From a virus: a stretch of DNA of 64,000 nt. Below are positions 1 through 64,000 of the stretch, one piece after another. The notes beneath the pieces were generated by a model. The model saw only the letters and a list, made by a program, of their open reading frames with translations, was not told the origin of the DNA and did not search any database. The stretch is taken from positions 1 to 64,000 of IMG/VR virus record IMGVR_UViG_3300017743_005089; one strand, written 5' to 3'. The position numbers and the translations under genes were made by a program. How positions within the stretch are numbered: the stretch's first letter is position 1; each line of letters starts with the position of its first letter.

Positions 1-2652
1 AATATTCCATCTGATAACCTTTCGACTCATTATAAATTAGATGGAAATGCGCAGGATTCAGCAGGAAGCAATAACGGAACAGAGACAGCTGTAACATATG
101 GGGATGCTGCTGAAGTTTGTACTCCTGACCTTAATTTATCCACTACTTCCGAGTGTATATATTTTGATGGCAGTGATTATTTAGGATTAGACTCAGGATA
201 TCTAACAACTAATACAAACTGGTGGCACTCAGGTTTTTCTCTTGAGTTTTCAGCTTATCTTGAAACGGCTAGTACATGGGGGGTATTTGATAATAGACCG
301 AATAACAGTAGCGGATTTTTCATTATACACAGAAATAATAAATGGGAATTTTACCATAACAATGCTTATGTCTTTCAAGGTATTGGAGGTGGTGTACAAA
401 ATGCATGGGTAGATATTAAATTTGAAATTGTCGGTACAGAATTAAAATTTTATCAAAACGGAATACTTTTAAAAACTGCTACCGTACAAGATACTACAAG
501 TTATAATTATTTTAATCAGCCTAGAAATACCGTGGGGGCTGTTCAGTATACACCGCGAGGAGGTTCAAGATTAAACGGCGGTTATATAAGGGACTTTAAA
601 ATATCATCGGGTACTAATACGGTAGTCTTGCTTGGTGAATCCTCTGGGCAAATAGCAGATAAATCTAGTAACAACCACACGATTACTAATGCATTGTTTG
701 GAGATGCTTCTATTTCGGATTGCCCCCTTGAAGGCTTTCTTTTATCGGGAGACTTTACCATTTCATTCTGGGCAAAAAGACATGATAATGGTATTCAAGG
801 TGGATGGCAACAAAGAATGTTTTCTATTGGGAACATAATTTCTACCACTAGTGCAAAGGTAGGAAATTTCATTTCTTTATTTACAAGTTATGCCCAAATA
901 GGGATTGATACATGGGACAAAGATAGTGGTGATGTATCCGTTGTAAAAGGCACGCTTAACTCCTCCCGACAAGTCGAAAATCGTAATGACCTATCCCCAC
1001 TTAATGAATGGTACCATATTGCATTCGTTCGATCTGGTGTGAATAATAAATTATACTTAGATGGAGAATGTATAATTGAATATAATGAATCTTCTAAGTC
1101 TAGTATATATGGTCCAGTTTATGTTGGTGCTTTGGTTTATACTAATGGTGCTGCATACGGTTCATTTGATGGTTTAATTCAGGACTTTAAAATTACAGAG
1201 ACTGCAGATTACCAATACGATTTTAGTCCAACTCGTGAGTTGAGTAGTGCTACAGGTGCTGAAGAAATGTTAATTCAGGGTAGTAAGGCAGATGGAACCT
1301 ACACAGGAGATAGTTCAAATAGTGGATATGCTGTAAACCTTGGATATCGACCTTCTAGGGTAACCGTGCGTGCTGTGGGTGGTACATATAACGGGTATAT
1401 GACTATCAGAGATGGTGAGTCAATAGTCGGGGCAAAAAGATATTACAGTAGTAGTACCACGCATACAATAACTCAATTAGAGGTAACTAATAAAACTGGT
1501 CATATTGAAATCACTGATACTGGATTTATTGCTTATGGTACTGGAAATGACTCTGTTTTTAACGTTTCAGATACATCCTATGAATATGAGGTAGAATTAA
1601 TTGAAGATAAGTCTGACAATTACAGTCTTGATATTGTAGGTGATACAAAGGCAGTATTTGATTCCAACGTGATTAATGATAGCTCAGGCTCCTTACTTGA
1701 CCTTTGCTTAGAGCAGCAAATAATAACATTCACCCTTCAAGGTTCGGCTAATGTAGGAGAATCTATAACGTTGAATGGTACTTCTAGTGCGGGACTTGCG
1801 GTTTCTTACGCTAGTAGTGACACAAGCGTGGCGACTATAAGTGGAACAACTTTGAGTGTTGTAGGTGATGGGTCTGTCACAATCACGGCGTCTCAAGCTG
1901 GGAACAGTACTTATAGCGCTGCAGATTCAGTAGCGCAATCTCTGTCTGCAAACAAGCAGCCTCAGTCTATTGTGTTTACTTTTCCTAGTAGTTTGGAAGA
2001 GGGGGACGTCATAACTTTGAATGGGGTTTCCACTTCTGGTTTAGCGATTTCTTATGCGAGCAGTAACCTTGAGGTAATTAGTATATCTGGAATATTTGCA
2101 ACTATAATTTCGGCAGGATCTGCCATTATAACTGCTAGTCAATCTGGAAATAATGAGTACGAACCAGCAGAAGATGTATCTCAAATTATAGGAATATCTA
2201 ATCCATCTTTTGATGGCCTTAGTAACGCTTCTTTAATATATGCATCGATGCTTGAAAACATGGAGCCTAGGTGGGATGAGGTATATGGGAATTTAGCTAT
2301 AACTGGGGCGTTAGCTGGATTTAACACCATAATTAATCACTGTATTGAAAATAATTTAACACAAGATATCACTGATGCATTATCATTGGACTTGGGAGAT
2401 ATAACATTAGGGTATCTTGGTGATAATCTTACTATCAATTACAGGCCAGGTGATACTGGAATAATACAGACAGGAGGTTATAATTATACTGGTATGAATT
2501 TTAAAGTTGTATCTGATGCACTTAATGATAATTTATTTAATCAATCTATATATTTTGACATTGATGGTTCGAGGCAAAATACAGTAAGAATGTTCATGAT
2601 TGATAGTGGAGATTACAGTGTTTATCAAATCCAAGAAGTTGATCCATTATGA
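1..2652 (+). CDS. Lectin-like (LamG) / Ig-like phage structural protein, 5' partial
   Basis: The reading frame is open from base 1, so the N-terminus lies outside the window. Visible residues start with a laminin-G/concanavalin-like domain (YKLDGNAQDSAG, then IRDFKI), followed by a second LamG copy (FTISFWAKR ... LYLDGE ... IQDFKIT). Two bacterial Ig-like (Big_2/MBG type) repeats follow, with the pattern SYASSDTSVATISG and ITASQAGN near visible residues 570-730, then a unique C-terminus. These are carbohydrate-binding and adhesion folds common in phage fibres and tail-associated proteins. The position just upstream of the tail-tip genes supports a virion adhesin role. The TGA overlaps the next ATG (ATGA). 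The first internal ATG near base 532 is not the start, because LamG residues are encoded before it. Confidence 0.75.
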   Translation, partial: NIPSDNLSTHYKLDGNAQDSAGSNNGTETAVTYGDAAEVCTPDLNLSTTSECIYFDGSDYLGLDSGYLTTNTNWWHSGFSLEFSAYLETASTWGVFDNRPNNSSGFFIIHRNNKWEFYHNNAYVFQGIGGGVQNAWVDIKFEIVGTELKFYQNGILLKTATVQDTTSYNYFNQPRNTVGAVQYTPRGGSRLNGGYIRDFKISSGTNTVVLLGESSGQIADKSSNNHTITNALFGDASISDCPLEGFLLSGDFTISFWAKRHDNGIQGGWQQRMFSIGNIISTTSAKVGNFISLFTSYAQIGIDTWDKDSGDVSVVKGTLNSSRQVENRNDLSPLNEWYHIAFVRSGVNNKLYLDGECIIEYNESSKSSIYGPVYVGALVYTNGAAYGSFDGLIQDFKITETADYQYDFSPTRELSSATGAEEMLIQGSKADGTYTGDSSNSGYAVNLGYRPSRVTVRAVGGTYNGYMTIRDGESIVGAKRYYSSSTTHTITQLEVTNKTGHIEITDTGFIAYGTGNDSVFNVSDTSYEYEVELIEDKSDNYSLDIVGDTKAVFDSNVINDSSGSLLDLCLEQQIITFTLQGSANVGESITLNGTSSAGLAVSYASSDTSVATISGTTLSVVGDGSVTITASQAGNSTYSAADSVAQSLSANKQPQSIVFTFPSSLEEGDVITLNGVSTSGLAISYASSNLEVISISGIFATIISAGSAIITASQSGNNEYEPAEDVSQIIGISNPSFDGLSNASLIYASMLENMEPRWDEVYGNLAITGALAGFNTIINHCIENNLTQDITDALSLDLGDITLGYLGDNLTINYRPGDTGIIQTGGYNYTGMNFKVVSDALNDNLFNQSIYFDIDGSRQNTVRMFMIDSGDYSVYQIQEVDPL

Positions 2653-3896
2653 ATATATTTAATTTTGGTGGCGGAGATAAAGATTCTAACAATGATTACA
2701 TTAGGATGTATATCGCCATGGACGCTGGACAAAATTCTTTAATAAAAATATTTAACCAATCGGGAAAAGGCGCAATAGAATATAGAACAAATTCTGATTA
2801 CATATGGAAGCTAGAAAGAAGAAAATTTGTCAGCAATACTTTGGTTCCATTGAGTCAATCTGAATCAGATAAAACAGGATATCCTGGATCTCTGGCGTGG
2901 ATTCCTGGGAACTCAATATCAAGCTTATCTAATTCAACACTGCTTGAAGGATTTAATATTAAATCTTTGACTCCAAAAAACCAAATAGATTCAAATAAAT
3001 TTATTAAATCACAATCTATAATACTAGAAGATCATTATGATGACCCATGGGCTTTTGATGGTAAAATTCAAGTTATAAATGTAACAGCTATAACAAATGA
3101 CCCTTTTATTGAAATAAGAAGAGAAGAAGTAGCTAATACTGCTTTAATAGATATTAAATCATCTTCAATAGAAGGATGCATATTTTCTATAGATATAAAA
3201 AGAAATTTCCTTGAGGGTTCTTTTTTAAAACCTGGAAGTTTGTTGTTGCCCGAAAGAATAGAGCCAGTAATAAATGAATCTAATAAAAAAGATAGGACTT
3301 TGCAAGAATGGAATTCATTGTTTTCAATTAATGACAATTCAAATGCTGACTCTATATTTAGAGACGGAAGAAATAGAGATGAAATATTCACCGAAGAATT
3401 AAAAAAATATTTAGATCAAAATTGGAATGATAAATTAAAAAAGAATTTATGGGGAGATGCAATAACAAATGAAAACATTGAACTTAGCACAAGAGATCCT
3501 AAAAAATTAAAAGATCACATTTATTATTGTTTTTATTATTTTGGTTTATCTGAAGACATCTTAAATATAGGAAGATTTTATTTTCAAGATAATGAATCTG
3601 GGGTTCCTGGCGTGAGCACTTTAATTAGGTGGCATATTGGACTGGGGACGAAAAGTAAACACTCAAATCAAGAAAGATATATAATAAACGAGGAATCCAG
3701 TTTGCCAGTCATAGGCCAAACAAAGGTTGTGAGAAAGGTTTCTGGACTTCCTCCTAAGACTTCATACGTGTATAATTTTGAAAACAATAGTAGGTCTTTA
3801 TTTGCTTCAGCTACAGAAGAACCAGAGAATACACTTTACATACAATCAGACGAAATTTTAACAACAGAATCAGGAGACTATATAAGAGGAGATTAA
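2649..3896 (+). CDS. Tail-region protein of unknown function
   Basis: A 415-residue protein that I do not recognise. It has no signal peptide or membrane segment. The N-terminus is glycine/aspartate rich and reads like a beta-structured virion protein; the middle is charged and helical. It starts at an ATG overlapping the previous stop codon and ends two bases before the collagen-like fibre gene, so it is translationally coupled inside the tail operon. By position it is probably a tail accessory or fibre-attachment protein; this is inference from location only. Confidence 0.5.
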   Translation: MNIFNFGGGDKDSNNDYIRMYIAMDAGQNSLIKIFNQSGKGAIEYRTNSDYIWKLERRKFVSNTLVPLSQSESDKTGYPGSLAWIPGNSISSLSNSTLLEGFNIKSLTPKNQIDSNKFIKSQSIILEDHYDDPWAFDGKIQVINVTAITNDPFIEIRREEVANTALIDIKSSSIEGCIFSIDIKRNFLEGSFLKPGSLLLPERIEPVINESNKKDRTLQEWNSLFSINDNSNADSIFRDGRNRDEIFTEELKKYLDQNWNDKLKKNLWGDAITNENIELSTRDPKKLKDHIYYCFYYFGLSEDILNIGRFYFQDNESGVPGVSTLIRWHIGLGTKSKHSNQERYIINEESSLPVIGQTKVVRKVSGLPPKTSYVYNFENNSRSLFASATEEPENTLYIQSDEILTTESGDYIRGD

Positions 3897-3897
3897 G

Positions 3898-5625
3898 ATG
3901 GCCAAAAAATCAAAAAAGATTTCAGAACTTTCTGGACTGGGAGAGAAACCAAATCCAGAAGATATTATTCCGTTAACGCACGTAGAGGATAAAACTGGAT
4001 CCACAGAAGGAACAACCAGAAAGGTTACGGTGGTAAATTTAATGAAAAGTGCGCCAATACAATCTATAAATGGCCAAACTGGAGATGTATTGATAGATTC
4101 ACTAAAGGGTGACACGGGAATTCAAGGTCCAGTTGGGCCAAAGGGTGAACCTGGGCCTGTCGGCCCAACTGGGTTAATTTGGAAAGGTATGTGGTCGAGC
4201 TCGCAAAGCTATACAGAAGATGATGCTGTCGGATATCTTGGAGCTTCTTATTTTTGCATACAAGATGTTGGTTCTGGGCAAACAAACCCCTCGAGTAATT
4301 CAACCAACTGGGCTTTGATGGCTTCTCAGGGAGCTAAAGGTGAGGATGGAGCGGCTGGACCACAGGGTAATCCTGGGCAAAAAGGTGACCCTGGGAGTGT
4401 GGGACCAGCGGGACCAGCGGGTGCAGATGGTGCAGTTGGTCCAGCGGGTGCAGATGGTGCAGTTGGTCCAGCGGGTGCAGATGGTGCAGTTGGTCCAGCG
4501 GGTGCAGATGGTGCAGTTGGTCCTAAGGGAGATCCAGGCAATGATGGAATTGTAAGTGACATATCAAATCATAGTATAGGTGGATTAAGTGATGTTGAAA
4601 CTTCTTCGGCGAACCACGTTCCATCTGATGGAGATGTTTTGGTGTGGAATGAAAGTCATAATCACTGGATGCCTGGTCAGGGCCAGCAAAGTTCAGACTC
4701 AACTGCTTTGCCTGATGGGGGTGCTGGGTCCAATAGCCTCATTCGCTCTCGTAGTGATTTTGAAGGGGTATTGCCTGACTCTATCATGGTTAATTACTCA
4801 TCCTACAGTATGCAACTTTATCTTAGGTTGGCTTATAGGGATTCAAATGGTGGCGGAATTGAATACATGGGGCCGTATAACGAATACGTAAGTTTTTACA
4901 ACAATCCTACGGGTGGTGGGTTGAGGTATAAAAACTCAAACATATCGCTTGAGGATGGCGCCGCATCTTTACAGCAAGTAATAGATAGTGGAAACGCTAT
5001 CTATAATGGGCAAAGAAGTGGAACATCGGGGGTTGGAGGTTTAACCGTGATAAAAGACGTGAGCAATTTTTCTGGAAACCTACCTGATGCGATGGTTGTA
5101 TCTCTCACATCGTCCAAGGCAGTATATAGGCTATATGGCATGGATTCTACTCGCATTTGGTATTGTGATAGAGTAAACTGGATTGAATTCACTAATAATT
5201 CGGCGGCAGATTTTAATAGTTCAAGCACTTCTGGGTTTGTTCAGGAATACGGATCCATTCAAGCATATATTAATGCTGGTAGGGCATTATATTATGGAGC
5301 GCAAGAGTTCTCAATTAAAGCATGGGGAACATTTGACGGGACAGGGGCTGCTGGCGTAAAAACTTTTACTGGTGGAAATGTCGCTTCTATAGAAAAGCAA
5401 AGCTCAGGCGGGATAATTTTGTATAAAGTAACATTCACTAATCCTATGCCTCATGCTAATTACAGTGTAAGTGGAAGCGCTAATCCAAACAACTATAACG
5501 GCGCCTATTTTGGAGTGAGAGAAGACACTAACCCAGTAACCTCGGCAGATTTTCACATTGAGTTACGTACTGCAGCAAATTCTTACACAAGTAGTAGTAG
5601 AATAAGCTTTCAGGTTGTTTGTTAA
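3898..5625 (+). CDS. Collagen-like tail fibre with carbohydrate-binding insert
   Basis: 575 residues. Two collagen-like Gly-X-Y stretches (about 71-92 and 145-217) flank a segment at about 93-143 that looks like a CBM5/12 module (WKGMWSSSQSYTEDDAV ... YFCIQD ... W). The second stretch holds four identical GADGAVGPA units. The C-terminus (KAWGTFDGTG ... YKVTFTNPMPHANYSVSG) matches the common C-terminal head domain of phage tail fibres. Collagen repeats in phage fibres trimerise into rigid rods, so this is likely a receptor-binding fibre. An AGGAG Shine-Dalgarno sequence lies just upstream of the ATG. The gene sits immediately upstream of the gpL homologue. Confidence 0.85.
   Translation: MAKKSKKISELSGLGEKPNPEDIIPLTHVEDKTGSTEGTTRKVTVVNLMKSAPIQSINGQTGDVLIDSLKGDTGIQGPVGPKGEPGPVGPTGLIWKGMWSSSQSYTEDDAVGYLGASYFCIQDVGSGQTNPSSNSTNWALMASQGAKGEDGAAGPQGNPGQKGDPGSVGPAGPAGADGAVGPAGADGAVGPAGADGAVGPAGADGAVGPKGDPGNDGIVSDISNHSIGGLSDVETSSANHVPSDGDVLVWNESHNHWMPGQGQQSSDSTALPDGGAGSNSLIRSRSDFEGVLPDSIMVNYSSYSMQLYLRLAYRDSNGGGIEYMGPYNEYVSFYNNPTGGGLRYKNSNISLEDGAASLQQVIDSGNAIYNGQRSGTSGVGGLTVIKDVSNFSGNLPDAMVVSLTSSKAVYRLYGMDSTRIWYCDRVNWIEFTNNSAADFNSSSTSGFVQEYGSIQAYINAGRALYYGAQEFSIKAWGTFDGTGAAGVKTFTGGNVASIEKQSSGGIILYKVTFTNPMPHANYSVSGSANPNNYNGAYFGVREDTNPVTSADFHIELRTAANSYTSSSRISFQVVC
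4414..4521 (+). repeat. Four perfect 27-bp tandem repeats in the collagen region
   Basis: The unit CCAGCGGGTGCAGATGGTGC plus AGTTGGT is present four times without any difference (4414-4440, 4441-4467, 4468-4494, 4495-4521). Each unit encodes nine residues (PAGADGAVG), so gain or loss of units keeps the frame and only changes rod length. Perfect identity including third codon positions points to recent expansion by slippage or unequal recombination. Confidence 0.95.
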
Positions 5626-6662
5626 TGAAATACACAGATAAAAATATTAAGACATTATTCCAATTAGACCCTTCGTCTATTATATGTCTGTATAAAATCA
5701 AACTAAAAGAAAATAGGGGCGAATATCTTTTTCACGCAGGTGAAAACGGTTACAAAAAAGAAATAATATTCGACGGAAAGTCTTATGATTATTTTCCTAT
5801 AATTGTTGAGGGGTTTGAAATTCAAGGTGATGGCAGGTTACCTAGACCTAGGATGACTCTATCGAATCATAGGGGAGCTATATCTCTAAGACTGCCAACA
5901 TTTAATGATTTTATAAATTACAAAGTAACAAGAATTAAAACATTCGTAAAATTTCTAGACTCAGCTAATTTCCCAGACGGAGTAAACCCACATGCTGATC
6001 CAGATCCTGATGCAGCATTCGCAGAGGACGTATACTTTGTAAATGAAAAAATAAAAGAAGATGATAATGTTGTAGAATTCGAGCTAGTATCTTTATTAGA
6101 GTTGCAAAACTCAAATGTTCCCGCAAGAACGGTTTATTCAAATACATGTCCGTGGCAATATAGAAGTGATGTGGGTTGTGGGTATATAGGTAAGCCAATA
6201 TCAGATTCTAAAAATAAAAAATTTGTACCAAGCGGTTATAATGGAGACATGGTTGGAAGTGAGGTTTATTTTTCAGGCGATATAGCTAATGGTGAATTTG
6301 CAAAATATGAAGAAGGTAATATTTATAAGGACTGGGAAAACACTGGTGTTTACTTTACTGGAGATGTAGTTAGAATTGTCCCACTAGAGCATGACTCATC
6401 ACTATACCCTGTAGATTTTTACGTATGCATGGGAGATACAGTAAGGTCTAACCCAATATATGATAAAGAAAATTGGGTACTAGATGATTGTGATAAAAGT
6501 TTATGTGGTTGCAGGTTAAGGTTTTCGGATGAATCTATTGAAGCGGGGGGAGGAAAAAGAATAACCTCAAGCGCAAAAACAGAAGATTCAGCTTGGACCG
6601 AAACTAAAGATGGGTTGCCTTTTGGGGGATTCCCTGGGGTTGATCCGTATGATTTTAATTAA
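5625..6662 (+). CDS. Phage minor tail protein L-like (tail tip, iron-sulfur type)
   Basis: 345 residues with the hallmarks of lambda gpL. There is a beta-rich N-terminal half (LYKIKLKENRGEYLFHAG, RPRMTLSN), then conserved cysteines: TCPWQY (Cys175), GCGY (Cys185) and DDCDKSLCGCRLRF (Cys289, 294, 296), ending in the family signature GGFPG. In lambda, gpL coordinates a 4Fe-4S cluster and joins the tail tip below the tube. About 100 residues with a CBM-like texture (YFTGDVVRI ... FYVCMGD) separate the cysteine pairs, longer than in lambda. An upstream in-frame TTG exists at 5619, but the ATG at 5625 forms a TAATG junction with the previous stop and is preferred. It is followed directly by the gpK homologue. 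Confidence 0.88.
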   Translation: MKYTDKNIKTLFQLDPSSIICLYKIKLKENRGEYLFHAGENGYKKEIIFDGKSYDYFPIIVEGFEIQGDGRLPRPRMTLSNHRGAISLRLPTFNDFINYKVTRIKTFVKFLDSANFPDGVNPHADPDPDAAFAEDVYFVNEKIKEDDNVVEFELVSLLELQNSNVPARTVYSNTCPWQYRSDVGCGYIGKPISDSKNKKFVPSGYNGDMVGSEVYFSGDIANGEFAKYEEGNIYKDWENTGVYFTGDVVRIVPLEHDSSLYPVDFYVCMGDTVRSNPIYDKENWVLDDCDKSLCGCRLRFSDESIEAGGGKRITSSAKTEDSAWTETKDGLPFGGFPGVDPYDFN

Positions 6663-7376
6663 ATGTTTGAGAAGGAAATAATAAAACACGCAGAAAGTAG
6701 CCCAGAGGAAGAAGTCTGCGGATTTATTTTAATTAAAGATGACCTGACAGTACGTGTTGAAAGAACTTTAAATCAGCATGAAAATAAAAAAAAATGTTTT
6801 TCAATATCCCCCTCTAAGTTTTTAGAGCATACTCTTAGTGGAAAAATAGTTGGAATATATCATTCCCATCCAGAGAATACCGAAAGACCATCTAAGTTGG
6901 ATATTTCAATGTCTGAAGAAATGGGTGTCCCGTACTTGATATATAGTTTAATTACTAAGAAATTCTTTCTTTATTATCCTGATAGTTATAATGCTGATAA
7001 GTTAACTGGTAGACCTTATATAAAAGGTTTTATGGAATGTACTTGTATGTTTAAAGATTATTTTAAAAAAGAATTAAATATAAATATATCTAAATGGAAT
7101 AAAAACTACTGGCTTCCAGAAAAAGATGAAGATGCAAATAAATTATTATTAAAAATACTAAATAAAAATTTAAATAAAATAACTGGGCAAAATATAGAGA
7201 AACACGATGTTTTAGTTTTTGAAGTAAAAAAAGGAAAAAGGTTTCATGTTGGAATATATACTGGTGATGATTATTTTATACATCAAGCAGATAAAATATT
7301 ATCAAGAAAAGAACTGTTAGATAATAGGTGGCAGTCTAAAATAAAAGAAGTGTACAGACACCCCTCGTTAGTGTAA
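6663..7376 (+). CDS. Tail assembly protein K-like: JAMM peptidase plus NlpC/P60
   Basis: 237 residues in two domains, as in lambda gpK. The first (about 1-100) is a JAMM/MPN metalloprotease domain with Glu near 16-17, and HSHP followed by S and LD (His67, His69, Ser77, Asp80), the complete HxH-x7-SxxD zinc motif. The second (about 120-215) is an NlpC/P60 cysteine peptidase with the catalytic segment ECTCMFKDYF (Cys126) and the histidine in FHVGIYTG (His195). gpK proteins assemble the tail tip and may cut peptidoglycan during DNA delivery. All key residues are present. The ATG directly follows the TAA of the gpL gene. Confidence 0.9.
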   Translation: MFEKEIIKHAESSPEEEVCGFILIKDDLTVRVERTLNQHENKKKCFSISPSKFLEHTLSGKIVGIYHSHPENTERPSKLDISMSEEMGVPYLIYSLITKKFFLYYPDSYNADKLTGRPYIKGFMECTCMFKDYFKKELNINISKWNKNYWLPEKDEDANKLLLKILNKNLNKITGQNIEKHDVLVFEVKKGKRFHVGIYTGDDYFIHQADKILSRKELLDNRWQSKIKEVYRHPSLV

Positions 7377-7383
7377 ATACAAT
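7370..7383 (+). promoter_or_regulatory. AGTGTAA-type promoter box upstream of the I-J gene
   Basis: AGTGTAAATACAAT lies 24 bases before the ATG at 7394 and resembles the box repeated before at least eight other genes in this window. Here the transcript would have a short leader that includes an AGGAAAAAGG Shine-Dalgarno stretch. Promoter function is inferred from the recurrence. Confidence 0.45.
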
Positions 7384-7393
7384 AGGAAAAAGG

Positions 7394-10300
7394 ATGAAGA
7401 AGGTATTTTTACATGGAGAGCTTGGCAGCAAGTTTGGGAAGGAGTGGGATCTAGAGGTTGGTTCTCCACTCGAAGCTGTGTCCGCATTATTCGCAAATAA
7501 TAGCAAGATAGAAAAATACCTACATGATAAAGAAAAAAAAGGGATTTATTATGGGGTAAAAAGAACAAAGCAGGGTGAGTTTTTAACGGGTAACGAATTT
7601 TCGCTTAACACTGGAGCTAATATACATTTTATACCAATACCTAAAGGGGCGGGATTTGTTGGTACGCTAGCTATGACCGCAGCAACTACCGCAGCTTCGG
7701 TTTGGTTGCAAAATAAAATGAACAAGAACATGGAGAGAAATGATAAGACTCTCGAAATTCAGACAGAATCATTTTTATACGGAGGTAAGGATAATAGATA
7801 TAAACAAGGATCAACCGTTCCGTTGGGTTATGGCAGGATGAAGGTCGGAACAAATGTTATATCTTCATCTGTAGTTAATTATGAATACGATTCAGAAAGA
7901 GGTAAACTTTTTAATTTTGAAAAAGGGCTGTATAGTTTAATACCTTCTTACAGTAAGTATTATGTAGAATCCTTGGGGGAGCTTTTCTCTTCTTTTTTAA
8001 TAAATCTTTTTGATGGAAGTAGTAAGTTTAGAACTTCTGACCCAATGTATCAATATCTTAAAGAAAACATACCTGATACAGTATTTGGATCTAATGATGG
8101 TTTATTTGGGGGTTTTTTAGATGTTGAAACCCAAAAGAATAGCACGGTTGGTGAAACTGAAAAAAAGGGGAATAGTGTAGGTGGGTATTACTATTATGAA
8201 TACAATTGGTTTAAAGGTATAGGCGCAAGTAATATAGACAAAATAGGCACAAGGATGGCTAATGGAAATTGGATGCCAGAACAAAAAGCTTCAAAAAGTT
8301 TTGCTGTATCAGCTGCCGACGCACTTATTAGCTCTTTTGTTTGTTTGCAAAGTTCACCGATTTTGTCAAATATAGATGAAACTCCAGATTTTTATCCAAT
8401 ATCTTTTGCGGGGGACGATGAGACCCCTTATATAGAAGATAAAGCTGATATTTATAAATCTGTAAGACCAATGCTTGTTGGTCAAAGGTTTAGGGGTGGG
8501 GCTAAAGAAAATGGCGTTGGGTGGTTCAAGTTAGAATCTGCATCTGTATATAAAGCCGTAGACCTAGTGTGCGAAGGATCTATAGATGGTTTCTGCGACA
8601 AAAACGGAGGTAAATTAAAGTTCAATAAAAATCCAAGGAAAATCACTGATCCTAACGATCCTGATTTTTATAGAAACCCGACCGACGATCACTTGCAAGC
8701 TGTTTTCCTGGATGACACTCCAGTAAAAGAAGTGAATTTAAATACAAATAAAGATGCTTATAATGTCCCTGAGTTTGATATTGACGTAGCTCAAAACGGT
8801 AGTGAAATAATTGGCTCAAATGATCAAGATTTACTTGAGCCCCAGTACTTATTTACGGCGAATACGGTCCAGCTGAATGAACCATTATATGGGCCCAGGG
8901 AAATTAATATAAAAACTTTAACGCCTGGGGATGAATCTGTAAAACCTTTTGAAAAAGGAAAAACATATAGCAAGGGGGACTATATATCTTACGAAGATGG
9001 AGCGTCCGAAAAATACCTATACAGAGTAAGCTATGGCTTAGATAATAAGTTCGACGAAAACGAAGACTATTCTCACGACGAATCATCTAGGAAAATAGTA
9101 TACTTGGATGGGGATACGACCAAGAGATTTTACGAAACCACTAGCTCAATTGGTCAGTATCTTGATTTCGATACAACCAATACCTATACCCAGCAAGACA
9201 AAGTAAAATCCAAAGATAATACTGGCAAGACTAGGTATTATTTAATTGGCAGCGACGGATCTGATATGCTTGGCGAATTTGACCCTAGTGAAGATTATAT
9301 AAATCAAAGTGGAAATATATTATTTGACGATAACGCTTCTTACAAGATAACTGGAGATCACTTTTCTTCTAACCCTACTTTTATAAGTCAATTTTGCCAA
9401 TTGATATCTGCACCAAGAGAGAATGAGGGTGAAGATTTTGGGCCGCCCATACATGTACTTCAAAATTGCAATGATCCACAAATTTCTGAAAAAGATTTAT
9501 TTAATGAAAAAAATATTTCACCAGTTGATTCTCCAGAACTTTGGCAAGCCATAGAAATAAATGGAATAAAAGACATTAAAAATAGTGGCTCTGACGCGCT
9601 TAGGCAGGATTTAATTGATGAATTATTTTTATTGGCTGGAGATGTCGACCAGGACCAAATAAGAAGAAATGAAGAAGAGTATTATGTAAGTCATACTATA
9701 ATTAACCCTTTGGTTGAAGAAGCTTATATAACACTACAGTTAAATGAGCTGCAATATATTTACGAAGGAGATAGTGTAGATGTTACTTATCAAGTAGGAG
9801 ATTTTTGGACCAGAATAGCGACTCTTTGGGGTCTTTATAGTATCGCTAAGTCGGCATTTACTGCGGCAAAAGCTGCAGGAGCAAATACACCTTTTACAAT
9901 AAGTATGCTTCCAGGTATGGTGGCAGATATGGCTGCAGATGGAGGATTTTGGATTGGCGTTTTAAAAATAATAACAGCTAGTTGGTTAAAAAAAGCTAGA
10001 TTTAAACTTGGAGAAAAAATTGAAAACTCTGGAGAAGCTTGGCCAAATAAAGCTAGATTCAGAATCAAGTATGGCAACGAAGGAGAAACTCCATTTTTTA
10101 CAGATATTTATTTGTATGGTATAGCCACCTCATCTTATAGGAAAGACGTAAAGATATATCTTCCAAAAAATCCTGCCCAAAAAGATAGGGTAATCAAAGT
10201 GTACAAATTAAATAGAGAGAGAAACCCAGTAAAAGAAGGCGAGCAATCTGCAAGATATAAAGAAAGTATGTCTCTAGCCGCGATAACTGAAATATCTCCA

Positions 10301-12580
10301 ATCCACCTTAGTTATCCAAATTCAGTAGTAATAGGAACGAGGATCAACGCTAGAGACGTAGGCTCTATACCCACAAGAAATTACCACCTTAGGATGAAAA
10401 AAGTTGCGGTGCCAAGTAATTACGACGCAGAGACAAGGAGGTACACTGGCAACTGGAATGGTAAATTTTGGGGGCAAAGTGAAATCAACCAAGAAGTTCC
10501 TGAGGCATCTAAAGTATGGACTGATAATCCAGCCTGGTGTATGTATGATTTGATTTCAAGTAAAAGATATGGTGTTGGTAAGTTTGGCTTAAGCCACGAG
10601 CATATAGACAAGTGGACTCTTTATAAGATTGCGAAATATTGTGACGATTTTGTTCCAACTGGGTATAGCCCAAAGTACGAAAAGAGATCTTTTTCTATGG
10701 TTGGAGAAAACGTAATATCGATAAATGTTGAAGGTAATTATGACCATGCTGATTTTAAAAAAGAATTTGGGCATATTAATAAAAAAATAGCAATATATTA
10801 TGATCATGGCGTATATGAGTCAATTAAAATACAAAGTGTTTCAAACTCAGAAAAGAATATAACACTAGAAAAAAAACCTATGCAGGAAAGTGGGCTTTGC
10901 GCGGTTGAAATAGATTACCCGCTAATTGAGCCAAGGTATACATTGAATGCATTTTTAATGAATTCTCAAAACGCCTTTAAACTTATAAATGAATTTGCGT
11001 CGATATTTAGGTCTTACGCTTATTGGTCTGGCGGCTCTGTAAACTTTTTTCAAGACCAAAAGAAAGAATCAGTCATGTTGTTTTCAAATAATAACGTATC
11101 TGAAGATGGGTTCATTTATGCCAACACACCTAAAACAAGTAGAGTTAACTCATGTAAAATAAAATATTTAGATAGGTATAATATGTACAGGCCTAAGATG
11201 GAGCATTCTGAAGACAGGCAATCTATACAGAGTAATAATATATTAGAAAATACTTTAGATGGATTTGGCATAACATCCCAGTCTCAAGCAAAAAGAGCTA
11301 CTGATTTTTTAGTAAAAACATCTAATATGGAAACTGAAACTATTGCATTCAGGACTAGCTCGTTAGGCTCATACTTGAGACCTGGAGACATTATCGACGT
11401 ATTAGATAGTAAGAGAACTATCGGTAGGTTTGCGGGGAAAGTTGTCGATGTAAAAGTTCATGGAGATGCGAAATCCGCAGAAATAAAATTGGACTACCCC
11501 ATAAATAGCGTTGTAGATCCTGACGATAAGTCTACATGGAAAAAAATATCTTTGTATTATACGTCTGGCAATGAAACAATACGATCCTTAAATGAAATAG
11601 GAGAGCCCACAGATCAAGAAATAGACAACATGAGGGCTTCACAAATCAAAGAGTTTACAGTTATAGATTTGTACGACAATGATACCAAAGTTAAGATAGT
11701 TCCAGATTCACCTTACTCTTTTGTGTCTGGGGATTATAATTGGGTTGAAGCTTTAATTGATGCAGAAAATAAAAGTGGGGTTTTAGCGACTATAGAGGAT
11801 GACGCTGACCAAGCGTTAGTCGCAGGTGTTTTACCAAAAAATGAAATAGCTTGGATAGGTGGACATTATATAACTGAACCACAGCCAGCAAAATTTATTT
11901 GGCACCAATCTGAAGGTTGCGAAAGTAATGAGATAGAGTACTTTGATTGGGCAGAAGATCAACCAACAAACCTTGTAAATGAAGAAGAGAAATACATATC
12001 TGTATCAGGCTCTTTTACGGACGCTGAACATGGAGACTGGGTAACATTAAGCGGAAGTACGGGGCAGGGGTATATACTAGAAAAGCAAGCTAGTGAAGAG
12101 CTTTTCGGTTTAAGTGATATCGAGGGTACTACTTTTATAATTGAAGATGGGGTGAATTTAGCAACACCAAATCAATACAAAATAATAAATATAAAAGAAA
12201 TATCTAATGGGGCTTTCGAAGTACAGGGTATTCAATACAATCATGAAAAGTTTGATGAAATAGAAAAAGGACTTTCCATGAGTAGTCCAAAGTCTCCAGT
12301 AATATTCACAGAACAAAACATTAAAGCACCGTCCAATTTAAAAATAAAAATGCTAAATGAGAATGTAAGCCAATCTATACCATATGGTTTAGAGTCTTCT
12401 TGGGAAATGGTTTTAGCTGCAGCCACTTATAAGGTGCAATATTTCAGAGAAAATACATTGTTGGCAACTTTTGAAGTAGATAACGATAAAGAATCGTCTA
12501 TTATAAGCCATGAATATAGAAGTGAAAAAATAGTTGAAAATGGAAACTATTATGCAAGAGTATATTCCATACCGATATAA
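7394..12580 (+). CDS. Fused tail assembly protein I and tail-tip host specificity protein J
   Basis: 1728 residues. The first roughly 100 (VFLHGELGSKFGKEWDLEVG, SPLEAVSALFANN, then a GAGFVGTLAMTAATTAAS hydrophobic stretch) correspond to lambda gpI, normally a separate ubiquitin-fold chaperone. The rest is a gpJ-type central fibre: GSTVPLGYGRMKVGTNVISS early, then SVYKAVDLVCEG, then a baseplate-hub-like region (WCMYDLISSKRYGVG, PRYTLNAFLMNSQNAF, YLRPGDIIDVLDSKRTIGRF). The C-terminus ends in a fibronectin III-like strand pattern (YKVQYFRENTLLATF). gpJ forms the trimeric tip and contacts the receptor. The fusion is continuous with no internal stop. It is preceded by a Shine-Dalgarno sequence and an AGTGTAA box. 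Confidence 0.87.
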   Translation: MKKVFLHGELGSKFGKEWDLEVGSPLEAVSALFANNSKIEKYLHDKEKKGIYYGVKRTKQGEFLTGNEFSLNTGANIHFIPIPKGAGFVGTLAMTAATTAASVWLQNKMNKNMERNDKTLEIQTESFLYGGKDNRYKQGSTVPLGYGRMKVGTNVISSSVVNYEYDSERGKLFNFEKGLYSLIPSYSKYYVESLGELFSSFLINLFDGSSKFRTSDPMYQYLKENIPDTVFGSNDGLFGGFLDVETQKNSTVGETEKKGNSVGGYYYYEYNWFKGIGASNIDKIGTRMANGNWMPEQKASKSFAVSAADALISSFVCLQSSPILSNIDETPDFYPISFAGDDETPYIEDKADIYKSVRPMLVGQRFRGGAKENGVGWFKLESASVYKAVDLVCEGSIDGFCDKNGGKLKFNKNPRKITDPNDPDFYRNPTDDHLQAVFLDDTPVKEVNLNTNKDAYNVPEFDIDVAQNGSEIIGSNDQDLLEPQYLFTANTVQLNEPLYGPREINIKTLTPGDESVKPFEKGKTYSKGDYISYEDGASEKYLYRVSYGLDNKFDENEDYSHDESSRKIVYLDGDTTKRFYETTSSIGQYLDFDTTNTYTQQDKVKSKDNTGKTRYYLIGSDGSDMLGEFDPSEDYINQSGNILFDDNASYKITGDHFSSNPTFISQFCQLISAPRENEGEDFGPPIHVLQNCNDPQISEKDLFNEKNISPVDSPELWQAIEINGIKDIKNSGSDALRQDLIDELFLLAGDVDQDQIRRNEEEYYVSHTIINPLVEEAYITLQLNELQYIYEGDSVDVTYQVGDFWTRIATLWGLYSIAKSAFTAAKAAGANTPFTISMLPGMVADMAADGGFWIGVLKIITASWLKKARFKLGEKIENSGEAWPNKARFRIKYGNEGETPFFTDIYLYGIATSSYRKDVKIYLPKNPAQKDRVIKVYKLNRERNPVKEGEQSARYKESMSLAAITEISPIHLSYPNSVVIGTRINARDVGSIPTRNYHLRMKKVAVPSNYDAETRRYTGNWNGKFWGQSEINQEVPEASKVWTDNPAWCMYDLISSKRYGVGKFGLSHEHIDKWTLYKIAKYCDDFVPTGYSPKYEKRSFSMVGENVISINVEGNYDHADFKKEFGHINKKIAIYYDHGVYESIKIQSVSNSEKNITLEKKPMQESGLCAVEIDYPLIEPRYTLNAFLMNSQNAFKLINEFASIFRSYAYWSGGSVNFFQDQKKESVMLFSNNNVSEDGFIYANTPKTSRVNSCKIKYLDRYNMYRPKMEHSEDRQSIQSNNILENTLDGFGITSQSQAKRATDFLVKTSNMETETIAFRTSSLGSYLRPGDIIDVLDSKRTIGRFAGKVVDVKVHGDAKSAEIKLDYPINSVVDPDDKSTWKKISLYYTSGNETIRSLNEIGEPTDQEIDNMRASQIKEFTVIDLYDNDTKVKIVPDSPYSFVSGDYNWVEALIDAENKSGVLATIEDDADQALVAGVLPKNEIAWIGGHYITEPQPAKFIWHQSEGCESNEIEYFDWAEDQPTNLVNEEEKYISVSGSFTDAEHGDWVTLSGSTGQGYILEKQASEELFGLSDIEGTTFIIEDGVNLATPNQYKIINIKEISNGAFEVQGIQYNHEKFDEIEKGLSMSSPKSPVIFTEQNIKAPSNLKIKMLNENVSQSIPYGLESSWEMVLAAATYKVQYFRENTLLATFEVDNDKESSIISHEYRSEKIVENGNYYARVYSIPI

Positions 12581-15500
12581 TGAGCTTCTCTAATTCCAGT
12601 CAAGTGGTGGTACCCTTATCTGACCCTTATAAAAAATACGGAAAAACATTCAGGGTTTCTAATTTGTATTTAACTTCGTCTGGTAAGCCTCAGGTGTTGT
12701 CGAAATTAAAAGACTCTTCGGATCAAAGGTCTCATTTTGTTCAAGAATTTCAAAATGATTATTTAAATATAAGTTGGGAGATAATAGACCCAAAAAATGA
12801 TATCATATATTCGGATCAAAGCAGGATTGAACAAAACCCCTATATAAGTGGGTTTAATGTTGATATATATGAAAACTTTGGGGAAGCCACTGGGGATATA
12901 GGAATTGAGTATGGAACAAAAATATTAAGCGAAACGGGTATTAGTGGAAATAGTTTTTCGTACCAAATAACTGGAGAAAAAAACATAAGAAATTATTCTA
13001 TCGAATTAACTCTTGTGGATTTTACTGGAAACAGAAATAGCGCATTGTTGACAACAATTAACCCCGAGCCAACTTTTTCAATATTAAGCACTGGATTTGA
13101 GGATGGTTTCTTTACTTGTAATTACAGTGGAACAACGGGTGAAAATGGTGGTGATACATCTAATGGCTTAACTGGCTTAGGTTTATACAACTTTACGGGT
13201 CTGTTTAATTCTAGGTTTCCTGGTGTCGAGGAGTCAGAAAGGTCTTTGATTAGTCGCGACGGCTTCGCGCAGATAGAACTAACTCCAGGTGTTGAAAATT
13301 ATGTTATGGCCGTCCCTTTTGATTCTTATAATAGTGGAACTCATGGGGGGTTTACAAAAAATTCGCAGCCAATGTTGATAAATTATAACCCTGAATTAAA
13401 TCAAATTAGTGGGTATAGGATATCAGGAGGAGATGCATTTAGATATGTTTTTGAAACTAATTACAATACTGGTAGTGATTTAATGAGTACCTGTTATGGG
13501 GTTACTGGAGACGGTAAAACATCTGAACCTGTATTTGGATACCAGGGTAGTATATTTTTAGATAGTGGGGTTTTATTTGATCAAGAATATGAAGGATATA
13601 ACACTGGAGAAAGTTACATTTTAGATAATTCTTTATCAATTCAAGATGGTTTTAATACGGGTCAGTCGTATTTAAGAACAGTGTCTACTGGAATAGGTGA
13701 ATCTGGATACGAAAGATATGGAGAAGGCGCTGGAGAATACTGGGGAGAATATTGCCCGAAGTATATTTCATACAGTATAACTGGAGAAAATCAGACCTCT
13801 CTCGAGAAAGTATATAATTATGGATATTTTGATTCTTATGATAAGAAATTTAAATGCCTGAGTAAATTAAGTTTAGGGGGTGGAATAGGAGATGGGTTTA
13901 ATTATGGAATTTATTCAATGCCCGTTGATCAACCTAATAGCTATGATATACAATATCACAGTGGGGAAATGTTTAATCAAAGTTATGAACTTGCATCTTC
14001 TTATCTAAGCTCCATGGATAGAATGCCAGCGGTAATATTAAATAACTCGCAGTTAAATAAGATTAAAAATATGGGTTACGGAAATGGATTCATCGGATTA
14101 AGGAGGAATAAAGTAGGCCTAATAACAGCAACTTTCTCTGAAAAATTTAGCAATGAATCATTTCTTAACGATTTAGATTTACAATCTGAATCAAGTAGAG
14201 ATATAGAGTTTACGAATACCACTGGAGGTGTAGAATATTCCAGGTTAGTAGTTAATGATGTTGGTGAAAATTGGTGTTGGGTAAATGGAGATGGAAGCCA
14301 TATTTATAAATACGCTGGAAGCGGTTACGAAAAATCTAGGAATACGTTTTTTAGCACCAATATAAAAAGATACGATGGAGATATAATTTTTGAATCAGGT
14401 TTAAATGTTTCGGCCCCATTAGTAGAGATAAATAATGTAACTGGAATATCGGGGCAATTAGAAATTATTTTTGAGTACTCTTTTAAAGATGATTTTTTCT
14501 ATCAAAATCCTTACACAATAGACGAAGTAGAGAACTACAATATAAAAAGCATAAATTTGCATACGGGCTCAATGTATAATTTTGACATATCTGAAGATAA
14601 TTTACATAAAACGTATCCAGGCACAGTAAGTTTGAGAAATGAAAGCACGATAGAAACAATACAGAGCGGAGTGGATTTCAGATTTGAAAACCATTCTGAG
14701 CCTCCTACGTTTTTTAAGTTTATGCCTTTTGATGCTATTGGGTCGGGGATAGAAACAAATGTAAATAAAATTATAGCAGAAAATCAAGGCATCCCTGAGG
14801 ATACCCCTATAAATTTAATCAAAGATGACCAAATAACTATAGTTAATCTAAATGGAATGAGGGCTGCAGGGCAAAACTATATGACAGTTAACTTTGAGTT
14901 TCAACATTCCGAAGATCCAGTAATAACATTTGGTATAAGTTACGAAGGAGATCAATCCATGATGTCTTACTTGGGAGCAATGATTGTTGGGCATCCAAAT
15001 AGGAAAAGTGCATCTTTTGTATTCACTGAAGTCCCACCACACGATGGATTTTATCTTTATGTTCGGTCGGCTAGTGGAGAGATAGAAACAAGAGAGTACA
15101 ATTTTTCTCCATGGAATCCTAGTTATAATTTAGGCGTTATACCTTTGTGGTTTGATTCTAGCGATCAAAACACTATATTTCTAGAAAATGGAAAAGTTTC
15201 TAGGTGGGATAGTAAATCGAGCGCAAGTTATTTAGAGCAGATAGATGAAAATCAAAGACCTGTAATTACTACTGTTGGGCAGTTTGAAATGGTTGATTTT
15301 TCTAATTCTACAAATATAAATATGGATGAAACATTAATAAGCCAATCCGCGCCAACAGCTTTAGTATTACTTGTGGATATTAACTTATTAAATGGGGATG
15401 AAATTTTTGACTTTTTTGATTCTCATGAGAACTCTCAGACAAAATTTACATTGACTTATAATGCAGTAAACAATGCGTTTGCATTAAGAACTAAATCTGG

Positions 15501-15855
15501 ATCAGATCCAGCAAAACAAATAATACATATTCCCACTATAGAGGTATCTAATAATAGATTAATATTTACCTGCGTTGTAGATGGGGTGAATTCTTATTTA
15601 TCTATAAATGGAGACTCTGAAAAAAAGTCTGGAGAACTAGAAGAATCTGGAATAATATTGGATGGATTTAATATAGGGTCATCTTCAGCAAATATAAGGG
15701 GATTGCACGGAAAAATAGGAGAAATTATACTCGTTGAAGAAGTAGTAAGTCAAGAATTACTAAAGAAAGCAGAAGGTTATTTGGCTCACAAATGGTTAGC
15801 TTTAGAGAGCTTACCTGAAAATCATCCGTACAAGAAAGTTTATCCAGAAGTTTAA
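12580..15855 (+). CDS. Tail-tip associated structural protein with C-terminal LamG-like domain
   Basis: 1091 residues, beta-rich and full of Tyr, Gly and Ser, with recurring NTGESY / NTGQSY motifs around 340-380. The C-terminal 250 residues form a concanavalin/LamG-like domain (LWFDSSDQNTIF ... WDSKSS ... LHGKIGEIIL) ending in AEGYLAHKW and LPENHPYKK, a tail seen on LamG-type domains of secreted bacterial proteins. The start ATG overlaps the last base of the I-J stop, so the two are coupled and probably assembled together. The likely role is a tip-attached receptor or glycan-binding protein; the large middle is not assignable. It ends at a convergent junction with the leftward operon, overlapping it by four bases. 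Confidence 0.65.
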   Translation: MSFSNSSQVVVPLSDPYKKYGKTFRVSNLYLTSSGKPQVLSKLKDSSDQRSHFVQEFQNDYLNISWEIIDPKNDIIYSDQSRIEQNPYISGFNVDIYENFGEATGDIGIEYGTKILSETGISGNSFSYQITGEKNIRNYSIELTLVDFTGNRNSALLTTINPEPTFSILSTGFEDGFFTCNYSGTTGENGGDTSNGLTGLGLYNFTGLFNSRFPGVEESERSLISRDGFAQIELTPGVENYVMAVPFDSYNSGTHGGFTKNSQPMLINYNPELNQISGYRISGGDAFRYVFETNYNTGSDLMSTCYGVTGDGKTSEPVFGYQGSIFLDSGVLFDQEYEGYNTGESYILDNSLSIQDGFNTGQSYLRTVSTGIGESGYERYGEGAGEYWGEYCPKYISYSITGENQTSLEKVYNYGYFDSYDKKFKCLSKLSLGGGIGDGFNYGIYSMPVDQPNSYDIQYHSGEMFNQSYELASSYLSSMDRMPAVILNNSQLNKIKNMGYGNGFIGLRRNKVGLITATFSEKFSNESFLNDLDLQSESSRDIEFTNTTGGVEYSRLVVNDVGENWCWVNGDGSHIYKYAGSGYEKSRNTFFSTNIKRYDGDIIFESGLNVSAPLVEINNVTGISGQLEIIFEYSFKDDFFYQNPYTIDEVENYNIKSINLHTGSMYNFDISEDNLHKTYPGTVSLRNESTIETIQSGVDFRFENHSEPPTFFKFMPFDAIGSGIETNVNKIIAENQGIPEDTPINLIKDDQITIVNLNGMRAAGQNYMTVNFEFQHSEDPVITFGISYEGDQSMMSYLGAMIVGHPNRKSASFVFTEVPPHDGFYLYVRSASGEIETREYNFSPWNPSYNLGVIPLWFDSSDQNTIFLENGKVSRWDSKSSASYLEQIDENQRPVITTVGQFEMVDFSNSTNINMDETLISQSAPTALVLLVDINLLNGDEIFDFFDSHENSQTKFTLTYNAVNNAFALRTKSGSDPAKQIIHIPTIEVSNNRLIFTCVVDGVNSYLSINGDSEKKSGELEESGIILDGFNIGSSSANIRGLHGKIGEIILVEEVVSQELLKKAEGYLAHKWLALESLPENHPYKKVYPEV

Positions 15856-16676
15856 ACTATGTAACTGATTAATATTTTTGTATCCTTGATGGATATATTT
15901 TCCCAATCTTTCCAATCTTCTATTTCTGGATTTTGGTAAATGCCTTCTTTTTTATCCCTCCATAAGTTTTTAATGAATGGTTTGAAGTCTTTGAATGTTT
16001 CTATTCCTAATACAGATTTAGCTCTGTTTTTTAAAGTGGTATGAGGGCTAAAGGGATCTCCTTTTGTTCCAGAAGTAGAGGTTGAGTTAGAGAATGAACC
16101 AGTGTTAGATTTATCCATTTCATCATCTCCAACAATATGTACGTTTAAGAAATTTCTCACACACCTAACGAAAGATCTGTTACAAGCTATTGTTTCCAAG
16201 AATTTAGTTGCAAAACTACTAGTGTTTTTAGTGCTGGCATTAGCCATGTCTTGGAATGAAACTTCTGAACTTCCTGTTTCATAATTTGGAATAAATGAAA
16301 CCTTACATGTAACTGCAACGTGATCATCTTCACATTTATCCATTGAGTAAGAAACTGAAGAGAACCCCCTTAGTCTAGCTAACTCTTTTATGCCGCTAAG
16401 CTTTATTAATAGCTGATGGTCTTTTAAGCCATCTATCGATCTAGGCATATCTTTATTTCTAGCTTCAAACCAGGCTTTATTTGGGAATAGATGCTCTTCT
16501 TTTATCATGGCTCTCCAATTCACTGAACCGTCTTCATTAAATGTGTATTGTATATTTTTTAGTAATCCATTTTCATCTCTATTAAAAAGAGATGGACCCA
16601 TAGAGTTATCCACCTTAACGTCTGATATAGTTACTGAGTTATCCGAAGAGGAGCTACTTTTTTTTGCTTTGACCAT
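15852..16676 (-). CDS. Conserved phage protein, possibly a single-strand annealing protein
   Basis: 274 residues. The N-terminus is low complexity, followed by NWRAMIKEEHLFPNKAWFE and a core ending FLETIACNRSFVRCVRNF (about 159-176) and VHIVGDDE. An Ala/Cys-Asn-Arg-x-Phe-Val-Arg-x-Val-Arg-Asn-Phe block of this kind is shared by marine phage proteins, and its layout recalls Rad52/Erf-type annealing proteins, in which a helix with basic residues follows a beta-sheet. That assignment is a pattern-level guess. It is the last gene of the operon that also carries ssb, which fits a recombination role. It overlaps the upstream glycosyltransferase gene by 23 bases. Confidence 0.45.
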   Translation of the reverse strand: MVKAKKSSSSSDNSVTISDVKVDNSMGPSLFNRDENGLLKNIQYTFNEDGSVNWRAMIKEEHLFPNKAWFEARNKDMPRSIDGLKDHQLLIKLSGIKELARLRGFSSVSYSMDKCEDDHVAVTCKVSFIPNYETGSSEVSFQDMANASTKNTSSFATKFLETIACNRSFVRCVRNFLNVHIVGDDEMDKSNTGSFSNSTSTSGTKGDPFSPHTTLKNRAKSVLGIETFKDFKPFIKNLWRDKKEGIYQNPEIEDWKDWENISIKDTKILISYIV

Positions 16677-17838
16677 GATTGTATATGTTTAGATGTTCTA
16701 CTTCTTCCCAAAAGTACTCACTATCGATAACTTTTTCGGGTTGCGAAGTTTTTTCGAAACCTTTTTCCCAAGCGGCTTTGCTGGAGTATTCTTTGTTATT
16801 TGATAGTAGTACTTTATTGCTTTGATAGAACGTATTATCACACACTTCAACACAAAAGTCAAGATCTTTTTTTTGCTTTGGAATAAAGTCATCTATATCT
16901 CTGTCAAAAAACTTAAATCTAATTTTATCTATTTTAGACAAGTCTTTGCAGATTAACATATAATTAATATTTAACAAATCTAGTCCTTCGAAATATTTTT
17001 CATCAAAACAATCGTCATCCATAAATATAGTCATACCAACAATGTTTGATTTAAACTGAGTTATAATATTTAAATCTATTTTTTTATTAATTAATAAATT
17101 TACTTTGTAGTTTAACCAAGGTAGAAAGAATTCTTCTTTTATCTCTAGGTCACACCTTAAGTTAATTATCTTTTTTGGGCTAAAATCTGGACTAGGCTTA
17201 AAATTAGGTATAGCTTCTATTATTTCTTGAGAATAAAAATTACCAATATTTAAAGTTTTATAAAGATTAAAGTCATGCTTTATTTCGAGCAAATCTAAGA
17301 CTGAAGCGCAGACTTCCTCTGGCTTTATTTCATTCACTCTTTTTGGAGATTCATTATCAGAGAAAGAAGCTTTGATTTTACTGTAGTCAACACTTATTAA
17401 TTTTGTTTCAGATTTTTTATTCCATACAGGCTTAGAGCATTCTGGATAAAGATTTGAATACAATGAAACAATCTTCTTGTCGTATAAGCTGGCTAGGTGA
17501 ACTGGTAAACTGTCTATCCCTAAATGTAGTTCAGCATTCTCTATGATGTAAGCCATTTGCTTAAAAGTACATTCTGGATAGTGAAAGTCACAAGCATCTA
17601 GGACGGGGTCATCCTTTCCACCTATTTGAACGATATCTATATTTAACTTAGATAGGTGAGGTTTTATTAAGTTTAAAACTGTAAACCAATAATCATAATG
17701 TCTTGCTGGTGATTTCTTGTCGTTCGTATGAAATGTTATAAATTTTTCAGACTTAACGGGAAAGAAGTGGTTCTTGAAAATTGGTTGCCCGATTTTGACT
17801 CCAAGTGATTTAGCGTACTCTTCTACTATATGACTCAT
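16654..17838 (-). CDS. C-terminal half of a split GT9 (heptosyltransferase-type) protein plus extra domain
   Basis: 394 residues. Residues 1-165 match only the second Rossmann half of GT9 enzymes: an FITFHTNDKKSPARHYDYW segment, then the nucleotide-sugar site AELHLGIDSLPVHLASL (102-118) and IVSLYSNLYPEC. The N-terminal Rossmann half is absent here but is present at the C-terminus of the product of 18233-20143. The opening HIVEEYAKSLGV is what normally follows the first half in intact GT9 proteins. About 230 further residues (after 165) are unassigned. The ATG overlaps the stop of the DUF6165 gene by four bases. It may complement the other half as a heterodimer; activity is not proven. Confidence 0.7.
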   Translation of the reverse strand: MSHIVEEYAKSLGVKIGQPIFKNHFFPVKSEKFITFHTNDKKSPARHYDYWFTVLNLIKPHLSKLNIDIVQIGGKDDPVLDACDFHYPECTFKQMAYIIENAELHLGIDSLPVHLASLYDKKIVSLYSNLYPECSKPVWNKKSETKLISVDYSKIKASFSDNESPKRVNEIKPEEVCASVLDLLEIKHDFNLYKTLNIGNFYSQEIIEAIPNFKPSPDFSPKKIINLRCDLEIKEEFFLPWLNYKVNLLINKKIDLNIITQFKSNIVGMTIFMDDDCFDEKYFEGLDLLNINYMLICKDLSKIDKIRFKFFDRDIDDFIPKQKKDLDFCVEVCDNTFYQSNKVLLSNNKEYSSKAAWEKGFEKTSQPEKVIDSEYFWEEVEHLNIYNHGQSKKK

Positions 17839-18236
17839 TGACCTACTGTATAATATTTTTGCTCTTCTATTTTTGAGCTAGTTATTTTGTTTATTTTATT
17901 TTTTATAAAAAATCTTTTATCGTTTTCTTTATATACTGATATAGATAAATCTATAAATTTCTGATCTAATTCTCCCGATTTTTCCTTCACTCTTTGTAGT
18001 TCTAAAATGTCCCAGAGGCTACTATTAACCTCAGTGATTTCAATAAGCATTTGTTTTAATTCGGGATGGGAAGAAATTAAGTCTTCACACATGGGTTTTA
18101 ATAATTTGTGTTCATTTTTTATATGAAAAAGTTTAGATGTATCTTTTATTTTGTTTTTTTTAACATCTAAGACTGACACTCTATCAAAAAGGTCTCCAAC
18201 CGACACAGGTATGGATATCATTCCATTATCATTCAT
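17835..18236 (-). CDS. DUF6165 family protein
   Basis: 133 residues with the DUF6165 pattern: ISIPVSVGDLFDRVSVLDVKK at the N-terminus, LIEITEVNSSLWDILE in the middle, then FIDLSISVYKENDKRFFIKNKIN. In bacterial genomes this family occurs beside GT9 and other envelope-sugar genes, and its biochemical role is unknown. Here it lies precisely between the two halves of a GT9 enzyme, with four-base ATGA overlaps on both sides, so the three proteins should be made in similar amounts. It may bind or scaffold the split transferase; this is inference. Confidence 0.75.
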   Translation of the reverse strand: MNDNGMISIPVSVGDLFDRVSVLDVKKNKIKDTSKLFHIKNEHKLLKPMCEDLISSHPELKQMLIEITEVNSSLWDILELQRVKEKSGELDQKFIDLSISVYKENDKRFFIKNKINKITSSKIEEQKYYTVGQ

Positions 18237-20143
18237 GGCATTAAATCGAAAGCATTTTTATCTTTTCCATTATGGCTGAAAGATAATATTTTTTGTGTTC
18301 CAATGTGAGGAAGGTAGGCAATCTCAAAATAACCCTTGTGATCAACCCTGCCCTCAAGAAAGGTTAGGCTGTCTAGTCCTGGACTATACGGAAGTACCCT
18401 GTGGACATTTTCGTTATCTTCTATCATTGGGTAAAATTTTGGCTTAGTTATAAAATATATATCATGCTCTGGGTATAGCTCCTTTAAGTTTGAGATTAAA
18501 GAGTTAGCCCATAGTACATCTCCTGCAGACTCAGGCATAACGACGGCAATCCTTCCTTCTGGAGAATCTCCATCTAGATAGTCTTCGAGGCTCGTAGCGC
18601 CTGATTTACCATTTTCTTTTTGAGCAACATCTTTGAAGTATTTAAGGATTTCACCCCTTGTTTTTCCTTGAGATATTTCGTTCATCCAATATTTATGGCC
18701 TTCGTTCGAGCTTGGATCGATATCCATATTTAATATATTTTTATATATATCAATTAACCAGTAGGAGTCAGATTCGATATGTGGAGGATTATAGTCGGGG
18801 TTTTTTTCCGCCTCCTTAAAATCAAAATCACAATTGTGATCTGGCATGTCGTCGATAATTTTTTCTAGTTTTTTACCAACGACATCTAGTGAAAAATTAT
18901 CCACAACAAATTGCCTACCTTTTTTACCCATATTGGATTTTTTTTGAGGCTTCATTTTGAATACTTTAGATAATTGTTTAGCTATACTAAATGGAGAGGT
19001 GCTCGCTTTTATAAATTGAGTGCCATGCTCTCTGTACTCAGACCAATCAAGCGGAAATGAACCTGATTCTGGAGTTGAAGTATCTTCCCCGCAACTATAA
19101 TTAGTCACAAGCGTAATAAGTTCAGTGAGTTTAGCTTCTTGTATAGGTATTTCTTGACCACCAGAAGTAAATGGGTGACAATAGACATCCATTAAATTAT
19201 ATATTTCATTTAATTGATTTTCGGAAACCCCATGTTTTACATTTGTGGTATTTTGAGACTTTGATGACCCGCAAAACTTACAATCTTGTTCTTGACCCGA
19301 AAAGGGTTTTATTTCATATTTCTTACAATGATTACAAAAGTACGTGGTTAAGATTTTAGAGTTATCTATCTCTTTTTCTTTTAACAGTCTAGGTATCTCC
19401 CAGCCTTCTCCCCAGTGGGTATGCAGTAAAAGTTTAGCATTACTACTTGGATTGTCTTCCGTAAACTTCTTGAAGCCATCTAATAGATTAGGAACACTTT
19501 TCCTTAGCTGATTCCTAAAAACAAAACCAATAATAAAAGCATTAGAATCTATGAAATATCTTTTCCTTAAGCTGGATCTTTCGTTATCTTTCAACCTGTA
19601 AAAACTTTTACAATCAACGCTACCTCTTAGCGTTCCAACATGTTCGTGGCCTAGTTTGTTTAAGGCTCTTTCGGCGAAGCTTGCCCAGACATAATAGTTT
19701 TTAATATGAGGCGCAGCTTCCACGGCTAAAGGTAGGATAGGCTCAGAATCCAAAGTAGTCCATATCATGCAATTTATATTGTTCCACCATTTTCTTTCCC
19801 AGAATTTATTAAAGCCCCATATATCTTCGGCGCCAATATAAACATCAGGTTTATACTCTTTTATTATCTCATCTATAGTTTCAGAGCCATAACCAGCAGA
19901 TCTATTCAAGTTAGGGTCTTTTTTAATTTGCTCAAGTTTCGCCCTATCTTCTGGAAGTGTTCCAACACATTTCCAAGGCAATTTAGATAAATTTGGAGAG
20001 TTTTTTACAAAACCATTGCATGCTTCAATTATTTCATACTTATCTGTTTTATACAAATAGGAAAGAATGTTTTTGCAATTTTTACCAAAACCAGTAAAAG
20101 CCTTACTGTGATTACTATGAAATAATACTTTTTTTTTGGACAT
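18233..20143 (-). CDS. GT4-type glycosyltransferase with zinc ribbon, DUF4214 and GT9 N-half
   Basis: 636 residues, four parts. Residues 1-430 form a GT-B/GT4 enzyme (KVLFHSNHSKAFTGFGKN; C-terminal nucleotide-sugar motif GGQEIPIQEAKL). A zinc ribbon CNHC ... CKFC (about 270-292) is inserted in the catalytic fold. Residues about 455-510 are a DUF4214-like module (SYWLIDIYKNILNMDIDPSS ... HKYWMNEI). Residues 531-636 are the first Rossmann half of a GT9 enzyme (RIAVVMPESAGDVLWANSLI ... YFEIAYLPHIGTQK), ending at HNGKDKNAFDLMP, where intact GT9 proteins continue. A GTG at 20155 is in frame, but the ATG at 20143 makes a TAATG junction with the previous stop and is preferred. Confidence 0.75.
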   Translation of the reverse strand: MSKKKVLFHSNHSKAFTGFGKNCKNILSYLYKTDKYEIIEACNGFVKNSPNLSKLPWKCVGTLPEDRAKLEQIKKDPNLNRSAGYGSETIDEIIKEYKPDVYIGAEDIWGFNKFWERKWWNNINCMIWTTLDSEPILPLAVEAAPHIKNYYVWASFAERALNKLGHEHVGTLRGSVDCKSFYRLKDNERSSLRKRYFIDSNAFIIGFVFRNQLRKSVPNLLDGFKKFTEDNPSSNAKLLLHTHWGEGWEIPRLLKEKEIDNSKILTTYFCNHCKKYEIKPFSGQEQDCKFCGSSKSQNTTNVKHGVSENQLNEIYNLMDVYCHPFTSGGQEIPIQEAKLTELITLVTNYSCGEDTSTPESGSFPLDWSEYREHGTQFIKASTSPFSIAKQLSKVFKMKPQKKSNMGKKGRQFVVDNFSLDVVGKKLEKIIDDMPDHNCDFDFKEAEKNPDYNPPHIESDSYWLIDIYKNILNMDIDPSSNEGHKYWMNEISQGKTRGEILKYFKDVAQKENGKSGATSLEDYLDGDSPEGRIAVVMPESAGDVLWANSLISNLKELYPEHDIYFITKPKFYPMIEDNENVHRVLPYSPGLDSLTFLEGRVDHKGYFEIAYLPHIGTQKILSFSHNGKDKNAFDLMP

Positions 20144-20712
20144 TATATAGGGCACTCAGAATCGCTAGATTCGTTCCTGGACTTAGAGAATGATTCTTTA
20201 TTTTTATTTATTCTAAATTCGTATACTTTATTAAGTATGACTTGTAGAAAGTTAGAAAGACATTCTGCTTCGCCTGGCTCAAGGGAGCATTTAAAGGTGC
20301 TACCCCCGTTCTTGATTATTGTAAGACCAAAAGCTGGCAAAATCTGAGGCTCTTCAATATACTTTTTTGTTTTAGGGTCAAACTTAGAGACCTTGGACTC
20401 TTTATCCCATGGAGTAAATTTTATAGTAGTTTTATTACCTTCAAATTGATGAAAAGTATCGTAGGCAAACCTATTCTTCACGGCATTAACTATTGACCCA
20501 CATTCAAACTCGTTAAATTTTAAAGTTATGTTTTTTTCAGGATCTTCTTTGTTGGCTATAAAAGTACCTCTCCTTGATTTGTCATCCCAGGAATGCTGCA
20601 TTATCGCCGATACAAAAAGTATAGGCTCTCCACTATTTTTGTCGTTTCCCATTGAAAAGCTGAAGCCGAATCCACTATTGTATTTGTTTGGTTTATATAA
20701 TTGTAAGCTCAT
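20143..20712 (-). CDS. Conserved phage protein, possible ssDNA-binding fold
   Basis: 189 residues, no family identified with certainty. The start SLQLYKPNKYNSGFGFSFS, then ILFVSAIMQHSWDDKSRRGT and ITLKFNEFECGSIVNAVKNR, show alternating beta strands with a basic/aromatic surface. This texture recalls whirly/PUR-type single-strand binding proteins of phages, but that is only a suggestion. It lies in the operon between the FmdB-like gene and the GT4 fusion, downstream of the perfect sigma70 promoter at 21110-21138. The C-terminus is a charged, serine-rich tail. Confidence 0.4.
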   Translation of the reverse strand: MSLQLYKPNKYNSGFGFSFSMGNDKNSGEPILFVSAIMQHSWDDKSRRGTFIANKEDPEKNITLKFNEFECGSIVNAVKNRFAYDTFHQFEGNKTTIKFTPWDKESKVSKFDPKTKKYIEEPQILPAFGLTIIKNGGSTFKCSLEPGEAECLSNFLQVILNKVYEFRINKNKESFSKSRNESSDSECPI

Positions 20713-20714
20713 GA

Positions 20715-21101
20715 TTAATCGAAGTCTATTTTGACGTTTTTACTTTCATATGTTTTACTTTTGTCCATATGATGTTTAACTCCATTTCTTTCTTTGGAGT
20801 AGTTTTTGAAATATTTTTTCTTTAAAGGGTCGACCCCTCCGTTTTTTTCCGCCCTCATCGAGGAAAGCTCAGAACTCTTATCAAGGAGGTCACCAACACT
20901 ACCTTTCATGTTGGCGGTTGAGTTCACAAAACTATTATTATCCCATGGATCTATAGATGCCTCTGTGTTAAGTTGCGAGGAAAGATATACTCTTTTCCAT
21001 TCTAAACCATCTTTATCGAAGTATTTTTTTTCATCATCCATGTGAAAGAAGACTTCAACTTCTTCATTGGTTTTTGGGTTCTGAAAGATGTACATTGGCA
21101 T
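20715..21101 (-). CDS. FmdB-like small phage protein without zinc cysteines
   Basis: 128 residues. The start MPMYIFQNPKTNEEVEVFF resembles the MPxYxF opening of FmdB-type zinc-ribbon proteins and their cyanophage/marine phage relatives, followed by WKRVYLSS. Unlike bacterial FmdB there are no CxxC pairs; the protein contains no cysteine at all. The C-terminal half (SVGDLLDKSSELSSMRAEK ... KKYFKNYSKER) looks helical and basic. Its ATG is only eight bases downstream of a perfect consensus sigma70 -10 element, so its mRNA would start at or next to the start codon. Function unknown. Confidence 0.5.
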   Translation of the reverse strand: MPMYIFQNPKTNEEVEVFFHMDDEKKYFDKDGLEWKRVYLSSQLNTEASIDPWDNNSFVNSTANMKGSVGDLLDKSSELSSMRAEKNGGVDPLKKKYFKNYSKERNGVKHHMDKSKTYESKNVKIDFD

Positions 21102-21109
21102 AACTATAG

Positions 21110-21138
21110 ATTATACCAGAATAAACAAGGTATGTCAA
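21110..21138 (-). promoter_or_regulatory. Perfect sigma70 promoter inside the leftward operon
   Basis: On the minus strand, TTGACA (21138-21133), a 17-base spacer and TATAAT (21115-21110) match the consensus at all 12 positions. The ATG of the next gene is at 21101, eight bases after the -10 element, so transcription should start about at the start codon. It would boost expression of genes from 21101 down to 15852. Confidence 0.85.
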
Positions 21139-21435
21139 CTATTTTTTATCTAAAAATGTACAGTTTAGTTGTATTAAGTCTAATAATGAATCGAAGAACC
21201 AACATACAGCAGAAGAGGACAAGGGTAAAAGTAAGTAGTAAATATTATTTTCGTGTAAAAAATACAAACTAATACCAATAAAAGCGCCACACCAAAAACC
21301 TAAACATAAGCTGCAGTTTAAAAGGTCTTTTAATACTTCAGACTTGTTAGATAACAAATTCCTAGGTAAATTTAATATGGATCCGTATCTAATGATCCAC
21401 ATTAAACCAATACAAGAGATTAATTCAAATATCAT
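21139..21435 (-). CDS. Small membrane protein with CxxCxGFWxG motif (DUF1360-like)
   Basis: 98 residues with hydrophobic segments near 1-17, 45-65 and 66-88, and the motif NCSLCLGFWCGAFIG, matching the C-x-x-C-x-G-F-W-x-G signature of DUF1360-type small membrane proteins found in bacteria and phages. The function of the family is unknown. The gene overlaps the upstream small gene by 11 bases and ends right at the -35 box of the internal promoter. Confidence 0.6.
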   Translation of the reverse strand: MIFELISCIGLMWIIRYGSILNLPRNLLSNKSEVLKDLLNCSLCLGFWCGAFIGISLYFLHENNIYYLLLPLSSSAVCWFFDSLLDLIQLNCTFLDKK

Positions 21436-21613
21436 CTAAAGCCTTGAGGGCTTCTTGCACAACCATTAATTGGTCCTTGGTCAAAGAAACCTCTCCCCCG
21501 AAGTCGTCCTTAAGGCTATAAAGATCAGGAGAATCTTTTGATTTTTTAAGTACGGGACATCTACCTTTCCCGCAGCACAGTAATACTCCGTTGTCTTGTT
21601 TTTTAATATTCAT
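21425..21613 (-). CDS. Small Cys-containing protein of unknown function
   Basis: 62 residues beginning MNIKKQDNGVLLCCGKGRCP, with a CCGKGRCP cluster that could bind metal, followed by a short beta/helix region (GEVSLTKDQLMVVQEALKAL). The start at 21613 overlaps the upstream stop as AATGA; a start 33 bases upstream also exists in frame but lies inside the neighbouring gene. CCGxxRCP proteins of this size are common in marine phages without known function. Confidence 0.5.
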   Translation of the reverse strand: MNIKKQDNGVLLCCGKGRCPVLKKSKDSPDLYSLKDDFGGEVSLTKDQLMVVQEALKALDDI

Positions 21614-22695
21614 TTTGACATTATTTTTAATATTTGATTTACGCAATTATCATAAGTGAACTTGTCTTTAATTTCAACACCTTTTTTATTTTTTTCAGAA
21701 ACTTTTGATAAAGCTTTATCTGTGGCCAAGTAAAAGGATTCATCATCGAAGGTGTTTAATTTACCTTGGTTGAAGTCAGACCCTTCGATGAAAAACGCTC
21801 CATCGTATATATCTTCTTTGCTTTTTGGCTCAACGAGTATTGAGTTATCTTTATTGGCCCAATCTTTATGTGAGGTTGAGTTTAAAACTATACTCCATTT
21901 CCCTAAGCAGGTAGAATTAAATGCGGGTAGGTTCCATCCTTCGGCTCCACTCAGGCCGCTAAGGTTTATATCTATAGAGTTGTAAACCTCATTCATTTCA
22001 GAATTTGTTTTGAGGTAAGGTAAGAAATTTATATTAGTAAAGGTCGTGTTTCCTAGAGATTGAGATAATATTTGAGCCATTTGCTCTGCTTTGAAGAATG
22101 GATTAGTAATACAACAAGTTAATTGATAGTCATTATTGTTGCCGTATCTATCGGCCCAGAGTTTTATAATTTTAGCGGTATGTTTTCTTTTCTCAAATTT
22201 ACCTATTAAACCAAAATTAATTCTATCTTTCAAATAAGTCTTTCCAGTTTCATGGATGTCTGGATCTATTCCAATTGGAACGTATTCAGAATTTTTAACG
22301 CCAGATTTTTTGAAGCATTCTTTGGCGTGAGAGCTGCTAAATATATTATGGTCTTGCATTAAGCATATATTTTTTTCAACATCTGTAGGCTTGTCGCATT
22401 CGTAAAAAGTATAAAGGTATTGATTTTTTCCTATTCTTGATTCTGCCCCATTAATGTGCCACATTTTTAAAGACGGGGCTTCGGGGTCTAATGTTTTAAA
22501 CCTATTGTCGTAGCGATCATTGACCCAAGAAATAAAGTCATCACTTAAACTGTCAAATGCGCTGAAATCTAGTTTTTGTCCCATGGGGAAAAAGCTGACG
22601 TTGACTTGTTTTTCGTATAAGACCCTCAACATATTAATTGAGACGTTACCAAAACTTAAAGAGTTTATTGGCGCTGAAAAATTTATTTTATCCAT
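21610..22695 (-). CDS. GT-B glycosyltransferase (GT4-like)
   Basis: 361 residues. The N-terminal Rossmann half starts KINFSAPINSLSFGNVSINM. The C-terminal half starts at RINFGLIGKFEKRKHTAKII, followed by EMNEVYNSIDINLSGLSGAEGWNLPAFNSTCLG, the GT4 position where the E-x7-E nucleotide-sugar motif lies, here reduced to an EGWNLPAFN form. It lies directly downstream of ssb (three bases apart) in the sigma-factor operon. The donor sugar cannot be predicted. Confidence 0.75.
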   Translation of the reverse strand: MDKINFSAPINSLSFGNVSINMLRVLYEKQVNVSFFPMGQKLDFSAFDSLSDDFISWVNDRYDNRFKTLDPEAPSLKMWHINGAESRIGKNQYLYTFYECDKPTDVEKNICLMQDHNIFSSSHAKECFKKSGVKNSEYVPIGIDPDIHETGKTYLKDRINFGLIGKFEKRKHTAKIIKLWADRYGNNNDYQLTCCITNPFFKAEQMAQILSQSLGNTTFTNINFLPYLKTNSEMNEVYNSIDINLSGLSGAEGWNLPAFNSTCLGKWSIVLNSTSHKDWANKDNSILVEPKSKEDIYDGAFFIEGSDFNQGKLNTFDDESFYLATDKALSKVSEKNKKGVEIKDKFTYDNCVNQILKIMSK

Positions 22696-22698
22696 ATT

Positions 22699-23088
22699 TT
22701 AAAAAGGCATGTCTTGTTCTTCTACCATCTCTTTTATGTTAGCGCTTGGCTCTGGTATTTCAATATTATTTTCTGACACCTGTTTTTTTGAATTAGGTAA
22801 GAATCTAACTAGGTCTGCCCCTAAGTAAAATTTTTGCCTTGGGCTACCGCTCTTATCGTTCCACTTGCTGACTTTTATTTTGCCTTCAACATATATACAC
22901 GAACCTTTTGTTAAGAATTTCTTGCAATTATCAGCGGTTTTATTCCAGCACTCTGTGTCCATAAAAATAACATCATCTTTTGAGTTGTTAATAGCTATCG
23001 AGAAAGAGCACTTGGTGTTATTACTCTCAAAGGATTTTGTTTCTGGGTCTTTTGTTAGGTGACCTATCCCTATAAATTTATTAATCAT
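22699..23088 (-). CDS. ssb: Single-stranded DNA-binding protein
   Basis: 129 residues with the bacterial SSB OB-fold: INKFIGIGHLTKDPETK at the N-terminus, FSIAINNSKDDVIFMDTECWNKTADN, and IYVEGKIKVSKWNDKSG. The acidic tip EEQDMPF corresponds to the DDDIPF tail that recruits partner proteins in replication and repair. Length is near the lower end for the family because the disordered linker is short. It overlaps the upstream sigma-like gene by four bases (ATGA). Confidence 0.93.
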   Translation of the reverse strand: MINKFIGIGHLTKDPETKSFESNNTKCSFSIAINNSKDDVIFMDTECWNKTADNCKKFLTKGSCIYVEGKIKVSKWNDKSGSPRQKFYLGADLVRFLPNSKKQVSENNIEIPEPSANIKEMVEEQDMPF

Positions 23089-23678
23089 AATTCTTTTTTT
23101 AACTCCTTTTTTATTTTTAATATTGTTTTATTGTGAATGTTTATACATCCTTGTATGCTTAGTTTTAGTGGTTTGCATATCTTATGCCAAGGCATGACTT
23201 TATTTTTGCTGCCCTCTATGTATCTCATTTTAAATATTTTAGAAACCCGATTGTCTGGGTCTTTATTTATCATAGACATAATTTTGCTTAAAACCTCTAA
23301 ATCTATACTTGGTTGAGTGTCTAGCGCTTGCTTGTTAGAGAGGGACTGGTGATCCGCGTTAATCTCTTTACATTTCTTATTTTTATTGTAAAAATTTAAA
23401 CATAGCCATCTAGTTTCATTACCTAGGTGGGTAGAGAATTTAGTGTCTTTGGATTCGTCGTATTTTAAAGCTGCTTTGTAAATATAATAACCCTTATCTT
23501 TTAGTAGGTCTGTTCTGTCTGGAACGGTACCTGAAGTATGATTCATTGAGTAGTTATTAACCATAGTTATAAATATTCCGCTATGCCTATTGACTAGTTC
23601 ACCCAAGCTTTCCTCTGACTTTAATCCATCCTGTATGTTGTATACTAGGTCTATATCTGATAGTAAGTTTATTTTCAT
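23085..23678 (-). CDS. Phage sigma70-like RNA polymerase sigma factor
   Basis: 197 residues. The N-terminal part (DIDLVYNIQDGLKSEESLGELVNRHSG, then YYIYKAALKYDESKDTKFSTHLGNETRWL) matches sigma70 region 2, where A-x-x-x-Y-D-x-x-x-x-x-F-S-T is the core-binding/-10 melting segment. The C-terminal 60 residues (VSKIFKMRYIEG ... PWHKICKPLKLSIQGCINIHNK) look like a region 4 helix-turn-helix. It is small, like group 4 or phage late sigma factors. It is the first gene of the leftward operon behind a strong host-type promoter, as expected for a regulator that switches RNA polymerase to phage promoters, possibly the AGTGTAATATAAT class. Confidence 0.8.
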   Translation of the reverse strand: MKINLLSDIDLVYNIQDGLKSEESLGELVNRHSGIFITMVNNYSMNHTSGTVPDRTDLLKDKGYYIYKAALKYDESKDTKFSTHLGNETRWLCLNFYNKNKKCKEINADHQSLSNKQALDTQPSIDLEVLSKIMSMINKDPDNRVSKIFKMRYIEGSKNKVMPWHKICKPLKLSIQGCINIHNKTILKIKKELKKEL

Positions 23679-23699
23679 TTTTAATTAGAAATTGTTTGT

Positions 23700-23729
23700 A
23701 TTCTAACATAGAATACCATAATGTGTCAA
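23700..23729 (-). promoter_or_regulatory. Strong sigma70 promoter for the leftward operon
   Basis: Minus strand: TTGACA (23729-23724), 18-base spacer, TAGAAT (23705-23700), 11 of 12 consensus matches. The ATG of the sigma gene is at 23678, about 21 bases after the -10 element, so this transcript has a short leader. A CGCGCGCG octamer lies about 20 bases upstream of the -35 element. Confidence 0.8.
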
Positions 23730-23749
23730 GAAAAAAAAGTAAAAAAATT

Positions 23750-23757
23750 ACGCGCGC
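23750..23757. promoter_or_regulatory. CGCGCGCG octamer in the divergent control region
   Basis: A self-complementary CG-only octamer in otherwise strongly AT-rich sequence, next to the -35 of the leftward promoter and beside the direct repeats. Possible protein-binding or Z-prone site; function unknown. Confidence 0.4.
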
Positions 23758-23760
23758 GAG

Positions 23761-23826
23761 GTCTACGTAAGAATAGATTAACGTAAGGATATAGATTAAC
23801 GTGAGAAATAATAAGATTAACATGAG
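23761..23826 (+). repeat. Direct repeat array (AGATTAACGTrAG) in the divergent regulatory region
   Basis: Three clear copies, AGATTAACGTAAG (23775-23787), AGATTAACGTGAG (23793-23805) and AGATTAACATGAG (23814-23826), plus a degenerate first copy GTCTACGTAAG (23761-23771). Start-to-start distances between the clear copies are 18 and 21 bases. They lie between the two divergent operons, upstream of both promoters, and look like binding sites for a regulator or replication initiator. Confidence 0.75.
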
Positions 23827-23830
23827 AAAA

Positions 23831-23852
23831 GCTTCAAAAATCTTTTTGAAGC
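23831..23852. repeat. Perfect 10-bp-arm palindrome upstream of the rightward operon
   Basis: GCTTCAAAAA-TC-TTTTTGAAGC is a perfect inverted repeat with a two-base loop. It occupies the place where a -35 element would be expected for the TATAAT at 23862-23867. No U-run follows, so an operator is likelier than a terminator. Confidence 0.7.
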
Positions 23853-23861
23853 ATTATAACA

Positions 23862-23867
23862 TATAAT
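23862..23867 (+). promoter_or_regulatory. TATAAT -10 element for the first rightward sugar gene
   Basis: TATAAT lies six bases before the ATG at 23874, so the transcript would be leaderless. No -35 consensus is seen at the right distance; the palindrome at 23831-23852 overlaps that position, suggesting regulated use. Confidence 0.5.
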
Positions 23868-23873
23868 TTAAAA

Positions 23874-24623
23874 ATGTCAAGTAAAAAAACCACATGTATA
23901 TTAACTTCTTATTTTTCGATAAAAAAGCATCCGCAGTACCTTGATCCAAATAATATTATTACAGGTTTGAATGAGTATGGCTTCGTTAAGCCTAACAACT
24001 TTGATTACATAGAAAATTTTTACAATTCAGTTGTTGATAAGGAATGCGATGTGTATATTTTTCACGACAACCTATCTAAAGAGTTCTTGGATGAATATCA
24101 AAAAAGTAATATAACTTTCTTGAAGGTTGCCCCCTCTAAGCTTAGCAATAATGATTCTAGGTTTTTCCATTACCACAATTTTTTGCACAAAAATTTCTAC
24201 GAAAAAGTATTCTTATCAGATGCTTGTGATGTTTTAGTTTCAAAAGACCCTTCGACTATGGAGCTAGACTTCGATATTTATTTTTGCAAGGATCTGATCA
24301 ATATGAACCAATATGGGTTTTCAGGTATACCGTTTGCTCAAATTTGCCGCAATCTTTCAATAGATATATCTGATTTAAATTTAAATCAACCGATGCTAAA
24401 TATGGGCGTAATAGGATTTAATTACGAAAATTCAATGAAGTTTTTATTTAAATTTTGCAGTCAAAGATTAAAATCAGGTTTTATTAGTGAAAACGTAAAT
24501 ATGACATTAGGGAATTATATTGCTCGAAAATATTTTAATCAAGTCTATTCAGGAGAGCCTTTTTGTAGTGAATTTAAAAAATACCAAAAAAACAGAAAAG
24601 ATGTTTACTTTATACATAAATAA
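23874..24623 (+). CDS. GT-A type glycosyltransferase
   Basis: 249 residues. It has the layout of GT-A enzymes that act on oligosaccharides: TTCILTSYFSIKKHP at the N-terminus, a predicted metal/nucleotide site FLSDACDVLVSKDPS (about 117-131), and LNMGVIGFN in the acceptor half. The DACD sequence replaces a textbook DxD. It is the first gene of the rightward sugar block and lies next to the palindrome and direct repeats. Substrate unknown. Confidence 0.6.
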   Translation: MSSKKTTCILTSYFSIKKHPQYLDPNNIITGLNEYGFVKPNNFDYIENFYNSVVDKECDVYIFHDNLSKEFLDEYQKSNITFLKVAPSKLSNNDSRFFHYHNFLHKNFYEKVFLSDACDVLVSKDPSTMELDFDIYFCKDLINMNQYGFSGIPFAQICRNLSIDISDLNLNQPMLNMGVIGFNYENSMKFLFKFCSQRLKSGFISENVNMTLGNYIARKYFNQVYSGEPFCSEFKKYQKNRKDVYFIHK

Positions 24624-24631
24624 AATATATT

Positions 24632-24794
24632 ATGAATCATATATGCAAAGGGGTTGATTTAAGTTTTGGCCACCAATTATCAAGGGGCGGAGGTTATCAT
24701 TTTCCAGGAATCATGAAGGCTGTCAATTCTTTTTTTTGGAAGAAGTCCTGATAAAGTTTACTCTGATCAATCCTGGGTATATAAACAACAATGA
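24632..24794 (+). pseudogene. Small gene interrupted by a frameshift at a T8 run
   Basis: An ATG at 24632 opens MNHICKGVDLSFGHQLSRGG and continues to a TGA at 24749-24751. Skipping one T in the run of eight (24730-24737) gives FFGRSPDKVYSDQSWVYKQQ and a TGA at 24792-24794, which overlaps the next ATG as ATGA, the junction used throughout this operon. That coincidence suggests the intact gene once had seven T residues, or that slippage on the T8 run still makes the full product. The function of the roughly 53-residue product is not recognisable. Confidence 0.5.
24757..24785 (+). promoter_or_regulatory. Sigma70-like promoter for the gene at 24791
   Basis: TTTACT (24757-24762), 17-base spacer, TATAAA (24780-24785). 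The ATG follows after five bases, so any transcript would be leaderless. Confidence 0.5.
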
Positions 24795-25522
24795 TTCAAT
24801 ACAACTTAGTTCTCCAAGACAGAAACTGGGTGATGGAAAAACTTGCAAATCATTTCCATAAGTATATACCCAACTCCAAGATCTCTAACAATGCAGACAT
24901 CAACGCTGATGTAAACTTCTATTTTAATTGGCATGCTATGGTTAGCAAAACTAAATTCGATGTTTGTTATTTTACCCATATAGAAGATATGAACTGGTGG
25001 AGTAGGATATCATCTACGTGCGATGTAGCTATATCAATGGGGAAAAAATACCTAAACAAATTACCTAAAGATAAGGCGATTGTTTTCTATCCACCGCCTT
25101 TCGAGAGCTTTTTGCCACAAAAAAACATTAAAATTTTAGTAGTCGGAAGACCCTATAAATCAGGAAGAAAAAACTTTGAATCTTTAGATTCTATAAAATG
25201 TTTAGATAATATAGAATTAACATTCACAGGAGGTAAACTTTCTGAGGATCAGTTAAAAAAAGCATATCTCAATACTGATTATGTTTTAATTACTTCCAAG
25301 ATTGAGGCGGGTCCAATGTGTGTTGTGGAAGCTATTTCAATGAAGAAGCCTGTAATAGCTCCAGACGTCGGCTGGTGCTGGGAATACCCAGTAATCAGGT
25401 ATAACAATGAAGATGCCTTAAAAAGCATAATTAAAAAAATATCCTTCGCTCCTGGCTTGTGGAACGAAAGAGTTAGTGAAGTTACAAAAAAAATAAATAA
25501 TAAATTTTATGCAAATCAATAA
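24791..25522 (+). CDS. GT4-like glycosyltransferase
   Basis: 243 residues, short for GT4 because the N-terminal Rossmann half is reduced. The C-terminal half is clear: IKILVVGRPYKSGRKNFE, then TDYVLITSKIEAGPMCVVEAISMKKPVIAPDVG, the E-x-G-P...E-A nucleotide-sugar motif. An internal HIEDMNWW segment may help acceptor binding. The 3' end overlaps the methyltransferase gene by 14 bases. Confidence 0.8.
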   Translation: MIQYNLVLQDRNWVMEKLANHFHKYIPNSKISNNADINADVNFYFNWHAMVSKTKFDVCYFTHIEDMNWWSRISSTCDVAISMGKKYLNKLPKDKAIVFYPPPFESFLPQKNIKILVVGRPYKSGRKNFESLDSIKCLDNIELTFTGGKLSEDQLKKAYLNTDYVLITSKIEAGPMCVVEAISMKKPVIAPDVGWCWEYPVIRYNNEDALKSIIKKISFAPGLWNERVSEVTKKINNKFYANQ

Positions 25523-26084
25523 ATACGCAAAAGATAAAAACTTAAATTCAATCAATTTACATTTAGGATGCGGAGGCAACCATTGGCAGGGCTGGATAAA
25601 TATAGACAATTATGATTTTGATCCCAAAGACACCTCAAGGAGCGGCTCAAATTATGACATAAAAATGGATATACGCAACTTAGAAGTCGAAGACTCTACT
25701 GTTGATAAAATAGCCCTAATCCATACTGTAGAACATTTTGTTAGATGGGAAACGGTTAAGTTATTATCTCATTTTTATGATAAACTTAAATCGGGCGGCG
25801 AATTAATCATCGAGATGCCAGACCTAGACAAATGTATCGAATGGTATCTAAAGGGTAAATCCACACGCCATATTGAAACCCCACTAGGTAAACTCAACAT
25901 GGGTTTTACTCAATTTTACGGGAACCAATGGAGTGAAATTGATTTTGAGACACATAGGTATGTCTGGACAAAAGATGAATTTTCAAAAGTTCTTTCTGAT
26001 TGTGGCTTTACGGTTAAAGAGATACATAATGAAAGATCAACTCATGAAAAAGGTCGTGATATGTTCGTTAGAGCATTGAAATAA
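25509..26084 (+). CDS. Class I SAM-dependent methyltransferase
   Basis: 191 residues. Motif I is LHLGCGGNHWQGWINID (about 17-33), followed by the acidic YDIKMDIRNL and the VDKIALIHTVEHF segment. LKSGGELIIEMPDLDKC is the post-motif strand. This is the Methyltransf_11-type fold often found next to sugar transferases, where it caps or modifies sugars. The acceptor is not predictable. It lies between a GT4 gene and gmd. Confidence 0.8.
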   Translation: MQINKYAKDKNLNSINLHLGCGGNHWQGWINIDNYDFDPKDTSRSGSNYDIKMDIRNLEVEDSTVDKIALIHTVEHFVRWETVKLLSHFYDKLKSGGELIIEMPDLDKCIEWYLKGKSTRHIETPLGKLNMGFTQFYGNQWSEIDFETHRYVWTKDEFSKVLSDCGFTVKEIHNERSTHEKGRDMFVRALK

Positions 26085-26103
26085 ATACTTTAAATTATAT
26101 TAT
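26076..26103 (+). promoter_or_regulatory. Sigma70-like promoter for gmd
   Basis: TTGAAA (26076-26081), 16-base spacer, TATTAT (26098-26103), then seven bases to the ATG at 26111: another leaderless arrangement. Confidence 0.5.
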
Positions 26104-26110
26104 ATTAATA

Positions 26111-27160
26111 ATGAAAAAAATAATAGTAACAGGAGTAACAGGTCAAGACGGAAGCCACATGGTAGATTATCTACTAGAACTTTTTCAGAAAGATTTTGGA
26201 AAGAAAGATTTTATGATATACGGAGCTGTAAGAAGGCTTAGCGTAAAGAATCATGAAAATATCTTGCATCTTGAGAACGAACCGAGGTTTCAATTGATCA
26301 ACATGGATTTAAATGATGCCCACAGTATAAGAGACGCAGTTATAGATATCCAACCAGATTACTTTATTAATTTTGCAGCACAATCTTTTGTTGCTGGTAG
26401 TTGGGATTATCCGATACAAACTTGGGATACAGATGCCGATTCAGTATTACATATGTTAGAATCTATAAGAAGGTTTTGTCCTAGTTGCCGTTTTTACAAT
26501 GCAGGGTCCTCAGAAGAATTTGGAGATGTAATAAGAACACCTCAAGATGAAGCCCATCCATTACGGCCACAGTCTCCATACGGTGCAGCTAAATGTGCAG
26601 CCAGACATATCGTAAGGGTGTATAGAGAATCCTACGGATTGTATGCCGTACAAGGTTGGCTATTCAACCATGAAGGAACAAGGAGAGGGCTTGATTTTGT
26701 TACAAGAAAAATCAGTAATGGCGTAGCTAAAATCAAACACGCCATTGAAAGCAATAAAGAAATACCAGTTTTAAGCTTGGGAAATTTGGAAGCCAAGAGG
26801 GATTGGACCGATGCCGAAGACTTCATGAGTGGAGTATGGATAATGATGAACCAGAAAAATCCTAAAAATTATGTCCTCGCCAGCGGCGAGATGCATACAG
26901 TCAGGGAGTTCTTAAACGAAACTTTAAAATGTGCAAACATAGATTTCGTATCAAAAGGAGATGGTGAAGAAGAAAAATACTACACAAAAGACGGAGGTTT
27001 AATCTTTGAAATTAATCCCAAATTCTACAGACCCGCTGAAGTTTACAAGCTCTGCGGAGACAGTTCCTTAGCTGAAAAAGAAATGGGATGGAAGAGGAAT
27101 ACTAACTTCCTTGGTCTCGTCGAGAAAATGTATAAAAATGATTACGCGCTATTGAGCTAG
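26111..27160 (+). CDS. gmd: GDP-mannose 4,6-dehydratase
   Basis: 349 residues, normal for the family. NADP-binding TGVTGQDGSHMVDYLL at the N-terminus, the family signature FINFAAQSFVAGSWDYPI, catalytic GSSEEFG with the YGAAK Tyr-x-x-x-Lys pair, and the tetramer/substrate segment WLFNHEGTRRG. It converts GDP-D-mannose to GDP-4-keto-6-deoxy-D-mannose, the branch point to GDP-L-fucose (fcl, 31957) and to GDP-4-amino sugars (aminotransferase, 30851), both encoded within 6 kb. No GDP-mannose synthesis gene is visible, so host GDP-mannose is presumably used. Confidence 0.93.
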   Translation: MKKIIVTGVTGQDGSHMVDYLLELFQKDFGKKDFMIYGAVRRLSVKNHENILHLENEPRFQLINMDLNDAHSIRDAVIDIQPDYFINFAAQSFVAGSWDYPIQTWDTDADSVLHMLESIRRFCPSCRFYNAGSSEEFGDVIRTPQDEAHPLRPQSPYGAAKCAARHIVRVYRESYGLYAVQGWLFNHEGTRRGLDFVTRKISNGVAKIKHAIESNKEIPVLSLGNLEAKRDWTDAEDFMSGVWIMMNQKNPKNYVLASGEMHTVREFLNETLKCANIDFVSKGDGEEEKYYTKDGGLIFEINPKFYRPAEVYKLCGDSSLAEKEMGWKRNTNFLGLVEKMYKNDYALLS

Positions 27161-27187
27161 TTCAATACAAAAACACTTGCAAACAAT

Positions 27188-28294
27188 ATGCCAAAAAAAA
27201 AATGCATATTATTGATCGCCCACAATACTGCGCTTAAATCCTATTTAGAGATTTTCCAGGAGATAGGCGTTGGTTGCTATTTTCAACCTTCATGCGAATG
27301 CCCAAAAGAAGAATCCAGTAAGAATATAGATCCTAAATTCTTAGTTATAGATAAAGATTTAGATAGGTTTGACCTATACAAAGATAATCACGATGAAAAA
27401 GATCTCGATGAAATAAAAAGAATCGTAGTTAATAAAGGTTACGATTTTTTAATATCATATCATTGGCCACCTTTTTCTTTAAATAAGTGCTTTATAGATT
27501 CAGGAATTAATTGTTTTTTTTTAATATGGGGTGGGCCAGAAAAAGATTTATTTCATGGTTATAAATACGGCAAGAATAAATTAATGCACAAACTCATAAC
27601 CTCTTCCAATAATTCTCAATATTTATTATGCCATAGCTACTTAAGTCGCCTTTTTAAAGGAGACGCACTTGTAGAGAGTTTAAAAACTTTAAACATACCT
27701 CATTCGTTCAGCGAAAAAACAAACAGTACTTGGCTTAAAACTGATCAAGAAAATTATGTTTTAATTGTTTGCAGTAGGTTGAATAATAAAAACGGTGTAA
27801 AAAATTTAAATTTACTTAAATCTATTTTCAAAACTTGCCATGATGTAAATTTTGTTTTATGTGGAAAAGGTAATAGTGGCTTAAAATTAGGTGGCAATGT
27901 TGAAGTATTTGATGCTCCAGAAGCATCCGACGTTCTCGTCAAAATGCAAAAAGCCAAACTTTTTTTATATTTTCAAGCCGTTTTTTATCCTTTTTTATCT
28001 GGACAAATACTTCAGTATTCCCCCATTGAGGCCTCCATGGTTGGATTGCCTATTTTACACTGTTCATCTAATCCAATAAACGCTATTATAGAAACCCCTG
28101 ACAGCCATAATTTTAAGGTTTCGTGGGGGGATGAGGTTTATTTTAACTACAGCGAAATTCATTCTAAGATAAAAAGAATCCTATCCCTACCCAAAAGAAA
28201 AGTTTTAAAAGAATTTTCCTACCAAAAACAATTATCGGACAATTATTCTATTGAATTTCTAAAAGATTCTTATAAAAGTTTTTTTCTTTCATGA
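27188..28294 (+). CDS. GT-B glycosyltransferase (GT4-like)
   Basis: 368 residues. The N-terminal half (CILLIAHNTALKSYLEIF ... YDFLISYHWPPF) and C-terminal half (YVLIVCSRLNNKNGVKNLNLL, FVLCGKG, then QYSPIEASMVGLPILHCSSN) have GT-B form; SPIEASMVGLPI is the E-A-x-x-x-G-x-P nucleotide-sugar motif. No Shine-Dalgarno sequence or clear promoter is seen in the 27-base gap after gmd. It overlaps the next gene by four bases. Confidence 0.7.
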   Translation: MPKKKCILLIAHNTALKSYLEIFQEIGVGCYFQPSCECPKEESSKNIDPKFLVIDKDLDRFDLYKDNHDEKDLDEIKRIVVNKGYDFLISYHWPPFSLNKCFIDSGINCFFLIWGGPEKDLFHGYKYGKNKLMHKLITSSNNSQYLLCHSYLSRLFKGDALVESLKTLNIPHSFSEKTNSTWLKTDQENYVLIVCSRLNNKNGVKNLNLLKSIFKTCHDVNFVLCGKGNSGLKLGGNVEVFDAPEASDVLVKMQKAKLFLYFQAVFYPFLSGQILQYSPIEASMVGLPILHCSSNPINAIIETPDSHNFKVSWGDEVYFNYSEIHSKIKRILSLPKRKVLKEFSYQKQLSDNYSIEFLKDSYKSFFLS

Positions 28295-29154
28295 ATATTC
28301 TTATCGTAAATATGGGTAATAACGGTGATGTACTCAATAGTACCCCGATAGCCTTTCATTTTAAAAATTTCAAAAAGCCTAACAGGGTGGATTTTTTAAC
28401 GAAAATTAAATATAAGAATTTATTAGAAAACAACCCAAGCATAGATAATGTTCTAGATACTGGTTTAGAGCTAGAAGACTCTCCACCCAAATACCACTCA
28501 CATACAATACAGCATGAATTAGATTCGTACATTGATACATCTAAATATAAAAAAATATTCTTCTCAGCGCCATACATGTCTCAAGACTACAATGATGGCT
28601 TTTCAGATAAATCTTTATTACAACTCACAAAGGGGGTTGTTAAAAGGTGGCGTTGTAAATTCTTACCCCAAGTTAAACTAAGCCCAAGCGAAGAGTTAGA
28701 GGCACAAATTTTCTTTGCTAAACTAAAAGGTTGCTATAAGGTGTTAGTAGAGTATGAATTTGAATCCAATCAAAGTTCTTTTAATTATCAATATATGAAT
28801 CATATATGTAATCATTTTCAGAAAAAAAATATTGACATCATATTAACTAGCAAAAATAAGCCCGAGTTTATGGAAGTGTTAGAACAACACTATGATGATA
28901 TAAATTTTTACCATTACAGCAATTCCTTTATGTCCAATGCTAAATTGTATAATTTAGTTGATTTATTTGTAGGATGTTCCTCTGGTTTGACCTGCTTAAC
29001 TTCCAGTAATTATTGTGATTCAAACAAAAAACGAATAGAAGTTTGTAATGGGCCTCACTGGTCAACCAAACTTTGGAGTCACAACTCAAAAAACAAAGAC
29101 ATATGCTACAATTTAGAATCATTCAAACAATCGATAAACAACATAACAATATAA
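28291..29154 (+). CDS. GT9-like glycosyltransferase
   Basis: 287 residues. The start MNILIVNMGNNGDVLNSTPIA matches the GT9 (ADP-heptose transferase type) N-terminal Rossmann loop, followed by DFLTKIKYKNLLENNPSID. The C-terminal site is LVDLFVGCSSGLTCLTSSN, where GT9 enzymes have a small-residue GxxS motif. Shorter than typical GT9 (about 320-350). It is followed by a DUF4254-like gene, a pairing also seen in bacterial envelope sugar clusters. Confidence 0.75.
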   Translation: MNILIVNMGNNGDVLNSTPIAFHFKNFKKPNRVDFLTKIKYKNLLENNPSIDNVLDTGLELEDSPPKYHSHTIQHELDSYIDTSKYKKIFFSAPYMSQDYNDGFSDKSLLQLTKGVVKRWRCKFLPQVKLSPSEELEAQIFFAKLKGCYKVLVEYEFESNQSSFNYQYMNHICNHFQKKNIDIILTSKNKPEFMEVLEQHYDDINFYHYSNSFMSNAKLYNLVDLFVGCSSGLTCLTSSNYCDSNKKRIEVCNGPHWSTKLWSHNSKNKDICYNLESFKQSINNITI

Positions 29155-29158
29155 AATC

Positions 29159-29467
29159 ATGGCAGATACATTAGGATCAATAATAGACAAGCTTTGCACC
29201 GCAGACTTGAAAATGTGGAACAACCAAGAACTACTTTACGAAATAAGGAGAATGTCTTTTGATGAATACAAAGATAAATACTTTAAAGACGAAGAGGGAG
29301 CGCAAAAGTTATGGCAATGCCTCAAAAGGGCTTGCGACTTAAACGTCCAGAGAAATCAACTTATAGATGAGGTTGATGAAAAAGTTATAGAAATAATAAG
29401 TGAGTCTAAAAATGGAGGAGAATTGGATAACGGAAAATTCATACAGAGAAAGCATAAAACTTATTAA
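29159..29467 (+). CDS. DUF4254-like protein
   Basis: 102 residues, helical: LGSIIDKLCTADLKMWNNQ at the N-terminus and CDLNVQRNQLIDEVDEKVIEI at the C-terminus fit the DUF4254 pattern (DLIDKLxxxxLKxW ... NxxRNxLxxxID). That family occurs beside GT9 transferases; biochemical role unknown. The leftward operon has its own GT9-associated small protein (DUF6165), so both sugar blocks contain a GT9 plus small-partner pair. Confidence 0.6.
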   Translation: MADTLGSIIDKLCTADLKMWNNQELLYEIRRMSFDEYKDKYFKDEEGAQKLWQCLKRACDLNVQRNQLIDEVDEKVIEIISESKNGGELDNGKFIQRKHKTY

Positions 29468-29470
29468 TCC

Positions 29471-29483
29471 TGTGTAATATCAT
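29471..29483 (+). promoter_or_regulatory. AGTGTAATATAAT-class box (TGTGTAATATCAT)
   Basis: The GTG start of the next gene lies 15 bases from the first base of the box, with no Shine-Dalgarno sequence between them. Confidence 0.5.
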
Positions 29484-29485
29484 GT

Positions 29486-30439
29486 GTGAAATTCTTAGAA
29501 AACCTTGACCTAATATCTCATCTCAGGGGTCCCGAAATGCTGGAGGTTTACTCTAGATGCGGAATGGGGGACATACTAATACTAAGAGATTTTTTATTTG
29601 GCGCTGGAGATACTGAAGTTACCAAGTGCGAATGTTGCGGCTCACCAATACGAGACCCCAAAAAAAATGAATATCTAAATTACCATATAATTTTTTATTT
29701 AACTCCATTAACTACAAGAATTAAAGACGGAAACCCCACCTATATAGAAGATTTCCTTAAACCTTTTATGGCTTTGTTATTTGCGGATATAGATAATCTC
29801 TTTGTTTCTTTTTGTACTCATTTTCACCAATCTAGCTGCGGAGACTCTGGCCTCTATTATGAATTCAAGTCCCCACACAAGAACCTATCAGAGTTAGAGG
29901 CTTACAAAAAAATAACCATACCAGACTTGTCTAATATTTTGTTTAAAAATTTTCACCCCGAACCCTTGGTTGAAAATTTATCAAAAACTAATTACATATG
30001 CGTCTCAACTAGATATAGAATGTTCTCCCCAATCAGCGAAAAAGTGGCTTTTTTTAAAATGCTATTTTACGATAGAATTGTAAATACAAACATTAAAGTT
30101 ATTTTAATAGGGGAAAAGTCCGATAGTTATGACTTCCAATCCTCCTACTCAATATTAAGGAAAATGATTCCTAATGAAAATTTAATAGACTTAACTACTG
30201 ATACCTTTTTTTTAAGGAACGCTATTACGGATGCTTTTTTATTTAAAAATTCTTCCCTATCACTATGTTTTGGCATAGGCGGCAGTTTTGTAATTGGCAA
30301 TTATACTCATGCTAACATTTTATCTTATACCGACTTGGGTGAAAATCATCCATTTGTTAATAAATCTCAAACATCTTCTGTCTACGGAGATATTCACTCT
30401 TTCTGCAGAGAAGCTATGCTACAAATTTCTAAATTATAA
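29486..30439 (+). CDS. Putative glycosyltransferase, GT-B-like, with Cys pairs
   Basis: 317 residues, family uncertain. VYSRCGMGDILILRDFLFG near the N-terminus resembles the G-x-G-D loop of GT9-type enzymes, and LSLCFGIGGSFVIGNYT near the C-terminus resembles their acceptor/donor strand. A CECCGSPI motif at about 49-56 could bind zinc. The GTG at 29486 is chosen because it sits at the standard distance from the promoter box; the ATG at 29482 leads to an early stop, and the next ATG would remove 17 residues. Confidence 0.5.
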   Translation: MKFLENLDLISHLRGPEMLEVYSRCGMGDILILRDFLFGAGDTEVTKCECCGSPIRDPKKNEYLNYHIIFYLTPLTTRIKDGNPTYIEDFLKPFMALLFADIDNLFVSFCTHFHQSSCGDSGLYYEFKSPHKNLSELEAYKKITIPDLSNILFKNFHPEPLVENLSKTNYICVSTRYRMFSPISEKVAFFKMLFYDRIVNTNIKVILIGEKSDSYDFQSSYSILRKMIPNENLIDLTTDTFFLRNAITDAFLFKNSSLSLCFGIGGSFVIGNYTHANILSYTDLGENHPFVNKSQTSSVYGDIHSFCREAMLQISKL

Positions 30440-30444
30440 AAAAC

Positions 30445-30861
30445 ATGTTCATTTCAATAAGTTTACCAAACTTACATAAGCTTAATAATTTTATAGGTAA
30501 AATAGGCAAATCTTCAACTTCTTTCAGGTATTTTAAGTCCAGAAAACCAGAAGACGCTATAAAGTTCCATAAACACACTTTGCTATTCTACAAAGATAGC
30601 GAGGTCATAGGTTATGGCCACCTTGATTTAGACTCAAATGACAATAAATTGTGGCTAGGGATATGTGTAATTGACAAGTATTGCGGAATGGGTTATGGAA
30701 AAATTATAATGGAAAAATTAATATCACTACAAGATGAAGACATCTATCTGTCCGTGGATAGGTCTAATCTACCTGGAGTTAATCTTTATAAAAAATTTGG
30801 ATTTAAAACTATTGACAGTAATGAAAAATATTTTATAATGAAAAGGACTCATGAAGTATAA
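30445..30861 (+). CDS. GNAT family N-acetyltransferase
   Basis: 138 residues. Strand VIGYGHLDLDSNDNKLWLGICV, then the acetyl-CoA loop GMGYGKIIMEKLI (R/Q-x-x-G-x-G/A motif with GMGYGK), and VNLYKKFGFKTI, all typical of GNAT. Directly upstream of the sugar aminotransferase, it could N-acetylate the 4-amino sugar made there, as WecD-like GNAT enzymes do; this is inferred from position. It overlaps the aminotransferase gene by 11 bases. Confidence 0.8.
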   Translation: MFISISLPNLHKLNNFIGKIGKSSTSFRYFKSRKPEDAIKFHKHTLLFYKDSEVIGYGHLDLDSNDNKLWLGICVIDKYCGMGYGKIIMEKLISLQDEDIYLSVDRSNLPGVNLYKKFGFKTIDSNEKYFIMKRTHEV

Positions 30862-31960
30862 ACTATACATACCATACATCCCCCAAAAAAGCATTGAATA
30901 TGCAAAAGATGCTTTAGATTCTGGCTGGATATCTTGGATTGGCGATTATACAGAAAAGGCTTCAAATTTACTAGCTAAATATTCCGACTCTAAACACGCG
31001 ATACTAGTTAATAATGGGACTTCGGCAACCCATTTAACAACCATAGCCTTAAAACACTTTTTTCCAGAAATTAAAAATATAATAGTTCCCAGTGCTTGTT
31101 ACGTAGCAGCCTATAACTCTATTATTTATGAAAATAAATGGAAGGGCATTTGCGTTGACCTAAACGAGCGTACTTGGAATTTTCAGGTTAATGAAGTGCC
31201 CAAGGATACAGCGATAATGGCGGTTCATAATTTAGGCAACATAATAAACGTACCAAAACTAAAAGAAAAATACGACTGCCCAATTATAGAGGACAACTGC
31301 GAAGGTTTTTTTGGATCCTATAATGGTTTTGCATCAGGCTCAAAATCAATCTGCTCAGCCCTATCCTTTTTTGGCAACAAAAATATTACTACTGGCGAAG
31401 GTGGAGCATTCATAACAAGCGATGACTCTATTTTTGAATTCATCACTAAAACCAAAGGTCAAGGTCAATCAGACCAAAGGTATATACATGATGTATTAGG
31501 GTACAATTATAGAATGACAAATATACAAGCAGCTTTGCTATTAGGCCAACTAGAAGAATTAGATTACATTAAAGAAAAAAAACAGAAACTCTTTGATAGA
31601 TACAAAAATAACTTAAAAGATGGAAGTATGGTATCTGTACAAAAAACCGAAGAAGGTTGCACTCACTCAAATTGGATGTTTGCGGTTAGATTTCATGGAT
31701 TAAAAAACTACAAAGAGGCAGAAATTTTCTTTAGTGAGTATGGCATAGAAACTAGGCCAATGTTTTATTCTTACAATAACCATGCCCACGTTAAATTCAA
31801 AGGCCCAACAACTATATCAGACAAAATTCAAAAAGAGGTCGTTCTTTTACCCTCTCACATACATTTAACGAACACGGATATTGATTACATATCCGAACGG
31901 GTAATTGGTCTATCTGGCATTCTATTTCAAAGGGTAGCAGAAGAGCACGATTTTTTATGA
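30851..31960 (+). CDS. DegT/DnrJ/EryC1 sugar aminotransferase
   Basis: 369 residues, normal length. PLP-enzyme features: ILVNNGTSATHLTTIAL, PIIEDNCEGFFGSY (Asp of the cofactor site) and SFFGNKNITTGEGGAF, with Lys in NKN forming the Schiff base. The closest functional types are perosamine or similar GDP/UDP-4-keto sugar aminotransferases. With gmd producing GDP-4-keto-6-deoxymannose and a GNAT beside it, GDP-perosamine (and its N-acetyl form) is the simplest product; that is inference. Confidence 0.88.
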   Translation: MKYKLYIPYIPQKSIEYAKDALDSGWISWIGDYTEKASNLLAKYSDSKHAILVNNGTSATHLTTIALKHFFPEIKNIIVPSACYVAAYNSIIYENKWKGICVDLNERTWNFQVNEVPKDTAIMAVHNLGNIINVPKLKEKYDCPIIEDNCEGFFGSYNGFASGSKSICSALSFFGNKNITTGEGGAFITSDDSIFEFITKTKGQGQSDQRYIHDVLGYNYRMTNIQAALLLGQLEELDYIKEKKQKLFDRYKNNLKDGSMVSVQKTEEGCTHSNWMFAVRFHGLKNYKEAEIFFSEYGIETRPMFYSYNNHAHVKFKGPTTISDKIQKEVVLLPSHIHLTNTDIDYISERVIGLSGILFQRVAEEHDFL

Positions 31961-32904
31961 AAAACAAAAAAATATTCATAGCTGGCCACAACGGAATGGT
32001 GGGTTCATCAGTATTAAAAACATTAAAACAAAAAGGTTACAAAAACTTAGTTACAATAAATAAAGAAGATCTAAATTTGCTAGATCAAAAATCTGTTTTA
32101 GATTTCCTCAAGAAAGAAAAATTTTATTCAGTTATACTTTGCGCCGCAAAAGTCGGAGGCATATTGGCTAATAATAATTACAGGGCAGACTTTATATACG
32201 ACAACATACAGATAAGTTCTAACATCATAAAGTCCTGTAGTGAAACCAAAGTTAAAAAACTTATAAATCTAGGTTCATCCTGTATATACCCAAGAGAAGC
32301 GAAGCTCCCCATAAAAGAAGAGTATCTACTAACAGGCCCACTTGAATATACTAACGAACCTTATGCTATAGCAAAGATATCTGCATTAAAAATGTGCGAA
32401 AGTTTCTATAAGCAAAATGGGGACGATTTTTATTCTCTAATGCCTTGTAATCTTTACGGCCCAGGAGATAATTTCAACCTTAAATCTTCGCACGTCCTAC
32501 CTGGGTTAATTCATAAAATCCATTTAGCGAAGATTAATAATTCCTTGACTTTTGATGTATGGGGTAGCGGTAATCCTATGAGAGAATTTTTATATGTTGA
32601 TGACTTATCTCTCATGATAGTTAAATGTCTAGAAGAAATCAATGCTTCAGATATATATAGTAAAGGCATAAGCCACCTTAACGTAGGCTCCGATGATGAA
32701 ATCAGCATTAAGGATCTAGCTTTATTAATCAAATCTATAGTTGGGTTCACTGGCAACATAATATTTGACAACTCTAAGCCAGATGGAACTTTTAGAAAAA
32801 AAATGGATAATACTAGAGTTAAATCGTTAGGATTCACTCAATCAAAATCACTAAAAGATGGCATACAAAAAACATACGAATGGTTTAAAAAAAATAAAAT
32901 ATGA
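31957..32904 (+). CDS. fcl: GDP-L-fucose synthase
   Basis: 315 residues, normal length. It contains IFIAGHNGMVGSSVLKTL (NADP loop), the family signature AAKVGGILANNNYRADFI, the catalytic LGSSCIYP and YAIAK pair, and NLYGPGDNFN. It epimerises and reduces GDP-4-keto-6-deoxy-D-mannose to GDP-L-fucose. With gmd upstream the phage has the full de novo route from GDP-mannose. It overlaps its neighbours on both sides by four bases. The fucosyltransferase-like genes at 43491 and 55270 could use the product. Confidence 0.92.
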   Translation: MKNKKIFIAGHNGMVGSSVLKTLKQKGYKNLVTINKEDLNLLDQKSVLDFLKKEKFYSVILCAAKVGGILANNNYRADFIYDNIQISSNIIKSCSETKVKKLINLGSSCIYPREAKLPIKEEYLLTGPLEYTNEPYAIAKISALKMCESFYKQNGDDFYSLMPCNLYGPGDNFNLKSSHVLPGLIHKIHLAKINNSLTFDVWGSGNPMREFLYVDDLSLMIVKCLEEINASDIYSKGISHLNVGSDDEISIKDLALLIKSIVGFTGNIIFDNSKPDGTFRKKMDNTRVKSLGFTQSKSLKDGIQKTYEWFKKNKI

Positions 32905-33812
32905 AAAATAAAAAATGCTTAATTACTGGTGGTGCTGGATTTATAGGCTCGCACCTTGCTGAAAGATTGCTCAAAGCAGGTTGCGATGTTGTGGTCGTAG
33001 ATAATGAGTCTTCTATAGCTAATTCTAATTTTAAATGGATAGATGAATGCGAAAACCACAAGGTAGACATTTGCGATTTTGAAAAACTTGAACCTTTGTT
33101 TAAGGATGTAGATTTGGTGTTTCACTTAGCCGCTAGATCAAGAATACAAATATGCATAGAGAACCCTTGTGATGCTGTCAAAAATAATTCAATCGGAACA
33201 TGCAATGTCCTGCAGGCTGCGCGCTTGAATGGTTGTAAAAAAGTTATGTTTGCAGGAACGTCTTCTTGTTATGGTTTAAAAAACAAAATACCTTTAAAAG
33301 AAGACATGCCTAATGATTGCTTAAACCCTTACTCTGTAAGTAAATCTAATTGCGAAGAATTATGTAAAATGTACACTAAGCTGTTTGGCCTAAAGACAGT
33401 TTTATTTAGATTTTTCAATGTTTATGGAGAAAGGCAACCATTATCTGGAGATTATGCGCCTGTAGTCGGATTGTTTTTTAAGCAAAAAGAAAATAGAGAA
33501 CCTATGACAATCGTTGGGGATGGCCTACAAACAAGAGATTATACATATGTCAAAGATATTGTTGAAGCTATGTATTTAGCTGGAGAATCAAACAATAAAG
33601 ATATAGTCGGGGAATTATTTAACCTTGGAACCAACCGCAACCATTCAGTTTTAGATATAGCTAAACTCATAGGCGGAGAATATATTCATATAGATTCAAG
33701 GCCTGGCGAAGCCAGAGAAACCCTAGCAGACAACTCCAAGGCTAAAAGACTACTTAAGTGGGACCCAAAAATGAAATTTGAAGATTGGGTTAGAGAGAAT
33801 AGGCCTCAATAA
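32901..33812 (+). CDS. NAD-dependent sugar epimerase/dehydratase (GalE-like SDR)
   Basis: 303 residues. CLITGGAGFIGSHLAERLL (NAD loop), LVFHLAARSRI, AGTSSCYG with the YSVSK catalytic pair, FRFFNVYGERQP and DYTYVKDIVEAM. These are extended SDR motifs of UDP-hexose 4-epimerases (GalE, WbpP). It could supply galactose- or GalNAc-type donors, but the exact sugar is not determinable. Last gene of the first rightward sugar block. Confidence 0.8.
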   Translation: MKNKKCLITGGAGFIGSHLAERLLKAGCDVVVVDNESSIANSNFKWIDECENHKVDICDFEKLEPLFKDVDLVFHLAARSRIQICIENPCDAVKNNSIGTCNVLQAARLNGCKKVMFAGTSSCYGLKNKIPLKEDMPNDCLNPYSVSKSNCEELCKMYTKLFGLKTVLFRFFNVYGERQPLSGDYAPVVGLFFKQKENREPMTIVGDGLQTRDYTYVKDIVEAMYLAGESNNKDIVGELFNLGTNRNHSVLDIAKLIGGEYIHIDSRPGEARETLADNSKAKRLLKWDPKMKFEDWVRENRPQ

Positions 33813-33846
33813 ACTCCACTGTTAATAACTTTTTTATTTTTTATTC

Positions 33847-33875
33847 TTGATATACACTATTTTTTATGGTAGTAT
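33847..33875 (+). promoter_or_regulatory. Sigma70-like promoter upstream of nrdA
   Basis: TTGATA (33847-33852), 17-base spacer, TAGTAT (33870-33875). It would give a leader of about 55 bases before the ATG at 33939. Confidence 0.5.
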
Positions 33876-33922
33876 ATTTATCTCAGTTATTTTATCATTT
33901 TTTATAAATAACTTAACCTCAT

Positions 33923-33935
33923 AGTGTAAAACAAT
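33923..33935 (+). promoter_or_regulatory. AGTGTAATATAAT-class box upstream of nrdA (AGTGTAAAACAAT)
   Basis: The nrdA ATG is 16 bases from the first base of the box. nrdA thus appears to have two promoters: a sigma70 type further upstream and this phage-type box at the start codon. Confidence 0.55.
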
Positions 33936-33938
33936 TTC

Positions 33939-36398
33939 ATGCAAATAAAAGTTAAAAAGCGTAACGGACGCTTAGAAGATTTCGAAGTAGACAAAATTAA
34001 CGCAAGTGCTCAAAGAGCATGCGACAACATAAAAGACGTTTCCCCAAGCGAAATAGTGCTTGACGCACAGTTACAACTTTACGATAAGATAACTAGTGCA
34101 GAAATAGATCAAGCTTTAATTTTTTCAGCCAGAGAGAAGATAGAAAAAGAGCCAAACTATTCATTTGCAGCTGCAAAACTTTTACTAAATTGTTTATACA
34201 AAGAAGTATTTAAAGAGGGGGTGGATTCTGACACCTTTGAACTTCAGTACAGGAAATCCTTTGTTTACAATATAAAAAAGATGGCCTCAAAAAGTATTCT
34301 AAATGAAAAAATATTAGAATTTGATTTAAAAATGCTTTCGGAATCTTTAGTTATAGATAGAGATGATAAATTTAAATACCTAGGCATACAAATACTTACC
34401 GACAGATACTTTATTAGGCAAGACAAAAAAATAATGGAGTCTCCTCAAGCTTTCTGGATGAGGGTTGCCATGGGGTTAGCTTTAAACGAAGAAAATAAAA
34501 ACGAAAAAGCTATTGAGTTCTACAACCTATTTAGCCAATTCTTATACACCCCATCAACACCAACATTATTCAATAGCGGAACCGCACATTCTCAGTTGAG
34601 TTCGTGCTATTTAAACACCTTTGATGATTCTATAGATGGAATTTTTGACGGTGCATGGCAAGAGGCCCGTAAGTCTAAATACGCTGGGGGTTTAGGTTTA
34701 GATGTGACACCCTTTAGATCTACAGGCTCTCACATAAAAGGAACTAACGGAATCTCTGGTGGACTTGTGCCCTGGCTTAAGATTTACAACGATTTACTGG
34801 TTGCTGTAAACCAAGGAGGTAAGCGCCCAGGTGCTGGATGTGCCTACCTAGAGCCCTGGCATTTAGATTTCGAAGACTTTCTAAACCTTAGGAGGAATAC
34901 TGGAGATGACAGGCTACGCTGTCATGACATGAATACAGCCTCCTGGATTCCTGATGAATTTATCAGGAGGGTTCAGAACGAAGATGTTTGGTACTTTTTT
35001 GATCCAACTGAGGCCAATCTACACGATTGCTTCGGAGCCGAGTTTGATGAAAAGTACAACGAACTTTGTAGTCAAGCCGAAGATGGGTTAATAAAAAATT
35101 ACAGAATCATTCCTGCAAAAGAGTTATGGAAAAAAATGTTAAAAGTTTTATTTGAAACCTCTCATCCTTGGTGCACATTTAAAGACCCCTGCAACATTCG
35201 CTACACCAATCAACATGAAGGCGTTGTTCACAGCTCAAACCTTTGTACAGAGATAACCCTGCACACTAAAGCTTCAAAGTATGAAAAAGGTGAGAAAACA
35301 GAAATAGGTGAAACAGCCGTATGTAACCTAGGGTCAGTAAATCTCCTTAACCACCTTAAAGAAGATAACTCTATTGATTATAAAAAATTAGAAAAGAGCA
35401 TTCATACTGCGATTAGAATATTAGACAACGTTATTGACTTAAATTTTTACCCAACTAAAGAGTCTAGCAATTCTAATTTAAGAAATCGCCCTATCGGCTT
35501 GGGAATGATGGGGCTTCATGACGTCCTACATAAATCGAACATCAATATGGACAGCGAAGAATCTGCCGAATTTAACGACAAACTTTTTGAGTTTTACTCA
35601 ATGCATGCTATTTATGCTAGTTCCTTATTAGCTGCCGAGCGGGGAAAATATGAAACCTATGAAGGATCGCTATGGAGCGGCGGAGTATTCCCAATTGACT
35701 CTTATAATAATTTAATGGTATATAGGGGCGAACAAAAGGCTCCCAATGAATCTGTCACAGGTAAACCCTTAACAGGTAAAGGGCAGACGCTTAATGAGTG
35801 GGAAAATGTTAGATCTCATGTTTCTGAATTCGGAATGAGGAATTCTAACGTTATGGCTATTGCCCCAACCGCAACAATAGGTTACATTAATGGTGTTGAA
35901 CAAAGCATTGAGCCAAATTTCTCTGTTTTATTTGTTTACGAAAATAAAAGCGGAAACTTTTATATTACCAACGAGCATTTTGTTAACGACATGAAGTCTC
36001 GAGGTTTATGGTCTAGCGATATTTCGAATATGGTGAAAAGTGTAGATGGAGATTTATCTCTATTAAATGGATCCATCCCAGAAGACTTAAAACTGAAATA
36101 CAGAACAGCGTTTGATAGAGATATGTTCAAATTAATAAATTGTAATTCCGTTCGACAAAAATGGATAGACCAAGCTGTAAGCTTTAATTTGTATAATAAA
36201 TCTACTTCATTAAAATATCTTAACGATGTCTATATGGATTGCTGGCAAAAAGGATTAAAAACAACTTACTACTTGAGGAATAGAGCTGCTAGTAAAATAG
36301 AAAAGTCTACAGATGAATCCTCGCCCACAAAAACCGAGCCCTCTTCCTGCAGTATAGAGGCTATGAAAAATGGCGGAACATGTGAAAGCTGCCAATAA
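33939..36398 (+). CDS. nrdA: Class I ribonucleoside-diphosphate reductase, large subunit
   Basis: 819 residues. An N-terminal ATP-cone (KVKKRNGRLEDFEVDKINASA) is followed by the barrel with all catalytic landmarks: SSCYLN (redox Cys), HSSNLCTEI (Asn, thiyl Cys, Glu), AVCNLGSVNL (second redox Cys), APTATIGYINGVEQSIEPNF, and the radical-transfer TTYYLRNRA. The C-terminus ends GTCESCQ, the CxxC tail that re-reduces the active site. It makes deoxynucleotides for phage replication with the NrdB at 37517. It overlaps the Nudix gene by 29 bases. Confidence 0.96.
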   Translation: MQIKVKKRNGRLEDFEVDKINASAQRACDNIKDVSPSEIVLDAQLQLYDKITSAEIDQALIFSAREKIEKEPNYSFAAAKLLLNCLYKEVFKEGVDSDTFELQYRKSFVYNIKKMASKSILNEKILEFDLKMLSESLVIDRDDKFKYLGIQILTDRYFIRQDKKIMESPQAFWMRVAMGLALNEENKNEKAIEFYNLFSQFLYTPSTPTLFNSGTAHSQLSSCYLNTFDDSIDGIFDGAWQEARKSKYAGGLGLDVTPFRSTGSHIKGTNGISGGLVPWLKIYNDLLVAVNQGGKRPGAGCAYLEPWHLDFEDFLNLRRNTGDDRLRCHDMNTASWIPDEFIRRVQNEDVWYFFDPTEANLHDCFGAEFDEKYNELCSQAEDGLIKNYRIIPAKELWKKMLKVLFETSHPWCTFKDPCNIRYTNQHEGVVHSSNLCTEITLHTKASKYEKGEKTEIGETAVCNLGSVNLLNHLKEDNSIDYKKLEKSIHTAIRILDNVIDLNFYPTKESSNSNLRNRPIGLGMMGLHDVLHKSNINMDSEESAEFNDKLFEFYSMHAIYASSLLAAERGKYETYEGSLWSGGVFPIDSYNNLMVYRGEQKAPNESVTGKPLTGKGQTLNEWENVRSHVSEFGMRNSNVMAIAPTATIGYINGVEQSIEPNFSVLFVYENKSGNFYITNEHFVNDMKSRGLWSSDISNMVKSVDGDLSLLNGSIPEDLKLKYRTAFDRDMFKLINCNSVRQKWIDQAVSFNLYNKSTSLKYLNDVYMDCWQKGLKTTYYLRNRAASKIEKSTDESSPTKTEPSSCSIEAMKNGGTCESCQ

Positions 36399-36792
36399 AA
36401 AAGCCTCAGGTATAGCTATACTCTTTGGAGACTCTATCTTACTAGGCAAGAGATGTGAAAAGTGTCACCTAACTGGTTCAAAAGTATCATACCCAGGTTA
36501 CTGGTCTATATTTGGTGGAATTATAGAGGCTGGAGAAACGCCCAAGGAGGCTGCAGGAAGAGAACTGTATGAAGAAACTAAAATTTTTATAGACTTCAAA
36601 GACATCTCTTTTTTAAAAAAAATAAAAAACCCAGACTGTAATTTTTACTTCCACTACTACAGATCTAATAAAATTCTTATTCCAGAATTAAATGCAGAGC
36701 ACACGGAATATGGGTGGTTTAAATTAGATTCCTTAAATCATTTTACAGAAAAAATAGATGCCAAAATAGTTAAGTGCATATTGGGTATATAG
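36370..36792 (+). CDS. Nudix hydrolase
   Basis: 140 residues with a complete Nudix box GGIIEAGETPKEAAGRELYEET (split here as GGIIEAGE and RELYEET), following YPGYWSIFGG. The residue after EET is Lys rather than the usual Gly. A CEKCHLTG stretch at about 29-36 precedes the fold. Substrate could be a nucleotide, nucleotide sugar or RNA cap; its position between nrdA and nrdB favours nucleotide metabolism. The start lies inside the 3' end of nrdA. Confidence 0.85.
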   Translation: MAEHVKAANKKASGIAILFGDSILLGKRCEKCHLTGSKVSYPGYWSIFGGIIEAGETPKEAAGRELYEETKIFIDFKDISFLKKIKNPDCNFYFHYYRSNKILIPELNAEHTEYGWFKLDSLNHFTEKIDAKIVKCILGI

Positions 36793-36801
36793 AATCTTTA
36801 T

Positions 36802-36814
36802 AGTGTAACATATT
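36802..36814 (+). promoter_or_regulatory. AGTGTAATATAAT-class box (AGTGTAACATATT)
   Basis: Fifteen bases upstream of the GTG at 36817; no Shine-Dalgarno sequence lies between them. Confidence 0.5.
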
Positions 36815-36816
36815 AT

Positions 36817-37134
36817 GTGAATCTAATCATACATTGCACATTATCTGAGCCCCCTAGTGAGATCTCTTGCTTTAGAGATGTCACAATGTATAGTAAAGTT
36901 TTTTGCTTTGAGGACGTTTTAATGTTGTGTGAAAATGGAACTAGATCGCTTTATTGGAATTGGCTTAAAAAAAATGGCGCGCATGATTTTATCAACGGCT
37001 TATTGTGCGAAGACGAACACGAGTCTGGCGTACTAATTCACCCAGAAAAAGGAAACATAATAATAGATAGGATCACTTGTGTAAACTTGAATTATATTTT
37101 AACTAAATTGAAATTGATATCTAGCGGCAAGTAA
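36817..37134 (+). CDS. Small phage protein of unknown function
   Basis: 105 residues, starting at GTG because the overlapping ATG at 36815 is followed at once by a stop. Five cysteines are scattered through the protein; no domain recognised. It has its own promoter box and is followed one base later by the lipoprotein gene, so the two are probably co-transcribed. Confidence 0.5.
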   Translation: MNLIIHCTLSEPPSEISCFRDVTMYSKVFCFEDVLMLCENGTRSLYWNWLKKNGAHDFINGLLCEDEHESGVLIHPEKGNIIIDRITCVNLNYILTKLKLISSGK

Positions 37135-37135
37135 A

Positions 37136-37432
37136 ATGAATAAACTACTCTCACTTTTTTTATTACTTAATTTACTTTCATGCGCTAGTTCTAAAATGAA
37201 AACAAATACAAAACCGAAAATAGATTTACAAAAAATTTTCAAAGATGTAGATTTAAATAATGACCTAGTGATAGACCTAAACGAATCTATTATTTATTCT
37301 GAATCCATTCCCGAATATGACTATTCTAGCCCGCTTTTAATTTTTTTCATAATAACCATTATAGTCCTTTCTACTTGTTTTTCTTCGGTATTAAGCTCTT
37401 GGCTCCCTAGGTTTTTTGCAAAAAAAGATTAA
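37136..37432 (+). CDS. Putative lipoprotein with EF-hand loop and C-terminal membrane helix
   Basis: 98 residues. A signal peptide (about 1-15) ends in lipobox LLSC (Cys16). A canonical 12-residue EF-hand loop DLNNDLVIDLNE (Asp39, Asn41, Asp43, Asp47, Glu50) follows, and a strong membrane helix spans about 66-88. The combination suggests an envelope protein held at the outer membrane by lipid and at the inner membrane by the helix, with a calcium-binding middle. Roles such as a spanin-like lysis protein or superinfection exclusion are possible but unproven. Confidence 0.6.
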   Translation: MNKLLSLFLLLNLLSCASSKMKTNTKPKIDLQKIFKDVDLNNDLVIDLNESIIYSESIPEYDYSSPLLIFFIITIIVLSTCFSSVLSSWLPRFFAKKD

Positions 37433-37448
37433 GTTTTGATTTTTTTAA

Positions 37449-37477
37449 TTGACTGTTTTTGTTTTTTAAGGTATACT
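37449..37477 (+). promoter_or_regulatory. Sigma70 promoter upstream of nrdB
   Basis: TTGACT (37449-37454), 17-base spacer, TATACT (37472-37477), 10 of 12 consensus matches. The nrdB ATG is at 37517. A TATAAATA sequence, identical to the T4 late promoter consensus, lies at 37506-37513 directly before that ATG and may be a second, leaderless start. Confidence 0.65.
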
Positions 37478-37516
37478 TAATGATCTATTAAACAATAATA
37501 TTCGTTATAAATATAT

Positions 37517-38530
37517 ATGAAAGATAAAACAGGAGAACTTTTAACAAATAATATAGCTGGGGTCAACAGGATACTTCCCCATAAACACAAATACGCTTGG
37601 GACCTTTTTCTTAAAAGTTGCGCCAACAATTGGATGCCCACAGAGATATCAATGCAAAACGATATTGCCCAATGGAAGAATAAAGAAATAACTGAAGACG
37701 AAAAACTTTTAGTAAAAAGATGTTTGGGTTTCTTTGCTGGCAGTGAATCTCTAGTTGGCAACAATCTACTACTTTCAGCTTTTAGGTACATCACCGATGC
37801 GGAATGTAGACAGTACATCTTAAGGCAAGCTTTCGAAGAAAGCTTGCACAATTTAACAGTAGTGTATATCTGTGACAGCTTGGACCTAGAAATAGATGAA
37901 GTTTACGCTGCTTATCAAAACATACCAAGCATAAAAGCTAAAGATGATTTCTTAATGAGCATAACGGACGATATAACGTCTAACGATTTTGACTCTACCA
38001 CAAAATCTGGAAAGCAAGCCATCCTAAGGAATTTCTTAACGTATTGGATTATATGTGAAGGCACTTTTTTCTTTAGTGGCTTTGCAATGCTCTTAGCCCT
38101 AGGCAGACAGAACAAACTCCAAGGAGTGTCTGATCAAATCAAGTATACATTGAGGGACGAAAGCTCTCATATCGCTTTTGGAACGTACTTAATAAATACG
38201 CTTATCGAGCAAAATCCATCTATTTGGACTAAATCCATCCAAGAAGAGTTTGTGGAGCATATTAAAAAAGCAGTGGAACTTGAGATAAATTATGCGCACG
38301 ATGTTCTTCCCACTGGAATATTAGGTTTAAATGCAGACATGTTTGTTGATTACATGCACTACATCGGAAACAGGAGGCTGGAAGCCATAGGCTTAGATTA
38401 CAGGTTCCCTAGCGACAAAAACCCATTCCCATGGCTCGGTGAAGTCGTAGACGTTCAAGCTATGGGCAACTTCTTTGAAAGAAGGGTTAGGGAATACCAG
38501 CAAAGCGGATCTTTAGAAGACGATTTTTAG
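37517..38530 (+). CDS. nrdB: Class I ribonucleotide reductase small subunit, class Ic-like
   Basis: 337 residues. Metal ligands are all present: Glu77 (GSESLVGNN), Glu108 and His111 (EESLH), Glu181 (ICEGTFF), Glu215 and His218 (RDESSH). The residue four after His111, normally the radical Tyr, is Val115 (HNLTVV). Glu instead of Asp as first ligand and a non-Tyr radical site are features of class Ic (chlamydial) enzymes, which use a Mn/Fe centre instead of a tyrosyl radical. The surrounding ESLVGNN and VYICDSL segments also resemble that class. The C-terminal EYQQSGSLEDDF provides the NrdA-binding tail. Confidence 0.93.
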   Translation: MKDKTGELLTNNIAGVNRILPHKHKYAWDLFLKSCANNWMPTEISMQNDIAQWKNKEITEDEKLLVKRCLGFFAGSESLVGNNLLLSAFRYITDAECRQYILRQAFEESLHNLTVVYICDSLDLEIDEVYAAYQNIPSIKAKDDFLMSITDDITSNDFDSTTKSGKQAILRNFLTYWIICEGTFFFSGFAMLLALGRQNKLQGVSDQIKYTLRDESSHIAFGTYLINTLIEQNPSIWTKSIQEEFVEHIKKAVELEINYAHDVLPTGILGLNADMFVDYMHYIGNRRLEAIGLDYRFPSDKNPFPWLGEVVDVQAMGNFFERRVREYQQSGSLEDDF

Positions 38531-38541
38531 TGTAATATATA
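38529..38541 (+). promoter_or_regulatory. AGTGTAATATAAT-class box (AGTGTAATATATA)
   Basis: It starts on the nrdB stop codon; the GTG at 38545 follows 16 bases from its first base. Confidence 0.55.
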
Positions 38542-38544
38542 TAG

Positions 38545-38826
38545 GTGACGAAACTACCTATATATACATTAAGTAATATTAGCGGAGAGACTGGAATTCT
38601 CTATCAGCTAGACGCCTCTAAGATAAATTCTGCATCTGGAGTAGTTTCAGAATTCGACAGCAATAATATCTCTTGTTTGAATATAGACTGCCAAGACGTT
38701 GATACGAATAACATCTCTACAGCAAGCTTACAACTTAATTATGATTCTCTATCTACCTCCGACCCAGGCATAAAAGGGGTAATATGGAGAGATTCTAATA
38801 ATTTTTTAAAAATCAGCAGTGGCTAA
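38545..38826 (+). CDS. Small fibre/structural-type protein
   Basis: 93 residues starting at GTG. The C-terminus LSTSDPGIKGVIWRDSNNFLKIS matches the short motif (LPTSDPGxxGxLW...LKIS) common in phage tail and head-fibre proteins. The rest is a Ser/Asn-rich beta pattern with three similar segments (SNNISCLNI, TNNISTASL). It may be a virion decoration protein. It is placed outside the tail cluster with its own promoter. Confidence 0.5.
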   Translation: MTKLPIYTLSNISGETGILYQLDASKINSASGVVSEFDSNNISCLNIDCQDVDTNNISTASLQLNYDSLSTSDPGIKGVIWRDSNNFLKISSG

Positions 38827-38832
38827 ACATAG

Positions 38833-38852
38833 TAGTTATTTTATAATAACTA
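38833..38852. repeat. 8-bp-arm inverted repeat with TATAAT before the J-domain gene
   Basis: TAGTTATT-TTAT-AATAACTA is a perfect inverted repeat. It contains TATAAT (38842-38847) five bases before the TTG start at 38853, so it may be an operator overlapping a -10 element. Confidence 0.45.
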
Positions 38853-39389
38853 TTGTTGAGAGACTATAAAGACAGAATACTTATAAAACTTAAGAAGAAG
38901 TGTTCCGAAGTGAACGCTGAACTTAAGGAAGTTGAGTGTATATACGATGCAGCGTTACCTATGTTTTGCGATTCTGTAAATTTTTTTTGCAGAAACCATT
39001 CTGTCGAAAATCCACTCGACTCAATAGAAAAAGAAGACGAAAAGAGCAAAAAAGAAATAAGCTCCAACTTTAAGTCTCTTTATAGAAAGATAGCAATTCA
39101 AACCCACCCAGATAAAGGAGGACAAAATCAAGATAATATAAATAAATATCAACAAGCCACCAACGCAAAAAAAGATAGTCAAATAGATAAACTTGTATCT
39201 ATAGCTAAAGATTTAAAAATCAACCTTTCGGAGTTAAAATACAGAGACATCAACTTGATTGAAGAAAGCCTAAAAGATACTGAAAATAAAATATCTCAAA
39301 TCCGAGACACCTTTGTTTGGCATTGGTTTTTTTCGAACAAAAACAAAAGAACTGATATTATAGCTAAATTTGTATATAAAAAAGTGTAA
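38853..39389 (+). CDS. J-domain (DnaJ-like) protein
   Basis: 178 residues starting at TTG (a second TTG follows directly). A J-domain core lies at about 70-105, with KSLYRKIAIQTHPDKGG and the essential HPD at 85-87, preceded by a coiled-coil-like N-terminus and followed by a helical C-terminus. J-domains stimulate host DnaK; phages use them for replication or folding. No zinc or substrate-binding domains of full DnaJ are present. Confidence 0.75.
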   Translation: MLRDYKDRILIKLKKKCSEVNAELKEVECIYDAALPMFCDSVNFFCRNHSVENPLDSIEKEDEKSKKEISSNFKSLYRKIAIQTHPDKGGQNQDNINKYQQATNAKKDSQIDKLVSIAKDLKINLSELKYRDINLIEESLKDTENKISQIRDTFVWHWFFSNKNKRTDIIAKFVYKKV

Positions 39390-39505
39390 TTTATCTACTG
39401 ATGTACTGTAGGCTTTTATCTTTTTTTTATTATATAATTTTTGACACTTTTAATATACTTAAGAGCCAATGGTTTTGCATGTAAAAATACTAATAACAAA
39501 ACTCA
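39390..39505 (+). other. AT-rich intergenic stretch
   Basis: It contains a T-rich run (about 39417-39430) and a TTGACA (39441-39446), but no -10 at proper distance. I see no RNA gene or clear terminator hairpin. Confidence 0.4.
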
Positions 39506-39607
39506 ATGGCAATCCTAATTATAAAAAAAACTGCTCAACTGGTAGCTAAAAAGCTTTCTAAGATCAGGGTTATTCAGGAAAAGCCTCCACCCCCTCCTCC
39601 TACATAA
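39506..39607 (+). CDS. Possible small ORF with polyproline tail
   Basis: A 33-residue frame (MAILIIKKTAQLVAKKLSK ... EKPPPPPPT) fills the gap between the J-domain gene and the gene at 39610. It has an amphipathic basic helix and ends in six prolines. No Shine-Dalgarno sequence or promoter is obvious, so it may not be expressed; composition is protein-like and the spacing to the next ATG is only two bases. Confidence 0.35.
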   Translation: MAILIIKKTAQLVAKKLSKIRVIQEKPPPPPPT

Positions 39608-39609
39608 TT

Positions 39610-40251
39610 ATGCTTGGATATGTAAAAAACAGTGTAAATAAAATAAAATATTTCTACGAATCTAATTCATTAAAAATATTAAACTATTTAGATAAGGAGC
39701 TAGCCTACGAAGATTCCTTAAAGTATTACACGGAACAATCTCACATAAATAAATTAAACATGAATTATAAATCTTACATTTTTTCTCAAGACATATGCAG
39801 CTTAAGTTCAATGCCAGAACCTTCCATAGAAGAGATAATAAGGATAAATAAAAAAATAACCGATCACACATGGGGCGTAATTCTAGAGTCAGAAAAAATA
39901 AATGATATAAACATTTATATAGCTCAAATGAACAAAGTACAAATAAACGCAAGAAAGTCTAATTTTTTTGTCGTAACAGATTGTGAAGATGTATTATTAA
40001 AATTAAATGATGTTTTTAACTGGATGGGGAAGTTCCATTATATAGTTCCAAACACCTACAATGATAATATTGACTTGGAGTATCGCCCCAGCATTAACTT
40101 TCACTGCCTCAAACATTTAGACAAGCATATATCTACCCCAAATTCTAAATATATGAAAATGCTTAAATCTATAGGCGGCAAACAAGTAACAGTTCCAAAT
40201 CCGTCAAGGGTGTTCTGTTTTAATTCAAAAAAATTGGTTCCAGGAAAATGA
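39610..40251 (+). CDS. Unknown protein at the start of the second sugar block
   Basis: 213 residues, no family recognised. Mixed alpha/beta with FFVVTDCEDVLLKLND at about 119-134, which could be a DxD-like strand of a reduced GT-A fold, and a basic C-terminus. It overlaps the following glycosyltransferase gene by four bases, so it is likely part of the same pathway. Confidence 0.45.
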   Translation: MLGYVKNSVNKIKYFYESNSLKILNYLDKELAYEDSLKYYTEQSHINKLNMNYKSYIFSQDICSLSSMPEPSIEEIIRINKKITDHTWGVILESEKINDINIYIAQMNKVQINARKSNFFVVTDCEDVLLKLNDVFNWMGKFHYIVPNTYNDNIDLEYRPSINFHCLKHLDKHISTPNSKYMKMLKSIGGKQVTVPNPSRVFCFNSKKLVPGK

Positions 40252-41177
40252 AAAGGATATCGTACGTTTTAGTTTCCAGGAATGACAGGTACAACGGGGA
40301 TTCTGTTGGTAGGTGTACTAATACTATCAATCACGCATGTGAGATCATTCAAAAAAACAACGTCGCAGAAGAGTCCGAAGTTGTCTTGGTAGATTGGTGT
40401 TCTAAAAAAGAACCCCTAAAAGATGCTATAAAGCATAGGTTATCCCCTCAATGCAAAGATGTTTTAAAGATTGTTACAGTGCCACCAGACATCGCCGACA
40501 AACATCAGGGTGATTCGCCTTTTTCTGAAGTGCATGCAATGAATGTTGGTTTTAGACAAATGAGCGGCAAACACTTTGCCAGAATTGATCAAGACACTTT
40601 GATTGGTCAAAGATTTATGGATTGGTTTTATAAAGAGTATGAGGTAAAGGATTATGGCTGGCCCTGGCCTAGGGCATCATTTTGCAGTAGAAGAAATTTG
40701 AGTGAAGATCAATCCCACCATTCAGTTTTTCGAGATTATGTATATGACCAAGCCTTATCCAAACAAGTAGAAATATGCCATGAGCACAACCATTACAGTA
40801 GATTAATGCCCAACGAGCAAATATACCCTTTTTACGGGGGGGCTGTTGGGGTAATGATGGTTGAAAAGGATTGCTACTTAGAGCATAAAGGCTTCAACGA
40901 AAGTTTAGTTTACATGAATAGTATGGACACAGAATTCATGAATAGAATTGCTCAGAAAGAAGACGTATACAATTTATGCCTATCCATTGATGCGGATTTT
41001 TATCACCAACACCACGACAGAGGGGACGGCGCCTCAAACGACACAACTCAACCACATGCCCAACAAGAAGGGGTTAGAAAAACCAACGAGTTAGATGTTA
41101 GAAATAAAATGATAGAAAACCCAAACCCAGACAACTGGGGCTTAATTGACGAAAATTTAGATGTAATTTTACTATGA
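40248..41177 (+). CDS. GT-A glycosyltransferase (GT2/GT27-like)
   Basis: 309 residues. N-terminal RISYVLVSRNDRYNG and EVVLVDWCSKKEPL, metal site HFARIDQDTLIG (DQD), and a C-terminal acceptor region FYGGAVGVMMVEKDCYLEHKGFNESL followed by MDTEFMNRIA, which corresponds to the galactosyltransferase-type region with Asp/Glu base. It is unusually His-rich near the C-terminus. It overlaps both neighbours by four bases. Confidence 0.75.
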   Translation: MKRISYVLVSRNDRYNGDSVGRCTNTINHACEIIQKNNVAEESEVVLVDWCSKKEPLKDAIKHRLSPQCKDVLKIVTVPPDIADKHQGDSPFSEVHAMNVGFRQMSGKHFARIDQDTLIGQRFMDWFYKEYEVKDYGWPWPRASFCSRRNLSEDQSHHSVFRDYVYDQALSKQVEICHEHNHYSRLMPNEQIYPFYGGAVGVMMVEKDCYLEHKGFNESLVYMNSMDTEFMNRIAQKEDVYNLCLSIDADFYHQHHDRGDGASNDTTQPHAQQEGVRKTNELDVRNKMIENPNPDNWGLIDENLDVILL

Positions 41178-42025
41178 AAAACGTAGTTTATATAATAAAT
41201 AATCTCCCATCGGACACCGATTTCGCGAACCCTGGTTACAAAAATGTAGCATGGGTCCCTCACTGCTTAAAGTCCTTGGAATCCTATTGTGATAAAATTA
41301 ACGCAGATCTAAAGATCATATCCTCTAAAGATTTTCCAGCCTTTGCAGAGATAAATGATTACAATTTTAGCTTTTATCAAAAAAGCACTTTCATAAAGGT
41401 TTTAATGCTTCATGAATTCATGAAGACGGATTATGATAAATTTGCGCTTCTCGACCTGGACATGGTTGTAAGCAAGGATGCTGAAGATATTTTTGAAAGA
41501 TACAAGGATGACCATTTTGTAATGCAGTATGGATTCAATGAAGCCGTAGTAAAAAAGAATGAAATATTTCTAAAGCAGTATTTAAAATCAATCCCTGCTG
41601 ATGAATCTGTATACAGGTACAATGAAAAAACAAAAAGAAACATGCCTAAGTACAATTTAAACTTAGGATGCTATATAATGAGTAAAAAAATTGTTAGCAA
41701 GTTGACTAAAGTATTACCAGACCAGTATAGTTTCGTCTCTTTCTTAAAGGATAACAATTTAATAGACAACCCCGTGTTAGAAGTTTTCGGAGAAAGAAAA
41801 GATTTTATAGATCAAGATTTATACGGTTTCGCTTATTCAAAAACAGACGCCCTAGATTACCACAAGCCCATGGATTGGGTTTGGAATGCAAACTATCAGG
41901 CCTGCTTCCAAAAAGGAGATCAAAACAAAGATTTCAACCTGTGTCACCTTTGCGGCGAAGACGGCAAGCAGTTTCTTTTAGATAATTTAAATAACCCAGA
42001 AGTTATTTCTAGAATCGATGTATAG
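41174..42025 (+). CDS. GT-A glycosyltransferase with DLD motif
   Basis: 283 residues. KNVVYIINNLPSD opens the fold; KFALLDLDMVVSKDAEDIF (about 91-109) carries the metal-binding DLD; NLNLGCYIMSKKIVSKL is the acceptor loop typical of GT8-like enzymes. The C-terminus has HLCGEDGKQFLLD. Donor not predictable. It overlaps the following sulfotransferase gene by eight bases, suggesting that sugar transfer and sulfation are coupled. Confidence 0.7.
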   Translation: MKNVVYIINNLPSDTDFANPGYKNVAWVPHCLKSLESYCDKINADLKIISSKDFPAFAEINDYNFSFYQKSTFIKVLMLHEFMKTDYDKFALLDLDMVVSKDAEDIFERYKDDHFVMQYGFNEAVVKKNEIFLKQYLKSIPADESVYRYNEKTKRNMPKYNLNLGCYIMSKKIVSKLTKVLPDQYSFVSFLKDNNLIDNPVLEVFGERKDFIDQDLYGFAYSKTDALDYHKPMDWVWNANYQACFQKGDQNKDFNLCHLCGEDGKQFLLDNLNNPEVISRIDV

Positions 42026-42704
42026 CCACAAACATAAATTCATATACGTACATATACCCAAGTCTGCAGGCACCTTTGTAAAACATTATTTGCTTTCAAA
42101 TATAGATTCTAACTATGAAAGTAATCAGAACCAACAGGACTATGATGATAAATACTGCGTTACCTGCGAAAGACCCCTATCATCTATAGTAAAAGAAATT
42201 CCAAATCACAAAGATTATTTTAAATTTACAGTTGTGAGAAATCCTTTTGATAGGGTCGTTTCAATGTTTTGTTACCTAGGGGGCTGGAAGTTTGACTATT
42301 TTGTCGAAAATAATATAGACTCTCCAATGATGCCCTACGTACAAGAATTCCACAAGTACTATATGTCTAATGATTTTGATGGTTTCATAGACTGCGCCTA
42401 CAAAGAAGGTCTCATTAAAAAATTTCATACTGGTTATTTCGAAAACTACATAGATAGAATAAGCGTTGAGGGAAAAATATGCATCAATAAATACTATAAG
42501 ATGGAAAAGATTAAACTTTGCATTTCTGATTTGCGCAAAACTTTTAAGTTTAAAAGCAAAAAAGGGTTTACAGATTGGAGGCAGAATAGTAGCTCAGAAT
42601 ATAAAAAAATAAAAAAATATAAGGACTACTACTCCCAATACAGTCGAGACTTTGTAGAAAATCATTTCGGCAGAGATTTGGATTATTTTGGCTATGGATT
42701 CTAA
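42018..42704 (+). CDS. Carbohydrate sulfotransferase (1 of 5)
   Basis: 228 residues. The 5'-phosphosulfate loop is FIYVHIPKSAGTFVKHYLL and the 3'-phosphate site is TVVRNPFDRVVSMF, the two PAPS-binding motifs of the Sulfotransfer_2 family. It would transfer sulfate from PAPS to a sugar hydroxyl. The opening MYSHKHKFIYVHIPK resembles those of the proteins at 44379 and 46532, so these are paralogues. No PAPS synthesis genes are in the window. Confidence 0.88.
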   Translation: MYSHKHKFIYVHIPKSAGTFVKHYLLSNIDSNYESNQNQQDYDDKYCVTCERPLSSIVKEIPNHKDYFKFTVVRNPFDRVVSMFCYLGGWKFDYFVENNIDSPMMPYVQEFHKYYMSNDFDGFIDCAYKEGLIKKFHTGYFENYIDRISVEGKICINKYYKMEKIKLCISDLRKTFKFKSKKGFTDWRQNSSSEYKKIKKYKDYYSQYSRDFVENHFGRDLDYFGYGF

Positions 42705-43494
42705 GTTTGTAATATTTGGCCAAGAAAGAGCTGGAACGACTAGTTTAATCTCAGCATTAAACAAGAATGATCGGATTGTCCATGAACCAATATCTTCTCT
42801 AACTGGTGATTTAGAACACAATCCTAGATATGCTAAAATAATTCAAGAGCATAAAATGGACCCCAATACTTTGCCTTATTCTAAAAACATACCTTATTTT
42901 AATAAATTTAATAATATCGCAGAAGACAAAGATAAGCTTTGGAGTTTTTTAGACTCCCTATTTTCTACCTTCGATGGAGTTAAGCACGTATGGTGCACTT
43001 CCTCAGAAGAAGGTAATGAAAATTTTCTTTATTATTGCCAGGCTCATGGAATTAAAATTATATTTCAATATAGAGAAAGCGCTTTTTACCCTGCAGTTTC
43101 CTGGCAATTAGCTAACCAAGTTCAAGTTTGGCAACTCGGAGAAAACAAAGAGTATAAAAGTACAGTCGACTCTTTTGATTATAAAGAACTTGAAGAACCA
43201 CCCATAAAACGAAGGGTGGCTTGGTACAAAAAATACATCCCTTACTATCACTCCTTATTACCACCTGATTCTTTTACTTCTAAATACGAAGATCTTTATG
43301 GTTTGGAAAGTTATACAGAAAGGTTGAATAGATTTAACGATATAATTTATTACCTTGACGTTGAGGTTGACATTAGTAACGTAGAAAATTTTTTATCTAC
43401 AGATAGGAGGGTTTTTGGCAAAAAAGCTTACAATAAAATACCTAATTACCAAGAAATGTTTGAAAGATACGGTCAAGAAAAAATTAAATTATGA
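42694..43494 (+). CDS. Sulfotransferase-family P-loop protein (2 of 5)
   Basis: 266 residues with a PAPS-type loop KFVIFGQERAGTTSLISAL and a second site IIFQYRESAFYPAVSWQLA in the position of the R-x6-S 3'-phosphate motif. It is more distant from the other four. The ATG at 42694 is preferred to the in-frame TTG at 42688; it overlaps the end of the previous sulfotransferase. It is probably another sulfotransferase with a different acceptor. Confidence 0.72.
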   Translation: MDSKFVIFGQERAGTTSLISALNKNDRIVHEPISSLTGDLEHNPRYAKIIQEHKMDPNTLPYSKNIPYFNKFNNIAEDKDKLWSFLDSLFSTFDGVKHVWCTSSEEGNENFLYYCQAHGIKIIFQYRESAFYPAVSWQLANQVQVWQLGENKEYKSTVDSFDYKELEEPPIKRRVAWYKKYIPYYHSLLPPDSFTSKYEDLYGLESYTERLNRFNDIIYYLDVEVDISNVENFLSTDRRVFGKKAYNKIPNYQEMFERYGQEKIKL

Positions 43495-44378
43495 ATAATT
43501 ATTACTATTTTTCTCGCGATACTGGTTGGGGTGACACTTTATGGCACCTTACTAATGCCTTGATGTATTGCGAGCAGAATAATAAAGGAATACTTATTGA
43601 TATGCGCGGACATTGGGCAAGTAAAGGTAATAGTAATTTATTTGGTGAATATTTTCTCAGTATAGACACAGATATAGAAGTTATAATAAATGAAGAATGT
43701 ATAGATCAGCTCAAAAAAGATGCTGAACAACATTCTGACTCTAGATTAGTAATAAAAAACCCACTTAAATCCAAAGAAGATTCTAAAAAATTTTATGATA
43801 CATTTAATAGAATTAGCGTTCACGGGACTATCGCCAAAGAAATAGATGAGATACGCAAAAAATATTTCGCAGGAAATTATATAGTTGGAATTCATGCTAG
43901 AACATCAAACGGAGAAGTTTTACCATCAAAAACTGGAAACTCAAATCGTTTTCAGGGGGAAAGAAATGCAATACAAACTATTTTTGACGTATATAAAGAA
44001 AAAATAGATCATGTATTATTTGATTCGCCTCGTGCATTCTTAAAATCTTGTGACAACTATAAGTTTTTTGTTGCCACAGATTCAAAACAATTTGTTGATT
44101 TGTTTAAAAAAGAATACGGCAACACAATCGTAACCGAAAGATACTTCGCTCCTCCAGGTTGCGGCACTGGCCACGAAAAAGGGGATCAGTCTACAGATTT
44201 ACAAATTCAGATGGAAGAAAAATACGGACGCATAAACATAGCTAAAGAAGCGTTGGTTGATTTCTACTTACTACAGTATACAAATTTTCTATTTAAAAAC
44301 TTTAGTAGATTTAATGAGTTTTGTTTGTACAAGGGTATACCAAATTTCCATATTAACTTTCAGCAAAAATGTTATTAA
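43491..44378 (+). CDS. Fucosyltransferase-like protein (GT23/NodZ type)
   Basis: 295 residues. GWGDTLWHLTNAL at the N-terminus, the GDP-fucose site YIVGIHARTSNGE (H-x-R) and YKFFVATDSKQFVDLF are arranged as in alpha-1,6-fucosyltransferases and NodZ. GDP-L-fucose is available from gmd and fcl of this phage. The first 19 bases of the gene recur at 47125 as part of a scar. It is flanked by sulfotransferase genes on both sides. Confidence 0.65.
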   Translation: MNNYYYFSRDTGWGDTLWHLTNALMYCEQNNKGILIDMRGHWASKGNSNLFGEYFLSIDTDIEVIINEECIDQLKKDAEQHSDSRLVIKNPLKSKEDSKKFYDTFNRISVHGTIAKEIDEIRKKYFAGNYIVGIHARTSNGEVLPSKTGNSNRFQGERNAIQTIFDVYKEKIDHVLFDSPRAFLKSCDNYKFFVATDSKQFVDLFKKEYGNTIVTERYFAPPGCGTGHEKGDQSTDLQIQMEEKYGRINIAKEALVDFYLLQYTNFLFKNFSRFNEFCLYKGIPNFHINFQQKCY

Positions 44379-45017
44379 ATGATTAGCCATAAACACAAAT
44401 GTATATTTTTACATATCCCAAAAGTAGCAGGCACATCTGTTGAAAGGTTTTTGCGAAATGTTGACCCAAATATACCAGCAAAAGTTTTAAGGAAGCGAGG
44501 CTTTTCTCATTTTTTAAATGACTATTTAGATTATTATGTATTTTCATTTGTCCGCAACCCATATGACCGTTTAGTTTCTGCTTGGAAATGGGGGCAACTT
44601 AAATTTGGGAAAGAAGGCGACTTGCCTTTTTACAACAAAGAACGTGCGGTATCATTCCAAGAATATGTTTTATTAACTACCGACTTTGGATATCGAAAAG
44701 ACAATCAAAACTTATGGAGTGAATACGACGAATATCATACATTGCCTCAATTTAAATTTTTTCCTAATTTAAACGGAGGTCATTATTTTACAGATAAAAT
44801 TAATCCTAATTTTACTTGTAATTTCATTGGGCGCTTTGAAAATTTACACGAAGATTTTAATAAGGTTTGCCCTAATATAGGGACAAAGGAATTTAAACTT
44901 CCCCATGCATACAACTCAAAAACTTTCAAAAAAACTTTTGACTGGACTGATTCATTAAAAGATAAAGTTCATAATTATTATAAAAAAGATTTTGAATTAT
45001 TTAATTATGACAAATGA
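44379..45017 (+). CDS. Carbohydrate sulfotransferase (3 of 5)
   Basis: 212 residues. PAPS loop CIFLHIPKVAGTSVERFL and 3'-phosphate site FSFVRNPYDRLVSAW. The start follows the TAA of the fucosyltransferase-like gene without a gap, suggesting that the two act on the same product. It has the same MxSHKHK opening as the protein at 42018. Complete by length and motifs. Confidence 0.88.
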   Translation: MISHKHKCIFLHIPKVAGTSVERFLRNVDPNIPAKVLRKRGFSHFLNDYLDYYVFSFVRNPYDRLVSAWKWGQLKFGKEGDLPFYNKERAVSFQEYVLLTTDFGYRKDNQNLWSEYDEYHTLPQFKFFPNLNGGHYFTDKINPNFTCNFIGRFENLHEDFNKVCPNIGTKEFKLPHAYNSKTFKKTFDWTDSLKDKVHNYYKKDFELFNYDK

Positions 45018-45901
45018 AATTTTGTATATTTACTCATTTATTTTTTAGACCCAATCTTTTTCACTTTGAAGAATGGCTAAAGTATCATATTGATTTTGGC
45101 GTAGATCATTTTTATTTTTATGAAAGTTCTCATGCAGGTATTCCCTGCTTACAAAGAGATACTAAACGAGATATAGATATCTCTATGGTTGGAGATATAC
45201 CTTACAAAGAAATTTATCGACACTTTGATAAAATAAGGGAAAAATACAATAATTACTGTACTTTTATTAAATGGTTGCCCAAGGATAAAAACGGCAATTA
45301 TCTAGAGCATGATCAAATTAATGCTTATGAACAGGTTACCGCTTTTGACCACTTCTATAAAAATTACGCTAAAAAACATGACAGAGTATCAACTATAGAT
45401 TGTGACGAATTTTATTATAGCGAAAAATACGACAATATAAAAAGCTTTGTCGCCCAAAACCAACAAAATATTTTGTTATTAGGTTGTAAATTTTTTGAAT
45501 CTGTATTCATCAACGTCGGCGGCCTAGTAACACAAAAAACAAAGTGCCTAGATAAATTCTCAAGGGTTGGCTCTAAGTATATATTTAATCCTAAAAACGC
45601 AAACTTAATATACAATCATTCACCTCATTTTCCGCCCGCTAAAAACAAAACTAGTGTAAATATAAACCAAGAAGAACTTTGCTTATATCATTATAAAGTT
45701 AATAAAAATGCAAAAATTTCAATAGAGCACCACGGTAAACAAAAAATGGAGTACACAGAAGACAAATCAATTAGCGAAAAAGCTTTATACTTAAAAGATT
45801 ACAACTTTATAGAAAAGCCAAAAATACAACAAAAGTTTATTGATTCAAAACAAGATATATTGGGATTAGGTTCATTTAAATGGGATGAAATACAAAATTA
45901 A
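45014..45901 (+). CDS. GT92-like glycosyltransferase
   Basis: 295 residues. FHFEEWLKYHIDFGVDHFYFYE matches the conserved NE..EWL.YH...G..HFY.Y opening of GT92 (DUF23) enzymes, followed by RVSTIDCDEFYY as the DxDE metal site and the late HYKVNKNAKISIE segment. GT92 members often add galactose to fucose or glucose in animals and plants; the donor here is not established. It overlaps the sulfotransferase gene upstream (four bases) and the GT32 gene downstream (17 bases). Confidence 0.75.
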   Translation: MKFCIFTHLFFRPNLFHFEEWLKYHIDFGVDHFYFYESSHAGIPCLQRDTKRDIDISMVGDIPYKEIYRHFDKIREKYNNYCTFIKWLPKDKNGNYLEHDQINAYEQVTAFDHFYKNYAKKHDRVSTIDCDEFYYSEKYDNIKSFVAQNQQNILLLGCKFFESVFINVGGLVTQKTKCLDKFSRVGSKYIFNPKNANLIYNHSPHFPPAKNKTSVNINQEELCLYHYKVNKNAKISIEHHGKQKMEYTEDKSISEKALYLKDYNFIEKPKIQQKFIDSKQDILGLGSFKWDEIQN

Positions 45902-46535
45902 AATACCGAAAGTTATTCATCAGATTTATATTGGCGAAAAACGAATTCCAGATCAACAATTAATATGGCAGCGAACCTGGAAAGATTATAACCCTGGATG
46001 GCAATTTATTTTTTGGGATGACGCAAAATTAAAAAATATAGGCTTTATTAATAAAGACGCATTTAAATATTGCAAAAGCATAGCTTCAAAAGTTGATTTA
46101 ATAAGGTATGAAATTATTTATAAATTTGGAGGCCTTTATATTGATACAGACTTTGAATGTCTAAAAAGTATCGATTCATTTTTTCATGATAAAGATTTTA
46201 TTGCATGCCGCCAAAACCCAAGTGGACCGACGATTGCTAATGGTTTTATTGCCGCTACCCCTCAACACCGAATTATCGAAAAATTAATCAATGATACTCC
46301 AAAAAGATGCGTTACTCATAAATCAAAAGGTTGCGTAGAAAAGTTCGGGCCACGTTTTCTTACCGATGTTATAGATGAAATCTACGGTTCAGAATTTAAA
46401 TATTCCAAAAATTTTGATCCAAAAAATATTTACCCTTATATGTGGACAAAAAGACATAGCCTTAATGATGACTTTAAAAAGATTTACCCTGAATCATATG
46501 CAGTCCATCATTGGTCTAAAAGCTGGCAAAAATGA
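45885..46535 (+). CDS. GT32 glycosyltransferase (DxD sugar transferase)
   Basis: 216 residues. IPKVIHQIYIGEKRIPDQQ at the N-terminus, FIFWDD, and IIYKFGGLYIDTDFECLKSID (about 77-97) with the DTD metal site are diagnostic of the GT32/OCH1-like family (Gly_transf_sug). It ends HHWSKSW, also a family feature. GT32 enzymes use GDP-mannose, UDP-galactose or UDP-glucose. It overlaps the next sulfotransferase gene by four bases. Confidence 0.87.
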   Translation: MKYKIKIPKVIHQIYIGEKRIPDQQLIWQRTWKDYNPGWQFIFWDDAKLKNIGFINKDAFKYCKSIASKVDLIRYEIIYKFGGLYIDTDFECLKSIDSFFHDKDFIACRQNPSGPTIANGFIAATPQHRIIEKLINDTPKRCVTHKSKGCVEKFGPRFLTDVIDEIYGSEFKYSKNFDPKNIYPYMWTKRHSLNDDFKKIYPESYAVHHWSKSWQK

Positions 46536-47128
46536 TCGACCATAAAAACAAAATTATATTTGCACATATCCCAAAAACTGGCGGTACTAGTGTGGAAAAA
46601 TTATTTCCTGAAGGTTTTGGTCCTCAGCACCATCCGCTATCTTGGTTCAAAAAACAGCGCCCCCATATTTATAAAAAATATTTCAAGTTCTCCATATGCA
46701 GAAATCCTTATGACAAAATAGTTTCTGAATATTTTTGGCATGTGCATGATCCACTTAATCAATTCAAAGGTAGATTTCAATTTTTATCTTTTAATGAATT
46801 CGTTAAATTATTTTTTAAAATAGATGGTTCTTTTTTGGAATTTAAATACGATGGATGGTTTGAAATGCATTTTGAAACACACCGCATGCCTCAAACGTTT
46901 TTCTTAGATCCCGTTTCGGATTTAGATTTTATTATAAGATTTGAAAATTTCCAAGAAGACTTCGATATCGTCTGCGAAAAAATTGCAATCCCCCAACAAC
47001 AACTTCCACATCAAAACAAAACCAAACACAAATGCTATACCGAATACTACGACGACGAAACGCGAGAGATCGTCGCAAAAAAGTACGCAAAAGACATTGA
47101 GTATTTCGGATATGAGTTTGGGTCATGA
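46532..47128 (+). CDS. Carbohydrate sulfotransferase (4 of 5)
   Basis: 198 residues. PAPS loop IIFAHIPKTGGTSVEKLF and 3'-phosphate site FSICRNPYDKIVSEYF. The last 45 codons shift to C-ending and CGA-type codons unlike the AGA/AAA-rich remainder, and the gene ends exactly at the recombination scar at 47125, which hints at an imported 3' end. Confidence 0.87.
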   Translation: MIDHKNKIIFAHIPKTGGTSVEKLFPEGFGPQHHPLSWFKKQRPHIYKKYFKFSICRNPYDKIVSEYFWHVHDPLNQFKGRFQFLSFNEFVKLFFKIDGSFLEFKYDGWFEMHFETHRMPQTFFLDPVSDLDFIIRFENFQEDFDIVCEKIAIPQQQLPHQNKTKHKCYTEYYDDETREIVAKKYAKDIEYFGYEFGS

Positions 47129-47194
47129 ATAATTATTACTATTAAACCCCTTGATTATACTAATGTCGAATTCCTAGACAAGCCAAATTGGTAA
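47125..47194 (+). pseudogene. Gene-junction scar: start of one gene joined to the end of another
   Basis: The first 19 bases, ATGAATAATTATTACTATT, are identical to the start of the fucosyltransferase-like gene at 43491. They are followed at once by a stop codon. In another frame the remaining bases read IKPLDYTNVEFLDKPNW and a stop, a plausible gene end. The structure looks like what is left when a fucosyltransferase-like gene and its neighbour were deleted by recombination. Confidence 0.6.
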
Positions 47195-47195
47195 T

Positions 47196-47942
47196 ATGAA
47201 TCTTAAAATTATATCATTTTGCAATTATCCTTATAGAGAAATAGCTTTAAATTGGGTCAAACATTTAAAAGCTTTATCCATAGAAAATTATGAAGTATTG
47301 TGTTTAGATCCTGAGTCTGATGAATATTTAAAGTATTATGATTGCAACTCAAGGGTTCTCGATGAATTTAATGATGACTGGATTTCTGGATGTAAGCATA
47401 CAATGCGTCGCACTTTTATATTCAAAAAGTATTTAGAAGATGGTTTTGATATTATTCATTCAGATACCGATGCGCTTTGGCTTAAAAATCCAGTTCCTCA
47501 ATTAATAGAGTCTAATAACGAAGATGTTATTGTTTCAACCGTTCGTCATAGTGAAGCATTTCCGCCAGAAGTTCGTGAAGCTTTTGGATTTACATGCTGT
47601 ATGGGATGGATCTTTTTTAGAAGCAATCAAAAAACAATTAGCTACCTTGATAGGTTCTTAAACACTCGTGAGATCAAAGGGTCAGACCAGAAAAACTTCA
47701 ACCAATTTCTATTGCATAATCATCCTACAACTCAACCCCATAAGTTTGGTGATAGATTAATTATAGATAATGTCGCGGATCAGGATTACAACTACAACGA
47801 ACTATCTTTATTAGCTTTAAATAAACCACTAGTTAAGCGTGGACCAATAGAAGATGACACATATGTCTGGCACCCTAATACAAGAAAAGAAGCTCAGCAC
47901 AAAAAACAGTCATTCATAGATAGAAAAAAATGGCTTCTTTAG
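47196..47942 (+). CDS. GT77-like glycosyltransferase
   Basis: 248 residues. ALNWVKHLKALSIENYEVLCLD, then DIIHSDTDALWLKNPVPQL (about 88-106) with the DTD metal site, and FTCCMGWIFFRSN correspond to the nucleotide-diphospho-sugar transferase fold of GT77 (arabinosyl/xylosyl/galactosyltransferases). The C-terminus has VWHPN. It starts two bases after the scar and overlaps the next gene by 13 bases. Confidence 0.8.
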   Translation: MNLKIISFCNYPYREIALNWVKHLKALSIENYEVLCLDPESDEYLKYYDCNSRVLDEFNDDWISGCKHTMRRTFIFKKYLEDGFDIIHSDTDALWLKNPVPQLIESNNEDVIVSTVRHSEAFPPEVREAFGFTCCMGWIFFRSNQKTISYLDRFLNTREIKGSDQKNFNQFLLHNHPTTQPHKFGDRLIIDNVADQDYNYNELSLLALNKPLVKRGPIEDDTYVWHPNTRKEAQHKKQSFIDRKKWLL

Positions 47943-48622
47943 ATAGAAAAATAATAGCAGCATTAGTTTCTGTAAATTATTCTGATTTCCTGGAATTAGT
48001 TTTACCATTTAACACTAAAATATTTGACGCTATATATGTTATCACCGCAAAAGAAGATAAAAAATGTATAGATATATGTTCAAAATACGATAATGTAAAT
48101 TGCTTTATAGTTGAAAATCATATTGTAAAAAAACACGGCAACTTTAATAAAGGGGCAATCTTTAATAAATTTTTCGATTTTTTAAATGATCGAAATTTTA
48201 ATGATCTAATCTGCTTAACTGATTCTGATATCATTTTTCCACCTGAGTTTAAGTCTTTATTATGTAATCTAGAAGACCAAAACTTATACTCGCTGTCGAG
48301 GGCTTTCTGCCAAAACGAAAATCAATTCAATAGATATTCAGAGCATATTAAGTCAGGCAAATCTCATAATACAGGGATCGATAGAAGGGCTAGTCCAAAT
48401 CTAGCTGGAATCGGATATATGCAGCTTTTTAAATTTCGAAAAGATATTCGAATGTCTGAAGATTTTGGTCATGCTGGAAAATCAGACCACCTTTTTGTCT
48501 CCGAAAACTTTAAGCGAAAAGGTGGTGAATGCATTAATTTGAAAGAAGGCCAGTACTGCGTTCATTTAGGGGCAACAGGCACAAACTGGAAGGGAAGGCG
48601 CAGCAGAAAATGGAAAATTTAA
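47930..48622 (+). CDS. GT-A (GT2-like) glycosyltransferase
   Basis: 230 residues. IIAALVSVNYSDFLELVLP, the metal site LICLTDSDIIFPPEF (DSD) and a C-terminal acceptor stretch with GHAGKSDHLFVSENFKRKGG. It is compact and soluble with no membrane segment, unlike processive GT2 synthases. It overlaps both neighbours by 13 bases. Confidence 0.7.
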   Translation: MASLDRKIIAALVSVNYSDFLELVLPFNTKIFDAIYVITAKEDKKCIDICSKYDNVNCFIVENHIVKKHGNFNKGAIFNKFFDFLNDRNFNDLICLTDSDIIFPPEFKSLLCNLEDQNLYSLSRAFCQNENQFNRYSEHIKSGKSHNTGIDRRASPNLAGIGYMQLFKFRKDIRMSEDFGHAGKSDHLFVSENFKRKGGECINLKEGQYCVHLGATGTNWKGRRSRKWKI

Positions 48623-49083
48623 TATCACATCTTGAGGGCCCCAATAAACATATTATTAATTTAATAAAACTCAATGATGGGAAGGTTGTCAATTCAACAA
48701 GTAAATGGTTAAGTGATCGTTGGTTTTTACGAGAAACAAACTTTGAAAAAAACCTAACATGTGTCGAAATTAGCCCATTTAAGAGCTCAAAAGATTCGAA
48801 TGTTTTCGTTGGTAAGAAATACTTAAACCACAAAATACACAAATCTTTCCCCAAAACTCTTTTGAATATTGATTTTTTGTCAATACTTGGTCCCGATATA
48901 GCCTTAGAAACTCTATGTAAAATAAATTTTACAAAACAAAAGATTAAATATTTTTGTATAGCCATCAACCCAGTAAAAACAAAAGATTTTAAACAAAACA
49001 AAAAAGATATAGAATTATTTATGAAGGATAAGGCTAAATTTGTAAAACAAAATAGAACAGAGCTTTTGTATAGTGTAATATAA
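48610..49083 (+). CDS. Unknown protein in the sugar block
   Basis: 157 residues, no family recognised. It is basic, with helical C-terminal KNKKDIELFMKDKAKFVKQNR. The middle FPKTLLNIDFLSILGPDIALETL may be a strand-helix-strand unit. Translationally coupled to the GT2-like gene upstream (13-base overlap) and followed by the promoter box of the GHKL ATPase gene. Confidence 0.4.
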   Translation: MENLISHLEGPNKHIINLIKLNDGKVVNSTSKWLSDRWFLRETNFEKNLTCVEISPFKSSKDSNVFVGKKYLNHKIHKSFPKTLLNIDFLSILGPDIALETLCKINFTKQKIKYFCIAINPVKTKDFKQNKKDIELFMKDKAKFVKQNRTELLYSVI

Positions 49084-49084
49084 T
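49072..49084 (+). promoter_or_regulatory. AGTGTAATATAAT box upstream of the GHKL ATPase gene
   Basis: Exact consensus; the ATG is 17 bases from the first base of the box. No -35 element and no Shine-Dalgarno sequence are seen. Confidence 0.65.
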
Positions 49085-49088
49085 TACT

Positions 49089-50789
49089 ATGAACAATATA
49101 CAAATAAAAACAGGGGCAAATTTAAGCCGCCTACTTCAATCTACAGTAAATATTCCTCAAGCTTTTACGGAGTTAGTTAAAAATTCCATACAAAATTTTT
49201 CTACATTTTGTCGCATTGATTTCAATAGCTCAAACGTAGTCATAGTTGACGACGGGCAAGGATTTGATCATGAAAAAGACGAAAATGGCATGAATGGATT
49301 TGAGAAGTACTTTGTTTTTGGAAATTCATACGATTTAACTGGCGGCCAAGGAGTTAAACTTGGTCAAATGGGCATAGGCGGGAAGCTTGCAAACGATAAA
49401 CTTTCCCATGAAACAGATATACATTGGACTATTGAAACAAAAAACAAACACGGCAAGTGCTTTCTTGTTGAGTATAAGCCTTCTGGCACTGAATTTCTAA
49501 ATGAGTATTCGCCTTCCTTAACTGAAATTACCGAAGATGATTGTTCTATTGAAACTAAATCTGGAACTAAAATTACTATAGTTACATTAAAAGAAAATAT
49601 ACAAAAAGATGGCTGGCCATCTGGCGCAATCAAAGGAGAGCTCTGTACATTTTTTGGCTTCCTATTGCCTCAATTGGAAAAAGAAGGCAAGAAGTTTAAT
49701 ATCCACCTAAATGGTGAAAGTTTAGATTTTTCTTACAAACTCCCAGGGTCTAACATTCCAATTATTAGACGCACGTTCAATTACGATTATTACGGAGAAA
49801 TAAAAACAGGAAATATTGAGTTTAGATTATCTTTGATATACAACCGTGGCATAATTAAAAATCATCCTTTAAAAAACATTGACATTATATCAAAAGTTAA
49901 GATTTGCCCATTTTATTTATCAGATCAAGACATGCTTGAATCAACCTTAAGATGGATGGAAGATAAAAATGGTGAAGAAATTGAATTTAAAGATAAAATT
50001 TACAACGTATTCAATCAATTGATTGGTTTTATATCTTGCGATGAGTTATCAGAAGTTATGGATAACACAGGTATGCCCGCTAAAGACTTATCTCACCATG
50101 GCCTGCGAAATGACCATCCTATTACTATTCCGTTTTACAACAGAGTATACAAGGTTATAGTCGAATGGATAGTTGAATATATAAAGTTAAATCAAGAAGA
50201 AAAAATGAATATACTTGACGCCTTAGCTAATGAAATCTCTTCAATGTTGGCTGAATATTTTGAAGACGAGGATTTCTCTGACTTATGGGACGATGAAGAA
50301 GAAGAGGAAGATGATGACGAAATCATCGAAGAAACCCCAGAAGAAGAAGAGCGTAGAGAATTAGAAAAATTTGCTGAATATGCTATCGAAAAAGAATGGA
50401 ATTTTGAACCAGAGCCCGAAGAGGAGGAAGAGGAGCCTAAACCCGAAAATAATATTCCGCCTCTTTGGAATAAATACAAAAATCAAAAGCCAAAACAATC
50501 CAAAAGACTAAGGTATAGGATTATTGATTTCGGAGAAGAACAGAAAAAATTAATGTCTAAGGTTGATGATACGTCTGACTTTACTATTTTAATTAATAAT
50601 AGCAATCCAAAATTCCAAAGATTTTATAAAGAAAACTCACCTTTTCTTTTATCACTGCATATATCTGAAATGTTAATCAGGGAAATTTCTATGTACAGAA
50701 ACCCACTAGCTAGACCCTCAGATATAGATGAAAGCATTAGTGATTTTTATGAAAATAAGTATTCTCAAGTAAAAGAAAAAAGTGAATAG
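49089..50789 (+). CDS. GHKL-fold ATPase with acidic linker
   Basis: 566 residues. Bergerat-fold motifs in order: N-box FTELVKNSI (Glu28, Asn32), G1 box VDDGQGF (53-59), G2 box GQMGIGGKL (92-100) and a T-x-I strand SGTKITIVTL. This is the Hsp90/MutL/MORC/topoisomerase-type ATP site. A very acidic segment at about 393-455 (runs of Glu and Asp) separates a C-terminal domain. It is not a gyrase or a histidine kinase. T4 rIIA has a similar N-terminal domain, so a membrane-linked exclusion or anti-defence role is possible; other family roles are equally open. It stands alone in function among sugar genes and has its own promoter box. Confidence 0.7.
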   Translation: MNNIQIKTGANLSRLLQSTVNIPQAFTELVKNSIQNFSTFCRIDFNSSNVVIVDDGQGFDHEKDENGMNGFEKYFVFGNSYDLTGGQGVKLGQMGIGGKLANDKLSHETDIHWTIETKNKHGKCFLVEYKPSGTEFLNEYSPSLTEITEDDCSIETKSGTKITIVTLKENIQKDGWPSGAIKGELCTFFGFLLPQLEKEGKKFNIHLNGESLDFSYKLPGSNIPIIRRTFNYDYYGEIKTGNIEFRLSLIYNRGIIKNHPLKNIDIISKVKICPFYLSDQDMLESTLRWMEDKNGEEIEFKDKIYNVFNQLIGFISCDELSEVMDNTGMPAKDLSHHGLRNDHPITIPFYNRVYKVIVEWIVEYIKLNQEEKMNILDALANEISSMLAEYFEDEDFSDLWDDEEEEEDDDEIIEETPEEEERRELEKFAEYAIEKEWNFEPEPEEEEEEPKPENNIPPLWNKYKNQKPKQSKRLRYRIIDFGEEQKKLMSKVDDTSDFTILINNSNPKFQRFYKENSPFLLSLHISEMLIREISMYRNPLARPSDIDESISDFYENKYSQVKEKSE

Positions 50790-51708
50790 AGTTATTGGTA
50801 ATCCTGAAAACTTTGATTTGTCTTGTGAAGAAGATCGATTTAGGTTTGGAAAAGTTGTCATAGAGAAACAAAACGGACAACTATTAAATCATTATTACGA
50901 TCACTCGCCCTGGAAGTTTAGCGCAAAAAATTCAAAAGCAGTTAGTTTTATCAAGCAAATAGAAAGAGCTGATACGTCTCTTTGTTTTCCAGATTTTGAA
51001 CCAATTAAAATTTATTTTATTGATTTCCCGCCAAAAGCTCAAATCATTCATGAATCAAAAGAAGCTATTTTATTCCAATCATATATAGACAAACATGAGC
51101 CAGAATGCCCACCGAATCTAAAACTTCATCCTGATTTTATTTGCTGTCCTGATTTTACTTTCTGGGATTGGTGTGGAATGAAGTATGATCAATATTTTCC
51201 TAAGGTTCAAAACGCAGGAAAATTAAAACCAACTTCTCAAAAAATGTTTTGGCGTGGTACAAAATATCCCAAGCTTCGTGGTCCATTGGTGAATCTCAGC
51301 GAAAAATATCCAGACTTAATTGACGCTCAATTCTCAAAGCCTAATAAAAATGATGCTAATTTTATATCCCTGGAAGATGCTGTTGCTGGTTATTCTTATT
51401 TTATTGACCTACAAGCTTCTGGATGGAGTCCAAGAGTTAAATATTTTCTTCAATCACATCGTTTGACTTTCTTACAAGAACGCTTTCACAAAGCTTATTA
51501 TGAAAAGTATCTAGTTCCAATGGAGCATTATATTCCAATCAAAAAAGATCTTTCTGATCTTGTGGAAAAAATTAATTGGGCAAACGATAACCCTGAACAC
51601 GTTAAAGAGATTATTGATAATGCTTTTGACTTTAGTTTGACTCATTTTTCTATTGATGCTGTAAATAAAAAATGGCTTGAAGTAATTAAGGCTTCTCAAA
51701 ATGCATGA
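50782..51708 (+). CDS. GT90 (CAP10/POGLUT-like) glycosyltransferase
   Basis: 308 residues from GTG at 50782, overlapping the ATPase stop by eight bases. KMFWRGTKYPKLRGPLVNLS, FIDLQASGWSPRVKYFLQSH and HYIPIKKDLSDLVEKINWAN reproduce the CAP10 domain of GT90 enzymes, which add xylose or glucose to glycans and proteins in fungi and animals. All three landmark motifs are in order and the length suits the catalytic domain alone. Confidence 0.88.
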   Translation: MNRVIGNPENFDLSCEEDRFRFGKVVIEKQNGQLLNHYYDHSPWKFSAKNSKAVSFIKQIERADTSLCFPDFEPIKIYFIDFPPKAQIIHESKEAILFQSYIDKHEPECPPNLKLHPDFICCPDFTFWDWCGMKYDQYFPKVQNAGKLKPTSQKMFWRGTKYPKLRGPLVNLSEKYPDLIDAQFSKPNKNDANFISLEDAVAGYSYFIDLQASGWSPRVKYFLQSHRLTFLQERFHKAYYEKYLVPMEHYIPIKKDLSDLVEKINWANDNPEHVKEIIDNAFDFSLTHFSIDAVNKKWLEVIKASQNA

Positions 51709-52360
51709 TTTATACATATTAACTACGGCAATCGATAGGCCTGATTTACATAATCAGACATTACCACCATTTTTTGACATACTTCAAAAACAAGGCATTA
51801 ATTATAAATGGTTTATTAATTTAGACTCTCCATTTAAAAAAACACAAGAAGCTGTAGATAATTTCAAAAACTTTACTTTAGGTACTCAAGATTTACATAT
51901 ATCAGACAAGGCTTGTTTTTATTCAGCAGCAAAACATGTGATCACCTCGGCTTACAAGGAACTCCAAAACTTGGATGGTTATATTATGTGGCTTGAAGAT
52001 GACTGGGACTTACTTATTCCATTTAATATGAGAGAATTAATTGACGGTAATTATGAATACATTGGTTTTCACTTTCATCACTTTTTTGAGTTTTCATTTA
52101 ACCCGACTATATGGAGTAAAGATTTCTTTGTTAAAAATGTATACGAACCCTTTGCAGCCTCAGAAGAGTCCATTGATCCAGAGCAACTACTCATTAATCA
52201 CCATAAACAAACGAGATCTAAAAACCCCAATCACTTAAAAAATGTGAATCGAATTAATTTCAATGGAGTATTTGAAGACGCTGGGAGAAAATGGGGGCAA
52301 CAATATAATTTAAAAAAATGGAACAAAAACAAAGTAGGAGGAAGTGTTAGTTATGCCTAA
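51701..52360 (+). CDS. GT-A glycosyltransferase with EDD motif
   Basis: 219 residues. DLYILTTAIDRPDLHNQTLP opens the fold, and YIMWLEDDWDLLIPFN (about 87-102) is the metal-binding site. The C-terminus is charged. No more exact family can be named. It overlaps the GT90 gene by eight bases and the next GT2 gene by eight bases. Confidence 0.65.
   Translation: MHDLYILTTAIDRPDLHNQTLPPFFDILQKQGINYKWFINLDSPFKKTQEAVDNFKNFTLGTQDLHISDKACFYSAAKHVITSAYKELQNLDGYIMWLEDDWDLLIPFNMRELIDGNYEYIGFHFHHFFEFSFNPTIWSKDFFVKNVYEPFAASEESIDPEQLLINHHKQTRSKNPNHLKNVNRINFNGVFEDAGRKWGQQYNLKKWNKNKVGGSVSYA
52336..52341 (+). promoter_or_regulatory. Strong Shine-Dalgarno site deciding the start of the GT2 gene
   Basis: AGGAGG lies 11 bases before the ATG at 52353 and only two before an in-frame GTG at 52344, so the ATG is the better start. 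Confidence 0.7.
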
Positions 52361-53084
52361 AGCCTCCATAATATTATCGTCCCATAATAACTTATCCGAA
52401 CTTGAGTTAAGTATTGAAAGCTTAAAATACCAAACAGAAAAAGATTTCGAAATCATTATAGCGGATGATGGATCAACGGATGGCACTATAGAATATTTAG
52501 AAGAGCAAGGCGTAAAATATTTTAGCCGCCCAAATGAAGGGTATAGATTAGCCTACATATGGAATCGTGGCGCAGAATTAGCATCTGGAGATAGATTTAT
52601 CTTTGGTAACTCAGATATTATATCTCATCCCAAAAGAATCGAAGAGCATTTATTGTGCGGTGATAATCTAGTTGCTGGAATTTATCCATCAATACCCATT
52701 GATTATGTGCATACCATAACCAAACACAAGATAAAATATGATTTTTGGTCGATAGATTTAATAGCTACAGAAGACAGAAGAAAAGATTATATTTCTGGCC
52801 TAAAAAAGCCTCAGTTAAATCATGGTAAAAAAATACCACCTCGATACATGTATGGAGGGAACTGGTCTTGCCCTGCTAATGTCTTTAAAAAACTTGGTGG
52901 ACTTGACGAAGGATTTAAGGGCTGGGGTGGAGAAGATTTTGATTTAGCTAGAAGAGCTCAGCTAGATGATCGCGACGTGATACTAAACATCAACTGCATG
53001 GGCTACCACCTCGACCATGATACGGTCAATAGGGATGAAACTAGATCACTCGGCAAAGGTTACTTTAATAAAAAATGGTCATAA
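52353..53084 (+). CDS. GT2 family glycosyltransferase with galactosyltransferase-type C-terminus
   Basis: 243 residues. A classic GT2 start ASIILSSHNNLSELELSIESL, IIIADDGSTDGTIEYL, then FIFGNSD and the C-terminal GGNWSCPANVFKKLGGLDEGF and GWGGEDFDLARRA, as in GT2/GT7-type enzymes, where GWGxEDxD holds the catalytic base. Complete and convincing. It is followed by a 17-base gap before the GT17 gene. Confidence 0.9.
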   Translation: MPKASIILSSHNNLSELELSIESLKYQTEKDFEIIIADDGSTDGTIEYLEEQGVKYFSRPNEGYRLAYIWNRGAELASGDRFIFGNSDIISHPKRIEEHLLCGDNLVAGIYPSIPIDYVHTITKHKIKYDFWSIDLIATEDRRKDYISGLKKPQLNHGKKIPPRYMYGGNWSCPANVFKKLGGLDEGFKGWGGEDFDLARRAQLDDRDVILNINCMGYHLDHDTVNRDETRSLGKGYFNKKWS

Positions 53085-53101
53085 CACTAACATAAAATAT
53101 A

Positions 53102-53902
53102 ATGAAACCTCAAATAATAGATGCATTTATGCTGAACAACGAATTGGACGCTCTCAACTTCAGGCTCCATGAACTAAACAAATATGTAGACAAGTTCGTA
53201 ATCTATGAGAACTCATGGACTCATAGCGGCAATAAGAAACCTCTCCATTTTGAAGAAAACAAGCAAATGTTTTCTGAATTTTCTAATAAGATAGTTCACA
53301 TAAAAAGCAATACACGAGGGAAAGACAACTGGAAAAGGGAGTTTGCTCAAAGATATGAAGTTTTGCTTAAAGGTGTATCTTCTCTTAATTTAAATGATAA
53401 CGATATTGTTTCACTTTGTGACTTAGATGAAGTCATAGACCCTAAATTAATCTTAAACTACAAAGAAGAATTGCCCAGCAATAGCCCGCTTTTAGTTTGC
53501 CCTCATTGGTTCAATGTTTCTTGGGATTGCTATCTTGGGGCATGGAATCATCACAGCATTGTATTTTCTTATTGGGGGGAACTGAAAAAAAGATTAGGCC
53601 ACTGGAGGGGTACGCATTGCGGATGGCGATGGGACCACCCTAAATTCCCCAAGCCAATCCAAAGAAAAGAACTTTCTGGCTGGCATGCATCTTGGTTTAT
53701 GGATCCTGAAGATTTAATTGTGAAGCTTAAAAGCTTTGCTCATAATGGCGAAGATTGGGTTTCGAAGATATTAAAAGATATTAATATAATTGACAGCAGA
53801 ATTAAAGAGGGCAAAGATGTGACTGGAAGATTTAACATTAAAAAGTTTGATTCCCCTTATCCTAGATATAAGGATTTAATTAATTATGGAATTAAAAAAT
53901 AA
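53102..53902 (+). CDS. GT17-like glycosyltransferase
   Basis: 266 residues. IIDAFMLNNELDALNFRLHEL, KFVIYENSWTHSGNKKPLHF and DIVSLCDLDEVIDPKLI (DLDE) match GT17, the family of bisecting beta-1,4-GlcNAc transferases (MGAT3) with many bacterial and viral members. GWHASWFMDPED near the C-terminus is the family's later motif. Phage members are probably active on other acceptors. Confidence 0.87.
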   Translation: MKPQIIDAFMLNNELDALNFRLHELNKYVDKFVIYENSWTHSGNKKPLHFEENKQMFSEFSNKIVHIKSNTRGKDNWKREFAQRYEVLLKGVSSLNLNDNDIVSLCDLDEVIDPKLILNYKEELPSNSPLLVCPHWFNVSWDCYLGAWNHHSIVFSYWGELKKRLGHWRGTHCGWRWDHPKFPKPIQRKELSGWHASWFMDPEDLIVKLKSFAHNGEDWVSKILKDINIIDSRIKEGKDVTGRFNIKKFDSPYPRYKDLINYGIKK

Positions 53903-54626
53903 AACTGCTTCTATTTGTGGCTGTGCGAAAAATATAGCAGAACACTTACCTTTATCAATTTCTAAAATTGAAATGATTTCTTCTGTTTTTAAAGAAGTAA
54001 AAATTTTTATTTTCGAGAACGATTCAACAGATGATACGCTGGTAATACTTAATCAATGGGCAAGCGATAATAAATCAGTAGAAGTTATATCGGAAAACAA
54101 CATCCCACTTAAAGCCACTAAAGGGTGGTATAAAAGAGTTGAAACACTGTCTTATGCGCGCAATAAGGTTTTAGAAGCCACAAAAAAATATGAACCCGAT
54201 TATTATATTATGATTGATCTGGACGAAGTTATTAGCAAGCTGAGTCTAGATGGTTTTTTAAGTTCTTTTAATCTTGAGGTTGACTGGGACATGGTTGGAG
54301 CAAATCAAACAGGCCACTATTACGACTTGTGGGTCTTAAGAACCTTTGATGATTGGATGAATTATGACTGTTGGGAAGAATGCGTACCAAAGCATGGTTA
54401 TGAAAAATGCATAGAATCAAAAAAACGAAACATTCCAATTGACTCAGAACCCATAGAGGTTTTATCCTGCTTTGGAGGCCTTGGTATCTACAAGTTCAGC
54501 CATGTAAAAAATTGCAACTATACTAAATCAGGAAAAAGAACAGTTGAACACACATATTTACACAACCAAATGAGAGAAAAAAATAATTCTCGTTTTTTTA
54601 TCAACCCCAAGATGATAGGATACTAA
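53886..54626 (+). CDS. GT-A glycosyltransferase (mannosyltransferase-like)
   Basis: 246 residues. SICGCAKNIAEHLPLSISKI, FIFENDSTDDTLVILNQWA and a Y-A-R-N-K-V-L segment precede YYIMIDLDEVISKL (DLDE metal site). The layout recalls capsule-type mannosyltransferases (GT69/CMT1-like), though the exact family is uncertain. It overlaps GT17 by 17 bases and abuts the next gene by one base. Confidence 0.7.
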   Translation: MELKNKTASICGCAKNIAEHLPLSISKIEMISSVFKEVKIFIFENDSTDDTLVILNQWASDNKSVEVISENNIPLKATKGWYKRVETLSYARNKVLEATKKYEPDYYIMIDLDEVISKLSLDGFLSSFNLEVDWDMVGANQTGHYYDLWVLRTFDDWMNYDCWEECVPKHGYEKCIESKKRNIPIDSEPIEVLSCFGGLGIYKFSHVKNCNYTKSGKRTVEHTYLHNQMREKNNSRFFINPKMIGY

Positions 54627-55273
54627 TGAAAAAAATTTTTAAAGTTTTTGTGTGTTGTCATAAATATATCCACAGGGTTAAAGATATAAAAGCTCGTGTC
54701 AACAAATGGAAGCTTGGTGATTACTTAATTTTTGTCGGCGGCCAAGAGCAAAAACAGTTGGAAGAAAATGTTATTCAGTTAAAATGCCGCGATCTATACG
54801 AAGATCTGCCAGAAAAAATGTTTACTATTTATAGGTATTTAGCAGGTAACGGATACGCTGATAAATATGACTATTTCTGGAAAATAGATGATGATATTGA
54901 TTTCATTAGGTGGAACGCTCATAGAGAAACACAACTCTCAGATTGTTTGGTGAATGATTACTGCGGATTAAAAGTCTTAGACAAGCCAGGAAAAAGAGGG
55001 TGGCATATCGGTAGAGTGCAAAAAGATTCGCCATGGTATAACAAAAAATACAATGGAAAATATGTTGATTGGGCTGACGGAGGATCTACTTATTTCTTAA
55101 GTTCTAATTCTATAAATAAATGGAAGAATTTTTATGAACTTTCAGATATAAGATTACACCATATATACGAAGACCTTGCAGTAGGTTTGTTTTTAAAAAA
55201 ATGCAATATATTACCCATGCAAATAGACCCTTGGAAGGATAAACCTATACTGAGGTTTAATATAAATAAATGA
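54626..55273 (+). CDS. GT31-like glycosyltransferase
   Basis: 215 residues. YFWKIDDDIDFIRWN (about 89-103) contains the DDD metal site and HIYEDLAVGLFLKKCNI the E-D-x-x-x-G motif of GT31 beta-1,3-galactosyl/GlcNAc transferases; DGGSTYFLSSNSI is the intervening G-x-x-Y motif. Small for the family, catalytic domain only. Overlaps by one base upstream and four downstream. Confidence 0.8.
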   Translation: MKKIFKVFVCCHKYIHRVKDIKARVNKWKLGDYLIFVGGQEQKQLEENVIQLKCRDLYEDLPEKMFTIYRYLAGNGYADKYDYFWKIDDDIDFIRWNAHRETQLSDCLVNDYCGLKVLDKPGKRGWHIGRVQKDSPWYNKKYNGKYVDWADGGSTYFLSSNSINKWKNFYELSDIRLHHIYEDLAVGLFLKKCNILPMQIDPWKDKPILRFNINK

Positions 55274-56043
55274 AAGTGTTTAGCTCCAGCGACCAAGGTC
55301 TTTTTGGTAGTTCTTTATTTTGGGTATTGAACAGGCTGCCTTATTTTTATGATAAAAAGATGTACCCTAACTGGGAAATACTAAACATTAACCATGGCGA
55401 CCCTAATAATAATGATAATATAGTTCCTGAAATTATATATCCTATAAAATTATCAGATTTACCTTCAAAAAAAGTAAACTTAAACACGGTACCAACTCAT
55501 AATTTTACAGACTTCAATCAAGCTAATTTTTATTTTAATCATTTTTTTCAATTTAATTTTGAAATAATTCAACTAGCAGACAGCATTTCTAAAAATTTTA
55601 AAAACACTCTTGGTATACATTTTAGAGGCAATGACAAAACAAAAACTAATCACGAATCTATCTGCATAAATGAAAATCAGTTCTTTAAAAAAATAGAAAA
55701 GTTTGCTGAATCAAATAAGTTTGATAGTATTTTCTTATTGTCTGACGACATACAAATTAAAAACAATATAAAAAATCTATTGTTTGAAAAATTTAAATGC
55801 GACATCATTCTTAATGACTTCCCTTTTACTTTCCATATGGATCAAAAAAATATGGATAATAGACTTGAATTAACCAAGCAATCTGTTGCAGAAATGCTCG
55901 CCTTATCAAAATGCAAATCAGTTCTAAAAAGCCACTCCGCCTTTTCAAGCTGGGCAAAGATAATCAACCCTGAACTCGAAATGTATCGAGTGAATGAATG
56001 CAAAAATAATTGGTTTCCTGATTACTATTTACCTGAGCTGTAA
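55270..56043 (+). CDS. Fucosyltransferase-like GT-B protein
   Basis: 257 residues. NTLGIHFRGNDKTK carries the H-x-R-x-x-D motif that binds GDP-fucose in alpha-1,2/alpha-1,6/O-fucosyltransferases; FDSIFLLSDDIQIKNNI and KSVLKSHSAFSSWAKIINP are the following two family motifs. GDP-L-fucose or GDP-L-galactose made by phage enzymes would be the natural donor. Not closely similar to the protein at 43491. Confidence 0.7.
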   Translation: MKVFSSSDQGLFGSSLFWVLNRLPYFYDKKMYPNWEILNINHGDPNNNDNIVPEIIYPIKLSDLPSKKVNLNTVPTHNFTDFNQANFYFNHFFQFNFEIIQLADSISKNFKNTLGIHFRGNDKTKTNHESICINENQFFKKIEKFAESNKFDSIFLLSDDIQIKNNIKNLLFEKFKCDIILNDFPFTFHMDQKNMDNRLELTKQSVAEMLALSKCKSVLKSHSAFSSWAKIINPELEMYRVNECKNNWFPDYYLPEL

Positions 56044-56744
56044 TGAAAGCTCTTTGTTTTACTTTTGACCGCAATATGCCAATAATGGAATATGTTTTAT
56101 ATACATATTTTAAGTGCTGGCCAGATAATCCTTTTGTTTTTTACGTTCCGTGGAATGAAGTTAAACCCAGCTACTTAGTTGATAAATATGGGTCCAATAA
56201 AATAAAATTGTTACAAACAGATAGCGCGGTAAAGCCTACAATCCGAACTCTACTTTCGGCAGTTGAGCCCAATGAGTTTATATGGTGGGCTCAGGACGAT
56301 AAATACATAATTGATTTTAAAAATAAACAAATTATACAAGACTTACACCAATACAATTCTCAAAATATTGGCGGATTTATGTTTACTAAAAATTCTGATG
56401 CCGAAAAAAGTCACCTTAAAACAAAAAATAATTTTGGTAAGCACGAATTGATTAAGAAAAAAAATCATCACCAAATATTTCAGCCACAATTAATTAAAAA
56501 GGAGGTTATAGAATATCTTTACCTTCACGATTCCTTAAATGAGCATTACCCCTTACATAATCTTTATAAAATTATGAGCTTTAAACCCATTAAAGACTTA
56601 TACTCCACACAAGTTAACCACATAAGTATCGCTGAATCACTTGACCAAGGTAGAATAACATCAAATTTAGTGTATCATATGAATGAGGATAATTTTGAAA
56701 TACCAGATTTACCTCGATGCAACAAAACAATGATTTATTATTAA
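56043..56744 (+). CDS. Putative GT-A glycosyltransferase
   Basis: 233 residues. CFTFDRNMPIMEYVLYTYF, then FIWWAQDDKYIIDFK (about 79-93) with a QDD site in the place of DxD. The C-terminal half is His/Asn rich. Weakest of the GT-A predictions, supported by overlaps with its neighbours and the shared layout. Confidence 0.55.
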   Translation: MKALCFTFDRNMPIMEYVLYTYFKCWPDNPFVFYVPWNEVKPSYLVDKYGSNKIKLLQTDSAVKPTIRTLLSAVEPNEFIWWAQDDKYIIDFKNKQIIQDLHQYNSQNIGGFMFTKNSDAEKSHLKTKNNFGKHELIKKKNHHQIFQPQLIKKEVIEYLYLHDSLNEHYPLHNLYKIMSFKPIKDLYSTQVNHISIAESLDQGRITSNLVYHMNEDNFEIPDLPRCNKTMIYY

Positions 56745-56745
56745 A

Positions 56746-57276
56746 ATGGGCTTGGGAAACAAAAAAACTTTACAATTTATAAAACATGATGCAGTATGCG
56801 TTGAGGTTGGAGTCTGGAAAGGTGATTTATCTAGACAGATAGCCCAGCTCCCAATCTCAAAACTTTACTTAGTAGATCCATGGAAAACAATAAATGACGT
56901 TGAAGGCAGGCTACACAATAGAGAGCAAAAAGAACTTGATGACATATATAACATTGTAAGAAGAAGATTTTTCTTTAATAAAAAAATTCAAATACTTCGG
57001 AAATTTTCTACAGAGGCTATGTTGGATATACAAGATAATTCTGTTGACTGGATATATGTTGACGGCAACCACAGTTATGAATACGTTAAAGAAGATCTTG
57101 CGGGCTGGTGGCCAAAGTTAAAAAGTGGTGGATTTTTATGTGGAGACGATTACGTCAAGCAAGATGACTTACAGTTCGGAATAATTCAGGCAGTAGATGA
57201 GTTCTCTGAAGAATACAAAGATCAAATCAACCACTCAGAACTTATAAAAGATCAATTTGCCTTCCAAAAAAAGTAA
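56746..57276 (+). CDS. Methyltransferase (Methyltransf_24 type), copy 1
   Basis: 176 residues. AVCVEVGVWKGDLSRQIA is motif I, LYLVDPWKTI the acidic loop, DWIYVDGNHSYEYVKEDLAGWW the diagnostic D-G-x-H-x-Y motif of the Methyltransf_24 family, and LKSGGFLCGDDY the following strand. Members methylate sugars, often in nucleotide-sugar or glycan pathways. It is clearly paralogous to the protein at 57879, with a sulfotransferase gene between. Confidence 0.85.
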   Translation: MGLGNKKTLQFIKHDAVCVEVGVWKGDLSRQIAQLPISKLYLVDPWKTINDVEGRLHNREQKELDDIYNIVRRRFFFNKKIQILRKFSTEAMLDIQDNSVDWIYVDGNHSYEYVKEDLAGWWPKLKSGGFLCGDDYVKQDDLQFGIIQAVDEFSEEYKDQINHSELIKDQFAFQKK

Positions 57277-57285
57277 GATTTCAAA

Positions 57286-57876
57286 ATGGTTTCTGCTGAT
57301 TTAAAATGTGTTTTTATACACATACCTAAATGTGCTGGCAGCTCTATAAACCAAGATTTAAAACTTCAGTCTATTGGTTTCTCAGGTCATTCCCCAGCCT
57401 CCTGTCATTTTGATTATCTTGGTGATTATTTTTCATTCACTTTTATTAGAAATCCCTATGATAGGGTGGTTTCAGCTTATAAATATTTTCAAAAATTAAC
57501 CCCTGGCCACAGGTGGTACAAAAGAAATAGCATTATAGCAGATGTTGCATCAAAAATGGACTTTAATGAGTTCGCCAACCATATCGTAGATTTCCAAAAA
57601 CTAATGGTAAGAGAAGAAGGTTCTTTTGAGTCTGGAATACATTTTCAACCTTTTGATTACTTCTTAGATAAAGAGATTAATTATATAGGTAGATTTGAAG
57701 ATATTCAAAAAGATTATAGTTACATTAGATCAAGGCTAAATTTGCCTGTTAAAATTTTACAAAAAACAAATTCCACAAATAATAATCATTACCAGAAAAT
57801 ATACGGTGGAGATGCAGAAAGAATAGTGTATAATATATATAGCCAAGACATTAAAAAATATAAATATCAATTTTAA
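57286..57876 (+). CDS. Carbohydrate sulfotransferase (5 of 5)
   Basis: 196 residues. PAPS loop CVFIHIPKCAGSSINQDL and 3'-phosphate site FTFIRNPYDRVVSAYK. It is flanked by two paralogous methyltransferases, so sulfation and methylation may decorate the same sugar. An AGTGTATAATATA sequence lies near its 3' end (57829), which might start a transcript for the next gene with a leader of about 30 bases. Confidence 0.88.
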   Translation: MVSADLKCVFIHIPKCAGSSINQDLKLQSIGFSGHSPASCHFDYLGDYFSFTFIRNPYDRVVSAYKYFQKLTPGHRWYKRNSIIADVASKMDFNEFANHIVDFQKLMVREEGSFESGIHFQPFDYFLDKEINYIGRFEDIQKDYSYIRSRLNLPVKILQKTNSTNNNHYQKIYGGDAERIVYNIYSQDIKKYKYQF

Positions 57877-57878
57877 AT

Positions 57879-58448
57879 ATGGAACCTTTACCTTACGAAT
57901 TTGAACTAGATGATTCAAGATTATCTTTACTTGAAAAAATTAAACCTGGAGACGTTTGTGTAGAGATTGGAACCTTTAAAGGTGATTTCGCCGACTTTAT
58001 CTTAAAAATGGAACCATCAAAGCTTCATTTGATTGATCCCTGGATTAGCATTATGGATGTTCCAGCTAGATGGCATGCAATTCCTCAAGATCAAATGGAT
58101 GAAATAAAATCTCAAGTTTACTCTAGATTTGCCTCAGATGCCAGGGTACAAATAATTGAAAAATATTCTATAGATGGCCTGGATGATTTTGACGATGACT
58201 CTATCGACTGGATATACCTTGACGCAAATCATTCTTATTCTTTTATAGAACAGGATTTAACAAATTGGTGGGATAAGCTAAAGCCAGGAGGTTTTTTATG
58301 TGGGAATGCATATCAAGATGACGAGGCGCAAATTAAGTTGCTTGATTTTGGGATAATACCTGCTGTAGATTCTTTTCTTGAAGATCTCTTTGAAGAGATT
58401 GCAAATTTTGAAACTTTTAAATACCAATTTATCTTAACAAAAAAATGA
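57879..58448 (+). CDS. Methyltransferase (Methyltransf_24 type), copy 2
   Basis: 189 residues. VCVEIGTFKGDFADFIL, LHLIDPWISIMD and DWIYLDANHSYSFIEQDLTNWW align motif for motif with the protein at 56746. The family Gly before Asn/His-His is Ala here (LDANHSY), and the later GDDY is GNAY, so specificity may have changed. An extra N-terminal segment of about 15 residues is present. Confidence 0.85.
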   Translation: MEPLPYEFELDDSRLSLLEKIKPGDVCVEIGTFKGDFADFILKMEPSKLHLIDPWISIMDVPARWHAIPQDQMDEIKSQVYSRFASDARVQIIEKYSIDGLDDFDDDSIDWIYLDANHSYSFIEQDLTNWWDKLKPGGFLCGNAYQDDEAQIKLLDFGIIPAVDSFLEDLFEEIANFETFKYQFILTKK

Positions 58449-59437
58449 AAATATTAGTTGGTGGCGCAGGCGGTTTTATCGCTGGATACTTAGTTAAAGA
58501 TTTATTGGGCCAAGGACATGAAGTTGTTGCTGCTGATATTAAACCTTTTGATCAATGGTATCAGACTTTCCCAGAAGCAGAAAATCATGCTGACTGCAAT
58601 TTACAACAAAAAGAAAACTGCTATAATTTAAGTGTTGGTGTTGACAGAACCTACAACCTTGCCTGCAATATGGGAGGCATGGGTTTTGTAGAAAACAATC
58701 AGGCGCTTTGCATGGAGAATGTTTTAATTCAAACTCACATAATGATGGCTGCACGAGACAATGGCGTCAAAGAAGTTCTTTATAGTTCAACAGCCTGTGT
58801 CTATCCAGCTGCAATTCAGTCTGAAATCAAAGATGAATCATCTCAGGCTTTAAAAGAATCCGATGTATTTCCCGCTAATCCAGATGATGGTTATGGTTGG
58901 GAAAAATTGTTCAGTGAATTAATTACTTATTATTACGGAAAAGATTTTGAGATTGATTCTCGAACTTGCCGTTATCACAATGTATATGGGCCCTTTGGCA
59001 CATGGCGAGGAGGTCGTGAAAAAGCTCCTGCCGCAATCTGCCGTAAAGTTATTGAAGCAAAAATGAGCGGTAATCATGAGATTGAAATTTGGGGTGACGG
59101 AGAGCAGACCCGTTCATTTATGTTTATTGATGATTGTATTACTGGCATGGAATTGATGTGGGAAAAAGGAGACTCTCGACCATTAAATCTTGGTAGTGAT
59201 CGCATGGTATCTATCAATCAATTAGTTGATATTATTGAAGGTATAGGAGGATTAAAATTGAAGAGAAACTACAATCTTGATGCACCCCAAGGAGTTCGCG
59301 GCAGAAATAGCGATAATACCATGATAAAAGAGGTTTTAGACTGGGCTCCATCAATCTCTTTAGAAGAAGGTTTAGAAAAAACATATGCATGGATCTATAA
59401 TCAAATGCAAAACTGCAGTGAATCTTCAGGGTATTAA
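58445..59437 (+). CDS. gme: GDP-D-mannose 3,5-epimerase
   Basis: 330 residues. GGAGGFIAGYLV (NAD loop), NMGGMGFVENNQALCMENV, YSSTACVYP, YGWEK catalytic pair, YHNVYGPFGTWRGGREKA, TRSFMFIDDCITGM and GVRGRNSDN follow the plant/bacterial GDP-mannose 3,5-epimerase signature in order. The enzyme makes GDP-L-galactose and GDP-L-gulose from GDP-mannose. The N-terminus is shorter than in plant enzymes. It completes the set of GDP-sugar enzymes with gmd and fcl. Confidence 0.9.
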   Translation: MKILVGGAGGFIAGYLVKDLLGQGHEVVAADIKPFDQWYQTFPEAENHADCNLQQKENCYNLSVGVDRTYNLACNMGGMGFVENNQALCMENVLIQTHIMMAARDNGVKEVLYSSTACVYPAAIQSEIKDESSQALKESDVFPANPDDGYGWEKLFSELITYYYGKDFEIDSRTCRYHNVYGPFGTWRGGREKAPAAICRKVIEAKMSGNHEIEIWGDGEQTRSFMFIDDCITGMELMWEKGDSRPLNLGSDRMVSINQLVDIIEGIGGLKLKRNYNLDAPQGVRGRNSDNTMIKEVLDWAPSISLEEGLEKTYAWIYNQMQNCSESSGY

Positions 59438-59449
59438 GTGTAATATATA
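59437..59449 (+). promoter_or_regulatory. AGTGTAATATAAT-class box (AGTGTAATATATA)
   Basis: It follows the GDP-mannose epimerase stop; the ATG at 59455 is 18 bases from the first base of the box. It would start the holin/repeat-protein group. Confidence 0.6.
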
Positions 59450-59454
59450 TCACT

Positions 59455-59649
59455 ATGATAGAATTTTACAACGTAAAAAAGAAAGAAAAAGTTTCTATTA
59501 ATGAAGCTTCAGTAACAAAGCATTCTTACGAAAAAACCACCAAAACAGGCAAACAGTCTATTAGGTACGCTTTAAAAGCTGTAGACGACGATGGCACAAA
59601 ACTAACTAAATTTTGTAACAAAGCCGATTACGACAAAATTTCGGACTGA
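59455..59649 (+). CDS. Small basic phage protein
   Basis: 64 residues, IEFYNVKKKEKVSINEASV ... GKQSIRYALKAVDDDGTKLTKFCNKADY. The beta-rich, lysine-rich pattern (RYALKA...G..LTKF..K.DYD) is typical of small conserved marine phage proteins without assigned role. The stop overlaps the next ATG by one base. Confidence 0.5.
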   Translation: MIEFYNVKKKEKVSINEASVTKHSYEKTTKTGKQSIRYALKAVDDDGTKLTKFCNKADYDKISD

Positions 59650-60083
59650 TGGGTCCAATTTTTAATACTGTTTTAGGGGCTGGCATAAAGCTTCTTTGCA
59701 ATTTGATTAATTCTTGGCTTGAGCAAAAAAGGCAAGATCAAATGATTCTGGCCGCCAGAGATAACGAAATGCTTCAAGCTATGATTGACAACCAATCAAA
59801 GCAGGCTAGTGATCCATTTGTGAAAATATCAAGAAGGATCCTTTTTATGTCTATAACATTTACAATGTGTTATTTAATGATTTACTACGCGCACAACCCA
59901 GATATAACTTATAATATTATTGTTCCGAACGGAGATGGTCACAAGTGGGGCTTTTTCTCTTGGGTTACTGGGGGTAAAGATTGGTCTGTAGTTGAGCTAA
60001 CTGGAGGCCTTCTTTTGTCTTCGTTTATGGATCTCTGCTTTATGGTTGTGGGTTTTTATGCCGTGCCAAGCAAAAAAAGATAG
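59649..60083 (+). CDS. Putative holin / membrane protein
   Basis: 144 residues. An N-terminal amphipathic helix with a charged stretch (EQKRQDQMI) is followed by two membrane helices at about 61-82 and 115-138, and a short basic tail SKKR. Size and layout fit 3TM-type phage holins. No endolysin gene is visible in this window, so the lysis role is tentative. It is sandwiched between two AGTGTAATATAAT-class promoters. Confidence 0.5.
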   Translation: MGPIFNTVLGAGIKLLCNLINSWLEQKRQDQMILAARDNEMLQAMIDNQSKQASDPFVKISRRILFMSITFTMCYLMIYYAHNPDITYNIIVPNGDGHKWGFFSWVTGGKDWSVVELTGGLLLSSFMDLCFMVVGFYAVPSKKR

Positions 60084-60094
60084 TGTAATATAAT
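60082..60094 (+). promoter_or_regulatory. AGTGTAATATAAT box upstream of the repeat-protein gene
   Basis: Exact consensus starting on the stop of the holin-like gene; the ATG at 60099 is 17 bases from its first base. No -35 element or Shine-Dalgarno sequence. Confidence 0.65.
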
Positions 60095-60098
60095 TTAT

Positions 60099-61475
60099 AT
60101 GCCAGATAATTTACCAAATTTATTACAAGAAATTCATTCTGTAAAAACTGCCGATGAAATGGCCTCTAAATTTAATGACTTTAGATCTAGAATTGCTCTA
60201 TTAATCTACACAAACCCAAGAGAAACAAATTATTACAGAAATCATACGGGTAGAGAGCTCTTTAGAAAACTTTATAATTTTGGCTTAAGCAACTTGATAA
60301 CGGACACATATGATTCAGGGTTTAGGCCTGACTTAAGCCAGGGCTTAAGCACATTCACGGTATCTCTTAACGGTGAAAATGGCCAAGAGTCAGGTTCAGG
60401 AAATTATTTAATAGGATCAAGCATTTCAATACTAGCAACTCCAGATGATTGTTATAAATTTGTTGATTGGGTAGTTTCGGGGCCAGGAACCCTATCAGAC
60501 CCGACTAGCCCATCGACTTCTTTTATTGTTGGCGCAGGTCATGCCACAGTAACCGCAAACTATTCGTTTAAAACCATTTTCGTTTCAGTAAATGGCGACA
60601 ACGGAGTTGAAACATTAAATCCATCTCAAGGAATTTGCGGAGATACCGTTTCAATTTCCACTACACCAGAAGATTGCTATCAATTTGATAAGTGGGAAGT
60701 TGACGGCCCAGGATCAATCAACAATCCTACAAGTATATCAACTACTTTTACTATTGGCCCAGCAGACTCAACCATTACAGCTATTTACTCCTTAAAAACT
60801 TTTAACATTTCCACGGTTGGTGATAATGGAACAGAGAGTTTGAGCGCTACTCAAGGCACTTGTGGAGACACAGTTTCTATTTCAGCCACCGCAGATGATT
60901 GTTATAAGTTTGACAGTTGGACTCTTACTGGGGAAGGCTCGATAGTGGATATTACTAGCGCGTCTAGTACATTTACCATTGGGGCGGGTGACGCTACATT
61001 AACGGCCAACTACTCGCTAGACACATTTTCGGTATCTGCTAGCGGTACCAATGGAACAGAAACATTAAGTGCTACCCAAGGTACTTGCGGGGACGAAATT
61101 CATATTTCGGCAAGTCCAGATGATTGTTATGAGTTTGACGAGTGGACCTTAAATGGTCCAGGAACTATAACTCATGCAACCAATAAATCTACTAAATTCA
61201 CAATTGGTTCAGGAAACTCCACGCTAACAGCCAATTATTCTTTGAAAACTTTTCACATCTCAGCAAGTGGAGATAATGGAGTAGAAACATTAAGTGCTAT
61301 AACTGGAAATTGCGGAGACTCGATAACCATATCCGCTAACCCAGGAAGCGGTTTTATTTTTGACAGTTGGACACTAGAAGGAAAAGGAACCATAACCAAT
61401 TCGTCAAACGCAGAAACTACATTTACGGTTGGAGCGGGGAACGCAGAGCTTACAGCAAATTACTCGTCAGAGTGA
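60099..61475 (+). CDS. Five-repeat (InlB B-repeat/Flg_new-like) surface protein with patterned cysteines
   Basis: 458 residues. An N-terminal helical domain of about 85 residues precedes five beta repeats of about 75 residues, each ending TxTANYS (TAIYS in repeat 2) and resembling the divergent InlB B-repeat (Flg_new_2) family. Repeats 2-5 have a first Cys (CGD) and repeats 1-4 a second Cys (D-C-Y), giving a linear array of eight cysteines that fits inter-repeat disulfides. Such repeats form stalks on cell or virion surfaces. It is probably a virion fibre or decoration; there is no signal peptide. Confidence 0.75.
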   Translation: MPDNLPNLLQEIHSVKTADEMASKFNDFRSRIALLIYTNPRETNYYRNHTGRELFRKLYNFGLSNLITDTYDSGFRPDLSQGLSTFTVSLNGENGQESGSGNYLIGSSISILATPDDCYKFVDWVVSGPGTLSDPTSPSTSFIVGAGHATVTANYSFKTIFVSVNGDNGVETLNPSQGICGDTVSISTTPEDCYQFDKWEVDGPGSINNPTSISTTFTIGPADSTITAIYSLKTFNISTVGDNGTESLSATQGTCGDTVSISATADDCYKFDSWTLTGEGSIVDITSASSTFTIGAGDATLTANYSLDTFSVSASGTNGTETLSATQGTCGDEIHISASPDDCYEFDEWTLNGPGTITHATNKSTKFTIGSGNSTLTANYSLKTFHISASGDNGVETLSAITGNCGDSITISANPGSGFIFDSWTLEGKGTITNSSNAETTFTVGAGNAELTANYSSE

Positions 61476-61484
61476 TTTAATTAC

Positions 61485-61513
61485 TTGACTTTTGTTGGCG
61501 TATGTGCTATTAT
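61485..61513 (+). promoter_or_regulatory. Extended -10 sigma70 promoter for the recA-like group
   Basis: TTGACT (61485-61490), 17-base spacer ending TGC, TATTAT (61508-61513). The GTG at 61521 follows after seven bases, so transcription should begin at the start codon. Confidence 0.75.
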
Positions 61514-61520
61514 TTTGTCA

Positions 61521-61853
61521 GTGAAGCATGCTGATAAAAAAAATATAATAGAAAGCTTACTTGTAGTCCCAAAGTCTCAAAAAAGATTGTTTTGGGGAAG
61601 AGAGATTAAACATTTAAATTTTTTATTAAAATCCTTTCCTTGCGATTTGTTCTGGAAGGGGCTTTCTTTCTCAAAGCAATTTGAAAGTTTGGCCCTGCTT
61701 AGGTCTGGCCACTTCCTCAAAGAGCTCAAAAAAAAATACAAAAGGTTCAACTATAAGATACCTAATAAAAAAGAATTAAAACTGGGCAAAAAAAGCGGAG
61801 ACGATTATATAACAAGTAAAACATTAAAAACTAAAAGGGATTTTCTGTCATGA
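61521..61853 (+). CDS. Small protein upstream of the recA-like gene, leaderless start at GTG
   Basis: 110 residues if started at GTG 61521 (MKHADKKNIIESLLVVPK). A longer frame from TTG at 61485 is open but begins inside the -35 box, so it cannot be encoded by this transcript. The protein is basic with an aromatic-rich middle (RLFWGREIKHLNFLL). A match to DNA-binding accessory proteins is possible but not shown. It overlaps the recA-like gene by four bases, which suggests a recombination partner. Confidence 0.55.
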   Translation: MKHADKKNIIESLLVVPKSQKRLFWGREIKHLNFLLKSFPCDLFWKGLSFSKQFESLALLRSGHFLKELKKKYKRFNYKIPNKKELKLGKKSGDDYITSKTLKTKRDFLS

Positions 61854-62971
61854 GTAAAAAAATAGAAACAGAAGGTGAATCAATAGATTCACTTAAAAGC
61901 TTTTTAAAGCAAAACCAAGAACACCACTATAACTTTGAGGAAGACATAGATTATAAAGTTTCGTCTGGAAGTCTAAAAGTTGACTTCGAGCTAAATGGCG
62001 GTCTTGGGCCAGGCCTACATAGGTTCATTGGAATAAATGAAGGTGGTAAAACATCTGAGGCGCTTGAAGTTACGAAGAACTTCCTCAAAATGCCTAAATC
62101 AAAAGCTGTTTACATAAAGGCTGAAGGCAGGCTTTCTTCCGAGATGAAAGAAAGGTCTGGAGTTAAATTTGTAAACTCTGAAGACGAATGGGTCCAAGGC
62201 ACGTGTTTTGTTTTTGAATCCAATATATATGAAACCGTCTTAGATTTAATGAGAGTTCTGATAGCTAAAACTCCAGAAGAGATTAAATATTGTTTCCTTT
62301 TGGACTCTTTAGATGGACTAATTATGAAAGATGACTTAAAGAAAAACTTTGAAGATTCACATAAAGTTGCTGGTGGGGCACTACTAGGGGCCAAGTTCAT
62401 GCAAAAAATGAGTATAGCTTTGGCGAAAAGAGGGCATATGGCTATTTTTGTATCTCAAGTTAGGGCTGACATCAAACTTGACCCTTACAGTAAAGCTCCA
62501 ATAAGGCAAACTACAGCTACAGGCGGCAATGCTTTACTTCATTTTGCAAATTATATACTAGAGTTTGAGCCTAGATTTAAAAAAGACCTTATCTTAGAGA
62601 ATCCCTCTGCCCCACTTGATCATGATAAAAATAAAATCATAGGCCATATCGCAAAGGTCACAGTCAAAAAATCACCCAATGAAAAAACTAACTACGTATT
62701 AGAGTACCCTATAAAATACGGCAGAAAGAATGGAACCTCTATATGGGTGGAAAAAGAATTGATAGATATGCTTTATCTATGGGATTACATTACTAAAAAA
62801 GGAGCTTGGATATCTGTTGATGAAGACTTTATCGCTCTCCTCAAAAAAGAAGGCCATGAATTTCCTCCTAAATTTCACGGAGAGCCTAGGATCAATGACC
62901 TGCTTGAGTCGAACAAAAGCCTGTCTGAATTCTTAATCAAACATTTTTCTGAAATTATATATCAAAATTAA
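61850..62971 (+). CDS. RecA-like recombinase (UvsX type)
   Basis: 373 residues. Core ATPase: Walker A GINEGGKT (61-68), Walker B CFLLDSLDGL, L2-like TATGGNALLHFANYIL (RecA GGNALKFYAS). MAIFVSQVRADI precedes the L2 region. The Walker A loop is unusual: RecA has GPESSGKT. It should form filaments for strand exchange in phage recombination, working with the SSB (22699) and the possible annealing protein (15852). It ends three bases before the nuclease gene. Confidence 0.87.
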   Translation: MSKKIETEGESIDSLKSFLKQNQEHHYNFEEDIDYKVSSGSLKVDFELNGGLGPGLHRFIGINEGGKTSEALEVTKNFLKMPKSKAVYIKAEGRLSSEMKERSGVKFVNSEDEWVQGTCFVFESNIYETVLDLMRVLIAKTPEEIKYCFLLDSLDGLIMKDDLKKNFEDSHKVAGGALLGAKFMQKMSIALAKRGHMAIFVSQVRADIKLDPYSKAPIRQTTATGGNALLHFANYILEFEPRFKKDLILENPSAPLDHDKNKIIGHIAKVTVKKSPNEKTNYVLEYPIKYGRKNGTSIWVEKELIDMLYLWDYITKKGAWISVDEDFIALLKKEGHEFPPKFHGEPRINDLLESNKSLSEFLIKHFSEIIYQN

Positions 62972-62974
62972 ATA

Positions 62975-63385
62975 ATGATTTTTACCACACTTATTGGTTC
63001 AAAAAAAAGAGTAAAAAAACCCAAAAACTATATAGTCAAATGGGACTCGCAAAGTAGAAGTAAAATGCAGTACAACATAAAGCAATTCATTAAGAGTTAC
63101 TGGCAAAACGATATTGTTTTTGAAGAATTCCCTATTGTAGGAACAAGAATGAGTTTAGACTTTTACAATGGCAATAAAAATATAGCAATAGAAGTACAAG
63201 GCGCTCAACATATAAAATATACTCCTTTTTTTCATGGAAAATCTAAATCCACCTTCCTTAGTCAAGTCAGAAGGGACAACGAAAAACAAGAGTTCTGTAA
63301 AATAAATAACATAAAACTTGTTGAGATTTACCCAGACGACAAAGTGTCAAAAGATTTATTTAAAAGCTTCGGCGTTATCCTTTAA
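62975..63385 (+). CDS. PD-(D/E)XK-type nuclease
   Basis: 136 residues. FEEFPIVGTRMSLDFYNGN (Glu50/51, Asp62), IAIEVQGAQH (Glu73, Gln75, His79) and the basic region RRDNEKQEFC give the E ... D ... ExQ ... K layout of small Vsr-like or restriction-fold endonucleases found in phages. It lies immediately after the recA-like gene. It may act in recombination or branch cleavage; a homing role cannot be excluded. Confidence 0.72.
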   Translation: MIFTTLIGSKKRVKKPKNYIVKWDSQSRSKMQYNIKQFIKSYWQNDIVFEEFPIVGTRMSLDFYNGNKNIAIEVQGAQHIKYTPFFHGKSKSTFLSQVRRDNEKQEFCKINNIKLVEIYPDDKVSKDLFKSFGVIL

Positions 63386-63387
63386 AA

Positions 63388-63401
63388 TGTGTATATATAA
63401 T
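63388..63401 (+). promoter_or_regulatory. AGTGTAATATAAT-class box (TGTGTATATATAAT)
   Basis: It lies just after the nuclease stop; the ATG at 63404 is 16 bases from the first base. Confidence 0.5.
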
Positions 63402-63403
63402 AT

Positions 63404-63676
63404 ATGAGCGAAAATATCGATCCAGAAAATATGAGGTCTTTTTCTATTCCAGAAAATTTATTACAACAAATATTTGAATTCACTGGTGGAGCTGACCATA
63501 GCAAGGGATTTATTTTAGCTTATGCAGACCAAGATGGTAAGCCTTTAATATACATTAATGCTCAAAATCAGATCATAGAAATGGGTTTGCGCAAATCTTT
63601 AGAAAAATACCTAATAGGTATCGAAGAAGCTGAAGCTATGCGTAATCTAGAAAGCGAAGATCCAGATTCAGATTAA
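63404..63676 (+). CDS. Small phage protein of unknown function
   Basis: 90 residues. Mixed alpha/beta (FSIPENLLQQIFEFTGG, FILAYADQDGKPLIYINAQNQ), acidic C-terminus ESEDPDSD. No domain recognised. It has its own promoter box and sits between nuclease and dnaB genes, so a replication accessory role is possible. Confidence 0.5.
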   Translation: MSENIDPENMRSFSIPENLLQQIFEFTGGADHSKGFILAYADQDGKPLIYINAQNQIIEMGLRKSLEKYLIGIEEAEAMRNLESEDPDSD

Positions 63677-63684
63677 TAAAAAGC

Positions 63685-63713
63685 TTTACAAACTTGTTTT
63701 TTTCTGCTATTAT
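63685..63713 (+). promoter_or_regulatory. Extended -10 sigma70 promoter for dnaB
   Basis: TTTACA (63685-63690), 17-base spacer ending TGC, TATTAT (63708-63713); the ATG is at 63722, eight bases after the -10 element. Confidence 0.7.
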
Positions 63714-63721
63714 AAAGTTAA

Positions 63722-64000
63722 ATGATTTTTTCTATAGAATTAGAGCAACAATTTTTAGGCGGCTTACTTAATAATCCCAAGAAATATATAGAACTGCATT
63801 CGTGCCTATCTAAAAAAGATTTCACTCATGATGCGAATCAAGTTATCTTTACATTTTTGAGCTCAGAGTATTCCGAGGGCAACTTTATAGATGAAGTCAT
63901 ATTGTCTGAAAGAATAAAAAACTCAGGCATTTCTTTTGAAGATGTTTCAAATATATCTGAATATTTAAAATTTTTAAAAATGATAAAAGTGTCGGAGGAT
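63722..64000 (+). CDS. dnaB: Replicative DNA helicase, DnaB N-terminal domain (3' partial)
   Basis: The frame runs off the window end after 93 codons. SIELEQQFLGGLLNNPKKYIE, LSKKDFTHDANQVIFTFL and VILSERIKNSGISFEDV match the N-terminal (DnaG-interacting) domain of DnaB-like helicases. The ATPase domain lies beyond base 64000. Its promoter is host-type with a leaderless start, in keeping with an early replication gene. Confidence 0.82.
   Translation, partial: MIFSIELEQQFLGGLLNNPKKYIELHSCLSKKDFTHDANQVIFTFLSSEYSEGNFIDEVILSERIKNSGISFEDVSNISEYLKFLKMIKVSED

What the first reader, a model, noticed from the sequence alone, without database searches (positions are those of the whole stretch)
16654..20143. 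A GT9 glycosyltransferase split exactly around a DUF6165 gene
The 18233-20143 product ends in the first Rossmann half of a GT9 enzyme (PESAGDVLWANSLI ... HNGKDKNAFDLMP). The 16654-17838 product begins with the second half (HIVEEYAKSLGV ... HLGIDSLPVHL). Between them, with ATGA overlaps on both sides, sits a complete DUF6165 gene. No sequence of the GT9 fold appears lost or duplicated. This looks like gene insertion into a coding sequence that left two coupled halves, possibly held together by the DUF6165 protein.
Basis: partly seen in the sequence, partly recalled or inferred. Interest (0 to 1): 0.8.

Follow-up and report, generated by a model that had tools for sequence, protein, structure and literature searches.

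The report
Split GT9 glycosyltransferase in uncultivated phages
A large group of uncultivated phages makes a sugar-transferring enzyme (a heptosyltransferase-type GT9) as two separate, co-translated proteins that each carry half of the active site; a small gene of unknown function (DUF6165) sits between them in only some members, so it did not obviously cause the split, but it occurs only where the enzyme still looks active.

Summary
The 18233-20143 product ends in the N-terminal part of a GT9 enzyme, the 16654-17838 product begins with the rest, and DUF6165 lies between with ATGA overlaps on both sides. Joined in natural order, the halves align end to end with intact bacterial GT9s (296 vs 308 residues, hhalign E 5e-24; reversed order gains nothing). 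In 126 distinct related viral loci the GT9 is split at the same place and never found in one reading frame. Only 25 carry DUF6165; in most others the two genes overlap or abut directly, and three carry other small ORFs there. So the split does not depend on DUF6165, and DUF6165 cannot generally hold the halves together. The two catalytic motifs, one on each polypeptide, are kept or lost together (84 both, 17 neither, 2 discordant) while the fused GT4 domain stays intact, which points to one composite active site. All 22 dereplicated DUF6165-bearing loci keep both motifs; 17 of 81 without it do. Bacterial DUF6165 genes often adjoin or fuse to GT9-type domains. Best reading: an obligate two-chain GT4-GT9 enzyme, analogous to Alg13/Alg14, with DUF6165 as an optional accessory protein.

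The parts
18824..20143 (-). GT4 domain of the GT4-GT9N fusion protein (residues about 1-440)
   Evidence: PHROG 2170 glycosyltransferase 1.5e-14; AF2 model matches GT4 structures, best 3oy2_A E 3.7e-18
18557..18796 (-). DUF4214-like linker (residues about 450-529); absent from one subgroup of relatives
   Evidence: PF13946 E 0.003, below cut-off; profile absent in the L090-L095 type
18236..18553 (-). GT9 N-terminal half (residues 531-636) with the GDVL motif; D542 matches catalytic D13 of E. coli HepI by motif
   Evidence: profile A8 hits 3tov residues 9-67 and 1psw 2-56; hhalign to intact GT9 P 97.7, E 1.9e-12
18233..18236 (-). ATGA overlap: stop of GT4-GT9N and start of DUF6165
   Evidence: sequence
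17835..18236 (-). DUF6165 gene (133 aa), accessory gene present in only some relatives
   Evidence: PF19662 8.7e-10; 25 of 126 relatives
17835..17838 (-). ATGA overlap: stop of DUF6165 and start of GT9C
   Evidence: sequence
17269..17838 (-). GT9 C-terminal half (residues 1-190) with the GIDSLPVH motif; D109 matches catalytic D261 of E. coli HepI by motif
   Evidence: PF01075 over cut-off; profile A9 hits 1psw 240-338 E 3.9e-6; AF2 model best Foldseek hits WaaC, WaaF, TibC; hhalign P 98.8
16657..17262 (-). extra alpha/beta C-terminal domain of the GT9C protein (residues about 193-394), function unknown
   Evidence: AF2 pLDDT about 90; conserved in relatives; no Pfam family
15852..16676 (-). 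downstream gene (274 aa) overlapping GT9C by 23 bases; kept next to GT9C in the relatives examined
   Evidence: no Pfam, PHROG or PDB match

Best explanation
The locus encodes a two-chain glycosyltransferase complex. One chain is a GT4 enzyme carrying the N-terminal half of a GT9 enzyme at its C-terminus. The other carries the GT9 C-terminal (nucleotide-sugar-binding) half plus an extra domain. The chains are made side by side by translational coupling and assemble into one GT9 active site, with the catalytic aspartate of the GD motif from one chain and that of the GxDSLPxH motif from the other, next to a GT4 active site, so two successive sugar transfers could be coupled. The split is old and fixed in this phage family. 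DUF6165 is an accessory protein at the junction in some lineages, retained only while the GT9 site is intact, and probably helps the GT9 enzyme or its glycan pathway. Shown: the split, its conservation, complementary tiling, joint decay of the motifs, and the DUF6165 correlation. Inferred: physical assembly, catalysis, the sugar and acceptor, and the DUF6165 mechanism.
For: Tiling: the N and C profiles hit complementary parts of the same two GT9 structures and of intact bacterial GT9s. Joined in natural order they align over the full length with score 168 against 81 and 107 apart, and 107 in swapped order. Structure: the C-half model (pLDDT 89.8) matches WaaC, WaaF and TibC over about 200 columns; the ends next to the split are low-confidence parts (GT9C residues 1-20, GT4-GT9N 616-636), as expected of a missing partner. 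One enzyme: on 103 dereplicated loci the N motif and C motif are both present in 84, both lost in 17, discordant in 2 (Fisher 3e-17), while the GT4 motif stays in 19 of 19 GT9-decayed loci. D13 and D261 are the residues whose mutation costs HepI over 2000-fold activity (PMC5713226). Adjacency: GT9C lies directly downstream of GT9N in 125 of 126 distinct loci, 97 of the 100 without DUF6165 having spacings of -14 to +32 bases. DUF6165: 22 of 22 carriers strictly intact against 17 of 81 non-carriers (Fisher 3e-12), all informative phylogenetic contrasts in the same direction; bacterial DUF6165 fused to GT9 (L118) or beside it (L105, L113, L117, L119, L130, L141); a second phage DUF6165 next to a GT9 gene in L069 and L072.
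Against: No complex was modelled or measured, since only single chains could be folded. Nineteen dereplicated lineages keep both genes with a decayed GT9 site, so the pair has a role beyond GT9 catalysis there. Phylogenetic contrasts on well-supported branches number only 4-5, too few for significance by themselves. The motif classes were defined by regular expression after looking at the data. DUF6165 is not exclusive to GT9: in cyanophage S-SRM01 it overlaps a GT2-methyltransferase gene.
Confidence: 0.8

Rival explanations
1. Insertional fission: DUF6165 inserted into a GT9 coding sequence in an ancestor, split it, and was later lost in most lineages, leaving directly abutting halves.
For: DUF6165 sits exactly at the split; cassette DUF6165s form one clade (support 96/77), consistent with one acquisition and repeated loss; L015 and L021 lie among carriers and lack it.
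Against: 101 of 126 relatives lack DUF6165 at the junction, including the rows at the midpoint root of the tree, and no unsplit member exists to show the before state. Other small ORFs also occupy the junction, so it looks like a general site for gene gain.
Confidence: 0.15
2. Not one enzyme: the N part is an independent binding domain of the GT4 protein and the C part an independent domain of the next protein, each with its own job.
For: Nineteen lineages keep both genes with decayed GT9 motifs; one contig keeps GT9N without GT9C (L084).
Against: Strict adjacency in 125 of 126 loci, joint motif decay (84/17/2), and full-length collinear alignment to intact GT9.
Confidence: 0.1
3. The halves are joined in the cell by programmed ribosomal frameshifting at the overlap, giving one GT4-GT9 polypeptide.
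For: Many loci have 4-base stop-start overlaps.
Against: With DUF6165 in between, a fused GT9 cannot form this way; overlaps vary (-14 to +32) and the frame offset differs between loci.
Confidence: 0.03
4. DUF6165 bridges the two halves as a structural third subunit.
For: Position, coupling and occurrence only with intact motifs; bacterial GT9-DUF6165 fusion L118.
Against: Intact split GT9s without DUF6165 exist (17 dereplicated loci).
Confidence: 0.3

Closest known systems
Alg13/Alg14 and EpsE/EpsF (GT-B enzymes of the GT1/GT28 group)
   Same: One GT-B glycosyltransferase divided into an acceptor-binding N-terminal protein and a nucleotide-sugar-binding C-terminal protein with the active site between them (PMC8993221)
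   Different: Different GT family (GT9 here); here the N half is fused to a second glycosyltransferase and the C half to an extra domain; phage genes; no membrane anchor was identified
GT9 heptosyltransferases WaaC (HepI), WaaF, TibC
   Same: Fold of the C half and sequence motifs of both halves; both catalytic aspartates present by motif
   Different: Those are single chains; donor sugar here is unknown
DUF6165 (PF19662) proteins of bacteria
   Same: The inserted gene is a member; several bacterial members adjoin or fuse to GT9 domains
   Different: The phage cassette members form a separate clade
Insertional fission of mitochondrial cox2 (PMC5374615)
   Same: A gene divided into two complementary products with other ORFs between
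   Different: Here the split is also found with nothing in between and in a whole family

Membership tests
GT9 (heptosyltransferase family) | Collinear similarity to intact GT9 over both lobes | tested here: met
   joined halves 4-308 of 308, P 99.6, E 5e-24
GT9 (heptosyltransferase family) | Catalytic aspartates equivalent to HepI D13 and D261 | tested here: met
   GDVL in the N half and GIDSLPVH in the C half; residue roles from PMC5713226
GT9 (heptosyltransferase family) | Pfam PF01075 over cut-off | tested here: met
   C half 24.8 bits against 22; the N half alone gives no Pfam GT9 hit
GT9 (heptosyltransferase family) | Sugar transfer activity from an ADP- or other nucleotide-sugar | not testable with these tools
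   needs biochemistry
Split GT-B enzymes (Alg13/Alg14 type) | N and C lobes on separate polypeptides | tested here: met
Split GT-B enzymes (Alg13/Alg14 type) | Heterodimer required for activity | not testable with these tools
   only indirect support from joint motif decay
Split GT-B enzymes (Alg13/Alg14 type) | Homology to the GT28/GT1 Alg13/14 group itself | tested here: not met
   best profile and fold matches are GT9; so it works like Alg13/14 but is not a member
DUF6165 (PF19662) | Pfam score over cut-off | tested here: met
   38.9 against 27 bits
Insertional gene fission | Unsplit ancestor or relative at the same locus | tested here: not met
   0 of 126 loci with both halves in one ORF

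The most novel reading that the evidence does not exclude
DUF6165 is a dedicated accessory subunit of GT9-type glycosyltransferases, so that this phage makes a three-protein GT4-GT9 machine from one coupled operon, and bacterial DUF6165 proteins do the same for their GT9 partners.
Probability: 0.35. Interest if true: 0.65.

Novelty: new variant of a known kind. Interest (0 to 1): 0.55.

Why it matters
Splitting of a GT-B enzyme into its two lobes is known for Alg13/Alg14 and EpsE/EpsF. This appears to be a second, independent case in the GT9 family, found here only in uncultivated phages (plus one bacterial MAG contig carrying the same cassette), with the N lobe tethered to another glycosyltransferase. 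It gives a natural split-enzyme series (with and without a cargo gene, active and decayed) and a first functional lead for DUF6165, on which no paper was found in the library searched.

Tried and rejected
Direct tblastn of the two halves against 50,697 phage records found nothing; divergent members gave only a GT4 match in cyanophage S-CBS4. Single-sequence PDB searches of the halves were uninformative; family profiles were needed. Single-protein scans of viral contigs gave 0 and 1 relatives; alignment-based scans gave up to 80. The N half by Pfam alone gave no GT9 hit in 30 members. Frameshift fusion was rejected because frames and overlaps vary and DUF6165 intervenes. Contig or assembly artefact was rejected because 126 distinct contigs agree. 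The neighbours at 15852-16676 and 20143-20712 could not be identified from solved structures. Literature: no paper in the library mentions DUF6165 or 'split glycosyltransferase'.

Full report
The window is part of an IMG/VR virus record of 100,970 bases with lambda-like tail genes, a ribonucleotide reductase and many sugar genes. On the minus strand three genes follow each other with 4-base ATGA overlaps: a 636-aa protein (18233-20143), DUF6165 (17835-18236) and a 394-aa protein (16654-17838). Pfam finds DUF6165 and, in the third, the C-terminal part of Glyco_transf_9. The first is a GT4 enzyme by PHROG and by structure comparison, followed by a DUF4214-like linker and about 106 residues that look like the start of a GT9.

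The halves belong to one fold. Profiles built from 30 relatives hit the same two solved GT9 chains in complementary places: the N half 3tov 9-67 (E 0.003) and 1psw 2-56 (E 0.06), the C half 1psw 240-338 (E 3.9e-6) and weakly 3tov 258-340. Against an alignment of intact bacterial GT9s the N half covers columns 4-61 and the C half 162-324. Joined in natural order they align to residues 4-308 of a 308-aa enzyme with score 168, against 81 and 107 separately; in swapped order the score stays at 107. The two halves show no similarity to each other. The C-half model (pLDDT 89.8) matches WaaC, WaaF and TibC over about 200 residues. The same phage also carries an unsplit GT9-like gene at 28291-29154.

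The split is a fixed property of a phage family, not an event in this genome. Scans of viral contigs gave 126 distinct loci with this GT9 N half. In none are both halves in one ORF; in 125 the C half follows directly. DUF6165 lies between in 25. In the other 100 with a C half the spacing is -14 to +32 bases in 97, most often -4 or -10. Two contigs hold a cupin-like ORF and one holds other small ORFs at the junction. Frame offsets differ between loci, and DUF6165 intervenes in some, so frameshift fusion is not a general solution.

Evidence that both chains form one active site comes from decay. In E. coli HepI the aspartates D13 and D261 are catalytic (PMC5713226); by motif their equivalents here are D542 of the first protein and D109 of the third. 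Over 103 dereplicated loci, both motifs are present in 84, both lost in 17, and only 2 are discordant; in all 19 decayed loci the GT4 motif is intact. Relatedness inflates the Fisher value, but the independent contrasts that differ all go the same way.

DUF6165 tracks this state. All 22 dereplicated carriers keep strict motifs, while 17 of 81 non-carriers do. Within the window's own clade the non-carriers L015, L021, L031, L033 and L034 all show changes in the GT9 motifs, in L033 only the proline of GxDSLPxH. Cassette DUF6165s form one clade apart from bacterial ones (support 96/77), so one acquisition with repeated loss fits. Of 26 dereplicated bacterial DUF6165 loci, seven have a GT9-family domain fused (L118) or adjacent (L105, L113, L117, L119, L130, L141), and L103 is a weak eighth. 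It is not exclusive: in cyanophage S-SRM01 DUF6165 overlaps a GT2-methyltransferase gene.

The best reading is an obligate two-chain GT4-GT9 enzyme with DUF6165 as an optional accessory. Its closest functional parallel is Alg13/Alg14, a GT-B enzyme of another family split into its two lobes (PMC8993221). Physical assembly, activity, donor sugar, acceptor and the DUF6165 mechanism are inferred, not shown.

Noticed in passing
window 28291-29154 (+): A 287-aa single-ORF GT9-like gene (NNGDVL start, GCSSG near the end) in the same phage: an unsplit GT9-type enzyme beside the split one.
   Followed up: partly
window about 19271-19336 (-), residues 270-291 of the GT4 protein: Four invariant cysteines (C270, C273, C288, C291) form a zinc-ribbon-like insertion in the GT4 domain, conserved in all 30 aligned relatives.
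   Followed up: no
window 42018-58448 (+): Long run of sugar-modifying genes with families common in eukaryotes: GT90, GT17, GT92, NodZ-like, galactosyltransferase, sulfotransferase.
   Followed up: no
L294 and L314, at the GT9N/GT9C junction; L265 likewise: Instead of DUF6165, a cupin-like ORF (L294, L314) or small unknown ORFs (L265) sit at the split point, so it is a recurrent site of gene gain.
   Followed up: partly
L069 12866-13246, L072 12903-13283: A second DUF6165 gene, outside the cassette clade, lies between a GT9 gene and a gene with a GT9-like start, in phages whose split GT9 is decayed.
   Followed up: partly
L118 3813-5372; L103 3495-5396: Bacterial proteins in which a TPR-GT9 type region is fused to a C-terminal DUF6165 domain.
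   Followed up: partly
L084 5992-7935: GT4-GT9N gene with no GT9C found in its 36.8-kb contig; the only such case seen.
   Followed up: partly
L096: The same cassette on a contig binned into a Flavobacteriaceae MAG, a weak hint at the host.
   Followed up: no
GT4-GT9 pairs with decayed GT9 motifs (L015, L064, L069, L074 and others): Both halves persist as coupled genes after loss of the catalytic motifs, suggesting a pseudoenzyme or structural role.
   Followed up: no
window 60099-61475 (+): Protein of 458 aa with at least five InlB-like B repeats (PF18998) in a phage genome.
   Followed up: no

What the first reader, a model, noticed from the sequence alone, without database searches (positions are those of the whole stretch)
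23701..23873. Divergent control region with four direct repeats, a palindrome and a CG octamer
Between the sigma-operon promoter and the first rightward gene lie three clear AGATTAACGTrAG repeats and a degenerate fourth, a perfect 10-bp-arm palindrome and CGCGCGCG in AT-rich DNA. Repeats on one strand at 18-21-base spacing resemble iterons or operators on one helical face; the palindrome covers the -35 place of the rightward TATAAT. This could be the early/late switch or an origin of replication.
Basis: partly seen in the sequence, partly recalled or inferred. Interest (0 to 1): 0.68.

Follow-up and report, generated by a model that had tools for sequence, protein, structure and literature searches.

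The report
Phage control region beside swappable genes
In a family of uncultured marine phages, a short stretch of DNA holds two strong leftward promoters, a repeat array and a palindrome in front of a phage sigma-factor gene, and it also marks the sharp edge where neighbouring sugar-modifying genes are swapped, most of them taking their start codon from the opposite strand of a promoter.

Summary
In detail: four direct repeats, a 10-bp-arm palindrome and a CG octamer lie at 23751-23852. Alone they are only modestly above chance; comparison is decisive. Twenty distinct related loci keep one order: P1, repeats, palindrome, P2 (repeats: 52 observed, 0.63 in shuffles). The conserved TATAAT is on the minus strand: P2 is a 12/12 sigma-70-type promoter facing the sigma/SSB operon, perfect in 19 of 20 loci; the rightward TATAAT is exact in about 3. 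P2's -35 box (TTGACAT) is the complement of the rightward gene's start (ATGTCAA). To the right the first gene belongs to seven unrelated families, changing 11 times on the tree (no better than shuffled), yet 16 of 20 start at that ATGTCAA; to the left the operon order is invariant. So this is a promoter/operator region, probably early, that is also the left joint of a variable glycan-gene island. What binds the repeats and palindrome is inferred, not shown. A replication origin is not excluded but has no support beyond the repeats: skew follows transcription and the repeats share no helical face. CGCGCGCG is not conserved.

The parts
23853..23880 (-). P2: distal leftward sigma-70-type promoter, TTGACA-N16-TATAAT with TG before the -10; its -35 plus the next T (TTGACAT) is the complement of the rightward ATGTCAA start
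   Evidence: 12/12 consensus; perfect in 19 of 20 loci, 11/12 in L073; its -10 and most of its -35 are invariant columns
23700..23729 (-). P1: proximal leftward promoter TTGACA-N18-TAGAAT with TG before the -10, just upstream of the sigma gene
   Evidence: 11/12 consensus; -35 TTGACA kept in all 20 loci, -10 variable
23759..23826 (+). Array of four 13-bp direct repeats, consensus AGRTYWACGTRAG, spacing 16/18/21; candidate operators (or iterons)
   Evidence: 52 copies in 20 loci against 0.63 in shuffles; clusters only at this locus
23831..23852 (.). Palindrome directly downstream of the P2 -10, over its expected start site; candidate operator or hairpin
   Evidence: paired changes in relatives; 18/20 loci at score 8 or more
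23751..23758 (.). CGCGCGCG; not part of the conserved module (similar runs only in the nearest relatives)
23085..23678 (-). Sigma-70-family-like protein, first gene of the conserved leftward operon
   Evidence: AF2 model pLDDT 83; leading PDB and named viral fold matches are sigma factors; weak Sigma70_r2 hits in 6 of 12 members
22699..23088 (-). Single-strand DNA-binding protein, second gene of the operon
   Evidence: Pfam SSB 5.4e-21, phrog_44
15852..22695 (-). Rest of the leftward operon; order the same in all 20 loci, apart from small gene F10, which was called in only part of them
23874..24623 (+). First rightward gene (weakly glycosyltransferase-like, phrog_1579); its start codon lies in the complement of P2's -35 region
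23874..33900 (+). Variable glycan-gene island with its left edge at P2; conserved gene F14 (33939-36398, ribonucleotide reductase by inspection) follows

Best explanation
The region is the promoter/operator of a conserved leftward phage operon that starts with a sigma-family-like gene and SSB. Two tandem sigma-70-type promoters, P2 (distal, 12/12 consensus) and P1 (proximal), both point left and would be read by host RNA polymerase early in infection (timing inferred). The palindrome over P2's start and the 2-5 repeats between P2 and P1 are most likely binding sites through which a phage or host regulator tunes or shuts off this operon (inferred; no binder known). The same 200 bp is also the left joint of a variable island of glycan genes: unrelated genes are exchanged right at P2, and in 16 of 20 loci they take their ATG from the complement of P2's -35 box (TTGACAT/ATGTCAA). 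Shown by sequence: conservation of the module, its orientation, the gene exchange and the shared start. Inferred: timing, regulator binding, promoter activity itself, and exchange by recombination in the conserved flank.
For: P2 12/12 in 19 of 20 loci, all facing the sigma gene; rightward TATAAT exact in about 3 of 20 (read). Repeats 52 against 0.63, only at this locus. Palindrome pairs 1-5 and 9 occur as two or more Watson-Crick types, with no G.T cell. Left operon syntenic in all 20, first right gene from 7 families. Close pairs 93-100% identical on the left drop to about 50% just after the start (L057/L058 100 to 50). 11 changes of first-gene family on the sigma+SSB tree, shuffled mean 12.1. 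Serine codon 2 is TCA in all 19 loci that have an ATG here although TCA is 21% of serine codons, and the motif stays where it no longer starts the long gene (L057, L066, L073, L074), so the constraint is on DNA. Sigma fold.
Against: No transcription or binding data. No protein that would bind the repeats was identified. Palindrome length varies from 20 to 26 bp, odd for one rigid dimer. No rightward promoter was found for the island. P1's -10 is weak in several relatives. The sigma assignment rests on fold (whole-chain TM about 0.4) and weak profile hits.
Confidence: 0.65

Rival explanations
1. Replication origin: the repeats are iterons bound by an initiator, the AT-rich flank unwinds, and transcription from P2/P1 activates it, as at the lambda origin.
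For: Near-identical direct repeats at one place only, copy number varying between relatives, 25% GC surroundings, a palindrome, flanking promoters and an SSB gene next door. The lambda and Stx-phage origins hold 4-6 iterons beside an AT-rich tract (PMC7466680).
Against: Coding-strand 4-fold skew has the same sign on both sides (-0.32 left, -0.42 right), i.e. it follows transcription; the + strand genes at 0.5-15.9 kb do not behave as lagging-strand genes of an origin here would. Helicase, primase and polymerase genes lie 40-50 kb away. More distant relatives have the sigma gene without the repeats. No initiator identified.
Confidence: 0.14
2. RNA-level control: the palindrome is a 5' stem-loop of the P2 transcript (stability, pausing or antitermination) and the repeats are RNA-binding sites in its leader.
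For: Stem of about -10 kcal/mol, better than nearly all shuffles; pairing rather than sequence or length is conserved; it lies at the 5' end of the predicted P2 RNA.
Against: In the window's clade the palindrome starts right after the -10, so a normal start site would cut off most of its first arm; no G.T cells although RNA would allow them; the leader with the repeats folds no better than shuffles (z 0.76).
Confidence: 0.13
3. Intrinsic terminator: the palindrome ends a transcript.
For: The scan calls one terminator-like site on the - strand in the window, TTTTCTC after the stem.
Against: It begins directly after the P2 -10, and the T tract is absent in most relatives.
Confidence: 0.03

Closest known systems
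PeSL cassettes (promoter early stem-loop) of T4-like phages
   Same: A conserved host-type early promoter with a stem-loop is linked to shuffling of phage genes (described in PMC4503421).
   Different: Here one copy per genome, palindrome without a conserved T tract, promoters pointing away from the shuffled genes, and a repeat array included. The primary PeSL papers could not be read.
Lambdoid phage replication origin (iterons plus AT-rich tract)
   Same: Several direct repeats next to AT-rich DNA, beside promoters (PMC7466680).
   Different: Not inside an initiator gene, no initiator known, no skew signal, replication genes far away.
Classical phage operator/promoter region with tandem operators
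   Same: Divergent intergenic region, repeated sites between two promoters, palindrome at a start site.
   Different: No repressor gene identified; both conserved promoters face the same way. Comparison from general knowledge.
Exchangeable polysaccharide loci with conserved flanks (O-antigen or capsule type)
   Same: Unrelated glycan gene sets exchanged between conserved flanks.
   Different: In a phage, and the flank is a promoter whose complement supplies the start codon. Comparison from general knowledge.

Membership tests
sigma-70-type promoter (P2) | TTGACA and TATAAT 16-18 nt apart | tested here: met
   12/12 in the window and in 19 of 20 loci, N16/17
sigma-70-type promoter (P2) | transcription starts there in vivo | not testable with these tools
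   no RNA data
PeSL | host-type early promoter adjacent to a stem-loop | tested here: met
   earliness itself is inferred
PeSL | stem-loop acts as a terminator | tested here: not met
   no conserved T tract on either strand
PeSL | many copies in shuffled regions of one genome | tested here: not met
   no second copy in the 100,970-bp record
iteron origin | direct repeats beside an AT-rich tract | tested here: met
iteron origin | initiator protein that binds the repeats | not testable with these tools
   none identified by sequence
iteron origin | strand-composition switch independent of transcription | tested here: not met
   4-fold-site skew follows transcription
operator array | sites spaced on one helical face | tested here: not met
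   phases 0/189/86/86 degrees; also scattered in L043, L044 and L052
operator array | repeats conserved in place next to promoters | tested here: met
sigma-70 family (protein 23085-23678) | sigma fold | tested here: met
   PDB matches such as 8hkc_E (E. coli sigma32, E 3e-4) and phage sigma factors
sigma-70 family (protein 23085-23678) | significant sequence-profile match | tested here: inconclusive
   Sigma70_r2 in 6 of 12 members, best E 0.054; phrog_36 'transcriptional regulator' 1e-4

The most novel reading that the evidence does not exclude
P2 is a two-sided plug-in joint: on one strand the -35 box of the sigma operon's strong promoter, on the other a ready-made start codon, so that unrelated glycan genes can be fused in by recombination without bringing their own start, while selection on the promoter keeps the joint identical for the next exchange.
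Probability: 0.35. Interest if true: 0.65.

Novelty: new variant of a known kind. Interest (0 to 1): 0.5.

Why it matters
Phage genomes are mosaics, but why joints fall where they do is rarely visible. Here selection on an antisense promoter appears to preserve a common start for unrelated genes, a simple and testable explanation of how a hypervariable island stays translatable through repeated exchange. It also gives a clear target (P2, repeats, palindrome) for finding the early regulator of an uncultured marine phage family.

Tried and rejected
Search for relatives with the single sigma protein found none; SSB and then a sigma alignment worked. A strict repeat pattern found nothing; a relaxed one found module loci plus six unrelated stretches, several plainly coding. 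No Rfam family worth keeping (one sub-threshold hit). No second copy of the module in the record. 'One helical face' rejected. CG octamer as a conserved element rejected. Terminator rejected (T tract not conserved). Rightward TATAAT as the key promoter rejected. No match to the sigma protein in the phage records. Host not settled: one contig each in MAGs labelled Flavobacteriaceae and Halobacteriovorax, and binning of phage contigs is unreliable. Paper searches for a described precedent of the start-codon/-35 overlap were few and narrow, so absence there means little.

Full report
What is there. The window is part of a 100,970-bp IMG/VR virus record of a tailed phage with a lambda-J-like tail protein and long stretches of glycosyltransferase-like genes. 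Between the start of a leftward gene (23678) and the start of a rightward gene (23874) lie 195 bp, 25% GC.

Chance. In that 195 bp alone, shuffles reach three repeat copies in 16/500 and a 10-bp arm in 8/500, so comparison was needed. The SSB gene brought 24 loci and a sigma alignment 80. Twenty distinct loci, the window included, carry the module; their sigma proteins are 47-73% identical to the window's. In them repeats number 52 against 0.63 expected, and palindromes 18/20 against 1.0. Repeat clusters occur only in module loci apart from one weak pair elsewhere.

Direction. Both conserved promoters are on the minus strand. P2 (23880-23853) is TTGACA-N16-TATAAT with TG before the -10 and is perfect in 19 of 20; P1 (23729-23700) is 11/12 in the window with a variable -10 in relatives. 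Invariant alignment columns fall in the P2 -10 and -35. Sigma relatives outside these 20 (mostly 42-53% identical) show no module; in those inspected, the sequence upstream of the sigma gene looks like another gene rather than this intergenic region (read by eye; no family search of that gene was made).

The leftward operon. Its first protein folds like a sigma factor (model pLDDT 83; leading PDB matches and the named viral matches are sigma factors), though Pfam profiles hit it only weakly. SSB follows. The order sigma-SSB-F6-F5-F4-F3-(F10)-F2-F1 is the same in all 20 loci.

The rightward island. The first gene belongs to F13, F11, F26, F18, F0 or one of two families without relatives in the set. 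Close pairs that are 93-100% identical on the left fall to about 50% just after the start codon. On a sigma+SSB tree the first-gene family changes 11 times, shuffled mean 12.1, so it does not follow descent. Conserved genes (the F0 set and F14) come back 3-10 kb to the right in loci long enough to show it. Genes that are first in one phage are internal in another: the F18 gene starts MSSEKILIVN in L045 but MNILIVN inside the window's island at 28291.

The shared start. In 16 of 20 loci the first gene begins ATGTCAA, giving MSSK or similar in six unrelated families. The second codon is TCA in all 19 loci with an ATG here although TCA is 21% of serine codons. The motif persists where it is not the start of the long gene: L066 (six-codon frame), L057 (a short frame before the real gene), L074 (five-codon frame) and L073 (ACG in place of ATG). 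The constraint is therefore on DNA, and the -35 box of P2 explains it: TTGACAT is the complement of ATGTCAA.

Palindrome. Its pairs vary together and without G.T cells. It starts 0 nt after the P2 -10 in the window's clade and about 3-5 nt after it in the other. That fits a dyad operator at the start site better than an RNA hairpin in the window's clade, but a length of 20-26 bp is unusual for one dimer. I leave this open.

Origin. Coding-strand 4-fold-site skew is -0.32 in the left operon and -0.42 in the island, so it follows transcription. The tail block (+0.17) is an unexplained exception. There is no direct evidence for or against initiation here.

Known systems. The nearest idea is the PeSL of T4-like phages, a promoter with a stem-loop at shuffling joints (PMC4503421); this differs in copy number, terminator and orientation. 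The lambda origin (PMC7466680) is the model for the main rival.

What is inferred. Promoter activity, early timing, regulator binding, and exchange by recombination in the conserved flank are inferences from sequence. No expression or binding data were available.

Noticed in passing
window 532-15855: The tail-gene block has coding-strand 4-fold-site GC skew +0.17, while all other blocks on either strand are -0.16 to -0.42.
   Followed up: no
window 21138 (-) and 30812 (+): Two further 12/12 consensus promoters (N17 and N16), upstream of the genes at 20715-21101 and 30851.
   Followed up: no
L027 12608-13285: A second protein with a C-terminal helix-turn-helix-like match (phrog_3855, phrog_1058), possibly another sigma-like factor.
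   Followed up: partly
L027 4821-4862: TTGACAT-N-CTAACAT promoter-like site directly before a gene that starts ATGTCAA, resembling P1 plus a similar start, here in the same direction.
   Followed up: no
window 42018-57876: Several related genes (family F23 at 42018, 44379 and 46532; a similar one at 57286) that look sulfotransferase-like by eye.
   Followed up: no
window 3898-5625: Collagen-like GPAGADGAV repeats in a tail-region protein.
   Followed up: no
L057, first 120 bp after P2: A short frame with the MSS start stops before a second, intact gene: it looks like the remnant of a replaced first gene.
   Followed up: partly
L123: The same module on a contig binned in a Flavobacteriaceae MAG; a weak host lead.
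   Followed up: partly
window, many gene starts: Few genes show a Shine-Dalgarno sequence and leaders are AT-rich (read by eye, not counted).
   Followed up: no
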